Source of the DNA: Ruminococcus sp.
Lineage (GTDB): Bacteria; Bacillota; Clostridia; Oscillospirales; Ruminococcaceae
DNA: 42,737 nt
Assembly: GCA_023665505.1 (NCBI GenBank)
Contig: JAMPDU010000009.1
Span: forward strand, 1-42,737
Direction: 5' to 3'
Below the pieces are notes generated by a model. The model searched no databases. It was not told the origin of the DNA and saw nothing but the letters and a program-made list of their open reading frames with translations. A program made the translations under genes and the position numbers. Positions 1 to 42,737 of this stretch are shown here, in pieces (the stretch's first letter is position 1; each line of letters begins with the position of its first letter).

Positions 1-1872
1 GCCCACATTGAAGAGGCTGTACTCCACGATATTCCCGAAGAGCAGCAGCGTTGGTACGCAATAAAAATATTCGAGCGGGACGAAAAGGTGCTGGAAATGC
101 TCAGCATTTCGGTTGACAAAAAGGAGCACATCGAGCAGGACATCGCCGCCGCCGAAAAGGAAATGGACGACGACGCGGAAAGCATTATCACCAACGAGCG
201 GTACATCTACATAGCCTCGATAATCAAGGGCTGCCTTAAAAAGAAAAACCGGGGCGGAATGACCGTCTCGGATAAAATTGACAAAATCGTTACGAACAGA
301 ATTTTGGCTCTGCCGATTTTCGCGGTAATTATGATTATCGTGTACTACGTTTCGGTAACCTCCGTCGGCACGATTTTGACGGACTGGGCTAACGACGGTC
401 TTTTCGGCGACGGCTGGCACCTGTTCGGCATCGGTACGGGCGCGTATGAAGAGGCGCAGGACGATTTCGCCGCCGAAAACATTTTCACCGACGACGTTAT
501 GGCAACGGTTCAAGCCGCTGTTGACGCGGAAGTTATCGGAGCGGACGAAGTCCTCGGTGCAATGGAAGACGGCAGTTTCGGCGACTTTGACGAGGCTTAC
601 GGCTCTTACGGCGACGAGCTTGCGGAACAGGGCTTTGACATTTCCGAAACCGTGGACGGCGCGGTTGAGACTATGGAGGAAACAATCGACCCGGCGGATT
701 ACGGCGTGTGGATAATCGGCGTTCCCGCGGTTATCGAGGCGGGTCTTGAAAAGATAGGCTGCGCGGAGTGGCTTTCAAGCCTTATCCTTGACGGTATTGT
801 CGGCGGCGTTGGCGCGGTTCTCGGCTTTGTACCTCAAATGCTGGTGCTGTTTATCTTCTTGGCGTTCCTTGAATCCTGCGGCTATATGGCGCGTATCGCC
901 TTTGTTATGGACAGAATTTTCCGCCGTTTCGGTCTTTCGGGCAAGTCCTTTATACCCATGCTTATCGGCACGGGCTGCGGCGTACCGGGTATTATGGCGA
1001 GCCGTACAATCGAAAACGAGCGCGACAGACGTATGACCATTATGACCACCACCTTTATCCCCTGCGGCGCAAAGCTCCCCATTATCGCCCTTATCTCCAC
1101 CGCCCTTTTCGGCGGCGCATGGTGGGTAGCTCCCTCGGCGTACTTTTTGGGAATTGCCGCGATAGTCGTTTCGGGAATTATGCTTAAAAAGACGAAAATG
1201 TTCGCCGGAGACCCCGCGCCTTTCGTAATGGAACTTCCCGCCTACCATATGCCCACATTCGGCAACGTAATGCGTTCAATGTGGGAGCGTGGCTGGTCGT
1301 TCATTAAAAAAGCGGGTACGATAATCCTGCTTTCCTCGGTAATTATTTGGGCGGGCAGCTCATTCGGCTGGGCGGACGGCGCGTTCGGTTTCAGCACGGA
1401 ATTGGAACTTGCGGACACCGTACTCGGCAAAATCGGCAGCGCAATCTGCTGGATATTCGCGCCTCTCGGTTTCGGCGACCCAACCGCGACGGTTGCCACT
1501 ATTATGGGACTTGTTGCCAAAGAAGAGGTTGTAGGCGTATTCGGCGTACTGGACTTCGTTGCAATGACTTCCCTTGCGGGTTACAGTTTCTTGGTGTTCA
1601 ACCTTTTGTGCGCGCCTTGCTTTGCGGCAATGGGTGCTATCAAGCGTGAAATGAACAGCGCGAAATGGACGGCTTTCGCAATCGGCTATCAGTGCGTATT
1701 CGCTTACGGCGTCGCGCTTATGGTTTACCAGTTCGGACTTCTTTTCACGGGTTCGGTAAACGTTGTGGGACTTATCTTCGCCCTTGCGGTGCTTGCGTTT
1801 ATGATTTACATGCTGGTAAGACCTTACAAGGAGAGCACACGTCTTACAAGAAATGTTCGGGTTAAAAATTAA
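1..1872 (+). CDS. feoB: Ferrous iron transport protein B, C-terminal part (cut by window start)
   Basis: The frame is open from base 1, so about 623 residues of the C-terminal part are visible and the N-terminal GTPase domain lies outside. FeoB is a cytoplasmic-membrane Fe(II) permease driven by its G domain. Both Gate regions are present: the first with IGTGCGVPGIMASRT followed by PCGAKLP, the second with FGDPTATVATIMGLVAKEE and LLCAPCFAAMGAIKRE. The conserved cysteines of these pore motifs are kept. About eight hydrophobic stretches fit the usual membrane domain. Between the first membrane segment and Gate 1 there is an acidic, Asp/Glu/Ala-rich loop of roughly 110 residues, longer than in E. 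coli FeoB but common in clostridial versions. The gene is followed by a Cys-rich peptide gene and a DtxR-like gene, the usual clostridial feo neighbourhood. The family assignment is secure. Confidence 0.95.
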   Translation, partial: AHIEEAVLHDIPEEQQRWYAIKIFERDEKVLEMLSISVDKKEHIEQDIAAAEKEMDDDAESIITNERYIYIASIIKGCLKKKNRGGMTVSDKIDKIVTNRILALPIFAVIMIIVYYVSVTSVGTILTDWANDGLFGDGWHLFGIGTGAYEEAQDDFAAENIFTDDVMATVQAAVDAEVIGADEVLGAMEDGSFGDFDEAYGSYGDELAEQGFDISETVDGAVETMEETIDPADYGVWIIGVPAVIEAGLEKIGCAEWLSSLILDGIVGGVGAVLGFVPQMLVLFIFLAFLESCGYMARIAFVMDRIFRRFGLSGKSFIPMLIGTGCGVPGIMASRTIENERDRRMTIMTTTFIPCGAKLPIIALISTALFGGAWWVAPSAYFLGIAAIVVSGIMLKKTKMFAGDPAPFVMELPAYHMPTFGNVMRSMWERGWSFIKKAGTIILLSSVIIWAGSSFGWADGAFGFSTELELADTVLGKIGSAICWIFAPLGFGDPTATVATIMGLVAKEEVVGVFGVLDFVAMTSLAGYSFLVFNLLCAPCFAAMGAIKREMNSAKWTAFAIGYQCVFAYGVALMVYQFGLLFTGSVNVVGLIFALAVLAFMIYMLVRPYKESTRLTRNVRVKN

Positions 1873-1941
1873 CCTGTTTACCCGCCGAACGGAATGCAAC
1901 TTTTGTAAAAAACTAAAATCTCGTTAAAATTTTAACATAAA

Positions 1942-1957
1942 TGTTTCACGTGAAACA
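1942..1957. promoter_or_regulatory. parS-like ParB/Spo0J binding site
   Basis: The 16-bp sequence TGTTTCACGTGAAACA is a perfect palindrome and equals the bacterial parS consensus (TGTTNCACGTGAAACA). It lies 69 bp after the feoB stop codon, outside any gene. ParB/Spo0J loads on such sites to segregate the chromosome origin, and parS sites are usually concentrated in the origin-proximal part of the chromosome, so this window may come from there. No parA or parB gene is present here. No other full match was seen in the window. Confidence 0.85.
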
Positions 1958-1970
1958 ATTTTGAGAAAAA

Positions 1971-1994
1971 GAGGATAGAAAAAATTCTATCCTC
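1971..1994 (+). other. Perfect hairpin before the Cys-rich peptide gene
   Basis: GAGGATAGAA and TTCTATCCTC form a 10-bp perfect stem with an AAAA loop. A pyrimidine-rich tract with the direct repeat CTCTAAT follows, but no clean T-run, so this is either a weak terminator behind feoB or an mRNA-processing or stability element inside the operon. The Shine-Dalgarno of the next gene lies about 28 bp further on. Confidence 0.5.
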
Positions 1995-2035
1995 TAATCT
2001 CTAATCTTCTATTTTCTAATTCGGAGGAAATTTTT

Positions 2036-2215
2036 ATGGCAACGTTAATTGTGGGTCTGATAGTGGCGGCGGTGATTTTTCTTGCCGCGAGACAGCTTTG
2101 GAAAGACAAAAAATCGGGTAAATCCTCCTGCGGCGGGAATTGCTCCTGCTGCCCGAACGTGTGCTCAGGCTGCTCCGTGAGCTGCCAAAGCCATGGAGAT
2201 GTAAAGCATGAATAG
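2036..2215 (+). CDS. FeoB-associated Cys-rich membrane protein
   Basis: This small gene encodes 59 residues. An N-terminal hydrophobic helix (about residues 3-18, TLIVGLIVAAVIFLAA) is followed by a basic stretch and a tail with eight cysteines (C32, C36, C38, C39, C43, C46, C50 and neighbouring Ser/Gly). This matches the small 'FeoB-associated Cys-rich membrane protein' family found beside feoB in Firmicutes. Its role is not well established; a function in handling Fe(II) at the FeoB pore is a reasonable guess. The start is supported by TCGGAGG eight bases upstream. The stop overlaps the next gene by 8 bp, which suggests translational coupling. Confidence 0.85.
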   Translation: MATLIVGLIVAAVIFLAARQLWKDKKSGKSSCGGNCSCCPNVCSGCSVSCQSHGDVKHE

Positions 2216-2579
2216 GCTTTCATATTCGCAGAAAAAATACCTTTTCGCAATCTATAAACTGGGTCAAAACGGCGATGAAATAAAGTCCGCGGAGGTTGCG
2301 AAAATCGTCGGCGTAAGCAAGGCGAGCACCGCCGCAATGGCTGCGCGGCTTTGCGAGAACGGGTATATCCAAAAGGAGCATTACGGTCAGATAAGCCTGA
2401 CGGAAACGGGTATAAAAACGGCAAACCCGATTTACACAAACTACGTTATTATTCGGGAATTTCTCGAAAAAACGCTGGGTCTTGACGGTGAAACCGCAGA
2501 GGCTGACGCGGTGAAAATCGTCGTTCACACCTCGGAAACCGCCGTGAATAAACTTGCGGAATATGTATTGAAAGGGTAA
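2208..2579 (+). CDS. DtxR/MntR-family regulator with degenerate metal sites
   Basis: The 123-residue protein has an N-terminal winged helix (about residues 8-70; helix-turn-helix around SAEVAKIVGVSKASTAAMA) and a short second domain with the family's dimerisation pattern (IREFLEKTLGLD...EADAVKIVVHTS). It lacks a C-terminal SH3-like domain, as MntR does. By eye-alignment to DtxR the metal ligands are mostly replaced: M10 by Lys, H79 by Tyr, E83 by Arg, C102 by Val and E105 by Val; only H106 remains. It may therefore respond to something other than Fe(II)/Mn(II), or may not sense metal alone. Its position between the Cys-rich peptide and an HMA protein makes it a likely feo-locus regulator. The family call is good; the ligand analysis rests on manual alignment. 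Confidence 0.8.
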   Translation: MNRLSYSQKKYLFAIYKLGQNGDEIKSAEVAKIVGVSKASTAAMAARLCENGYIQKEHYGQISLTETGIKTANPIYTNYVIIREFLEKTLGLDGETAEADAVKIVVHTSETAVNKLAEYVLKG

Positions 2580-2583
2580 CGGA

Positions 2584-2952
2584 ATGGCTACTGCGATTAT
2601 AATTATTTTACTGGTTTTAATATGTGTTTTTTCGGTGAAAAGCTATATGAAAAAGCTTTCTCACGGCTGCTGCGGGGCGGGCGGGGACGACGAAAAGTCC
2701 CCGGAAAAAAGCGGGGATTTTTCGGAGTACGGCTATAAGTACACCGTAAAAATCGGCGGAATGTCCTGTAAAAACTGCGCGGCGAAAATTGAAAACACTT
2801 TCGGCAGAAAGGACGGAATCGCCGCCCGCGCCGACTTTAAAAGCGGTACAGCCGAAATATTTTCAAACGCGCCCGTGACGGAATTTACCATTCGTCAGAC
2901 CGTGGTGGGGCTTGGGTATTCGGTGGAGAGTATTGTTGCCGATACTCAATGA
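2584..2952 (+). CDS. Membrane-anchored HMA (heavy-metal-associated) domain protein
   Basis: The 122-residue protein has one N-terminal membrane helix (about residues 3-18), a His/Cys-containing stretch (SHGCCGAGG), an acidic Gly/Ser linker, then a CopZ-like HMA fold from about residue 52. The metal-binding loop is GGMSCKNC with C62 and C65, and the domain ends with the usual GLGYSVESI strand. Soluble HMA domains bind Cu(I) or other soft metals. Here the anchor suggests a membrane-tethered metal chaperone or scavenger. It starts 4 bp after the DtxR-like gene and so belongs to the feo transcription unit. A terminator follows about 60 bp after the stop. Confidence 0.82.
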   Translation: MATAIIIILLVLICVFSVKSYMKKLSHGCCGAGGDDEKSPEKSGDFSEYGYKYTVKIGGMSCKNCAAKIENTFGRKDGIAARADFKSGTAEIFSNAPVTEFTIRQTVVGLGYSVESIVADTQ

Positions 2953-3013
2953 AACGCTGTGCGGCACGGCATTTTTGCGCGGTTTGCCAATAAAAATTAA
3001 TTTTAAAATATTG

Positions 3014-3053
3014 AAAAATTCCCGTCTGCGGTTAAACGCGGGCGGGAATTTTT
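3014..3053 (+). terminator. Rho-independent terminator behind the feo operon, probably bidirectional
   Basis: AAAAATTCCCG (3014-3024) pairs perfectly with CGGGAATTTTT (3043-3053). An inner GCG/CGC helix closes over a GTTAAA loop. On the plus strand the stem runs into a T-tract, and on the minus strand it ends in GGGAATTTTTC, so it can stop transcription from both sides. It lies 61 bp after the HMA gene. Confidence 0.8.
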
Positions 3054-3114
3054 TATTGCAATAAAAAATTCGTCAATCTGCATAATTGACGAAGAGCGGA
3101 AAAGCTGTTTTTCT
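3014..3114 (-). ncRNA. Candidate minus-strand small RNA (~100 nt)
   Basis: A good minus-strand promoter (see 3121-3150) would start transcription near 3114, and the bidirectional terminator at 3014-3053 would end it after about 100 nt. No open reading frame of note is present. The predicted RNA holds a 9-bp stem (TTCGTCAAT 3069-3077 with ATTGACGAA 3085-3093), a 24-bp perfect AT palindrome (3047-3070) and the terminator stem, giving a structured RNA. This is inferred from signals only. Confidence 0.4.
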
Positions 3115-3120
3115 GAAATT

Positions 3121-3150
3121 ATTATACCACATCTTGAAATTTTTTTGCAA
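3121..3150 (-). promoter_or_regulatory. Sigma-A type promoter on the minus strand
   Basis: Read on the minus strand: TTGCAA (3150-3145), an 18-bp spacer, then TATAAT (3126-3121) preceded by TGG as an extended -10. It points toward the feo terminator, with no minus-strand gene in front of it. Confidence 0.55.
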
Positions 3151-3195
3151 GTACTAAATGAAAATTTTATGCCGATTTGCAGAAAATTCGGCGTT

Positions 3196-3227
3196 TTGCA
3201 CAATTTCGCAAACAGGTATTTGTGCAA
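3196..3227. repeat. Inverted repeat upstream of the recombinase gene
   Basis: TTGCACAA (3196-3203) and TTGTGCAA (3220-3227) are perfect inverted 8-mers separated by 16 bp, 102 bp before the tyrosine recombinase start. They could be an operator, or a recombinase binding pair. A TATAAT element at 3249-3254 lies 22 bp beyond, without a convincing -35 at the usual distance. Confidence 0.45.
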
Positions 3228-3282
3228 CAATTATATCGGAATTTATTATATAATTTTTGTAAAGTGTTATAAGGTGTCAAAA

Positions 3283-3290
3283 AAGTGGTC
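3283..3290 (+). repeat. AAGTGGTC repeat, left of the recombinase gene
   Basis: The octamer AAGTGGTC occurs here, 39 bp before the recombinase start, and again at 4446-4453 overlapping its stop codon. Looser copies (GGTGTCA at 3273, ATGGTC at 4460) lie close by. Short repeats flanking an integrase gene may be arm-type binding sites. This is a weak inference from two copies. Confidence 0.35.
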
Positions 3291-3328
3291 AAATTCATTA
3301 ACGCTAAAAAATTATATGGAGGTATTTT

Positions 3329-4447
3329 ATGTCAAAGCGCGGAGAAAACATTAGAAAACGGGAGGACGGTCGCTGGGAGAGCCGTTTGCTCAACAAAAAC
3401 ACGGGAAAATACAAATATTTTTACGGGAAAACTTACGGGGAGGTCAAGCGGAAAAGGTACGATTTTCTTTCCGATACGAGGAATGAAAAAAGCGCGGGAA
3501 ACGGTGATTTTTCCGAGAAAAATTTATCTTTTGTTTTTGAAATTTGGCTGACGGAAATAAAGGGTACGGTTAAAAATTCCACATATTCAAATTATGAAAA
3601 TATTGTCAGGCTTTATTTAATTCCGATGTTCGGGAATATTAAAATTTGCGAGATTAATTCCTCGAAAATAAACGGTATTTTTTCGGAATTTATAAAGTCT
3701 GCTGGGCTTTCCGCGAAATATATACACGATATTTTATCGGTTTTTAAGGCTGTTGTTTCGTATATTTCAAAACATTTTTATCCGATAAATATTGGGGAAA
3801 TTATTTCGATTTCCTCCGAAAACAAGGCGGTTACGGTGCTAAGCGAATATGAGCAGAGCAGGCTTGTTAGGTACTTGCTGGACGCGCCGGATTACTCGAA
3901 AATGGGGGTAATTCTTTGCCTGTACACGGGTATGAGAATTGGGGAAATCTGCGCGTTAAAATGGTCGGACATTCGCTTGAAAGAGGGGTACATTGAGGTC
4001 AGCAAAACTATGTACAGAATTAAAAATATTGACGGGATTGAGGTTTGCGGCAGAGTTCCCAAGACGGTGATTTCTGTGGGCAAGCCCAAAACTTTTTCGT
4101 CGGAGAGGAAAATTCCGATTTGCGATTTTATGGAAAAAATTTTGTCGGGAACGGGTGAGCATTGTCCCGGCAATTATTTTCTTACGGACAGCGGCGATTA
4201 CGTTGAGCCGAGGACGTTTCAGAACCGTTTTAAAAAATATTTGCAGGGTGCGGAAATACAGGCTGTGAATTTCCACGCGCTCAGGCACACGTTCGCGACA
4301 AACTGTGTAAATTCGGGCTGCGATGTGAAAAGCGTTTCGGAAATTTTGGGGCATTCAAGCGTGAAAATTACTCTTGATAAGTACGTTCACCCGTCGATGT
4401 CGGCTAAGAAAAATCAGCTTGACAAGCTGGCGGTTTACGGATTTTAA
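3329..4447 (+). CDS. Phage-type tyrosine recombinase/integrase
   Basis: The 372-residue protein has an N-terminal arm-binding-like region (about residues 1-45, with KREDGRWESRL), a SAM-like core-binding domain (about 65-165) and a C-terminal catalytic domain. The catalytic set is complete: R203 (TGMRIGE), K261 (SSERKIPI), H316 and R319 (FHALRH), H342 (LGHSS) and nucleophile Y352 (LDKYVHP). The start is backed by TGGAGG nine bases upstream. It stands alone: no excisionase, relaxase, phage or transposon genes lie nearby, and no duplicated att site longer than 8 bp was found. It sits just before the RiPP cluster, so it may be a remnant of the element that brought that cluster in, or a stand-alone inversion or integration enzyme. 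Its AT-rich coding differs from the feo genes before it. Confidence 0.9.
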   Translation: MSKRGENIRKREDGRWESRLLNKNTGKYKYFYGKTYGEVKRKRYDFLSDTRNEKSAGNGDFSEKNLSFVFEIWLTEIKGTVKNSTYSNYENIVRLYLIPMFGNIKICEINSSKINGIFSEFIKSAGLSAKYIHDILSVFKAVVSYISKHFYPINIGEIISISSENKAVTVLSEYEQSRLVRYLLDAPDYSKMGVILCLYTGMRIGEICALKWSDIRLKEGYIEVSKTMYRIKNIDGIEVCGRVPKTVISVGKPKTFSSERKIPICDFMEKILSGTGEHCPGNYFLTDSGDYVEPRTFQNRFKKYLQGAEIQAVNFHALRHTFATNCVNSGCDVKSVSEILGHSSVKITLDKYVHPSMSAKKNQLDKLAVYGF

Positions 4448-4453
4448 GTGGTC
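4446..4453 (+). repeat. AAGTGGTC repeat, right of the recombinase gene
   Basis: This is the second copy of the octamer found at 3283-3290. It overlaps the TAA stop of the recombinase gene and is followed by the partial copy ATGGTC. The 4454-4611 gap after it has a small AGCG-AAAA-CGCT hairpin (4528-4539) but no convincing sigma-A promoter for the next gene. Confidence 0.35.
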
Positions 4454-4611
4454 GTGGAAATGGTCTTAAATGCAGTGAAAACGCGCGGGCGGCGGAATTT
4501 TGGAAAAAAATTTCTTTAATTATGCAGATTAGCGAAAACGCTGTCGTTTCTGAAAAATTATTTTTAATTTACGCAAATTTATTGCAAATATGCGAAACGG
4601 AGGTATCGAAA

Positions 4612-5733
4612 TTGAAAAAGTTGAAAAAAGCTGCCGCTTTGCTGGGAGCGGCGGCGGTGACGTCCTTGCTTGCGGGCTGCGGCGGTGAGGCGGAAGTCTG
4701 GAAACCCATGGCAAGCGAAAATACCGTCGGGATAGCGGTTGTGGGCGACGACGCGTTTTACAAAGACGGCGGCGCGGTTGAGGCTATGGAGCTTGCGGCG
4801 GAGGATTTTTTCGGAGAGCACGGCGTGCGTATCAACGTTAAGTATTACGACGACGACGCGGACTACCACAAGGCGATTGCTTTCGCGGAGGAAATAGCGG
4901 CGGACGCGGATATTGCGGCGGTCGTTATAAAAGAGGAAATCGGTTTTGTTGAGACGGTGGCGGACATTTACGAGGCGGCGGAAAAGCCGTTCATAATCAC
5001 AAACGGCTGTTACGGCGGCGTTATTGACAAAGGGTACGAATATCTGCTGGCGGACTTTATAAACGCGAAAGCCGCAGGGGGCGCAATGGGGCGGTACGTT
5101 AAGGAGAACGGCTTTAAGCGGGCGGCGTTCTGTCATTCGGACACGGAATACGAGGAGGACGAGCTTAAGGGGTTTCAGTCGCAAATATCGGATTCAGATA
5201 CCGCGCTGGCGGACACGGTTGTGGGACCTTACACGCAGGAGGAATTCGACGTGGCTTATTCCCGCTGGCGGCTGCTGGGGGTTGACGTTGTGTGCGTAAG
5301 CGATTATTACAGCTATAACAGCAATGTGGTGAAAATGCTGCGGCAAAAGGGTTCGGACATACAGGTGGTTTCGGATTATGTTATGGACACGGACGAGGAC
5401 ATCGCGCTTAACGGCGGGTATCTGGAGGGCACGGTGATAGTGCCGCTGTACGCGTCGGGAAAATGCGAGAGCGGCACGGCGCGGCGTTATGAGGAAAGGT
5501 ACGGAATTGAAATGCTTGAAAGAGCGGTGCAGTCATATGACCTTATTTATATGCTGGGGTCGGGGCTGACTTCGGGAGTAACGAATTCGGCGGAATTTAT
5601 GGAGTATATGAAATCCCCGGAGGGGCACAGGGGGCTGTACGGCACGGTGTTTTACGACGGCAGAGGCGCGCTGATACCGTCGGGGGAGGATATACTTATA
5701 TTTTCGGACGGCGGTTTCAGAAATATTGATTAA
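4612..5733 (+). CDS. Periplasmic-binding-fold lipoprotein (Leu/Ile/Val-type) heading the RiPP cluster
   Basis: The longest frame begins at 4522, but a TTG at 4612 has GGAGG eight bases upstream and gives a textbook lipoprotein signal (KKLKKAAALLG...TSLLAGC, lipid Cys at residue 23). I choose it, giving 373 residues. The mature part resembles type-1 periplasmic-binding proteins of the branched-chain amino acid/receptor class: it opens with NTVGIAVVGDDAFYKDGG, then AMELAAEDFF, and alternates alpha/beta elements in two lobes (GRYVKENGFKRAAFCHSD, RLLGVDVVCVSDYYS). No permease or ATPase for amino acid uptake is near. It is the first gene of the set and is 15 bp from the HlyD gene, so it may sense or sequester the exported product or a cue, or give self-protection. 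That role is inference. Confidence 0.75.
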   Translation: MKKLKKAAALLGAAAVTSLLAGCGGEAEVWKPMASENTVGIAVVGDDAFYKDGGAVEAMELAAEDFFGEHGVRINVKYYDDDADYHKAIAFAEEIAADADIAAVVIKEEIGFVETVADIYEAAEKPFIITNGCYGGVIDKGYEYLLADFINAKAAGGAMGRYVKENGFKRAAFCHSDTEYEEDELKGFQSQISDSDTALADTVVGPYTQEEFDVAYSRWRLLGVDVVCVSDYYSYNSNVVKMLRQKGSDIQVVSDYVMDTDEDIALNGGYLEGTVIVPLYASGKCESGTARRYEERYGIEMLERAVQSYDLIYMLGSGLTSGVTNSAEFMEYMKSPEGHRGLYGTVFYDGRGALIPSGEDILIFSDGGFRNID

Positions 5734-5748
5734 ACGGAGGGAATGAAA

Positions 5749-6660
5749 ATGGCAGAATTATTCAGAAAAACGGCTTTGGACACAATGGCGACGCCGGAAC
5801 AGCTTGACAAGCAGGTGAAGATAATGCGTCCGTCGGTATGGATAATTTACGCGGCTCTCGCGGCGGCGGTTATTACCTTTGCGGTATGGAGCTTTACGTA
5901 CAAAATAACAAACGGCATGAAGATGTCGGGGGTTGTGTTTACAAACAACAATATAGTAAGCAGCACCGCCGACAGGGAGTGCAAGGTTACGGACGTTCTT
6001 GTTTCGGAGGGGGATTACGTTGAAACGGGCGACATTATCGCGGTGGTTTCAAACGACGGCTTGCTTGAGAAAATCGAGGAAAGCAAGTACAGGCTTTCTC
6101 TTATTGACGAAAGCGGCGGCGAGTACGCGCTGCTTTCGGAGCAGATTGAAAAGCTGGTTGACGCTTATATCGCGTCGACGGTGATAAAAAGCGGGACGAA
6201 CGGGTATATTCGGTCGGTAAAGCCCTGCGGGTCGGCGCTGTCGGCGGGGGACGCGGTTTCCTCGATTATGTCGGACGGCGGCTATAACGAGGTTTCGGCG
6301 TATGTTTCGTTGCAGGCGGCAAATTCTCTTTCTTTGGGAATGACGGCGCAGGTTTCGCCGTTTTACGCCCCGAGGGAGGAGTACGGCTATATGACTGGGG
6401 TTATCACGTCTATTTCGGACACGCCCGTTTCGGAGGAAAGCATTATCGCGAAAATGGGCACTATGTCCTATGTGGAGGGTATTCTCCCGAATGAAAGCTG
6501 CGTTGAGGTGAGAATAAGGCTTGACCTTGACGAAAATTCGGCGAATTCCTATAAGTGGTCAAACGGCAAGGGTGAAAAGCTCCCGGTGGCGATAGGTACG
6601 CAGTGCGCGGTAGTGATTGTGACGAGCGAGTATCTGCCGGCGGAAATGCTGATTTCGTAA
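5749..6660 (+). CDS. NHLM bacteriocin system secretion protein (HlyD-like)
   Basis: I place the start at ATG 5749, since GGAGGG sits about seven bases before it; the ATG at 5743 would be too close. The 303-residue protein has a short cytoplasmic N-terminus with the FRKTALDTMATPEQLDKQVK pattern of the NHLM HlyD subfamily, one membrane helix (about 29-50) and two lipoyl-like half-domains (VSEGDYVETGDIIAVV near 82-97; SAGDAVSSIM near 170) joined by a very short helical hairpin, followed by a barrel domain. The short hairpin fits a Gram-positive cell without an outer membrane. It is the membrane-fusion partner of the two ABC proteins that follow; the next start is 12 bp after its stop. Confidence 0.88.
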   Translation: MAELFRKTALDTMATPEQLDKQVKIMRPSVWIIYAALAAAVITFAVWSFTYKITNGMKMSGVVFTNNNIVSSTADRECKVTDVLVSEGDYVETGDIIAVVSNDGLLEKIEESKYRLSLIDESGGEYALLSEQIEKLVDAYIASTVIKSGTNGYIRSVKPCGSALSAGDAVSSIMSDGGYNEVSAYVSLQAANSLSLGMTAQVSPFYAPREEYGYMTGVITSISDTPVSEESIIAKMGTMSYVEGILPNESCVEVRIRLDLDENSANSYKWSNGKGEKLPVAIGTQCAVVIVTSEYLPAEMLIS

Positions 6661-6671
6661 GGGGGCGGAGT

Positions 6672-8819
6672 ATGAAGAGAAAGGTAAAAAAGGTGCCGGT
6701 TATATTGCAGATGGAGGCGCTGGAGTGCGGCGCGGCGTCGCTGGCGATGGTGCTGGCGTACTATAAAAAATTCGTGCCTCTCGAGCAGCTGCGTTCGGAC
6801 TGCAACGTGTCCCGTGACGGCAGTACGGCTAAGTATATAAGCCTTGCGGCTAAGCACCACGGGCTTGAAACGAAGGGCTACCGCATGAGCATTGAAAAAC
6901 TTAAGGAGCAGACCGAGTTCCCGATGATAATTCACTGGAATTTCAACCACTTTGCGGTGCTTTGCGGCTTTAGGGGAAACAAGGCGGTTCTCAACGACCC
7001 CGCGGGGGGACGGATTACGGTGGACATGGAGGAGTTTGACCGTTCCTACACGGGAATTGCTCTTAAATTCAAGCCGTCGAAAAGTTTCGTTCCGTCGGGC
7101 AAGCCGAAAAGTGTGTGGACGTTCGTCAAAAACAGGCTTGTTGGCTGCGGCGCGCCGCTGACGTTTATTCTGACAATGGGATTTATTTTGTCGGTAATAT
7201 CACTTGTTAAGCCCGTATTTTACAAGATTTTTACGGACGACATTCTTATAGGCGGGGCGAACGGCAAAATGGGGTATCTTGTCCTCGCTATGGCGGCGGC
7301 GCTGGTTGTGGGATTTATCGCGGAGGGTCTGCGGGGGATTTACCTTGCGAGACTTCAGGCGAAGATGAGCATAGGCTCTTCCGCCGCGTTTATGTGGCAC
7401 ACTCTCAGGCTGCCTGTGGAATTCTTTTCCCAGCGGTTTGCGGGGGACATTGCCTCGCGGCAGCAGAGCAACAACGCTATCGCGAATTCGCTTTGCACAA
7501 GCCTTGCGCCTGTTATTCTCGATGTGATAATGATAGGGATTTATTTGGCGGTAATGCTTTTCTACAATGTGCCTATGACTTTGATAGGCATTGCAATGGC
7601 GGTGATAAATATTCTTATTATGCGCACGGTTTCAAAGCGGAACACCAACGCGGCGAAATCCATTCAGCGGGACAGCGGCAAGCTTTCGGGAATTATGATA
7701 GCGGCTGTTTCCATGATAGAGACTATTAAGGCAAGCGGCTCGGAAACGGGTTTCTTTGAGAAAATATCGGGTTATCAGACGAAGTACAACAACGCCATGC
7801 TCGATTTGAGGAAAAGAAACACCATGATGGGAATTCTGCCGGAAATTTTGTCGGGGTTAAGCTCGGGGGCGGTTTTAATGCTGGGGATATATCATATTTT
7901 CAACGGCGGCTTTACCATAGGCATGCTTATGGCGTTTCAGAGCTTTATGAATTTGTTTCTTGCTCCTGTGGGGTCGCTGGTGAATTCCATTCAGGTTTTT
8001 CAGGATATGAGCGGAAATATGGAGCGGGTGGAGGACGTTATGAATTACAAGACGGACGCGGAGCTTGATTTTGCAGACAGCGGCGCGGAGTACGAAAAAT
8101 TAAGCGGCGAGGTGGAGCTTAAAAATATCAGTTTTGGGTACAGCTCGCTTGCCCCCGCGCTGATTGAGAATTTCAGCCTGAAAGCCAAAAAAGGGAGTAT
8201 GACCGCGCTTGTGGGAGGCAGCGGCAGCGGAAAGTCCACCTTGGCGAAAATGATTTCGGGGCTTTACCCGCAAAGGAGCGGGGAGATACTCTTCGACGGA
8301 AAGCCGCTTAAGGAAATTGACAGGTATGTTTTTACAGGCTCGGTGGCGGTTGTTGACCAGAGTATATCTCTTTTCGGGGGCACGGTCAGGGACAACATTG
8401 CCATGTGGGACGAGACGATCCCGGAGGAGGTAATTATCGAGGCTTGCAGGGACGCTTGTATTCACGACGATATTATGGCTCTTAAGGACGGCTACGATTC
8501 CGTTATCGCGGAGGGGGGCGGAAATTTCTCGGGCGGACAGCGGCAGCGGCTTGAAATTGCAAGGGCGTTCGCGGCGAGACCCTCGGTTATAATTCTTGAC
8601 GAGGCGACTTCGGCTCTTGACCCGACAACGGAGAAAAAGGTTATGGACGCGGCAAAGCGCAGGGAAATGACTTGTTTTGTAATCGCGCACAGGCTTTCCA
8701 CAATAAGGGACGCGGACGAAATTATTATGCTCGAGTACGGCAAAGAGGTTGAACGGGGTACTCACAAGGAGCTTATCGAAAAGAACGGGAAATACGCCGC
8801 TCTTGTAAAAAGCGAGTAG
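6672..8819 (+). CDS. Peptidase-containing ABC exporter (C39 protease, NHLM type)
   Basis: The start is ATG 6672, after GGGGGCGGAG, giving 715 residues. Residues 1-125 are a C39 cysteine protease with Q13 (oxyanion), C19 in LECGAASLAM, H93 in WNFNHFAVL and D109 in LNDPAGG, so it should be active. A six-helix transmembrane domain follows (about 150-440). The ATPase has Walker A GGSGSGKST (near 514), signature FSGGQRQR (near 619), Walker B VIILDEATSAL (near 638) and the IAHRLS switch. Such proteins cut double-Gly leaders and export the core peptide. A precursor with a VAGG site is encoded 7 kb downstream in the same set. This matches the peptidase/ATP-binding member of the NHLM transport system. 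Confidence 0.93.
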   Translation: MKRKVKKVPVILQMEALECGAASLAMVLAYYKKFVPLEQLRSDCNVSRDGSTAKYISLAAKHHGLETKGYRMSIEKLKEQTEFPMIIHWNFNHFAVLCGFRGNKAVLNDPAGGRITVDMEEFDRSYTGIALKFKPSKSFVPSGKPKSVWTFVKNRLVGCGAPLTFILTMGFILSVISLVKPVFYKIFTDDILIGGANGKMGYLVLAMAAALVVGFIAEGLRGIYLARLQAKMSIGSSAAFMWHTLRLPVEFFSQRFAGDIASRQQSNNAIANSLCTSLAPVILDVIMIGIYLAVMLFYNVPMTLIGIAMAVINILIMRTVSKRNTNAAKSIQRDSGKLSGIMIAAVSMIETIKASGSETGFFEKISGYQTKYNNAMLDLRKRNTMMGILPEILSGLSSGAVLMLGIYHIFNGGFTIGMLMAFQSFMNLFLAPVGSLVNSIQVFQDMSGNMERVEDVMNYKTDAELDFADSGAEYEKLSGEVELKNISFGYSSLAPALIENFSLKAKKGSMTALVGGSGSGKSTLAKMISGLYPQRSGEILFDGKPLKEIDRYVFTGSVAVVDQSISLFGGTVRDNIAMWDETIPEEVIIEACRDACIHDDIMALKDGYDSVIAEGGGNFSGGQRQRLEIARAFAARPSVIILDEATSALDPTTEKKVMDAAKRREMTCFVIAHRLSTIRDADEIIMLEYGKEVERGTHKELIEKNGKYAALVKSE

Positions 8820-8838
8820 ATTGGAGGCGACGGGTACA

Positions 8839-11001
8839 ATGAGTACTTTTTCGGAAAAAATTAAACTGCGCAGGCGGCTTGACGCGGAACTTCTCGGCAG
8901 GTCGGCGGAGGGGGTGTACAATTCCCTCGGGAAAAGCCTGCGCCCCGCAAGGACTTCGGCTGCCGGAAACGGGGCGGTTTCGGAACTGTCGAGGATATGC
9001 GGGTATCTTAAAGAGGACGTTCCCGAATTCCCCGAAAAAATGGAGGACAGCGAGGAGCTGACGCAGGTTCTCATGACGGAGACGGGAATAATGCGGCGGA
9101 AAATAGTTACAGTGGGGAAATGGTGGAAAGACGGCTCGATGCCGCTATTATGCCAAAAAAAGGACGGCTCGGTACGGGCGGCAATTCCCGTGCCGTCTGG
9201 GGGATATATTTATTACACCGACGAGGGAAAGGCGGTCCCCCTAAACAAAGAGAGCGCAAAGGAGTTTCTGCCGACGGCGTACTGCTTTTACAAACCGTTT
9301 GAAAACCGCGCGCTGACCCTTAAGGATTTTTACAAATTTTTGGCGGGAGCTTTCGGCGCGGCGGATATTGTCTGCTTGCTGACAATAAGCCTTATCGCGG
9401 GGCTTATCGGAATGATTATGCCCCAGCTGAACAGGTTTATATTCAACAATGTCGTTCCGTCGGGAACGTCGGAACAGATTTTCGGAATAAGCGTGCTTAT
9501 AGCGGGCACGGTGGTTGTTTCCGCGCTGTTTGAGCTTTCACGTTCGGTGTGGGTTATGCGTATCGGCAACAAGCTGGAGCTGCTTGCACAAAGCGCGGTA
9601 TGGGCAAGGCTGATGAACCTGCCTGTATCGTTTTTCAAAAAGTACGATTCGGGCGACCTTACCCAAAGGGCGGCGGCGGTAAATCAGATATGCGGGATAC
9701 TGGGCGGTCAGCTTATTCCCACGCTGCTTGCCTCGATGTTTTCGTTTATTTATCTTTTTCAGATAAGCTCCATTTCTGCGGAAATGTTTTTGCCGTCGTT
9801 TATAATTGTTACGCTTATCGCGGCGGTGTACGTTCTCGGGGCGTTCCTTAGGGTAAAGCAGACAAAGCACAACAACGAGGTGAACGGGAAACTGTCAAGC
9901 GTAGTTTTTCAGCTTTTGGGAGGAATTACCAAAATCAAGGCGGCGGGGGCGGAAAGCCGCGCGTACTCAAAGTGGGCGGAGCTTTACGGAAAGCTGAAAA
10001 TAATGCCCCATACGTTTATTTCGCTGTCGTCGGCTATATCGAATTTTATAGTGTTCGGCGGCACGGTAATTCTTTACTGCACGGCTTACGCAAACGGACT
10101 GACAGCCTCCGATTACATAGGCTTTAACTCGGCGTACTCGCTGTTTACGGGGGCGGTGATTTCCATGGCGGGAATTACGGCTCAGGTCGCCTCTCTGCGC
10201 CCCGCCATAGAGATGCTTAGACCGATTATCGAGGAGACGCCCGAAAATTCGGGGTACAAAAAGCGGGTGGACAGGCTCGGCGGAGACATTGAGGTTAACA
10301 GGGTGAAGTTCCGCTATAATGAGGATATGCCGTATGTTTTGGACGATTTGAACATTCACATAAAGGCGGGGGAATATGTGGGCATAGTAGGCTCGTCGGG
10401 CTGCGGCAAGTCCACGCTGTTCAGGGTTCTGCTGGGGTTTGAAAGCCCCGAGTCGGGGGCGGTGTACTACGATTCGCAGGACGCGGAGGGGCTTGATTTG
10501 CGCAGCGTTCGCCGCAGGATAGGAGTTGTGCTCCAGAACGGAAAGCTGTTTTCGGGGGACATTTACTCGAATATTGTAATATGCGCCCCTTGGCTTTCGG
10601 TGGACGAGGCTTGGCAAGCGGCGGAGCGTTCGGGTTTCGCCGAGGATATACGGAAAATGCCCATGGGAATGTTTACCATGATTTCCGAGGGCGGCGGGGG
10701 ACTTTCGGGCGGTCAGCAGCAGCGGCTGCTTATAGCGAGGGCTTTGGCGTCAAACCCCGATATAGTTATGTTCGACGAGGCGACTTCCGCCCTTGACAAC
10801 ATTACTCAGGCTATGGTGGTGAAAACTTTGGAGGGTATGACAGCCACAAGAATTGTAATCGCTCACAGGCTTTCCACGATAAGAAACTGCTCGAGGATAA
10901 TTTATCTCGACAAGGGAAAGGTTGCCGAAGAGGGTACTTTTGAGGAGCTTATGGCTTTGGACGGGAAATTCGCCGAGCTTGCGAGACGGCAGACGGTGTA
11001 G
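8839..11001 (+). CDS. Second NHLM-type ABC exporter, without protease
   Basis: The frame opens at TTG 8821, but ATG 8839, eleven bases after GGAGG, gives the natural N-terminus and 720 residues. Residues 1-160 form a non-protease N-terminal domain, typical of the ATP-binding partner in NHLM systems; no Cys/His protease motif is visible. Six membrane helices follow (about 170-430). The ATPase has Walker A GSSGCGKST (near 517), LSGGQQQR (near 620), IVMFDEATSAL (near 640) and IAHRLS. It most likely pairs with the C39 exporter as a heterodimer. It lies 19 bp after that gene and 8 bp before the GNAT gene, so the four export genes and the acyl genes are probably co-transcribed. Confidence 0.9.
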   Translation: MSTFSEKIKLRRRLDAELLGRSAEGVYNSLGKSLRPARTSAAGNGAVSELSRICGYLKEDVPEFPEKMEDSEELTQVLMTETGIMRRKIVTVGKWWKDGSMPLLCQKKDGSVRAAIPVPSGGYIYYTDEGKAVPLNKESAKEFLPTAYCFYKPFENRALTLKDFYKFLAGAFGAADIVCLLTISLIAGLIGMIMPQLNRFIFNNVVPSGTSEQIFGISVLIAGTVVVSALFELSRSVWVMRIGNKLELLAQSAVWARLMNLPVSFFKKYDSGDLTQRAAAVNQICGILGGQLIPTLLASMFSFIYLFQISSISAEMFLPSFIIVTLIAAVYVLGAFLRVKQTKHNNEVNGKLSSVVFQLLGGITKIKAAGAESRAYSKWAELYGKLKIMPHTFISLSSAISNFIVFGGTVILYCTAYANGLTASDYIGFNSAYSLFTGAVISMAGITAQVASLRPAIEMLRPIIEETPENSGYKKRVDRLGGDIEVNRVKFRYNEDMPYVLDDLNIHIKAGEYVGIVGSSGCGKSTLFRVLLGFESPESGAVYYDSQDAEGLDLRSVRRRIGVVLQNGKLFSGDIYSNIVICAPWLSVDEAWQAAERSGFAEDIRKMPMGMFTMISEGGGGLSGGQQQRLLIARALASNPDIVMFDEATSALDNITQAMVVKTLEGMTATRIVIAHRLSTIRNCSRIIYLDKGKVAEEGTFEELMALDGKFAELARRQTV

Positions 11002-11009
11002 GTGAGCGT

Positions 11010-11897
11010 ATGATAATTGAGGGAAATTACAACGATTACCTGTTCCTTTTCGGCGAGGGCAGGACGGCTTATTCCGACTATTCGGCAAGGATTTCGGCTG
11101 CGGGCGGGAAGATTTACATTATGCTGCTTGACGGCGTTCCCGCGGGATATTTGTGCGCCGTTCGGGAGACAAATTCCGCAAGGCTTTGCTATGGGTTTAC
11201 AGTACCCGCTTACAGGGGGAGAGGCGTGTTTAAAAGCCTTGCTGCCCACGCGGCGGGGGAACTTCCCAAACCGATAGGATTTAATATTTTATCGGAAAGT
11301 AAATATTACGGCGGCGCGGTAAAGGCGTGTACTTCAATAGGCTTTGAGCGCAGCTCTGTCTGCAATGTGTATGGGTGCGCGGCGGAAGATTTCGCAAAAT
11401 GGAAAGAGTATATGAACGCGTCGGGAAACAGGCTGCGGGATTATTTGGAAAAACATGGATATTCCGCGGCAAGTTTCGCGGAGGCGGGCGGCGGCGTTTG
11501 CGGTACGCTGTATAATTCCGCGGAAAACGCTTTCGGGAACAGGCTTGATATAAAACCGTTTTTTGACAATCCCGAAAAAAATATGAACGGGGAAATGAGC
11601 TTTGTCACCCTTAAAGACGGCGAGCCGGCGGCGTACACATTGGTAAGCTGCCCCGACGGCAAAAACGCGGTTTTTGAGCAAATTTCCGCCTCGAAAAAAT
11701 ACGAGGGCAGCGGCTGCGTACTGCTATGCTTTGCGGGGTCAATGGAAAGTTTTGAGAAATTCGGCTGCAAACGGGCGTCCTACGCTATGTACGGCGAAAA
11801 CGTCCGGGCGAATTCGTTCAGGAAAAAACTTCTCGAGCGGGTCACCTCTTCGGTGAAACGTTCGGAAAATTATGTTTTAATTGGAGGTACAAAATGA
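11010..11897 (+). CDS. Tandem GNAT acyltransferase next to the acyl carrier protein
   Basis: The 295-residue protein reads as two GNAT folds. The first (about 1-130) has the acyl-CoA/pantetheine loop FTVPAYRGRGVFKSL and the FNILSESKYYGGAVKACTSI segment. The second (about 165-290) is more degenerate (QISASKKYEGSGCVLLCFA, then KFGCKRASYAMYGEN). GNATs bind acyl-pantetheine thioesters, and the next gene, overlapping by 4 bp, is an ACP. GNAT enzymes are known to attach fatty or polyketide acyl groups to RiPP precursors (GdvG in goadvionin, the selidamide maturases). I infer that this protein moves the acyl group from the ACP to the precursor peptide. Acetylation for self-resistance is the main alternative. 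Confidence 0.72.
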   Translation: MIIEGNYNDYLFLFGEGRTAYSDYSARISAAGGKIYIMLLDGVPAGYLCAVRETNSARLCYGFTVPAYRGRGVFKSLAAHAAGELPKPIGFNILSESKYYGGAVKACTSIGFERSSVCNVYGCAAEDFAKWKEYMNASGNRLRDYLEKHGYSAASFAEAGGGVCGTLYNSAENAFGNRLDIKPFFDNPEKNMNGEMSFVTLKDGEPAAYTLVSCPDGKNAVFEQISASKKYEGSGCVLLCFAGSMESFEKFGCKRASYAMYGENVRANSFRKKLLERVTSSVKRSENYVLIGGTK

Positions 11898-12166
11898 AAA
11901 ATCTGGAAAAAGAAATTTATGAGGGACTTATTTCAATATCGGAAACCGACGAAAGCGAAATCGAGGGGTTTACCTATGATTCGCCCATATTCAATTCACC
12001 GGACAACGGCGATGAAGTTTGCATGGGACTTGATTCCTTGGACGCACTGGAGCTTGCGGTTATGATATACGACGAGTGGGGGATAGACGTTCCCGCAGAG
12101 GATATGGGAATGTTAAAGACGGTTAACGCAATTGCCGATTATATCAGAGAGTGCAGGGAAGTTTGA
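11894..12166 (+). CDS. Acyl carrier protein dedicated to the cluster
   Basis: The 90-residue, strongly acidic, all-helical protein carries the phosphopantetheine attachment motif MGLDSLDALELAVMIYDEWG with Ser48. The later pattern DMGMLKTVNAIADYI matches helix III/IV of ACPs. It is longer than the primary fatty-acid ACP (about 77 residues) because of an insert before the motif (residues 20-42), which supports a special-purpose carrier. GGAGGT lies seven bases before the start and the gene overlaps the GNAT stop (ATGA). No phosphopantetheinyl transferase is encoded here, so it must be activated by a housekeeping enzyme. Confidence 0.9.
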   Translation: MKNLEKEIYEGLISISETDESEIEGFTYDSPIFNSPDNGDEVCMGLDSLDALELAVMIYDEWGIDVPAEDMGMLKTVNAIADYIRECREV

Positions 12167-12168
12167 GT

Positions 12169-13356
12169 ATGGAGAGAGTTGTTATAACGGGAATGGGCGC
12201 GGTCTGCGGGAACGCCTCGGACAAGGAGGAGCTGTACAGAGCCTGCGTTAAGGGGGTAAGCGGCATAAGGAAGTGCGGCGTTTTCGGTACGGAGGGTTTG
12301 CTTACCGATAAATTCGGCGAATGCGTGAAAATCGGCACGGGAAACCGCCTGAAAAAATTAATTGCCCTTTCGGGCGGGGAAATGCTTGCGGACAGCGGTT
12401 ACCGTGCCGAGGATATTTCCGCAATGGGCGGGAGGTGCAGGCTTTTTTACGGCACGCTGCTGTCGACGGCGGATTTCTACTATAATCATAGCCTTGAAAA
12501 GGCTGAGGGGAAACCCTGCGGGACAAGCCTTGCGGAGATGAATAATTACGCGGCTTACGCAAAAAAGTTATTCGGCGTAAGGGGCGGTATGAGCACGTCC
12601 TCCGCAGCGTGCGCGTCGGGGACGACGGCGGTGGGAATGGCGTTCGACTATGTAAGAAACGGACTTTGCGAGACGGCAATCGCGGGCGGCGCAGACCCCT
12701 TGACGGTTATAGCGGCGTACGGTTTCAACTCGCTTAAGTCCCTCAGCGGCGGCGTTTGCAACCCTTACGACGAAAGCCGCGACGGAATAAATATCGGAGA
12801 ATGCGGGGCGTTTTTCTTTTTGGAAACTCTTGAGCGCGCCCGCAAACGGGGAGCGAAAATTTACTGCGAAGTATGCGGTTACGGACTTTCCAACGACGCT
12901 TACCACATTACAAGCCCAGCTCCCGACGGCGGCGGGGCGTATGCGGCGATGCTTTCGGCGTTAAGGGACGGCGGGGTTTCCGCAGAGGATATTGACTATA
13001 TAAACGGTCACGGAACGGGTACGGAAATAAACGACAGCATGGAAATAAAAGCTGTATTAAGGCTTTTCGAGGGCAGCGGGAAAGTCCCCGCGCTGTCCTC
13101 CACGAAGGCGCTGATAGGGCACTGTATGGGCGCGTCGGGGGCAATCGAGCTGGCAAGCGTTATTATGGCTATGAAAAACAATAAGTACATACCCATGCCG
13201 AAAATTAAAAATCCCATTGATACGGGGGGCAGGATTTTTATTTCGGACAAAACACGGGATACGGATATTCGTTACGCGCTTTCAAACAGCTTTGCGTTTG
13301 CGGGGAACTGCGCGAGTATTCTGATAAAAAAATACGAGGGAGGTGAAACGCGGTGA
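12169..13356 (+). CDS. Beta-ketoacyl-ACP synthase (FabF-like), catalytic
   Basis: The start is ATG 12169, 2 bp after the ACP stop; the GTG at 12151 lies inside the ACP gene. The 395-residue protein is a full thiolase-fold condensing enzyme. The active-site Cys is C148 (TSSAACASGTTAVG), with H281 (INGHGTGTE), K313 and H318 (STKALIGHCMGASGA), the complete Cys-His-His set of the decarboxylating FabF/KS-alpha class. It should extend an acyl-ACP with malonyl-ACP. No malonyl transferase, dehydratase or enoyl reductase is present, so malonyl-ACP and any further reduction must come from primary metabolism. Its stop overlaps the GTG start of a second, degenerate KS gene, as in KS/CLF pairs of type-II polyketide systems. 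Confidence 0.9.
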   Translation: MERVVITGMGAVCGNASDKEELYRACVKGVSGIRKCGVFGTEGLLTDKFGECVKIGTGNRLKKLIALSGGEMLADSGYRAEDISAMGGRCRLFYGTLLSTADFYYNHSLEKAEGKPCGTSLAEMNNYAAYAKKLFGVRGGMSTSSAACASGTTAVGMAFDYVRNGLCETAIAGGADPLTVIAAYGFNSLKSLSGGVCNPYDESRDGINIGECGAFFFLETLERARKRGAKIYCEVCGYGLSNDAYHITSPAPDGGGAYAAMLSALRDGGVSAEDIDYINGHGTGTEINDSMEIKAVLRLFEGSGKVPALSSTKALIGHCMGASGAIELASVIMAMKNNKYIPMPKIKNPIDTGGRIFISDKTRDTDIRYALSNSFAFAGNCASILIKKYEGGETR

Positions 13357-14366
13357 GACCTGTTTACATTCACGGGGTGGGAATTATATCCCGGTGTGCC
13401 TGTTCGGCGGGGGAGCTTGCGGATATTTGCGCGGGTCGGAATTATTCCGCGGCAAAAGGAAAATTGGATTTTAAAACGGATATTCCGCCAGAGAAACTGA
13501 GACGGTGCGGCAGGTACGGCAAACTCGCCGCCGCCGCGGCGGAGCTTGCCCGAGCGGACGGGGGAATTCCCGATAACGCGGGAAAAACAGGAATTGGGGT
13601 GATTATTTCCACGGGGTACGGCGCGGCGGAGAGCAACATTCGGTTTTCCGACTCGGTGGCAAGGGGCAATCCCTCTTTGTGCAGCCCGGCGGTTTTTTCA
13701 CGGACTGTACCCAATTCCTGCGTGGGGCAGATTTGCGTTATCAACGGCTATAAAGGCGTAAGCACGCTGCTTATGGGGGGAGACCCTTTTGAGTACTCCG
13801 CGCTGCTGCTGAACACGGAAAGGGCGGATATGATTTTGGCGGGTTCGGTGGAGGAATATTCGGAGGAGCTTGCGGATTCGCTGACTGCGGCGGGAAATAC
13901 CGACGGCGTGGAAATATCCGAGGGCGCGGCGGTTTTTGCGCTTAGCGGGGACGAGACCACTCCGCGGTATTGCGGAATGACTAATTTCGGTTCGGTTTCG
14001 CTGGGGCGGTACCCTTACGTCCGCCGCGCCGACGGAGAAAATGCGGTACCCGCAATGGCGGAGGCGATAAAGGCGGCTTGCGGGGAAAAAATTCCCGACG
14101 CGGTTTTTACATCGGAAAACGGCGGATATTTTGACGGGTACGAAAGACAGGCGGTAAAAGCCGCTTTGGGGACGGTAAAATGTTTTGCGCCGAAAAAAAT
14201 ATTCGGCGAGTGCTTAGGCTGCGGATACGCTTTGAGCGCCGCGCTGGCGGCGGTTTCGCTTAAGACGGGCAGGCTGCCGCGTACGGGCTGCGGTAAACCG
14301 AAAAGTATTCTTGTTACGGGAATTGATACGGTGGGAAATTACTGCTGCGCTTTTTTGGAGGTGTGA
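13353..14366 (+). CDS. Ketosynthase-like protein without catalytic residues (chain-length-factor-like)
   Basis: The gene starts with GTG 13353, preceded by GGGAGG and overlapping the previous stop by 4 bp. The 337-residue protein keeps the thiolase-fold landmarks (VYIHGVGIIS at the start, GIGVIISTGYGAAESN, ILAGSVEEYSEELAD, ILVTGIDTVGNYCCAFLEV at the end) but has no active site. Where KS has TSSAACASG it has KGVSTLLMGG (Leu139 at the Cys position by eye), GHGTGT is replaced by ENGGYF, and GHCMGASG by GECLGCGY, which loses the second His. It is also about 60 residues shorter. This is the pattern of a KS-beta/chain-length factor forming a heterodimer with the catalytic KS. It could instead be a decaying copy, but an intact frame and tight coupling argue for function. 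Confidence 0.78.
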   Translation: MRPVYIHGVGIISRCACSAGELADICAGRNYSAAKGKLDFKTDIPPEKLRRCGRYGKLAAAAAELARADGGIPDNAGKTGIGVIISTGYGAAESNIRFSDSVARGNPSLCSPAVFSRTVPNSCVGQICVINGYKGVSTLLMGGDPFEYSALLLNTERADMILAGSVEEYSEELADSLTAAGNTDGVEISEGAAVFALSGDETTPRYCGMTNFGSVSLGRYPYVRRADGENAVPAMAEAIKAACGEKIPDAVFTSENGGYFDGYERQAVKAALGTVKCFAPKKIFGECLGCGYALSAALAAVSLKTGRLPRTGCGKPKSILVTGIDTVGNYCCAFLEV

Positions 14367-14367
14367 A

Positions 14368-15099
14368 ATGGGAATGCTCGACGGCAAACGGGTTCTGATA
14401 ATCGGCGTTTCGGGAGGGATAGGATTTTCCTGCGCGGAAAAATGCCTTGAGGAGGGGGCGGCGGTATGCGGGACGTTCAGAAATGAAAACGAAAGGCTCG
14501 CGGAGCTTTCCGAAAAATACGGGGAGAGATTTTCCCTCGCCCGCGTTGATTTGTCCGAAACGGAAAAAATCGGCACGGAAATAAAAGCCGCCCTGCGGAA
14601 ATTAAAAGGCGTCGACGCGATGATAAACGCGGCGGGAACGGTTTGCTCCGAATTGATTTTTTCGGCAAGGCGCGGGAATTTTGAAAAGGTGATTTCCTGC
14701 AATCTTACCGCGGCTTTTTTGGCGGTACAGAGCGTTATCGTGCCTATGAGCGCGGGGGGCGGTTCGATAATTAATATAAGCTCGGTTTTCGGCTTAAAGG
14801 GCGGAACGGGGCAGGCGGGGTACTGCGCGTCAAAGGCGGGGCTTATCGGTTTGACGAAAGCGGCGGCGGCTGAGCTTGCGCCGAAAATCCGCGTAAACGC
14901 CGTTGCGCCGGGATATATCGAAACCGCCATGACGGCGGGATTTGAGGAGGAGTACCGAAAAAAATGCGTTGAAAAAATTCCCATGAAACGTTTTGGTACG
15001 CCGGAGGAGACTGCCGATTTATGCGTGTTTCTCGCCTCCGATAAATCAAAATACATCACGGGGCAGACTTTTGTTATTGACGGTGGAATGTCGTTATAA
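14368..15099 (+). CDS. 3-oxoacyl-ACP reductase (FabG-like short-chain dehydrogenase)
   Basis: ATG 14368 follows TTTGGAGGTG and overlaps the KS-like end by no base. The 243-residue protein is a classical SDR: nucleotide loop GVSGGIG (residues 13-19), MINAAG (85-90), N112, S139 (INISSV), Y152 and K156 (YCASKAG), and the VNAVAPGYIETAM segment. Spacing of the catalytic Ser-Tyr-Lys matches E. coli FabG (S138, Y151, K155). It should reduce 3-oxoacyl-ACP to 3-hydroxyacyl-ACP. With one KS, a KS-like partner and no dehydratase, the chain delivered by this set is most simply a 3-hydroxy acyl group, unless housekeeping enzymes process it further. Confidence 0.88.
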   Translation: MGMLDGKRVLIIGVSGGIGFSCAEKCLEEGAAVCGTFRNENERLAELSEKYGERFSLARVDLSETEKIGTEIKAALRKLKGVDAMINAAGTVCSELIFSARRGNFEKVISCNLTAAFLAVQSVIVPMSAGGGSIINISSVFGLKGGTGQAGYCASKAGLIGLTKAAAAELAPKIRVNAVAPGYIETAMTAGFEEEYRKKCVEKIPMKRFGTPEETADLCVFLASDKSKYITGQTFVIDGGMSL

Positions 15100-15124
15100 A
15101 CAGATTTTGAAAGGAGTTTTTGTT

Positions 15125-15856
15125 ATGAAAAAAAGAATTGCGAAAGCGGCGGCAATTGTCTCCGCAATCGCGCTGGCGTGGGGACTTTCCGCATGCGGGA
15201 AACCGGACGTCACGGTAAACAACGCGGGAGGAGGTTACGAAAAAACAATCGACGGGAGCGGAACAATGTCGGAAAATGAATTTCAAATTCCCGAGGGGAA
15301 AAATTATAAATTTATTTTATTGGGAATAAACACAACCGATTCCGCCGTCAGGGTAAATATTTCGCCGTCGGGCGGCAGCGCGGCTGTCGAGGCTGACGAC
15401 AACGTTATAGGCGACTTTACGCTTGACGTTGACGAGCCGGCGGGCACGATTACGTTCAAAGCCGACCCTAAAACCATGTACAACAAAATAAACTGCAAAA
15501 TTTCAATTAACGCCGCGGTGAATTCCGTCAGGGCGGAGGGCGCGGCGGCGGTAACGTACAGTGCGCCAGAAAACGCCGATAATATCGAGGCGTTTTTAAG
15601 CGGCGCATGCAGCATGACGGCGGTTGGTGCGGCAAATACGGCGGTGTACGAATTATCGGGCGCGGCGATGCTGAAAGCGGAGGGACTTTCCGCGGAGGAA
15701 GTGACGGTGACGGTTTCGGGCAGCTCAAAAGCGGAGGTTTGCGCAAAAAAAATTCTCAACGCGGAGGCGTCGGGAGCGGGCAAGGTAACTTATTCGGGCA
15801 GTCCCGAAACGGTAAACGACAAGGTTTCGGGTGCTGCCGAGGTTACGAAAAAATAA
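15125..15856 (+). CDS. Lipoprotein with DUF2807 (GIN-domain)-like beta repeats
   Basis: ATG 15125, seven to eight bases after AAAGGAG, gives 243 residues with a lipoprotein signal (KKRIAKAAAIVSAIALAWG, then LSAC; Cys at about residue 24). The rest is Ser/Ala/Gly-rich with repeating short beta-strand units (FLSGACSMTAVGAANT, ELSGAAMLKAEGLS, TVSGSSKAEVCAKK, EASGAGKVTYSGS), the right-handed beta-helix pattern of DUF2807 proteins. It is exported and anchored outside the membrane. Immediately upstream of the precursor gene it could be an immunity or surface-docking protein, or a cell-envelope sensor. No direct evidence decides among these. Confidence 0.75.
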   Translation: MKKRIAKAAAIVSAIALAWGLSACGKPDVTVNNAGGGYEKTIDGSGTMSENEFQIPEGKNYKFILLGINTTDSAVRVNISPSGGSAAVEADDNVIGDFTLDVDEPAGTITFKADPKTMYNKINCKISINAAVNSVRAEGAAAVTYSAPENADNIEAFLSGACSMTAVGAANTAVYELSGAAMLKAEGLSAEEVTVTVSGSSKAEVCAKKILNAEASGAGKVTYSGSPETVNDKVSGAAEVTKK

Positions 15857-15924
15857 TTATTAACGGTTCAAATTTCCTGTCTTTCGGCAGGAGTTGAATA
15901 AATATTTTTTAGGAGGAATTTAAA

Positions 15925-16266
15925 ATGAGTAAAATTTCAGAATTTTACGCGAAGGCAATTTCCGACGAGGGTTCAAAGGCAAAGCTGGGAGAAATTCTCG
16001 GAGGGAAAAAAATCGGAGAGGCGAGCGACGAGCAGCTTGAAAAAATCGGCGTACTCGCAAAGGAGCTTGGCTTTGAAATCACCGTCGGCGAGGCGAAAGA
16101 GTACTTAAGCGGCGACGCGGAACTTGACGACGACGAGCTTGACTCCGTCGCGGGAGGAAAGGGAAACGTTGGTATTAACTGCACAAGCGGCGGCAGCTGG
16201 GGAGACCCGGTCGGCGGAGGAAATCCCGACGTTAAACCCACAACGACCACCGATGTAAGCGTATAG
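15925..16266 (+). CDS. RiPP precursor peptide with Nif11-type leader
   Basis: A strong AGGAGG precedes the ATG. The 113-residue product has an acidic, helical Nif11-like leader (residues 1-78) ending in the double-Gly motif DDDELDSVAGG, the expected cut site of the C39 exporter encoded upstream. The predicted core is 35 residues: KGNVGINCTSGGSWGDPVGG continuing into GNPDVKPTTTTDVSV. It holds one Cys (core position 8), one Trp (14), Lys at positions 1 and 26, eight Gly, and seven Thr/Ser in the last half including a run of four Thr. One Cys rules out multi-bridge lanthipeptide or typical ranthipeptide patterns. Lys1 is a tempting acylation site once the leader is removed. It is the only precursor candidate seen. 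Confidence 0.9.
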   Translation: MSKISEFYAKAISDEGSKAKLGEILGGKKIGEASDEQLEKIGVLAKELGFEITVGEAKEYLSGDAELDDDELDSVAGGKGNVGINCTSGGSWGDPVGGGNPDVKPTTTTDVSV

Positions 16267-16278
16267 CAGACAATTTAA

Positions 16279-16313
16279 AAATCAGCGCATATTTATACGG
16301 TATGCGCTGATTT
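16279..16313 (+). terminator. Hairpin between precursor and radical SAM genes (attenuator or stabiliser)
   Basis: AAATCAGCGCATA (16279-16291) and TATGCGCTGATTT (16301-16313) form a perfect 13-bp stem with a 9-nt loop, 13 bp after the precursor stop. No real T-run follows (TTTAAAATAAAA), so it more likely protects the 3' end of the precursor mRNA or partly attenuates read-through, giving more precursor than enzyme. This arrangement is common in peptide biosynthesis operons. Confidence 0.65.
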
Positions 16314-16334
16314 AAAATAAAATAAGGAGTTATT

Positions 16335-17747
16335 ATGAGATATTTTACATTAAAGTCCCGCTTTGCTTTGCGCGGCTGGAGCAATTTAAAATACGGTATT
16401 CTCGATTTGGAAAGCACGTCCGTGGCGGAAAGAGTAAAAAAACTTACAAAACGGCAGTTTGACGCGGTTGAGCTTATAACTTCGGGCGGAATTTCTCCCG
16501 ATGATGAAATTTTACCCGATACGGTAAGAAAAATGACTGAATACGCGGTTGAAAAAGGTTTTTTTGAAGAGTGCAATAAGCCCAAAAAACTTGAGGATTA
16601 TCAGAAATATAATTACTCAAAAGCGCGGTATACGCACACTCTTTTATGGTCGATAACGGGAAACTGCAATTTAAATTGCAGGCACTGTTATATTTCGGCG
16701 GGGGAAAATTGCTGCGGAGAACCCTCGCTTGAAAAATGTTATGAAATTATCGAGCAGTGCAAAAAAGCAAACGTTGGCACGGTCGCGCTTACGGGCGGCG
16801 AACCGCTTGTACGAAAGGATTTCTGGGAAATCGTCGACCGCTTGCTTGAAAATCATATTAAAATTCTTCAGGTTTTTACAAACGGAATTGCCGTAAACGA
16901 AAAATTTATGGACGAATTTGATAAAAGAAAAATTAATCCGAATTATTTTATGGTGAGCTATGACGGAGTTGGCTGCCACGATTGGCTCAGGGGCGTAAAA
17001 GGCGCGGAGGAAAAAGCGGTCAACGCAATTAAACTTATAAAAAGCAGGGGGTATGCGGTCTATGTTTCAACGTGTCTGCACATGGGGAATATTAATTCGA
17101 CGGCGGGAACCTACGAGCTTATGAAGTCGTTAAAAATCGACCATTGGAAAGCCGTGCCGATTGTGAATACGGGCAATTGGAAAAATCAAAATTGCGGGGA
17201 AATAAATTACGGTAAAATTTTTGACGGGTATATTGAATTGCTGAAAAAATACGCTGCCGACGGTATGCCTATGGATTTAAGCCTCGGCGGATTTTTCAGC
17301 GGCAGCCGCGCGGAAAAAAAATATACTGTTCCGTTCGCCTCGGGCTGCGGAAATTGCGAAAGATGTTCGCGGACATTGTGCGAAACGGCTTTTATTTCGG
17401 CGTATCTTCTCCCGGACGGACGGGTTCTGCCGTGCATTGCGATGAGCGGTTCGGAAATTGAAAAAATCGCTCCGAATATTTTTGACAACGGGCAAAGTCT
17501 CGAAAAGGCGCTCAGTAATTCGCCTGCGGATACGTACGCAAAATATACGTACAAAGATTTATTTGAGCGCAACGCCGAGTGCAATTCCTGCGAGAAAAAA
17601 TATATTTGCGGCGGCTGCCGCGCCAACGCTTTGGCGAACGGCGGATTTTTTGAGAAAGACCCGATTGCGTGCCAATTTTTTAAAGGCGGTTACGAAGAGA
17701 AAATCGAAAAAATTATGCGGGAGGAATTATATTGTTCTGCAAATTAA
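16335..17747 (+). CDS. Radical SAM/SPASM peptide maturase A
   Basis: The 470-residue protein has an N-terminal region (1-95) opening with FALRGWSNLKYGILD, a radical SAM TIM-barrel with the cluster motif C111-NLN-C115-RH-C118 and GGEP at 154-157, and a SPASM domain. SPASM cysteines are at 338, 341, 344, 349, 367, 416, 419, 425, 428 and 446, enough for two auxiliary Fe-S clusters. RiPP enzymes of this class make thioether, C-C or ether crosslinks, or epimerise residues. It starts 68 bp after the Nif11 precursor with AAGGAG before the ATG. Its substrate is most likely that precursor. The exact reaction cannot be read from the sequence. It is a paralogue of the next gene. Confidence 0.9.
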   Translation: MRYFTLKSRFALRGWSNLKYGILDLESTSVAERVKKLTKRQFDAVELITSGGISPDDEILPDTVRKMTEYAVEKGFFEECNKPKKLEDYQKYNYSKARYTHTLLWSITGNCNLNCRHCYISAGENCCGEPSLEKCYEIIEQCKKANVGTVALTGGEPLVRKDFWEIVDRLLENHIKILQVFTNGIAVNEKFMDEFDKRKINPNYFMVSYDGVGCHDWLRGVKGAEEKAVNAIKLIKSRGYAVYVSTCLHMGNINSTAGTYELMKSLKIDHWKAVPIVNTGNWKNQNCGEINYGKIFDGYIELLKKYAADGMPMDLSLGGFFSGSRAEKKYTVPFASGCGNCERCSRTLCETAFISAYLLPDGRVLPCIAMSGSEIEKIAPNIFDNGQSLEKALSNSPADTYAKYTYKDLFERNAECNSCEKKYICGGCRANALANGGFFEKDPIACQFFKGGYEEKIEKIMREELYCSAN

Positions 17748-19108
17748 ATAAGGATTTCTGCCTGCGCGGCTGGAAAAATTTAAAATACGCCGTAAACAGT
17801 TTAAATAACGGTTCGAGACCGATTGAAATTACCGAAAAACAGTTTGAAATTTTATCTTCGGTTTTTGAAATGCCGAAAGACGACGGTTTTTTTACGCGGT
17901 TATTTTTATCGGGAATTATTGAAAAATGTCCTGCAAACAGCGATATTTTTGATTATCAGAAATATTTTTATTACGGGAATTTATATTTTGACAGCGTAAT
18001 TTTTTCAATTACGGGAAAATGCAATTATAAATGCAGGCACTGCTCTGTCGGCGCGCCGGACGCGGTTATGGGGGAATTGAGCTTTGCGGAGCTTGAAAAT
18101 ATAATTATTCAAATTAAAGAATGCGGATTAAAAAATATTGTTTTAATTGGCGGAGAACCGCTTGTCCGCCCGGATTTTCTGCAAATTGCCGATAAAATTA
18201 TAAGCGAGGGATTGTTTGTTTCGTCAATTTATACCAACGGCTCTTTGATAACCGAAACGCTTTTGGACGAACTCGACGCGCGCGGAATTCACCCCGCTTT
18301 TCAGATAAGCTACGACGGATACGGATTTCACGATAAAATGCGCGGCGTAAAAGGCGCGGAAAAAAATTTTTTTAAAGTAATTTCTCTTTTAATTAAAAGA
18401 AATTACAAAGTAATTTGCTATATGAGCGTTACAAAAGAAAGCCTTGTTTCTCTTGAAAAAACGGTAGGCGTTCTTGCCGATTGCGGCGTCGGTTCGCTGA
18501 CGGTTTTTCCGCCGTTTGAATGCGGAAATTGGAAAAACGTATCGGATAATGAAAAGCTTTCTTTTGAAGAGGTTTTGGAGGCGTATATTGAGTATATTCC
18601 AAAATATATCGAGGCGGGTTTTCCGATTGACCTTAACCTTTACAGGATTGCTTATTTTGACGCAAAAAAAAGAAAATACAAACTTATTCCGAAGTCGGCG
18701 GTATCGGTTAATAATTTTCGTAATTCCCCTGCCTGCCGTACTTTCGGGACAGAATTGAATATATCGCCGAAGGGAATAATTTCTCCCTGTTACGCGATTA
18801 TGGACAGCGATTTTGTTAAAAATAATATGCCGAATATTCTTAAAAATTCTCTTAAATCGGCAATAACAAATTCCGCGTTTACACGGTGCGTTGAATTAAA
18901 ATCGGCGGATATTTTTGACGAAAACAAAAAATGCGGCTGCTGCGAATATAAACTTAAATGCGGCGGAGGCTGCCGTTCCTCCGCGCTTTTGTCGGAAAAT
19001 AATTTTTTCGCGCCGGACCCGGCGATGTGCCGCGTTTTTGAAAACGGGTATTATGAAAAGCTGCAAAAAGCGGTTTCAGACGGATTTAAAAAAATGAAAT
19101 TTCAGTAA
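17732..19108 (+). CDS. Radical SAM/SPASM peptide maturase B
   Basis: The gene starts at TTG 17732, seven bases after GGGAGG, and overlaps maturase A by 16 bp. The 458-residue protein is a paralogue: same N-terminal element (FCLRGWKNLKYAVNS), cluster motif C97-NYK-C101-RH-C104, GGEP at 140-143, and the shared HDKMRGVKGAEKNFF segment. Its SPASM domain is leaner: C335, C353, C401, C403, C404, C410, C414 and C433, lacking the C-x2-C-x2-C-x4-C group that maturase A has at 338-349. The two enzymes probably act in turn on the same peptide, with different reactions or sites, or as a heterodimer with one catalytic member. Coding sequence here is clearly more AT-rich than upstream of the precursor. Confidence 0.9.
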   Translation: MFCKLNKDFCLRGWKNLKYAVNSLNNGSRPIEITEKQFEILSSVFEMPKDDGFFTRLFLSGIIEKCPANSDIFDYQKYFYYGNLYFDSVIFSITGKCNYKCRHCSVGAPDAVMGELSFAELENIIIQIKECGLKNIVLIGGEPLVRPDFLQIADKIISEGLFVSSIYTNGSLITETLLDELDARGIHPAFQISYDGYGFHDKMRGVKGAEKNFFKVISLLIKRNYKVICYMSVTKESLVSLEKTVGVLADCGVGSLTVFPPFECGNWKNVSDNEKLSFEEVLEAYIEYIPKYIEAGFPIDLNLYRIAYFDAKKRKYKLIPKSAVSVNNFRNSPACRTFGTELNISPKGIISPCYAIMDSDFVKNNMPNILKNSLKSAITNSAFTRCVELKSADIFDENKKCGCCEYKLKCGGGCRSSALLSENNFFAPDPAMCRVFENGYYEKLQKAVSDGFKKMKFQ

Positions 19109-19132
19109 AAAATATTTTTTGGGAGGTGCAAA

Positions 19133-20065
19133 ATGCCGATTTCTATTTTAAAAGAAAATGAAATTATAAATGAATTTTTTTCACCTATTTCGGTTTCCGA
19201 CACGGATTTTTTTGAACCGTTCCGCTTGTCGTCAAATTTCGGAGATACGGCGTTTTCCATGTTTTACGCTTGGTCCGAAAGGTTTGATTACCGCCGCCGT
19301 TTTTATGATGATTTAATTGCCGTTACGGGGGTCGGGACAAGCGGAGAAAGAGGATTTTCCCTAATTCGCGGTTCAAAAAATATTTCAATTGAAAAAGCCT
19401 TTAATGAAATTTTTGAATTGTGCGAAAAATCCGATATTACGCCGATTTTTGAGTACGCCGAAGAGGGCGAACTGGCGGACTTCGCGCACACCGCGGAAAA
19501 AATCGGGAAAACCGCCGAAATATCTTTTATGGAAAAATACAGCGATTATATTTATAAAATAAGCGATTATTTATCGTTAAACGGCAATAAAAATAAATCA
19601 AAAAGAGGCGGATATAATTTTATTGAAAATAATTACCCGAATTTAAAATATGTTCGGTACGATAACGCTTTATACGGAGATTGCGTAAGCGTTTTCGGGA
19701 AATGGTGCGCCGTTCATAATTGCGGTAACTGCCGTTACGGCTGCGAACGGAAAGCCTTTGAAAAATTTATGGAAATTTACAACCCGAACCGTCATATTAT
19801 AGGAATGTCCTATAACGGCTGCAAGCCCCTTTCTTTCGCGGTTTGCGAGAAAATAAACAAAAATACCGTATGCTGTTATTTTCAGAAAAATGCGGAAAAA
19901 ATAAGGGGTCTTACCTATTGGTTAAGCAGAAAAATACTGTGCGAATTTGAAAACGCGGAATATTTAAATCTCGGCGAGGATATGGGAATGCCCGGCATAA
20001 TAACGGACAAATCCTCGTTTCGTCCATATAAAAAAATAAATAAATATACGGTGAGAATATTATGA
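19133..20065 (+). CDS. DUF2156-like (LPG-synthase C-domain fold) transferase
   Basis: The 310-residue protein resembles DUF2156 proteins, which share the double-GNAT fold of the aminoacyl-tRNA-dependent phosphatidylglycerol lysyltransferase C-terminal domain. Visible marks are LSSNFGDTAFSMFYAWSERF near the start, FMEKYSDYIYKISDYLSLNG (a frequent DUF2156 pattern), a KYVRYDN strand and the closing segment with YLNLGEDMGMPG. A Cys-rich insert around residues 190-205 (CAVHNCGNCRYGCERK) is unusual and looks like a metal-binding knuckle. It lies 24 bp after maturase B and overlaps the MFS gene by 4 bp. It could transfer an aminoacyl or acyl group to the peptide or to a lipid for immunity. Function is unproven; the fold call is moderately sure. 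Confidence 0.65.
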   Translation: MPISILKENEIINEFFSPISVSDTDFFEPFRLSSNFGDTAFSMFYAWSERFDYRRRFYDDLIAVTGVGTSGERGFSLIRGSKNISIEKAFNEIFELCEKSDITPIFEYAEEGELADFAHTAEKIGKTAEISFMEKYSDYIYKISDYLSLNGNKNKSKRGGYNFIENNYPNLKYVRYDNALYGDCVSVFGKWCAVHNCGNCRYGCERKAFEKFMEIYNPNRHIIGMSYNGCKPLSFAVCEKINKNTVCCYFQKNAEKIRGLTYWLSRKILCEFENAEYLNLGEDMGMPGIITDKSSFRPYKKINKYTVRIL

Positions 20066-23043
20066 GTAATTTTAAAAATTTTTGCGAAAAAAATATTGTG
20101 TTTATTTTAATTGCGGCTATAGTTTTGCTTTCGGCGTTTGTGACGGAATTTTCCGAGTGCGTCGGGAATAATCCTTTTTCGGATTATTTTTATTTGGAAA
20201 ACCCGGTTCAGGCGGTATTTTCGGAAAATAATAATTATTATCTGACCGATTCCTCGTATAAAATTATCGCGGCAAATAATAAAAACGAGCTTATATATAC
20301 CGTCGACGGCGGAAATCCCGATACCTCGTTTGATTATGCGGATTCATTCGCGGCGGACGGCGGCGTTTTGTACGTACACGACAAAAGCTACACCGCCGAC
20401 GGCAGCTATGCTTACCGCGAAAGAATACTGAAATTTACCGAGGACGGCAAAAAAAGAGAAATTTTATACGAAACCGAAACCCTTGACGAAAACGGGATAC
20501 AGATAATTTATCTCGACAGCCCGAGAATTATTGACGGAATATTTTATTTTTCCGAAATTGCCGCGGAGGGAATTTATGTGAAAAAAATTTGCGGAAATAA
20601 AGCCGAGGACGTTGCTTTTATGCCCCTTGAAAACGCTTATGATATTGCGGCGGACAGCTCGTTCAGCAACGAATTTGAAATATCCGCCGCGCTTATGAAC
20701 GGCGATATATACACCCGAAAAAACGGCGAAAATATTCTTACATACGACGCAAGCGAAACGCGTACCGAAGAGTACCGCAGCTTTGCCATGGAAACGGCGT
20801 ATGACAGCGGCGGCAGACTTTATTTCAACGATATGGGCAGGCGTAAAATTTTTGCCGCCGATGAAAAAGGAATTTACGAAATTTTTGAAAAAATATCCGA
20901 CGGTACTTCAAAAGAATTGGCGAAACGTCCTATTTATTCGGGGCTTATTGTTTCTGAAAACGCGGTTTCGTTTCTCACCTCGGAATATGAATACGACCAA
21001 AACGCGGACGAGCCGTCCTACCGCTACAATATCGAGGCGTTAGAACCGGACGGTACTCAAATTTTTTACGGAAATAAAATTAAAATTTCATTAAAAAGGC
21101 GAATTACGGTTTTTGCGGTTTATTTTGCAATTTTAATATGCGTAATTATCGGAATTTATTCCGTTATAAAAATAATATCGGTTTTCGGCTGCGTAGGCGC
21201 AAAGCGGTCGGGGACGCAGTTTATCGTACTTTTAACCGCGGTTGCTGCGACGGTTGCGGCGTCATATTCGCTGTTTAAGGTGTGCAACGAAAGATTTATG
21301 AATACGTCTTCGGACAAACTGGCGAATATCGCTTATTTAATCGAGGCGAAAATAAATAAAAATACCGTTAAGGAAATTAATTCGCCCGATAAATATTTTG
21401 ACGCGGATTATTCCGAGCTTAACGAAACAATATCGGGAATTTTAAAAAGCGAAATAAATAAAAACGACAATATTTACGCGGTAATTTACAAGGTTTTTGA
21501 CAATATAATCTGCGAGGTTTACCGCAGCGATATGTACCACGAAATAATGTACCCAATGGCGGGTGAATATTCGGGGTCGATAGAAAGCCGCGTCGCGGAA
21601 GAGGGAAAGGCGTATATTTCCGAAAATTCCGCGCTTTCCGAGGGCAGCTACAGCCTTGCTTTAATTCCGTCGTACGGCGAAGACGGCGAATTGCTGGCTT
21701 TTATCGAAGTGGGTACGGACTACAATTATTTTTTGCGGGAAAACAACGCTTTGTACAGAAAATTTCTTATCGCGTCGGCGATGACGGTTATTGTAATTAT
21801 GCTTTTATTTTCGGAATTTGCCAACGGAATTAACGCGTTCAAGCAAAAAAAGTCCGCCGAAAAAACTCCTCCCGACGTTATCCGCCCGATAGCTTTTATG
21901 ATTTTTTTCACGGCGAATATAACCACGGCGTTTCTCCCAATTTACGGCAAATCCTTGTGGGACGAGGATTTCCCCGTTCCCGCGGAGGTAGCGGCGGCGT
22001 TTCCTCTGTCGGCGGAATTGATATGCTCGGCGCTGTCGGCGTTAATTTGCGGATTTATAATTAAAAAAATCGGCATAAAATCAATGTGCGTAATCGGCGC
22101 GTTATTTTATATCGGCGGAAATATTTTATCGGCTTTTTCGGCGAATTTGTGGATTTTAATTGCCGCCAACAGCGTCTGCGGAATAGGCGGCGGTCTGCTT
22201 ACAATATCGGTAAACACGTGGATTACGGGTTTCGAGGACGAGGCAAATCAAAATAAAGGCTTTGTACATTACAACGCGGCGTTCCTTGCGGGAATGAACT
22301 GCGGAACGGTTATAGGCTCTCTTTTGTGGGAAAGTTTCGGCGTGACTGCCGCGTATTTTGCCGCCGCTTTCGGAGGGTTGTGCGTAATAATTTTTACAAT
22401 TTTGCTTATGGATAAAAAGCGGGTAATTTCAAATAATTCAAATAAAATTAAAAAAGAAAAGCCGCTGCTTAGGGACTTTTTCACTCCCTCGGCAATAAAA
22501 ATGTTTGTGTGCGTTACAATTCCGTACCTGATTTGCGCGTCGTTTTTAAGCTATTATTTCCCGATTGTCGCCGAGGAAAATTTGCTTTCCGCGGCGGAAA
22601 TATCAATGGCGTTTTTAATCAGCGGCGTAATTTCAATTTACGCGGGCGCGTCGATAGGGGAACGCGTCACCGAAATTCTCGGCGTTAAGAAAACAATGAT
22701 ACTCGCGTCTTTTATTTACGCGGCGGCTTTGCTGTACCTTGCGATTAATCCGTCGATCGCGAGCTGCTACACGGTAATCGTATTTTTCGCGGCAGCCGAC
22801 AGCTTTGGATTGTCGGCGCAGTCCGTATATTTCGCGGCAATGCCCGAAGTGAAAAAAATCGGCGCAAGCCGCGCTCTCGGAATAAACAGCACAATTGAAA
22901 GCATAGCCTCCGCAAGCGGTTCGGTAATTTTCGGCGGCGCGCTTTTAATGGGCGAGCAAAAGGGTATTTTACTTATCGCCGCTGTTTTTGCGGGACTTTT
23001 ATTGCTGTACGTGATTGGAGGCAGGAAAAATGAGAACGCTTAA
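20062..23043 (+). CDS. Large sensor-MFS fusion (propeller-like and Cache-like domains plus transporter)
   Basis: The 993-residue protein is an uncommon fusion. Order: one membrane helix (about 11-28); a ~310-residue extracytoplasmic region of repeated short beta units (for example NYYLTDSSYKIIAAN, GRLYFNDMGRRKIFAAD) resembling a beta-propeller; two helices (about 348-370 and 388-404); a Cache-like extracytoplasmic domain (about 405-570, with IYAVIYKVFDNIICEVYR and AFIEVGTDYNYFLREN); a helix (573-592); then a major facilitator domain (about 610-990) with GIGGGLLTISVNTWITGF. It overlaps the preceding gene by 4 bp. In this cluster it may export, import or sense the modified peptide or an intermediate. 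MFS proteins with Cache domains exist in clostridia, but the added propeller-like region is striking. Confidence 0.75.
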   Translation: MSNFKNFCEKNIVFILIAAIVLLSAFVTEFSECVGNNPFSDYFYLENPVQAVFSENNNYYLTDSSYKIIAANNKNELIYTVDGGNPDTSFDYADSFAADGGVLYVHDKSYTADGSYAYRERILKFTEDGKKREILYETETLDENGIQIIYLDSPRIIDGIFYFSEIAAEGIYVKKICGNKAEDVAFMPLENAYDIAADSSFSNEFEISAALMNGDIYTRKNGENILTYDASETRTEEYRSFAMETAYDSGGRLYFNDMGRRKIFAADEKGIYEIFEKISDGTSKELAKRPIYSGLIVSENAVSFLTSEYEYDQNADEPSYRYNIEALEPDGTQIFYGNKIKISLKRRITVFAVYFAILICVIIGIYSVIKIISVFGCVGAKRSGTQFIVLLTAVAATVAASYSLFKVCNERFMNTSSDKLANIAYLIEAKINKNTVKEINSPDKYFDADYSELNETISGILKSEINKNDNIYAVIYKVFDNIICEVYRSDMYHEIMYPMAGEYSGSIESRVAEEGKAYISENSALSEGSYSLALIPSYGEDGELLAFIEVGTDYNYFLRENNALYRKFLIASAMTVIVIMLLFSEFANGINAFKQKKSAEKTPPDVIRPIAFMIFFTANITTAFLPIYGKSLWDEDFPVPAEVAAAFPLSAELICSALSALICGFIIKKIGIKSMCVIGALFYIGGNILSAFSANLWILIAANSVCGIGGGLLTISVNTWITGFEDEANQNKGFVHYNAAFLAGMNCGTVIGSLLWESFGVTAAYFAAAFGGLCVIIFTILLMDKKRVISNNSNKIKKEKPLLRDFFTPSAIKMFVCVTIPYLICASFLSYYFPIVAEENLLSAAEISMAFLISGVISIYAGASIGERVTEILGVKKTMILASFIYAAALLYLAINPSIASCYTVIVFFAAADSFGLSAQSVYFAAMPEVKKIGASRALGINSTIESIASASGSVIFGGALLMGEQKGILLIAAVFAGLLLLYVIGGRKNENA

Positions 23044-23902
23044 ACACCCGTCCTATAACGAAATAAATCGGTTAAAGCAAATATGGCTCGAGGGTTTTCC
23101 CGACGACGGGGAGGGATACTGCGACTTTTATTTTGAAAAATATTTCCGTCCCGAAAGATGTTTTGCGGTGTACAATGAATTTGAAATCGAGTCGGCGGTC
23201 CATTGGTTTGAGGCGTACCGCAAAGGCTCGGACGGAAATAAATATAAATTTATTTTTCCCTACGCGGGCGCAACTTTAAAAAAATACAGAGGACATAAAA
23301 ATCTGCAATTTATGATCGAGGGCTGCGATAATTTTTCAAAGAAAAACGGTTACGCCGGAATGGTTTTCGCAGCGGCGGACGAATTGGTGTATTTGTACGA
23401 TAAATGGGGCTACAGCAGGATTTCAAGGCTTAATACGTACACCTTTGACGTAAGCCGCCGCAGTGAAATTTTAAATTGGAAAATCTGTCCCTTTGAAAAA
23501 TTTAAAATTATGAGAAATAATTTTCTCGGCAAAATCGGGAACTGTTTTTATTGGTGCGGCGACGCCGAAAAATATATGTACGACGACGTTTTTACAAAAG
23601 GAAAAATTCTTTTCTGCGAATATAACAATACCGAATATTTCGCGGTCTGTACAATGGAAAAAAACTGCCTTATTATACGCGAAACAGATTTCCCCCTTGA
23701 CAATTCGGAGCTTTTGACCGAAAGCGTTTGCGGGCATTTTAATTATTTCGGCAGGGTGAGTATTTATACTCATAAAAAGAATTTGCAGCCCGCGGGCGAA
23801 TATGTTTTCGAGGATATTTATTACGGTCACTATGGGCTTAATTTTAATTTCCCCGGCAGCGAACGGCTCGGTTCAGCGTACATAAATTTAATTGCGGATT
23901 AA
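23030..23902 (+). CDS. GNAT-like acyltransferase, last gene of the cluster
   Basis: The longest frame begins at TTG 23015, but that codon is part of the TTGGAGG ribosome-binding site; ATG 23030 is the better start, giving 290 residues and a 14-bp overlap with the MFS gene. The protein looks like a two-lobed GNAT related to the Eis-like group: LKQIWLEGFPDDGEGYCDFYF at the start, an AGATLKKYRGHKNLQFMIEG loop at the pantetheine site, AADELVYLYDKWGYSRISRL, and a C-terminal degenerate half. It lacks a clear R-x-x-G-x-G but has KYRGHK in its place. It may be a second acyl transfer or acetylation (self-protection) step. It is probably the end of the operon, since a hairpin and a convergent gene follow. 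Confidence 0.65.
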   Translation: MRTLKHPSYNEINRLKQIWLEGFPDDGEGYCDFYFEKYFRPERCFAVYNEFEIESAVHWFEAYRKGSDGNKYKFIFPYAGATLKKYRGHKNLQFMIEGCDNFSKKNGYAGMVFAAADELVYLYDKWGYSRISRLNTYTFDVSRRSEILNWKICPFEKFKIMRNNFLGKIGNCFYWCGDAEKYMYDDVFTKGKILFCEYNNTEYFAVCTMEKNCLIIRETDFPLDNSELLTESVCGHFNYFGRVSIYTHKKNLQPAGEYVFEDIYYGHYGLNFNFPGSERLGSAYINLIAD

Positions 23903-23921
23903 ATTTCAAGCCGAAAAATAA

Positions 23922-23955
23922 AGACGCGCAAATTTTTCTTTACGCGCCGGTTTAT
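23922..23955. terminator. Weak bidirectional terminator between convergent genes
   Basis: ACGCGCAAA and TTTACGCG can form an imperfect stem (one C/A mismatch) over a short T-rich loop, followed on the plus strand by TTTATTTTATTTTATT and on the minus strand by TCTTTATTTTTC. It lies between the converging GNAT and diguanylate cyclase genes, overlapping no more than the intergenic gap of 54 bp. Confidence 0.4.
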
Positions 23956-23956
23956 T

Positions 23957-25555
23957 TTATTTTATTCCCTCTCGCACAACCTTGCTGTACACCTTATATG
24001 TGGCTTTTCCCGAATTTTTCGCGCAGTACAGCGCGCTGTCGCTGTTCACCATAAGCTTTTCGATGTCGTGCTCTCCCGATTCTATAACCGCGTAGGAAAC
24101 CCCCGCGCTTGCCGCCATAAGCGAAAATTCGCCGCGCCCCTTGTAAAATTCGCAAAGCGCGGAAAGCAGCTTTGCCGTAACGCTTTCAAGCTCCTCCTCG
24201 GAGCGCGCGCCGCTTATTACCACAAGAAATTCGTCGCCGCCAAGCCGCGCGATAAAGTCGTCGGGGAAACACTTTTTCAAAATCGCCGACGTTTCCGTCA
24301 AAGCCTCGTCGCCAATCTGATGACCGTACGTGTCGTTCACCGCCTTGAAATTGTCAAGGTCTATGGTAATCAGCGAGAGCTGCGGCTCGCTTTTAACCGT
24401 TTCAAGATACGAGAAAAGGCTGCGCCTGTTATTCAGACCCGTCATAAAATCGGTGTTGGCGTTTTGCAGGGTTTGATTTTCGTACGCCCTTTCAAGGGTA
24501 ACGTCGCGGAAAATATTCAGCGACCCGATGTTGTTGTCGAAAATGTCGATAATCGGCTGCTCGTTAAACACAAGCGTTTTTGAACCGTCGGCGGTGTCTT
24601 TGGTTATCTCCATGCAGCCGTCGGCGTTTACGGTGTGCTCGGCGAGAGCCTTTTCTTTCCAGTCCTCAAAATTTTCTCCGATAATACTGCCGTACTCGGG
24701 AAAATACCCGCTGAATTTCGAGTTGGTGCTGACCACGGCGTTCCGCGCGTCCGCGACGATAACGGCGTAGGGCATGCTTTCCAGCACCACGTCAAGCTCG
24801 TTGTTGGTGTTCTGAATATCGGTAACGTCACGGGCAATGCCGCATGTGCCGAAAATATTTCCGTCCCCGTCGATAAGGGGCGATTTGTACGTCTTAAACT
24901 GGCGCATGCCGCTTTTGGTTTTCACCTTTTCGTCGAACAGACAGGTTTTCCGCGCCTCCATAACGATGTCCTCCGACTCGAGGCAAACGTAGTCGCCCTG
25001 TTCGTATTCGCTTTTGGGTATATCCCATATGTAGTAATGCCCTTTTTTGTATATCTGCTGCTTTGTTTTCTCCACCGCCTTGCAGAACCCGTTGTTTACC
25101 ATAAGGTGCGCGCCGCGGTCGTCCTTAAACCACACAAGGTCGGGAATGCTGTCTATGGCGGTGTTGAGGCATATTTCCGTCCTGCGGCTGTCGGCGCGGA
25201 ACTTCATATTGTCCATAAGCCGCTTGAAATTTATTTTCAGCAATTTTTCGGCAAGGTTTTCATTTTTCGGCGCAATCCATATTTCGTCCGCTTTTTCAAG
25301 CTCCTCGGTACTTTCGGTATCGGCGGGAGCTATCAGCACGGTATGTTCCGCGTTAAATTCGGGGACAGCTCCGTTAAGCTCCGTCAGCACGGCAATCACC
25401 GCGCGGCAAGACGGCGGAAAGCCGCAGTTCTCCTCCGGGCGGAGACATGTCCTAAGCTCAAAAACGCTGTCCTCGGGCTGCGGGACGCTGCTCAGGACGT
25501 TTTCAAGCCTTTTATCGGAGCTTATAATATCAATTGAAAAACGGTTTAAGAACAT
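23957..25555 (-). CDS. Diguanylate cyclase with pseudo-receiver, two PAS and GGDEF domains
   Basis: The frame reaches 25585, but the second ATG at 25555 has GAGGTG eight bases upstream and gives 532 residues. Order: receiver-like domain without a phosphoacceptor set (1-115, ending DEIWIAPKNENLAEKLL), PAS (about 125-250, SIPDLVWFKDDRGAHLMVNN to GIARDVTDIQ), second PAS (about 255-365), GGDEF (about 370-532). The active site RLGGDEFLVV (near 439) and the metal-binding ITIDLDNFKAVNDTYGHQIG are intact, so it should make cyclic di-GMP. The allosteric RxxD site is absent (FPDD at that position). The pseudo-receiver and first PAS are clearly paralogous to those of the hybrid kinase at 37265. It is cytoplasmic, with no membrane segment. 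Confidence 0.92.
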   Translation of the reverse strand: MFLNRFSIDIISSDKRLENVLSSVPQPEDSVFELRTCLRPEENCGFPPSCRAVIAVLTELNGAVPEFNAEHTVLIAPADTESTEELEKADEIWIAPKNENLAEKLLKINFKRLMDNMKFRADSRRTEICLNTAIDSIPDLVWFKDDRGAHLMVNNGFCKAVEKTKQQIYKKGHYYIWDIPKSEYEQGDYVCLESEDIVMEARKTCLFDEKVKTKSGMRQFKTYKSPLIDGDGNIFGTCGIARDVTDIQNTNNELDVVLESMPYAVIVADARNAVVSTNSKFSGYFPEYGSIIGENFEDWKEKALAEHTVNADGCMEITKDTADGSKTLVFNEQPIIDIFDNNIGSLNIFRDVTLERAYENQTLQNANTDFMTGLNNRRSLFSYLETVKSEPQLSLITIDLDNFKAVNDTYGHQIGDEALTETSAILKKCFPDDFIARLGGDEFLVVISGARSEEELESVTAKLLSALCEFYKGRGEFSLMAASAGVSYAVIESGEHDIEKLMVNSDSALYCAKNSGKATYKVYSKVVREGIK

Positions 25556-25607
25556 GGGAAAACACCTCGTCTGAAAAACATACAATTAATACAGTTACTT
25601 AAAAATA

Positions 25608-25636
25608 ATTATACACCTGATTTACAAAAAATTCAA
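25608..25636 (-). promoter_or_regulatory. Promoter of the diguanylate cyclase gene
   Basis: On the minus strand TTGAAT (25636-25631), a 17-bp spacer and TATAAT (25613-25608) form a sigma-A promoter about 50 bp before the chosen start codon. A strong inverted repeat lies just upstream (25653-25679). Confidence 0.6.
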
Positions 25637-25652
25637 GAGTTATACTGAGTAT

Positions 25653-25679
25653 TATTTGTTAATTATGTATTAACAAATA
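25653..25679. promoter_or_regulatory. 11-bp inverted repeat, candidate operator
   Basis: TATTTGTTAAT and ATTAACAAATA are perfect 11-bp arms around a 5-bp TATGT centre. They lie 17 bp upstream of the -35 of the diguanylate cyclase promoter and about 115 bp before the HD gene promoter. The form is that of a dimeric regulator site. The regulator is unknown. Confidence 0.5.
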
Positions 25680-25715
25680 TTGTCGGCACATGTTAATTAT
25701 TGTCTGAATATTCCT

Positions 25716-25735
25716 GTATTTTACAGGTAAAATAC
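25716..25735. promoter_or_regulatory. 20-bp palindrome, candidate operator
   Basis: GTATTTTAC-AG-GTAAAATAC is a perfect 9-bp inverted repeat with a 2-bp centre. An overlapping second palindrome, CCTGTA-TTT-TACAGG, spans 25713-25727. It lies 60 bp upstream of the -35 of the HD-domain gene promoter, between the two divergent genes. Binding factor unknown. Confidence 0.5.
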
Positions 25736-25795
25736 GGTTGATTATGGGTAATATTTCACATGCCCGTCAAGCATAAAAATATTTAACGCAGGTAT

Positions 25796-25824
25796 TTGAC
25801 ATTAAACCCAATTAATGCTATAAT
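25796..25824 (+). promoter_or_regulatory. Consensus sigma-A promoter for the HD-domain gene
   Basis: TTGACA (25796-25801), 17-bp spacer, TATAAT (25819-25824) with TGC directly before it (extended -10). The predicted leader to the start codon is about 110 nt. Confidence 0.85.
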
Positions 25825-25940
25825 TAAACGGAAGTTAAAATCCCTCAAAACGCGGCAATTTTTTGTAGGCAATCAAAATTGCGGCAAAACAAACGGCAGG
25901 CAGAGACGCGCTGGTGTTCGGAGCGGAGAGGAGAAAATTT

Positions 25941-26426
25941 ATGGATATTAACAAAGTAATTTTTGCGGCGATTGAGTACGACAAAGGCGACCCGCGGCGA
26001 ATTCAGCATTTTATTAAGGTGCATGAGTTTGCGAAAATAATTGCGGCTGCGGAAAATATTGACCCGTACTCTGCCGAAATTATCGAAACGGCGGCAATTC
26101 TGCACGACATAGGAATACACGAATGCGAACGGAAATACGGCTCGTGCGCGGGAAAATATCAGGAAAAAGAGGGCGCGCCCGTCGCGCGGGAAATACTGCT
26201 GTCCCTCGGCGCGGAGGAGCCGCTGATTGAACGGGTTTGCTTTCTTGTCGCGCACCACCACACTTATGAAAATGTAAATTCCGACGATTGGCAAATATTG
26301 ATAGAGGCGGATTTTTTGGTAAATATTTTCGAGGACGGCATGCAGTCCGACGCCGTAAAACAAATTGTTTCAAAAGTGTTCAGAACCGCGGCGGGGAAAC
26401 GTCTCGCGGAAACTTTGTACCTATAA
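25941..26426 (+). CDS. HD-domain metal-dependent phosphohydrolase
   Basis: The start is ATG 25941, seven bases after GGAGAGGAG, giving 161 residues. The HD signature is complete: H28 (FIKVHEFAKII), H55-D56 (ETAAILHDIGIH), a later HHH run (FLVAHHHTYENV) and Asp in LIEADFLVNIFEDG. HD proteins hydrolyse phosphoester bonds in nucleotides or related small molecules. The short single-domain form does not tell the substrate. The gene has its own strong promoter and terminator, so it is a one-gene unit, divergent from the cyclic di-GMP synthase. It is not an HD-GYP: the GYP motif is missing, so cyclic di-GMP hydrolysis is unlikely. Confidence 0.88.
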   Translation: MDINKVIFAAIEYDKGDPRRIQHFIKVHEFAKIIAAAENIDPYSAEIIETAAILHDIGIHECERKYGSCAGKYQEKEGAPVAREILLSLGAEEPLIERVCFLVAHHHTYENVNSDDWQILIEADFLVNIFEDGMQSDAVKQIVSKVFRTAAGKRLAETLYL

Positions 26427-26438
26427 AACACAAAACGC

Positions 26439-26470
26439 AAGCCGGCTTTAAAACCGGCTTATCGTTATTT
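26439..26470 (+). terminator. Terminator behind the HD-domain gene
   Basis: AAGCCGG (26439-26445) pairs with CCGGCTT (26454-26460) over an 8-nt loop, followed by ATCGTTATTTT. It begins 12 bp after the stop codon. Confidence 0.7.
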
Positions 26471-26514
26471 TGCGGCGCAAAATATTAAAAATGTGTAAAA
26501 AAATTACGCGCCTA

Positions 26515-26543
26515 TTGACAAAACTAAATGTAAGTAGTATACT
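26515..26543 (+). promoter_or_regulatory. Sigma-A promoter of the MacB-type ABC operon
   Basis: TTGACA (26515-26520), 17-bp spacer, TATACT (26538-26543). It drives a run of eight same-strand genes that ends at the terminator at 33441-33480. Candidate operators lie directly downstream. Confidence 0.8.
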
Positions 26544-26612
26544 AATATTGGGTTAGCTATTGCTAATATTGCAATGGCGTTTATTGCGGCATGAAGTTAG
26601 CTTAATCTAACT
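26542..26612. promoter_or_regulatory. Cluster of TTAG-type dyads at the ABC operon start
   Basis: Three linked elements lie at and after the start point: CTAATATTG as a direct repeat at 26542-26550 and 26563-26571 (21-bp period), the dyad TTAGC-TATT-GCTAA (26553-26566), and the dyad AGTTAG-CTTAAT-CTAACT (26595-26612). The last resembles half-sites of DtxR-type boxes (TTAGGTTAG/CTAACCTAA), though the spacing differs. The dyads suggest repressor control of the operon. Confidence 0.45.
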
Positions 26613-26633
26613 AAATTAAAGGGAGTGCGAAAT

Positions 26634-27131
26634 ATGGTTTGGAGCGCCGTTATTGCCGAAACGATAATTTTTATCGCGCTGTTTTCGGCGGCGGTGATAT
26701 TTTCGGCAATGAAAAATCCCGAGGCGGGCGCGCATAATTACCCTCCCGAAATCCGCGAGGAATATTTCAAAAAGCAGGGGCGGACGGAAACCGCGCCCCT
26801 CGGCAAAAAGGCTGTCGCTCAAAAGATTGCGACGGTAATTGTTTTCGCGGCAATTCTGACGGCAGGAGCAATTATCGCAGGCGCGGAAAGTTTTTTGGAC
26901 GGCTTTGTTTTCGGCTTTCTGCTTTTGGCGGCGGAGGGCGTTTGGGACACGTTTTTCATTGACTGGGTGCTGTTCGCAAAATGGAAAATATTCCGCCTGC
27001 CCGGCACGGAGCATATGGATAAAGAGTACGGTCAGAAACGGTTTCACGTCAAGGGAATGATTTTTCCCGGTCTGCTGTACGCGGCTGCGGTAGGCGCGCT
27101 TACGGGGCTTGGGACAATTCTGATAAAATAA
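26634..27131 (+). CDS. Small four-helix membrane protein (paralogue 1 of 3)
   Basis: ATG 26634 follows AAAGGGAG. The 165-residue protein has about four membrane helices (4-26, 63-80, 87-107, 140-162) and a conserved acidic/aromatic patch EGVWDTFFIDWVLFAKWKIF before the last helix. Two more genes of the same operon (32416 and 32937) share the length, helix layout and this Asp-x-x-x-Ile/Phe-Asp-Trp patch (AFDIIVLDWFLITKTKFF; WFDGIVIDEIWVRFDKFW). I do not recognise a named function. As the first gene of an ABC-exporter operon it may be an accessory or resistance factor. Confidence 0.65.
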   Translation: MVWSAVIAETIIFIALFSAAVIFSAMKNPEAGAHNYPPEIREEYFKKQGRTETAPLGKKAVAQKIATVIVFAAILTAGAIIAGAESFLDGFVFGFLLLAAEGVWDTFFIDWVLFAKWKIFRLPGTEHMDKEYGQKRFHVKGMIFPGLLYAAAVGALTGLGTILIK

Positions 27132-27148
27132 TTAAAAGAGTTGATTTT

Positions 27149-27841
27149 ATGGAAAAAAATTTACCCCAAATTAAATACAGCATTTTCGGAATTATCGGCA
27201 GCCTTTGTTTCGGTATCGGCGATTGGCTGCTTGGGCTGGTCGATACCGCGGCGGTGGAGGACGGCGCGTTTTACTACATTCGCGCAGGGCACGGCGCGGA
27301 TTACAGTACGGCAAAACTTGCGGTGGTTTTCGCCCTTGCAATGGTCGGTATGCTTTTTTTGCAGGCGGGACTTACCCGGGTTTCCGACATCGGCAAAACC
27401 GAAAAAACAAAGCGCGTTCTCGAATATATTCTGGGACTTTGCGCGGCGGCGTGTCCGATAATTCATTTTATCGTGGCGGCACAGGTTTTTATTTTTTCGC
27501 AGACCGATAAATTCGGCGGACGGGAGCTTGCGGTCACGCTTTCGGGCGGCTTTGCGGACGTTAGTACGGCGGCTTTTTACGGCGCGTATTTATTTGTTTT
27601 TGCGGGGTACTTAGCCGTACCTATTGCCATAATCGCGGGAAAAACTTACCTAAAAAAATCGGCGGCAATTTTCACCCCGTTAGTACCCATGACAATAATT
27701 TCCGAAGTGAGAGAAATGCTGCCCGACACGCCTTTTGCGTACGGATTATTCACATTTTGCATGAATTTCGGAATGATAGTTTGGTTTATTTATTTGATTT
27801 GCGCAAATAAAAAATTAAAAAGGAGCGCGGAAAATGGATAA
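27149..27841 (+). CDS. DUF6796-like multi-pass membrane protein (copy 1)
   Basis: The 230-residue protein has about seven hydrophobic helices, an N-terminal signature SLCFGIGDWLLGLVD and a C-terminal MLPDTPFAYGLFTFCMNFGM. The gene at 28531 is a diverged copy with MGSGDWLMMYGD and LLPDSPFRLGFTNGLMSESM at the same places. The pattern fits the uncharacterised clostridial DUF6796 group (named from memory). It begins 17 bp after the previous gene and overlaps the ATC-hydrolase-like gene by 8 bp. Function unknown; an integral membrane enzyme or transporter accessory is possible. Confidence 0.65.
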   Translation: MEKNLPQIKYSIFGIIGSLCFGIGDWLLGLVDTAAVEDGAFYYIRAGHGADYSTAKLAVVFALAMVGMLFLQAGLTRVSDIGKTEKTKRVLEYILGLCAAACPIIHFIVAAQVFIFSQTDKFGGRELAVTLSGGFADVSTAAFYGAYLFVFAGYLAVPIAIIAGKTYLKKSAAIFTPLVPMTIISEVREMLPDTPFAYGLFTFCMNFGMIVWFIYLICANKKLKRSAENG

Positions 27842-28496
27842 ATATTTAAAGGCGTTAAGACCCGCAATGGTAAAAATTCTGCGAAAAAAATACGGCGAAA
27901 AAGAGGTCGCAAAACGTCTTAAAAAAACCGAGCGGCTTTATTACAAATGGATACGCGAGGAGGGCGATTTGGGCGGCAGCGAAAATATAATGTCCTCGAA
28001 TATTTTTCTTTTTTACGGGACGTGCGCGTTTTATGAGGCGATTGACCGCGATTTCACAAAAGAGGATTTTGAAATTTTATACTACGACACACTGGCAAAG
28101 ACTTTTAAATTTATGAACCGAATTGATATGAACAAGCTTGAAAAGAAAAAATGGCTGATGAAACTTGCCTATAAATTCCTCGAAAAATTCAAAAATAAAA
28201 GCGATAAAAAACGGGGAAACGAGTGGGGCAACACTTGGAAAATCCGCGTAAATCCCAACAACCGCAAAAGGGGAATTGCCTTTTCTCTGGACAGCTGCCC
28301 GCTGTACGAATTCGCGCAAAAACACGGTTATATGGACGTTCTGCCGCTTTTGTGCAAATCCGACCACGCCATTGCAAACGCTTTTCACGCGAAACTGATA
28401 CGGCACAATATTCTTTCCGACGGCGACAAAACCTGCGAATACTGGTATGTTGGGGACAAATCTCCCGAGGCTTTGCGGGATAAAAATTCAAAATAA
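27834..28496 (+). CDS. L-2-amino-thiazoline-4-carboxylate hydrolase-like protein
   Basis: The 220-residue soluble protein matches the ATC-hydrolase-like family in its C-terminal half: SLDSCPLYEFAQKHGYMDVL, then LCKSDHAIANAFHAKLIRHN, then GDKTCEYWYVGD. The conserved Cys, Asp and His/Arg of these blocks are kept (Cys about 154 and 178, and the Cys in TCEYW). In Pseudomonas the named enzyme opens the thiazoline ring on the way to cysteine. In clostridia most relatives have unknown substrates and often sit near ABC transporters, as here. The start has AAAGGAG upstream and overlaps the previous stop. Family call moderately sure; substrate unknown. Confidence 0.7.
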   Translation: MDKYLKALRPAMVKILRKKYGEKEVAKRLKKTERLYYKWIREEGDLGGSENIMSSNIFLFYGTCAFYEAIDRDFTKEDFEILYYDTLAKTFKFMNRIDMNKLEKKKWLMKLAYKFLEKFKNKSDKKRGNEWGNTWKIRVNPNNRKRGIAFSLDSCPLYEFAQKHGYMDVLPLLCKSDHAIANAFHAKLIRHNILSDGDKTCEYWYVGDKSPEALRDKNSK

Positions 28497-28530
28497 ATTT
28501 TTAAAAAATTTTATTTGGGAGGAAATTAAA

Positions 28531-29208
28531 ATGCAAAAAATAAATAAAAAAATTATGACAATTTCGCTCATCTGCGGAATGATAGGCTGCGTTTTTATGG
28601 GCAGCGGCGACTGGCTTATGATGTACGGCGACACCGCTTACGGCGGCAATTTGACGTGGCTCACCGAGGGCGTGAAAAACATTCCCGACCGGAGAAATTC
28701 GCTTTCAATGCTTGTGTCGTTCCCCGCCATAATTTTTTACGGAATTGGTTTGTTTGCCATAGAAAAATTTATAAAAAAAGAAAACTGCAAAAAAATTTAT
28801 CATTATTTAACGGTTTTCGGTCTGACGCCTTGGCTGTGTCTGCACCTTTTTTACGTAATGATTTTGTACCTTTTCGCGTGGCTTAACGGCAGCGGTTACG
28901 AGGCGGTTTCCCTGCCCGCCTGCGAGGCTTTGTACGGGCATTTGAAATGGGTTATTTTCCTCAGCGAGGCGTTTATGCTGCCGCCTTTTTTGTACTGGTT
29001 TTATCTGCAAATTTCCGGGAAAACCCTTTTCCCGAAAGGCTTTGCGTTTACGAACGTGCTTGTGATTTATTTGCTTTTGCAAATTGTAAAAATGCTGCTC
29101 CCGGACAGTCCGTTCCGCCTCGGTTTTACCAACGGACTTATGAGCGAAAGTATGATTATTTGGTTCGGAATAATGCTTGTTTGGGTAAATTCCAAACGGG
29201 AAAAATAA
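28531..29208 (+). CDS. DUF6796-like multi-pass membrane protein (copy 2)
   Basis: The longest frame starts inside the upstream gene; ATG 28531, eight bases after GGGAGG, is the natural start and gives 225 residues. It has about seven membrane helices, the FMGSGDWLMMYGD signature near residue 25 and MLLPDSPFRLGFTNGLMSES near the end, so it is a diverged paralogue of the 27149 product. Two copies flank the ATC-hydrolase-like gene, which hints that the two membrane proteins pair or serve alternative partners. Function unknown. Confidence 0.65.
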   Translation: MQKINKKIMTISLICGMIGCVFMGSGDWLMMYGDTAYGGNLTWLTEGVKNIPDRRNSLSMLVSFPAIIFYGIGLFAIEKFIKKENCKKIYHYLTVFGLTPWLCLHLFYVMILYLFAWLNGSGYEAVSLPACEALYGHLKWVIFLSEAFMLPPFLYWFYLQISGKTLFPKGFAFTNVLVIYLLLQIVKMLLPDSPFRLGFTNGLMSESMIIWFGIMLVWVNSKREK

Positions 29209-29239
29209 AATTTTAATTTTTTGAAACGGAGGCAAAAAA

Positions 29240-29938
29240 ATGTTGGTTGAATTAAAAGATGTCGTTAAAATTTACGGCAGCGGCGAGGGCAAACAAACCG
29301 CCGTCGACCACGTAAATTTCACAATCGACGAGGGAGAATTTACGGTAATTCTCGGTCAGTCGGGAGCGGGAAAATCCACAATTTTAAATATGCTGGGCGG
29401 TATGGACACCCCCACCGAGGGCAGCGTTACCGTTGCGGGAAAAACCGTTTCCGCAATGAACGACAAGCAGTTGGGCGATTACCGCGCCGACACGGTTGGA
29501 TTTATTTTTCAGTTTTACAATCTGCTGCCGAGCCTTACCGCGTACGAAAATATCGCCCTCACAAAAAGCATTGTCAAGGGTGCGAAAGACGCGGACGAGC
29601 TTTTAAAAACGGTGGGACTTTCCCATTGCCGCAACAAATTCCCGTCACAAATGTCGGGGGGCGAGCAGCAGAGAGTTTCCATAGCGCGTGCGCTTGCGAA
29701 AAATCCGAAAATACTTTTGGGGGACGAACCCACGGGCGCGCTCGATTCCCAAACGGGAGTTATGGTTCTGGAACTCCTGCAAAAGCTGTGCAGAGACGAG
29801 GGAAAAACCGTAATTCTCGTCACCCACAACAGCGACATCGCCCGGTGCGCCGACAAGGTAATCCGTATGAAAAACGGAAAAATCAGAGAAATAAAAATTA
29901 ACGAAAATCCTCTTTCCGTGGGGGAGGTTGAGTGGTAA
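29240..29938 (+). CDS. MacB/LolD-type ABC transporter ATPase
   Basis: The 232-residue ATPase has Walker A GQSGAGKST (near 41), Q-loop FIFQFYNLLPSLTAYEN, signature MSGGEQQRVSIARALAKNP, Walker B ILLGDEPTGALDS and a switch His in VTHNSD. The LLPSLTAYEN and DEPTGALD patterns are typical of the MacB/LolD/BceA class, which powers mechanotransmission or peptide-resistance exporters rather than uptake. GGAGG lies eight bases upstream of the start. The permease gene overlaps its stop (TAATG). Confidence 0.93.
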   Translation: MLVELKDVVKIYGSGEGKQTAVDHVNFTIDEGEFTVILGQSGAGKSTILNMLGGMDTPTEGSVTVAGKTVSAMNDKQLGDYRADTVGFIFQFYNLLPSLTAYENIALTKSIVKGAKDADELLKTVGLSHCRNKFPSQMSGGEQQRVSIARALAKNPKILLGDEPTGALDSQTGVMVLELLQKLCRDEGKTVILVTHNSDIARCADKVIRMKNGKIREIKINENPLSVGEVEW

Positions 29939-32412
29939 TGCTGAAAAAGAAAATGTTTCGGGAATTCAAAATGAATTTCGGTCAGTTTTTTTCCGTACTT
30001 TTGCTGGCGTTTTTGGCAATGGCTCTTTTTATCACCTTTGAGGGGCACGTTTTGTCGCAAAACGCGGCGCGGGAAATTTTTCACGACGAATGCAATTTGT
30101 CCGACGTTTGGGTGTACAGCGAGGGCTTTTCCGAGGAAAATCTCGAGGCGGTAAAAAAACTTGATTTTGTGGAAAACGCCCAGCTCCGCATGTCGGCGCA
30201 GGGCACGGTTCCCGAGTGCGGCGGCGTGCAGGCGGATATTTTTCTCGAGCGGGAAAATACCGTCAACACTCCCTATCTTTTTTCGGGTGAAGATTTCGAC
30301 CCCGCCGATACCGAGGGAATATGGCTTGCAAACGCCTTTGCGGTGCGCAGAAATATAAATGTGGGCGACGATTTTACCGTTGAGTACAACGGAATTAAAT
30401 TCACAAAAAAAGTAAAGGGACTTGTTGAAAGCGCGGAATATGAGTACCGCCAAGCGGAAAACGACGCGGATATGTTCCTCGAAAATATCGCGGTTGTTTT
30501 TATGTCCTACGACGGTTTTCCGCTCCGCGAATATGTAAATCACCTTATCGAAACGGGAAAAATCACCGCGGAATCCATTGCCGAAAACACGTCAATTCTC
30601 GATGAAACAATTGAAAAACTGAAAGCGAACGGCATGGATATTTCTGCAATTACTCGGGAAAATTTGCTTGAATTTGCCGAAAAAATCGACGACGAAAAAT
30701 TAGCGAAAATGTTCCCGTACACGCAGATGATAATCCGCACAAAAGACGGCGGCGGACTTTCCCACGAGGAGGAAATTGCCGACGCGCTGAACGGCGATTT
30801 CGCCGCAATGGTTGAAAGAAATTCCGTCCCGGGACTTGCCCGTCTCGACAGCGAGCTGGAGCAGCACCAAACGTTTTCATACGTTTTTGTTGCGGTTTTT
30901 GTGGTGATCGCCGTGCTTGTAATCGCCGTCTCAATGAGCAGAATGGTGGAAAAACAGCGCACCCAAATCGGCACAATGAACGCCATGGGAATGAAAAAAT
31001 CCAAAATTTTATTTCACTATATGAGTTTCAGCCTAATCGTTTCGGCGGCGGGTTCGGTACTGGGTACGATAGTCGGCGTTGTGTGGCTTTGCCCCATAAT
31101 GATGAATATGTTCGCGCAGTGGTACATAGTCCCGGGTCTGCATTCGGTTTTCCACCCGCTGTATGTTGCAATGGCGTTGGTAATTGTTTTCATCTGCACC
31201 CTTGCGGCGTACTTAAGCTGCCGAAAATTACTCAAAGTAAAACCCGCCGAGGCGTTACGTCCCGCGCCGCCGAAACAAGGCAGAAGATGTATTTTTGAAA
31301 AACTTCCTTTTTGGGACAAACTCTCCTTTAACGGTCAGTACAACCTCCGGGATATTTCACGGGCGAAACTTCGGGCGTTTATGGGCGTTCTGGGCACGGC
31401 GGTGGGAATGCTGCTGATGATTTACGGCGTAGGCTGCGGCGAGCTTGTGGACAGTATGTCCGAGCTTACCTTTGAAAAAATTTTTGCGGCTGATTACCAA
31501 ATAAATCTTTCCTCCGACGCGGATATAAATTCGGTGGACAATTTGTCGGCTGAACTTAACGGCGAAACCGTTATGACCTCTATGATTGAAGTCGCGAAAA
31601 ATAAAAACGCCAATACTTCCGAAAAAAAGAAAGGAACGGTTACCGTCACCGAGGGCAAGGGTCTGTACAATATCCTCGACCTTGACAATGAAATTACCGA
31701 AATACCCGAGGGCAAAACCGCCATAAGCCGCAAGTTTGCCGAGGAATTGGGTATACAAGTCGGCGACACAATTTACTGGCATATTTATTCCGAAAACGAG
31801 TGGCACGAAACGGAAGTCGGACTTATTTACCGCAGTTCCGAAACCCAAGGCATAGCCTGTCTGAGAGAGGATTTCGAGGCTGCGGGCGCGGAGTACGTCC
31901 CCTCCCTTTTGGTTACAAATCAAAACGCTTTTGACAAAGAAAATCTCGATTTTGTAACCGCCGTCCACAGCAAAGAGGACTTGAAAAACGCCTACCTCGA
32001 AAGCATGGAAGTTATGAACGCAATGCTGGTTATGATGATAACATTTTCGGTAATTATGATCGTGGTGGTGCTGTACAATTCCGGTTCGCTTTCTTTCGGG
32101 GAGCGGGTTAAGGAATTCGCCACATTAAAGGTGCTGGGCTTGCAGTCCTCGCAGATAAGGCGGCTTATAAGCGTGCAGAATTTGTGGCTTTCCGTCATCG
32201 GGGTAATTATCGGCACGCCCTTGGGCAATATTTCCCTCAACGCCATGATGAACAGCAACGGCGAAAATTTCGATTACAGCTTGAAAGTATCGGGTTCAAA
32301 CTATATAATTTCGGGAATTATCGTTTTGGCGGTGTCGGTGCTTGTGAGCTTTATGTTTTCAAAAAGAATACGCCGCCTCGATATGGTTGAGGTGCTGAAA
32401 GGCGTTGAGTAA
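29938..32412 (+). CDS. MacB/FtsX-type ABC permease
   Basis: I use ATG 29938, overlapping the ATPase stop; a GTG six bases earlier is too close to the GGGGAGG site. The 824-residue protein shows the two-FtsX-unit layout: a helix at about 17-37, an extracytoplasmic domain (38-300), three helices (about 305-430, with VVIAVLVIAVSMSRMVEKQ and the FtsX-like QRTQIGTMNAMGMKKSKILF), a further helix near 475, a second extracytoplasmic domain (500-690) and three C-terminal helices with EFATLKVLGLQSSQIRRLI. Together with the ATPase it makes an eight-helix pump for peptides, lipids or antibiotics. No BceRS-like two-component pair adjoins, unlike bacitracin-type exporters. Confidence 0.9.
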   Translation: MLKKKMFREFKMNFGQFFSVLLLAFLAMALFITFEGHVLSQNAAREIFHDECNLSDVWVYSEGFSEENLEAVKKLDFVENAQLRMSAQGTVPECGGVQADIFLERENTVNTPYLFSGEDFDPADTEGIWLANAFAVRRNINVGDDFTVEYNGIKFTKKVKGLVESAEYEYRQAENDADMFLENIAVVFMSYDGFPLREYVNHLIETGKITAESIAENTSILDETIEKLKANGMDISAITRENLLEFAEKIDDEKLAKMFPYTQMIIRTKDGGGLSHEEEIADALNGDFAAMVERNSVPGLARLDSELEQHQTFSYVFVAVFVVIAVLVIAVSMSRMVEKQRTQIGTMNAMGMKKSKILFHYMSFSLIVSAAGSVLGTIVGVVWLCPIMMNMFAQWYIVPGLHSVFHPLYVAMALVIVFICTLAAYLSCRKLLKVKPAEALRPAPPKQGRRCIFEKLPFWDKLSFNGQYNLRDISRAKLRAFMGVLGTAVGMLLMIYGVGCGELVDSMSELTFEKIFAADYQINLSSDADINSVDNLSAELNGETVMTSMIEVAKNKNANTSEKKKGTVTVTEGKGLYNILDLDNEITEIPEGKTAISRKFAEELGIQVGDTIYWHIYSENEWHETEVGLIYRSSETQGIACLREDFEAAGAEYVPSLLVTNQNAFDKENLDFVTAVHSKEDLKNAYLESMEVMNAMLVMMITFSVIMIVVVLYNSGSLSFGERVKEFATLKVLGLQSSQIRRLISVQNLWLSVIGVIIGTPLGNISLNAMMNSNGENFDYSLKVSGSNYIISGIIVLAVSVLVSFMFSKRIRRLDMVEVLKGVE

Positions 32413-32415
32413 ATT

Positions 32416-32907
32416 ATGGCTGTAACGTTAATTGCAACCGCGGTGATCTGCGCGGATTTATTTCTGACAATATGGGGAGCGGCTGCTTTTATGCCGCCCC
32501 GCCGCGTGGGGAAATGGCTCCCGAAGGATTTGCGGGAGGCTATGAATAAGCTCCCCGACAAGCCGAAATTCAGTACTTTTATCGGTACGGTAATTCTTGT
32601 ACTCGGCTGTCTGATATACGCGGGGGCGATAATTTACGCCGCGTACGACGGCATAAAAAACGGCTTTTCCTTTTGGAATTTTTTCGCCCGTTTTATGATA
32701 ATAATGTACTGCGTAAAGGCTTTCGACATAATTGTTTTGGACTGGTTTTTGATTACAAAAACAAAATTTTTTCAGCATTTTTACCCCGAAACCGAGGGCA
32801 ATCCGGGGTACAATCAATTCGGTTTCAATAAAAAGCAGCAAATTACCCGAATTGTTTTATTTCCGTTCTTATGCCTTGCGGCTGCGGGAATTTGCCTGCT
32901 TTTTTAA
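32416..32907 (+). CDS. Small four-helix membrane protein (paralogue 2 of 3)
   Basis: The 163-residue protein starts 3 bp after the permease stop, without a clear ribosome-binding site, so it is probably translationally coupled. It has four hydrophobic helices (about 5-25, 56-77, 86-106, 140-162) and the AFDIIVLDWFLITKTKFFQH segment that corresponds to EGVWDTFFIDWVLF of the 26634 product. The YPETEGNPGYNQFGFNKKQ stretch parallels LPGTEHMDKEYGQKRFHVKG in that paralogue. Role unknown; association with the ABC exporter is by context only. Confidence 0.65.
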   Translation: MAVTLIATAVICADLFLTIWGAAAFMPPRRVGKWLPKDLREAMNKLPDKPKFSTFIGTVILVLGCLIYAGAIIYAAYDGIKNGFSFWNFFARFMIIMYCVKAFDIIVLDWFLITKTKFFQHFYPETEGNPGYNQFGFNKKQQITRIVLFPFLCLAAAGICLLF

Positions 32908-32936
32908 AAATTCCGAAATATGAAAGGTGAAAAATT

Positions 32937-33425
32937 ATGCTTTTATTTTTTCAGGTAATTATTTATTTGGCGTTTTTTACGGCGTGCGTAAAGCTGCTCG
33001 TGCTGAACGACCCGCTGCGGGGAATTTTCTTTTACCCGAAAGAAATTCAAAACCGCGTCTTTGAAACGGGACTTGCAAAAAAAGAAGAGGCGTCGCGCCG
33101 CAAGGTAATTTTTTTCACGGTACTGCTTGTTGGCTGCGGGGTGCTGCCGATAATTTTTATCGGAGTGTGGAGCGGCATTTCCGACTTTAAAACGGCGTTT
33201 GTCCACGCGCTGATTTTGCTTGAAACAATGAACTGGTTCGACGGAATTGTCATCGACGAAATATGGGTGCGGTTCGACAAATTTTGGGTGATAAAGGGCG
33301 CGGAGGACATTTCCCACGTGAAAAAATTATCCTTTGTTTTGGCGGAAAGACTTATCATGACGGCGGTGTACGTCCCCGCGGCGGCGCTGCTGGCGAAAAT
33401 CGCTGCCGCGGTGTCTTCTTTATAA
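32937..33425 (+). CDS. Small four-helix membrane protein (paralogue 3 of 3)
   Basis: The 162-residue protein starts after GAAAGGTG and closes the operon. Helices lie at about 2-22, 56-78, 86-104 and 136-158. The conserved patch reads NWFDGIVIDEIWVRFDKFWV, followed by KGAEDISHVKKLSF, matching the order seen in the other two copies. Sequence identity with them is low, so the three copies are old duplications. Function unknown. A strong terminator begins 15 bp after the stop. Confidence 0.65.
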   Translation: MLLFFQVIIYLAFFTACVKLLVLNDPLRGIFFYPKEIQNRVFETGLAKKEEASRRKVIFFTVLLVGCGVLPIIFIGVWSGISDFKTAFVHALILLETMNWFDGIVIDEIWVRFDKFWVIKGAEDISHVKKLSFVLAERLIMTAVYVPAAALLAKIAAAVSSL

Positions 33426-33440
33426 TTTCAAAAAAATTCC

Positions 33441-33480
33441 AAAAAAGCGTTCGGGACTTTCCGCTCCGAACGCCTTTTTT
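33441..33480 (+). terminator. Strong rho-independent terminator of the ABC operon
   Basis: GCGTTCGG (33447-33454) pairs with CCGAACGC (33466-33473) over an 11-nt loop. The stem is flanked by A6 on the left and CTTTTTT on the right, so it may work in both directions. Confidence 0.9.
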
Positions 33481-33504
33481 AGCTTTTTGCGGGCAAATCT
33501 TGTA

Positions 33505-33533
33505 TTGACTTTCCAAAATATTTGTGGTATAAT
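33505..33533 (+). promoter_or_regulatory. Sigma-A promoter for the membrane hybrid kinase gene
   Basis: TTGACT (33505-33510), 17-bp spacer, TATAAT (33528-33533) with TGG before it (extended -10). It lies 48 bp upstream of the kinase start codon. Confidence 0.85.
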
Positions 33534-33580
33534 TATAAAAAGCCGTAATTATAGAAACCATTTTTTGGGAGAAACGAAAA

Positions 33581-35752
33581 ATGAAACAAAATAAACATAC
33601 ATTCGCCGCAAGCTGGCGGGGAAAGGCGTTTATGATGCTTTCCCTGATACTTGTGGTTTTCATAGGAGCGCTGATACTGTACTCCGTCGTAATCGGCAGG
33701 GTAATCGACCTGTCGGTTCAATCGATGAACGAGCTGACCCTCCACGACAAAACCTCTATTTTAAAGTCGCTGGAGTACCGCTGGAACACCCTTGCGGGCA
33801 TTGGCGAGGAGTGCCGTCAGACGAAATGCAGTACAACGCAGGAGGTTATGGAACTGCTGAACCTGAAAGGCAGCGGCATAGACTGCATCGACCTTGCTTT
33901 GGTGGACGATAAGGACAATATCTATTCAGGCTCGATGTTTATTTCCGAGGACGAAAATATCACCGCCCTTTGCCATGAGGAAAAGGAACATTTCGCCGTG
34001 CGGTACGACGGCGACGGGCACAGCGTTGAAAGCCGCAGCGAGAGCCTGCTTTTGGGCGTAAAGATAAAACCCTTTGCCGTCGAGGAGAAAACCTTTACCC
34101 ACATCGTCTGCCGCTACCATATTAATACTTTGCTGGACGAACTGAAAATCGACTGCTACGACGGCAAGGGCTACAGCAGCGTTTTCGACCGGGACGGCAA
34201 CTATATCGTGAACCTCTACCACAGCCACAGCGCGCGCCAGCGAAACAACTTCTTTGCCGATATTGAGCAGTACACCCTTAAAGACGGCGTGACTATGGAG
34301 GACATACGGGAGCATATCGAAAAGAACGAGGCGTTTACCATTTCAATCGAGGCTGACAGCGGCGGCGGACTGATGCGCTTTACGCCGATAGAGGATTTGG
34401 ACTGGTACTTCGTAATGTCGGTTTACCGTTCCGTTTTCGAGGATCAGAGCATAGACCTGCTGCGCATCGTGCTGATAATTTTGATTTTTATGGGTTCGGC
34501 GGTGGTGCTTGTTATAGTACTGGTTCAGCGCAGCCACCAGTCCGCGGCGCAGGCGAGAGCCGAACAGAAACACCGCGAGGAACTGAACGAGGCTTTGAAT
34601 ATGGCGGAATCCGCAAACCGCGCCAAAACCGCGTTTCTCAACAATATGTCCCACGATATACGCACCCCCATGAACGCCATAATCGGCTTTACAAATCTTT
34701 CCTTAAAGCACCTTGACGACGCAAAGCTGCTTGAGGACTATCTCGGGAAAATAAGCCGCTCCTCAAGCCATTTGCTGAGCCTTATCAACGACGTGCTGGA
34801 TATGAGCCGCATAGAGTCGGGCAAGGTCGTCATCGAGGAAAAGCCCGAAAATTTGGCGGACATTCTCCAAAACGTCCGCAGCATAATTCAGACGGACATC
34901 TCCGCCAAACAGCTGGAGCTTAACATAACCGAAAACGTGACGAACGGCGACGTTTACTGCGATAAGCTGCGGCTCAACCAAGTCTTGCTGAACCTGCTTT
35001 CCAACGCCATGAAATTCACACCGTCGGGCGGGTCGGTTTCCCTGACCCTCGCGGAAAAGGGTACTCACGACGGTCTCGCCGACTATGAACTTCGGGTAAA
35101 GGACACGGGCATAGGCATGAGCAAGGAGTTCGCCGCGACGATTTTCGAGCCTTTTACCCGCGAGCGCACCGCCACCGTCAGCGGAATTCAGGGCACGGGT
35201 CTGGGAATGTCCATTACAAAAAATATTATCGACTTGATGAACGGAACTATCGAGGTGCAAAGCGAAAAAGACAAGGGCACGGAGTTTATCATAAACCTGA
35301 CCCTCCGTTTGCAGGAGGAACAGAACGCCGCCAAGCGGGAAGAGCCGCAAGCCGCCGAGGAAATTTCTTTCAAAGGCAGCCGCCTGCTTTTGGTGGAGGA
35401 CAACGAGCTTAACCGCGAAATTGCCACGGAAATCCTTAAGGAATGGGGTTTCTTAATCGAAACCGCCGAAAACGGCAGCGAGGCTGTGGATGCTGTAAAA
35501 AATTCCCAACCGGGTTATTTCAGCGCCGTTCTTATGGACGTTCAGATGCCCGTAATGAACGGCTACGAGGCAAGCCGCGCCATACGCGCCTTAGACGACC
35601 CCGAACTGTCGAAAATACTCATCATAGCCATGACGGCGAACGCTTTCGAGGAGGACAAACAAGAGGCTATGAACGCGGGAATGAACGACCACGTGGGCAA
35701 GCCGATAGACGTTCCCGTGCTGCTTAACACCCTGCAAAAATATTTATCATAA
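33581..35752 (+). CDS. Membrane hybrid histidine kinase with extracytoplasmic sensor and receiver
   Basis: The 723-residue protein has a membrane helix (about 14-36), a Cache-like extracytoplasmic sensor (37-288), a second helix (about 292-312), a HisKA domain with phospho-acceptor H358 in NNMSHDIRTPMNAI, an HATPase domain (DTGIGMSKEF, GIQGTGLGMS) and a C-terminal receiver with D653 in VLMDVQMPVMNGYE. No Hpt domain or DNA-binding output is encoded, so the phosphate must pass to another protein or the receiver acts internally. The next gene, 14 bp on, is an extracellular solute-binding lipoprotein that may present a ligand to the sensor. The layout is very common in gut clostridia. Confidence 0.93.
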   Translation: MKQNKHTFAASWRGKAFMMLSLILVVFIGALILYSVVIGRVIDLSVQSMNELTLHDKTSILKSLEYRWNTLAGIGEECRQTKCSTTQEVMELLNLKGSGIDCIDLALVDDKDNIYSGSMFISEDENITALCHEEKEHFAVRYDGDGHSVESRSESLLLGVKIKPFAVEEKTFTHIVCRYHINTLLDELKIDCYDGKGYSSVFDRDGNYIVNLYHSHSARQRNNFFADIEQYTLKDGVTMEDIREHIEKNEAFTISIEADSGGGLMRFTPIEDLDWYFVMSVYRSVFEDQSIDLLRIVLIILIFMGSAVVLVIVLVQRSHQSAAQARAEQKHREELNEALNMAESANRAKTAFLNNMSHDIRTPMNAIIGFTNLSLKHLDDAKLLEDYLGKISRSSSHLLSLINDVLDMSRIESGKVVIEEKPENLADILQNVRSIIQTDISAKQLELNITENVTNGDVYCDKLRLNQVLLNLLSNAMKFTPSGGSVSLTLAEKGTHDGLADYELRVKDTGIGMSKEFAATIFEPFTRERTATVSGIQGTGLGMSITKNIIDLMNGTIEVQSEKDKGTEFIINLTLRLQEEQNAAKREEPQAAEEISFKGSRLLLVEDNELNREIATEILKEWGFLIETAENGSEAVDAVKNSQPGYFSAVLMDVQMPVMNGYEASRAIRALDDPELSKILIIAMTANAFEEDKQEAMNAGMNDHVGKPIDVPVLLNTLQKYLS

Positions 35753-35766
35753 TATGGAGGATTTTT

Positions 35767-37098
35767 ATGAAAAAAATTTACGGTATTGTACTTTCCGCGG
35801 CAATGCTCTGCGGGCTTTTCGCGGGCTGCGAAAAGGCGGAGGAAAAACCCGCCGTAACCCTTAATATCAAGTGCCCCACTCTTCAGATGAACGACCACGT
35901 CGGTACGGGGTACACCTCTGCCGCCCGGTTTCTGCAAAAAGCGGCGGAGGACTTCGCCGCCGGGTACGAAGAGGCTGACGTAACCGTCAATCTTATCGAA
36001 TTCGAGCAGACAAACGAGGACGCGGCAGTCCCGGGCTGCTTTGACACCCCCGACGCGGCGGACGTGCTTTTCGAGGGGTACTTCAATATGTCCACCTATA
36101 TACATACGGGCAGGGTCGTGCCGCTGGACGATATTATAAGCGAGGAGCTTAAAGCCGACATTTACCCAAGCTATTGGACGGAAAGCTCCCTTAACGGAAA
36201 GACCTACATGATGCCTTTCTACAGCGCGCAGAATACCCTTTCCTTTAACGCCGACCTGTTCCGTCAAGCGGGTCTGGAGGAATTTATCAAAGAGCCGAAC
36301 GTCGTCCAGAACTGGAGCAAGGAGCAGTACGACTACGTGTTTGAAACGCTGAAAGCAAACCTGCCCGACACGGTCTCCCCAATGATGATGTACGCCGCCG
36401 ACAATCAGGGCGACACCCATATAATGACCCTTTTAAGGGCGTTCGGCTGCCCCCTGTTCGACGAGAACGGACGGTTCTGCGTGAACACCCCCGAGGGCAT
36501 CGCGGCTTTGCAGTGGATAAAGGACTGCGGCGACAAAGGGTATCTTCCCGCCAAAGCCGACACTTTGGTTATAATGGACAACTACAATCAGTTTATCAAC
36601 GGTCAGCTGGCGATTTACATCAACAACGTCGCTCAGGAAACAAACTGCCGCAAAGAGGGCGGGTTTGACATTTATTCCGTGAACTTCCCCGATTTCACCG
36701 GAGACGGTTTGGGCTACGCAACCGTGTTCACCACAGGCTTTGAGGTGTTCGACAACGGCGACGTGGCAAAGCTTGCCGCGGGAAAAGCCTTTGTTAAATA
36801 CGTTTACGAAAGCGATTACAAGGACTATATGACGGGCGCAATGCCATGCAGCGCGGGTATTGCCGAAAAATACGCCGACGCGTTGAAGGACGAAAGCAAG
36901 TACTTGGGCAACAGCGACGCAAACGTCAACCTTACGGGCAACAACCCAAACTGGCGGGGCGTTCGGGCGGTGTTCTACCTTAATATACAGGACCTGCTTT
37001 TCGGCGACAAAACCCCCGAGGAGGCTGCCGCAAGCATCGACGAGAGCTGCAACGCCGCCATTGAAGAGGGTTACGCCGACAGCAAGCTCCACGATTAA
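35767..37098 (+). CDS. Sugar-type extracellular solute-binding lipoprotein, orphan
   Basis: The 443-residue protein has a lipoprotein signal (KKIYGIVLSAAMLCGLFAGC, lipid Cys21) and a family-1 solute-binding fold: ADVLFEGYFNMSTYIHTGRV, VPLDDIISEELKAD, the peptide NGKTYMMPFYSAQNTLSFN and the hinge FINGQLAIYINNVAQETN. Such proteins bind oligosaccharides outside the membrane. No ABC permease or ATPase is near. Direct coupling to the hybrid kinase gene (14 bp gap, GGAGG start) suggests it serves as a co-receptor for that kinase rather than for uptake. That is inference from order only. A new promoter begins 44 bp after its stop. Confidence 0.85.
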   Translation: MKKIYGIVLSAAMLCGLFAGCEKAEEKPAVTLNIKCPTLQMNDHVGTGYTSAARFLQKAAEDFAAGYEEADVTVNLIEFEQTNEDAAVPGCFDTPDAADVLFEGYFNMSTYIHTGRVVPLDDIISEELKADIYPSYWTESSLNGKTYMMPFYSAQNTLSFNADLFRQAGLEEFIKEPNVVQNWSKEQYDYVFETLKANLPDTVSPMMMYAADNQGDTHIMTLLRAFGCPLFDENGRFCVNTPEGIAALQWIKDCGDKGYLPAKADTLVIMDNYNQFINGQLAIYINNVAQETNCRKEGGFDIYSVNFPDFTGDGLGYATVFTTGFEVFDNGDVAKLAAGKAFVKYVYESDYKDYMTGAMPCSAGIAEKYADALKDESKYLGNSDANVNLTGNNPNWRGVRAVFYLNIQDLLFGDKTPEEAAASIDESCNAAIEEGYADSKLHD

Positions 37099-37141
37099 GC
37101 GGAAAAATTGTAGCTTTGCACAAAAAAATGATAATTTTGCC

Positions 37142-37170
37142 TTGACATATAGTTACTTTTATGGTATAAT
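37142..37170 (+). promoter_or_regulatory. Consensus sigma-A promoter for the cytoplasmic hybrid kinase gene
   Basis: TTGACA (37142-37147), 17-bp spacer, TATAAT (37165-37170) with TGG before it. The leader to the start codon is about 88 nt and carries repeats and a hairpin (37201-37245). Confidence 0.88.
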
Positions 37171-37200
37171 TGACATAATAATAATGTTTTATTTCTGTAG

Positions 37201-37231
37201 AAATTCATAAGAAATTCATAAAAAATTCATA
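37201..37231 (+). repeat. Three AAATTCATA direct repeats with exact 11-bp period
   Basis: AAATTCATA occurs at 37201-37209, 37212-37220 and 37223-37231, one DNA turn apart, inside the untranslated leader. Helically phased direct repeats are typical for response-regulator binding. A site this far downstream of the promoter would repress, unless the element acts as RNA. Confidence 0.6.
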
Positions 37232-37245
37232 TACGCCTATATGAA
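37226..37245 (+). promoter_or_regulatory. Leader hairpin just before the ribosome-binding site
   Basis: TTCATATA (37226-37233) and TATATGAA (37238-37245) form a perfect 8-bp stem with a CGCC tetraloop, ending six bases before CGGAGG. It overlaps the third AAATTCATA repeat. It could modulate translation of the kinase. Confidence 0.45.
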
Positions 37246-37264
37246 AATGTGCGGAGGAAATATT

Positions 37265-40200
37265 ATGTATCATTGCAGAGTACGGTTTTATCTTATCGGA
37301 GAGGAAATCTCGCTTTTTGAAACGATGAAAAAAATGCCTCCCCTCGAAAATTTCACACACGAATTTGCGGTAAGCGGAAACCTTGAGGCGGCTGCCGCCG
37401 AAAAAGCGGACGTTATTTTCGCCGACGTCCGCGGCAGGGACGCTGCCGCCTTTGCGCGGGAACTTCTGTCCGCCAAAAAGGAGAACGCCGAAGTTATTAT
37501 GCTTGCGGAAAAGGAGCGGACAGGCGAACTGACCGAATTCGCGGAAAACATCGGGGATATTTGGATAACCCCCATGTCAGAGGGCGAACTGCGTTTCCGC
37601 TTTGCGAAATGGCAGAAAAATTTCAAGGCGGTAATGGACGCACGGGAAACGTCCCAGTTTTTGGAAACAACCATAAACAGCATTCCCAGCCTTATTTGGT
37701 ACAAGGATAAAAACGGCATACACGAAAAGGTAAACGACAGTTTCTGCAAAACCGTAAACAAAACCAAAGAACAGGTGCAGGGCAGAGGTCACGCCTATAT
37801 TTGGGACGTTGAGCGGGACGACCCCGCCTGTATAGAGTCCGAGCGGGAAGTCATGGAAACAAAACAGACCTGCGTCGCCGAGGAAAAAATTCTCACCGGC
37901 GACGGCGAAAGGCTGCTAACCACCTATAAATCGCCTCTGTACGACGCGGACGGCAGCGTTATGGGCACCGCGGGAATAGGCATAGACGTCACCAAGGAGC
38001 GGGCGTTCGAGCAGGAACTGCTGGGCAAAAACCGTACTTTGGAAAAAATCTTCACAAGCATTGACTGCGGAATTTTGTGCCACTCAATCGACGGCAAACG
38101 CATTATCAGCGTGAACAGCACCGCCCTTAAAATTTTGGGCTACGAAACCGCCGAAGAGCTTAAGGCGGACGGTTTCGACATGGTGGCTCACTCGGTAATA
38201 GAGGGCGACAGAGAGATGTTCCGCGAAAAAATGAGAACCCTGAAAAACGTTGGGGACACCATAAACGTCGAGTACCGCGTGGAGCACAAAGACGGCAAAA
38301 TGATACACGTTATGGGCAACGTCAAGCTGCTGGAGGAAAACGGCGAGACGTTCTACCAGCGTTTTCTCCTTGACGTAACCGAGCAGAGGCGGCGTGAAAG
38401 CGAACAGGAAAAACGCCAGTCCGAGCTTGTTCAGGCGCTCAGCATAGACTACAATCTGGTGTGCTTTTTCGACCTCGGTACGGGGACGGGTCACGCGCTG
38501 CGGCTGATAGAATGCGAAAGAAACGTGCTGGGGAATATCTTCGGCAATAAAAAAGAACTGCTTTTGGAGCAGGATATAGGCAAGTACATAGACAACTGCG
38601 TTTACGAGGACGACAAGGAAATGATGCGTAACGTCTGCACCTGCCGGTGGATAAGCGGCGAGCTAGAAACAAAGAAAATGTGCCACGTAAACTACAGAAC
38701 CCTTTGCGGCGGCAATATAAGATATTTCCAGATGAAAGCCGTGCGGACGGGCAAGTGGAAAAACGTTAAGAGCGCGGTAGTGGGTTTCCGCTGCGTGGAC
38801 GAGGAAATCCGCAGCGATATGGAGAAAAAGGAGCTGCTTGAAAACGCCCTCATGCAGGCGAACCGCGCCAGCAAGGCGAAGAGCGTGTTCCTGTCAAATA
38901 TGTCCCACGACATACGCACGCCCATGAACGCAATCGTCGGCTTTACGTCCCTTGCCATAAGCCATATCGACAACAAAAATCAGGTTGAGGAGTACCTGAA
39001 AAAGATAATGACCTCGGGCAACCACCTGCTGAGCCTTATAAACGACGTGCTGGATATGAGCCGTATCGAAAGCGGCAAAATGCACCTCGACGAAAAGCCT
39101 TGCAGCCTCCCCGAGATTTTCCACGGACTTCAGAGCATTATTCAGGGGGACGTTAACGCCAAGCAGCTGGAGCTTTTTGTGGACACGGTGGACGTCCACA
39201 ACGAGGAGATTTTCTGCGACAAGCTGAGGCTTAACCAAGTCCTGCTGAACCTTTTGAGCAACGCGGTGAAGTACACGGTAACCGGCGGAAAGATTACAAT
39301 GAGGATTACCGAAAAGCCCGGCGCGCCCGACGGTTTCGCTAATTACGAATTCCTCGTAAAGGACACGGGTATCGGCATGAGCAAGGAATTCGTCGCCCAT
39401 ATCTTCGAGCCTTTCGAGAGAGAGCGGAATTCCACCATAAGCGGTATTCAGGGCACGGGTCTGGGCATGGCAATTACCAAAAATATTGTGGATATGATGA
39501 ACGGCACTATCACCGTCAAGAGCGAGCAGAACGTGGGTACGGAGTGTACGGTAACGTTTATGTTCCGCCTTAACCGCGACGCCAACGAGCCGAAAGAGCT
39601 GCCCGAGTACAAAAACTGCCGCGCCCTTGTGGTGGACGACGACTTCAACACCTGCGACAGCGTATCGTATATGCTCCAGCAGATAGGCATGCGGGCGGAG
39701 TGGACGCTTTCGGGCAAGGAGGCTGTTTTGAGGACAAGGCAGGCTCTTATGCGTAACGACCACTACGACGTCTATATCGTGGACTGGCTGCTGCCCGACG
39801 TGAACGGCATCGAGGTAGTGCGCCGCATACGCAGGGAAACGGGAGAGAACGTCCCGGTGATAGTGCTTACCGCCTACGATTGGTCCGACATCGAGGAAGA
39901 GGCGCGCGAGGCGGGCGTAACGGCGTTTTGCAGCAAGCCGCTGTTTATGTCGGAACTGCGGCGGTGCCTTACTTCGATTGAAAGCAAGTCCGAGAAAAAA
40001 GAAAACGAGATGAAGATAGAAACCAAACGCCGCACCGAGCGTATTCTCCTTGCGGAGGACAACGAGCTTAATCAGGAAATCGCCGTGGCGATACTGGGCG
40101 AGGCGGGCTTTAAGGTGGACGTCGCGGCAAACGGCAAAATAGCTGTGGATATGCTTAGCAAGTCCGAGGCGGGGTACTATCAGCTTGTTCTTATGGACGT

Positions 40201-40411
40201 GCAGATGCCCGTTATGAACGGCTACGAGGCGGCAACCGCCATACGCGCTTTGGATAACAAACAGCACGCGTCCATACCGATAATCGCCATGACCGCCAAC
40301 GCCTTTGAGGAGGACAGACAGGAGGCGTTAAAGAGCGGCATGAACGAGCATATCGCCAAGCCGATTGACGTTAAAAAGCTGATTGAGACGCTTGATAATA
40401 TACTTAAATAA
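37265..40411 (+). CDS. Cytoplasmic hybrid histidine kinase with two receivers
   Basis: The frame opens at ATG 37241, but CGGAGG sits between that codon and ATG 37265, so 37265 is the start, giving 1048 residues. Order: receiver-like domain (1-115), PAS (about 120-245, SIPSLIWYKDKNGIHEKVND), PAS (about 255-380), a further PAS-like region (385-520), HisKA with H548 (LSNMSHDIRTPMNAI), HATPase (DTGIGMSKEF, GIQGTGLGMA), receiver 1 with D840 (YIVDWLLPDVNG) and receiver 2 with D978 (VLMDVQMPVMNG). There is no membrane helix. The pseudo-receiver and first PAS match those of the diguanylate cyclase at 23957-25555, so the same input module feeds two different outputs. No DNA-binding output is attached. 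Confidence 0.93.
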   Translation: MYHCRVRFYLIGEEISLFETMKKMPPLENFTHEFAVSGNLEAAAAEKADVIFADVRGRDAAAFARELLSAKKENAEVIMLAEKERTGELTEFAENIGDIWITPMSEGELRFRFAKWQKNFKAVMDARETSQFLETTINSIPSLIWYKDKNGIHEKVNDSFCKTVNKTKEQVQGRGHAYIWDVERDDPACIESEREVMETKQTCVAEEKILTGDGERLLTTYKSPLYDADGSVMGTAGIGIDVTKERAFEQELLGKNRTLEKIFTSIDCGILCHSIDGKRIISVNSTALKILGYETAEELKADGFDMVAHSVIEGDREMFREKMRTLKNVGDTINVEYRVEHKDGKMIHVMGNVKLLEENGETFYQRFLLDVTEQRRRESEQEKRQSELVQALSIDYNLVCFFDLGTGTGHALRLIECERNVLGNIFGNKKELLLEQDIGKYIDNCVYEDDKEMMRNVCTCRWISGELETKKMCHVNYRTLCGGNIRYFQMKAVRTGKWKNVKSAVVGFRCVDEEIRSDMEKKELLENALMQANRASKAKSVFLSNMSHDIRTPMNAIVGFTSLAISHIDNKNQVEEYLKKIMTSGNHLLSLINDVLDMSRIESGKMHLDEKPCSLPEIFHGLQSIIQGDVNAKQLELFVDTVDVHNEEIFCDKLRLNQVLLNLLSNAVKYTVTGGKITMRITEKPGAPDGFANYEFLVKDTGIGMSKEFVAHIFEPFERERNSTISGIQGTGLGMAITKNIVDMMNGTITVKSEQNVGTECTVTFMFRLNRDANEPKELPEYKNCRALVVDDDFNTCDSVSYMLQQIGMRAEWTLSGKEAVLRTRQALMRNDHYDVYIVDWLLPDVNGIEVVRRIRRETGENVPVIVLTAYDWSDIEEEAREAGVTAFCSKPLFMSELRRCLTSIESKSEKKENEMKIETKRRTERILLAEDNELNQEIAVAILGEAGFKVDVAANGKIAVDMLSKSEAGYYQLVLMDVQMPVMNGYEAATAIRALDNKQHASIPIIAMTANAFEEDRQEALKSGMNEHIAKPIDVKKLIETLDNILK

Positions 40412-40431
40412 TTAAAAAATCATATAGTAAA

Positions 40432-40470
40432 CAAAAATTCCCGCGGTTTCAATCGAACCCGCGGGAAAAC
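40432..40470. terminator. Terminator between convergent kinase and HTH genes
   Basis: TTCCCGCGG (40438-40446) pairs with CCGCGGGAA (40459-40467) over a 12-nt loop. On the minus strand the stem runs into TTTTTGTTT, so it clearly ends the HTH gene transcript; it may also stop the kinase transcript. Confidence 0.75.
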
Positions 40471-40473
40471 CTT

Positions 40474-40878
40474 TCACTTAATATCCTCCTCGTCGCCCCA
40501 AATAAACTCGCAGGCTTTGTCATAGTCCAGTTTGCGCTCGAGGGAGTATATTATTCTGGCGTCGACGAGATTTCTCGCGTAAAGCGTCTCCTTGCCCGCT
40601 ATTTTAAGCAGCCGCTGGACTTCCTCAAAACTCAGTTTCATGATAATCCCTATTTTTATAATCTGCGTGCGGGTGGGGACGCGCCTGCCGTTTAAAATCT
40701 GATACCCGTAGCTGCGCTCAACGTTTAGCTTGCGTATTATATCCGCGTGATGAAACTCCTTTTCGTGGATATATTTGTTTATCAGAATATGTACGTCCGG
40801 CGCTTTGTTGGCAATAACCGTCTCTTCGTCGAAAACCTCTTCCTCGCGGATTTTTCTCTCCAAGTCCAAAGTATCCAT
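40474..40878 (-). CDS. Small HTH (XRE-like) protein
   Basis: The 134-residue protein has an acidic N-terminus (MDTLDLERKIREEEVFDEET), a central helix-turn-helix (about 44-95: HADIIRKLNVERSYGYQILN, then GRRVPTRTQIIKIGIIMKLS) of the lambda-repressor-like type, and a basic/acidic C-terminal helix (YSLERKLDYDKACEFIWGDE). It ends with no enzymatic domain. AAAGGA lies ten bases before the ATG. The gene follows the large modular protein gene on the same strand with only 28 bp between, so the two may be co-transcribed. It converges on the hybrid kinase. Its targets are unknown. Confidence 0.75.
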   Translation of the reverse strand: MDTLDLERKIREEEVFDEETVIANKAPDVHILINKYIHEKEFHHADIIRKLNVERSYGYQILNGRRVPTRTQIIKIGIIMKLSFEEVQRLLKIAGKETLYARNLVDARIIYSLERKLDYDKACEFIWGDEEDIK

Positions 40879-40906
40879 TGCAAACAGTTCCTTTCAAAAA
40901 TTTATT

Positions 40907-42737
40907 TTACGCCTTTTCAAGACAGGCGGATTTTGCGATAAAATTATTTCCCGCAAACGCAAGTCCGTAATTTCCGTCAAGCTTTGCGATTTGTTCAGAT
41001 GTTATGACAAACGTAAATCTGTCGGGGACAGCGTTGTCAAACAACACGTACATACCGTCGTACCAAGTGCAGGGGGTTATGTAATCCGCGTTCAGAAAAA
41101 TCGTGCGGTCGATTGCGGCAAGGTTGCCTTTAGCCTGAATTTGCAGCCAGTATTCGCTGCCGTTGTGGTTATCGTTCGGATTATCGGGTACTAAATCTCG
41201 CTTAACATAGTCAATATAAAGAGTTATTCTCACATCTCCGTTAAATTCCTCAAGTACGTTTTTGGGTATTGTTTTGCTGTCAACCCAGTAGCCGGGATAT
41301 TCGCTGTCAAGCTGTATAACCGTGGCGTCGGGACTCGGTTCGTCGTCTTTGGGGTTATAGTCCTCAAAAACCGCTTTTTTCACAAGCAAATTTTGTCCTT
41401 TGTATATTATTTTTTTGTCTATGCCGTCAAATTCCTTTTTGGGGATAATAAAGGAAAATTCCGTCTGTCCCGGGTAAAAAACGTATCTGTTCATATAATC
41501 CCGCCCCATATTGTACGCTTGAATATCAAGGGGTACGTTCATATCCCGCTCTATTGCGACAGCCGTCCACACGTCCGGGTCTATACGCTCAATGTCAAGG
41601 GTTGCCCTGATGTCGCCTTTGAAGTTTTTCAGCGCGTCCTTGTCAATCTCATTGTTATGCCAAAGCTGACATTCCTTGTTAAGAACCATACTCACAGGTT
41701 CGGTATACGCCGTACTTACGTCCTCGCTTTCAAGCGCCGCCGATTTCACGATAAAATTAGAGCCTATAAAGCAAAGCCCCACATTGTCAAGCCGAGCGAT
41801 TTCCTCTTCCGTTATGACAAAGGTGAATTTATCGGGTACGTTAACGTCGTACAGCACATACATATCCTCCGCCCAAGAGCAGGGCGTTACATAATCGGCT
41901 TTTATATGAACGCTCCCGTCTCCCCGCGGCGTATTCGGCGTAATCTGCACCCAATACTCGCTGTTGTCACGGTTGTTTTCCTGAGGTTCCAAATCCTCTT
42001 TAACGATTTCAAGGTTTAAAGTAACCCTTACGTCGCCGCCGAAAGCCGCCAGCTCTTTTTTCGGTATTGGGGTACTGTTTTGCCAGTGACCTTGATACTT
42101 GCCGTCAAGCTCTATAATTTTTGCGCCGGAGCTCGGCTCGTCGTCTTGCGGGTTGTAATTCTCAACCGCCGCGCCCTTGACCCACACGTTTGAGCCTTGC
42201 ATACGTATCTCACGCCCGATTTTGTCGAACGTCTCTCTTGTTACCACAAAGGCGAATTGGGTCTGTCCCTTGAAAAAAATATAATTGTTATCATAATCCC
42301 TGCCCGTATTGCAGGCTTGAATGTCGACCGCCTTGCCCGTGCCGTCCTCAAACTGCAAAACCGACCAGGCGTCCTCCTCCACAAGCTCAACGTCGAGAGT
42401 TACCTTAACGTCCCCCGTAAAGTCTTTCAAGGACGTTTTTTTTATTGCCTTGCTGTAATTCCAGTCCCCTTGATACGCGTCGTTAAGGGGGATATACTTC
42501 GGCTCGGCGGCGGACGCCGTATTAACGTCCGCCTCCGCGCTCTTAATGCTGACTTTTTTTACCACGCAGTTGTACACCTGAAACGCCAGAGTATTCCCGC
42601 AGCGTTTAAGCTCCTCCTGCGTTATCGCAAAGCTGAACTTTCGCTCCCCCGTGCCTTTAAGCAGGTACATATCGTCGCCGTCGGGTTGGGGAAGATTATC
42701 CGCCGAAATGTTAAGTTTTGCCCAGCCGTCGGTTTCC
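40907..42737 (-). CDS. Large modular repeat protein, C-terminal part (cut by window end)
   Basis: The frame is open through the right edge, so the 5' end lies outside; 609 residues are visible. They consist of four complete modules of about 125-140 residues and part of a fifth. Modules alternate between type A (VDIQACNTGRDYDNNYIFF; LDIQAYNMGRDYMNRYVFY) and type B (SEYWVQITPN ... KADYVTPCSWAEDMYVLYD; SEYWLQIQAK ... NADYITPCTWYDGMYVLFD). Each opens with a W-x-x-S/N-x-x-I motif and FTGDVKVTLDVE-like strands and ends with a FTFVIT-like strand pair. The A-to-B linker is nearly constant (NYNPQDDEPS, DYNPKDDEPS). All-beta, Trp/Tyr-rich modules suggest carbohydrate-binding or adhesive sandwich domains on a secreted protein. 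No anchor, dockerin or catalytic domain is visible. No family recognised. Confidence 0.75.
   Translation of the reverse strand, partial: ETDGWAKLNISADNLPQPDGDDMYLLKGTGERKFSFAITQEELKRCGNTLAFQVYNCVVKKVSIKSAEADVNTASAAEPKYIPLNDAYQGDWNYSKAIKKTSLKDFTGDVKVTLDVELVEEDAWSVLQFEDGTGKAVDIQACNTGRDYDNNYIFFKGQTQFAFVVTRETFDKIGREIRMQGSNVWVKGAAVENYNPQDDEPSSGAKIIELDGKYQGHWQNSTPIPKKELAAFGGDVRVTLNLEIVKEDLEPQENNRDNSEYWVQITPNTPRGDGSVHIKADYVTPCSWAEDMYVLYDVNVPDKFTFVITEEEIARLDNVGLCFIGSNFIVKSAALESEDVSTAYTEPVSMVLNKECQLWHNNEIDKDALKNFKGDIRATLDIERIDPDVWTAVAIERDMNVPLDIQAYNMGRDYMNRYVFYPGQTEFSFIIPKKEFDGIDKKIIYKGQNLLVKKAVFEDYNPKDDEPSPDATVIQLDSEYPGYWVDSKTIPKNVLEEFNGDVRITLYIDYVKRDLVPDNPNDNHNGSEYWLQIQAKGNLAAIDRTIFLNADYITPCTWYDGMYVLFDNAVPDRFTFVITSEQIAKLDGNYGLAFAGNNFIAKSACLEKA

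Follow-up and report, generated by a model that had tools for sequence, protein, structure and literature searches.

A putative lipidated, radical-SAM-modified RiPP encoded beside a type II ketosynthase pair in Ruminococcus sp.

Known RiPP lipopeptides are few, and those named in the literature covered are lanthipeptides. Clusters of the prochlorosin type combine a conserved leader with several diverse cores, and lipolanthines, goadvionins and lipoavitides come from actinomycetes, whereas the DNA considered here belongs to the Clostridia: it is a stretch of 42,737 nucleotides from Ruminococcus sp. (contig JAMPDU010000009.1), called the window throughout. By the titles cited in PMC13060382, lipoavitides rely on a fatty acid synthase of the non-modular type, and goadvionins are hybrids of polyketide and peptide. 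The tandem GNAT NpuN acylates the Lys1 directly after the GG of a precursor with a Nif11 leader (PMC13060382). Searches of open-licence papers turned up no lipidated RiPP made with both SPASM enzymes and a type II ketosynthase (KS) pair of its own. Judged by the genes for both chemistries, the precursor encoded in the window is probably a lipidated, radical-SAM-modified RiPP, which if true would bring together, in anaerobes, radical-SAM chemistry and a dedicated synthesis of acyl chains.

The precursor gene (15925..16266, plus strand) encodes 113 aa, was recognised from its sequence and a leader profile, and is preceded on the same strand, at a spacing of 8 bases, by an AGGAGG Shine-Dalgarno sequence (15911..15916). 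Residues 1-78 form the leader, ending in VAGG (aa 75-78), and residues 79-113 the 35-aa core KGNVGINCTSGGSWGDPVGGGNPDVKPTTTTDVSV, which holds one Cys (position 8), one Trp, eight Gly, DP and NP, and TTTT close to the C-terminus, just as an earlier note on this DNA had read it. The same note called it a Nif11 precursor, of which the RiPP precursor stands, with nine homologues, and the family name holds below the curated cut-offs only: the leader matches TIGR03798 (Nif11 leader) with E=9.4e-7 and a score of 29 bits where the cut-off is 32.3, and Pfam Nif11 (PF07862) with 15.3 bits against 23.8. It appears credibly Nif11-like, at sub-threshold scores, and is not counted here as a Nif11 family member; because of those scores a PF07862 profile search of its own genome came back empty. 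Among viral contigs no relatives of the precursor were found, and nothing supports a 101-aa antisense ORF as a gene. A hairpin with a 15-bp stem between the precursor gene and SAM1 (16279..16313, plus strand, −20 kcal/mol, z −6.4) is likely an attenuator or mRNA stabiliser, and another (z −3.4) stands at the equivalent place after the precursor of G019, a rabbit-gut metagenome assembly (contig CANRFB010000049.1).

All genes of the operon and its flanks, from an integrase (3329-4447) upstream to GNAT2, lie on the plus strand. After the integrase come a substrate-binding lipoprotein (SBP, start 4522), an HlyD-like adaptor (5743..6660, sub-threshold HlyD and biotinyl-lipoyl matches), the C39 peptidase-ABC exporter PCAT (6672..8819), proposed to cut after the GG of the precursor, and a second ABC exporter subunit (ABC2, 8839..11001). 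The lipid block comprises GNAT1, a tandem GNAT and proposed N-acyltransferase (11010..11897), an acyl carrier protein (ACP) with an LDSL motif (11894..12166), a KS with Cys-His-His intact (12169..13356), a KS-like partner of the chain-length-factor type (CLF, 13353..14366), in which all of Cys-His-His is missing both in the window and in G019, and a FabG-type ketoreductase (14371..15099). The operon showed no gene for a dehydratase, enoyl reductase, malonyl transferase or phosphopantetheinyl transferase, all of which would presumably come from the host. A DUF2807 lipoprotein (15125..15856), possibly an immunity or surface protein, stands directly upstream of the precursor here and of those in G017 and G221. 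Beyond the two radical SAM genes lie a stand-alone protein of the LPG_synthase_C (DUF2156) family (LPGS, 19133..20065), possibly an aminoacyl-tRNA-dependent transferase, an MFS protein of 993 aa (20062..23043) and GNAT2 (23030..23902, a weak Acetyltransf_9 match). The MFS domain begins at about aa 610, and the long N-terminal extension of some 600 aa before it has no Pfam match. An integrase 41% identical to that of the window occupies the equivalent position in G019, which suggests that the operon lies in a mobile island; a search of the window for tRNA gave none.

Both SPASM enzymes that the earlier note had invoked are present, as SAM1 (16335..17747) and SAM2 (17732..19108), 33% identical to each other. 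Their radical SAM and SPASM cysteines are kept in alignment, and they match the Radical_SAM profile well over its cut-off and Pfam SPASM slightly under. The structure model of SAM1 (pLDDT 90) has in residues 1-80 three strands and three helices in a winged-helix-like layout, which resembles PqqD-type RREs, and in homologues of SAM1 a CDGE motif of the PqqD kind occurs. SkfB, SuiB and then TigE are among the nearest solved structures, SPASM RiPP maturases that have the overall fold, N-terminal domain included, in common with SAM1, although at 13-16% identity only, so that their reactions are not transferable to it.

Nine close homologues of the precursor occur in three other genomes (G017, G019 and G221), six of them in tandem in G017, and with that of the window they make a family of ten; the leaders from G019 and G221 are identical to the window leader at 51-53 of 78 positions. 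Lys1-Gly2 follows straight after the GG in eight of the ten, Gly2 is kept in nine and exactly one Cys is present in nine, the pattern being Lys1-Gly2, then 4-16 variable residues, the single Cys and a Gly-containing tail. Exceptions are the G019 core, which lacks Cys and has Lys at position 6 only, and G221 copy a, which begins FNGK. In 20000 shufflings of the cores the observed Lys1 count was never reached, and one Cys in at least six of the seven less redundant cores has a P of about 0.007; Cx2G, found in 6/10 cores, is not significant after near-identical paralogues are dropped (p 0.09). Lys1 and the lone Cys are retained in almost every close relative and so look like working parts of the core. 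The alignment of homologues that had been proposed for finding conserved positions so yields Lys1, Gly2 and the Cys; Cys8 holds up as a candidate site, as does Lys1, encoded beside a lipid-making block and a GNAT, as a plausible acyl acceptor. The Trp, the DP/NP turns and the Thr run, put forward with them, are private to the window core within the family and were dropped as modification sites, since unconserved in the homologues.

A conserved leader over a random core, which the earlier note had named as evidence against its reading, seemed to be the case with four homologues, most pairs among four precursors being no more alike than shuffled sequences, and was overturned by the tandem set of G017. 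Across the cores of precursors 4-6 in that set pN is 0.06-0.08 against a pS of 0.35-0.61, and amino-acid-changing differences are equally rare in core and leader (small counts); by these sequence differences the cores of the three paralogues show purifying selection, and for that reason the core is held not to be random. The six precursors (L115:3804-5922) share a single type of leader, followed by varied cores with Lys1 and a single Cys, the contig ending just past the last copy, and are natural variants for asking which core residues matter. Degenerate copies were also seen. One in G221 (L033:7680-8010) has an in-frame stop near the N-terminus, VAGS in place of VAGG and a PVIRRYIDR-type core end, and just upstream of the G019 precursor lies the remnant of a second one (YAKALADETLKQRFG-like, L032:1499-1690).

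Within the genus genomes drawn, SAM1 occurs besides the window in G019 only, and among 398 genomes of the family, a draw that covered only part of the genus, SAM1-type enzymes occur in 22, G221 being the closest outside the genus. The G019 operon is split over two contigs, each ending in SAM1, and runs SBP-HlyD-PCAT-ABC2-GNAT1-ACP-KS-CLF-FabG as in the window, bar one ORF inserted between ABC2 and GNAT1, and then precursor-SAM1-LPGS-MFS-GNAT2; SAM2 and the DUF2807 gene are absent. The inserted ORF (L032:5820-6662), absent from the window, has an HECTH motif of the HExxH type. In G221 two intact precursors and the broken copy stand beside SAM1, LPGS and MFS, the last two in the same order as in the window and G019; SAM2 is not present in this cluster, and in the genome, which is 97% complete, no GNAT1 and only a single KS were found. 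G017, which came from a later leader-profile search among relatives of G019, has KS-CLF-FabG-DUF2807 followed by the six precursors, and neither GNAT1 nor a SAM gene was found in this genome, which is 74% complete and whose contig ends after the precursors.

GNAT1 homologues are rare, being present in 4/398 family genomes and, at the level of the order, in one further genome (G762); none more was found among relatives of G762, and none in plasmids. Most of them adjoin Nif11-type precursors, as those of G019, G350 (locus C3), G379 and G762 do. At locus C3 (L088:7694-9371) four precursor copies with a common leader adjoin GNAT1, their cores beginning KTND, GKMT, KVGK and KSAD, with C39-ABC genes nearby and no radical SAM gene matched in the 20-kb stretch around; of the other two GNAT1 loci of G350, one has a degraded precursor only and the other none that could be seen. 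In G379 the precursor next to GNAT1 has a broken frame, and a SAM2-like gene comes after it. When all GNAT1 clusters are taken together, a Lys close to the N-terminus of the core, a feature chosen post hoc, is significant per core and not per genome, and it was set aside; in GNAT1 clusters beyond the close family Lys1 enrichment is not significant per genome (p 0.155). G350 and G379 also have a KS fused to a KS-like domain in an ORF of about 780-800 aa, then FabG (L103:9482-11815 and L104:8235-10628), at a different locus where no precursor was seen, and these were rejected as counterparts of the window block. The structure model of GNAT1 resembles tandem GNATs at low confidence (pLDDT 62), its weaker matches including aminoacyl-tRNA-dependent peptide synthases.

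The lipidated, radical-SAM-modified reading is carried by the GG leader, the C39-ABC exporter, the KS/KS-like/ACP/FabG/GNAT1 block and the SPASM enzymes in one operon, in an order kept in G019. SAM1 (and SAM2) would bind the leader through the RRE-like N-terminal domain and then act on the core. The single conserved Cys or a position next to it is the likeliest target, and one thioether ring there, for example, could rather tentatively be proposed. The KS, its inactive partner and FabG would assemble a short acyl chain, perhaps a 3-hydroxy one, on the ACP, and on balance it seems that GNAT1 moves the chain onto Lys1, more likely onto the epsilon amine given the NpuN precedent, the alpha amine being possible after cleavage; PCAT would then remove the leader at the GG and export the lipopeptide. 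That a type II ketosynthase pair, GNAT transfer to Lys1 and radical-SAM modification at the single Cys together define a class of lipopeptide RiPPs in Clostridia is conceivable, at somewhat under an even chance. Against Lys1 as the acylated residue stands G221, which keeps SAM1, single-Cys precursors and one Lys1 core with no GNAT1 found, so that Lys1-Gly2 may serve leader cleavage instead. The lipidated, radical-SAM-modified reading is also weakened by G019, where the lipid genes accompany a core that lacks Cys and has Lys at position 6 only, by the Lys1 enrichment that is not significant per genome beyond the close family, by the low confidence of the GNAT1 model, and by G017, whose 74% complete genome yielded neither GNAT1 nor a SAM gene.

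The G221 arrangement, precursors with SAM1, LPGS and MFS, one core starting KG and the lipid block not found, is also what favours a product modified by radical SAM enzymes only, with KS, ACP, FabG and GNAT1 making or attaching a separate lipid and Lys1-Gly2 kept for PCAT cleavage. This is unlikely, as the lipid block lies inside the operon with its genes overlapping or nearly abutting, G019 has them in the same order, and relatives of GNAT1 adjoin Nif11-type precursors in other genomes. That Lys1 is modified mainly by LPGS or GNAT2 rather than by GNAT1, through addition of a tRNA-derived amino acid or a small acyl group, is decidedly improbable: LPGS is in all three SAM1 clusters, including that of G221, for which no GNAT1 was found, and aminoacyl-tRNA-dependent peptide synthases fall within the same broad fold, but LPGS could equally serve self-protection through membrane lysinylation and has no direct link to the core. 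Least probable is a classic sactipeptide or ranthipeptide without lipid. SPASM radical SAM maturases, the mark of sactipeptides, are present, and SkfB, a sactipeptide maturase, ranks with the solved structures closest to SAM1 in both sequence and fold; the cores however have one Cys each, none in G019, and lipid genes lie within the operon. Many Cys, the mark of Cys-rich ranthipeptides, are likewise not seen in the core, in line with the earlier exclusion of that class.

Compared with known systems, the lipidated, radical-SAM-modified reading is closest to the selidamides and nostolysamide (NpuA/NpuN; PMC13060382, PMC9505594), with which the window has in common a GG leader (Nif11 for NpuA), a C39-ABC transporter, a tandem GNAT (NpuN there) and Lys1 directly after the GG. 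Selidamides are marked by a GNAT-superfamily enzyme whose gene accompanies that of a RiPP precursor, as GNAT1 does here, and by a fatty acyl group on the side chain of a Lys or Orn. The best reading is that the window system operates in the manner of a GNAT-lipidated RiPP, and it is not counted here among the selidamides. Those peptides bear LanM rings, whereas the window has SPASM enzymes and no lanthipeptide synthetase, class III included, among the operon proteins scanned, which agrees with the earlier view that the product is not a lanthipeptide; and the acyl group of phaeornamide comes from primary metabolism, in contrast to the dedicated KS/KS-like/ACP/FabG set of the window (PMC13060382, PMC9505594). 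In lipolanthines (microvionin), goadvionins and lipoavitides, as PMC13060382 cites them, a GNAT joins an acyl group to a RiPP, as proposed for the window, but by the same citations these are N-terminally acylated class III lanthipeptides, and the window combines radical SAM enzymes with a Nif11-like leader. Prochlorosin-type Nif11 precursors (PMC10783134) likewise have a leader that is conserved while the cores within a cluster are several and diverse, whereas here no lanthionine synthetase is among the operon proteins scanned, and Lys1 and the single Cys are kept.
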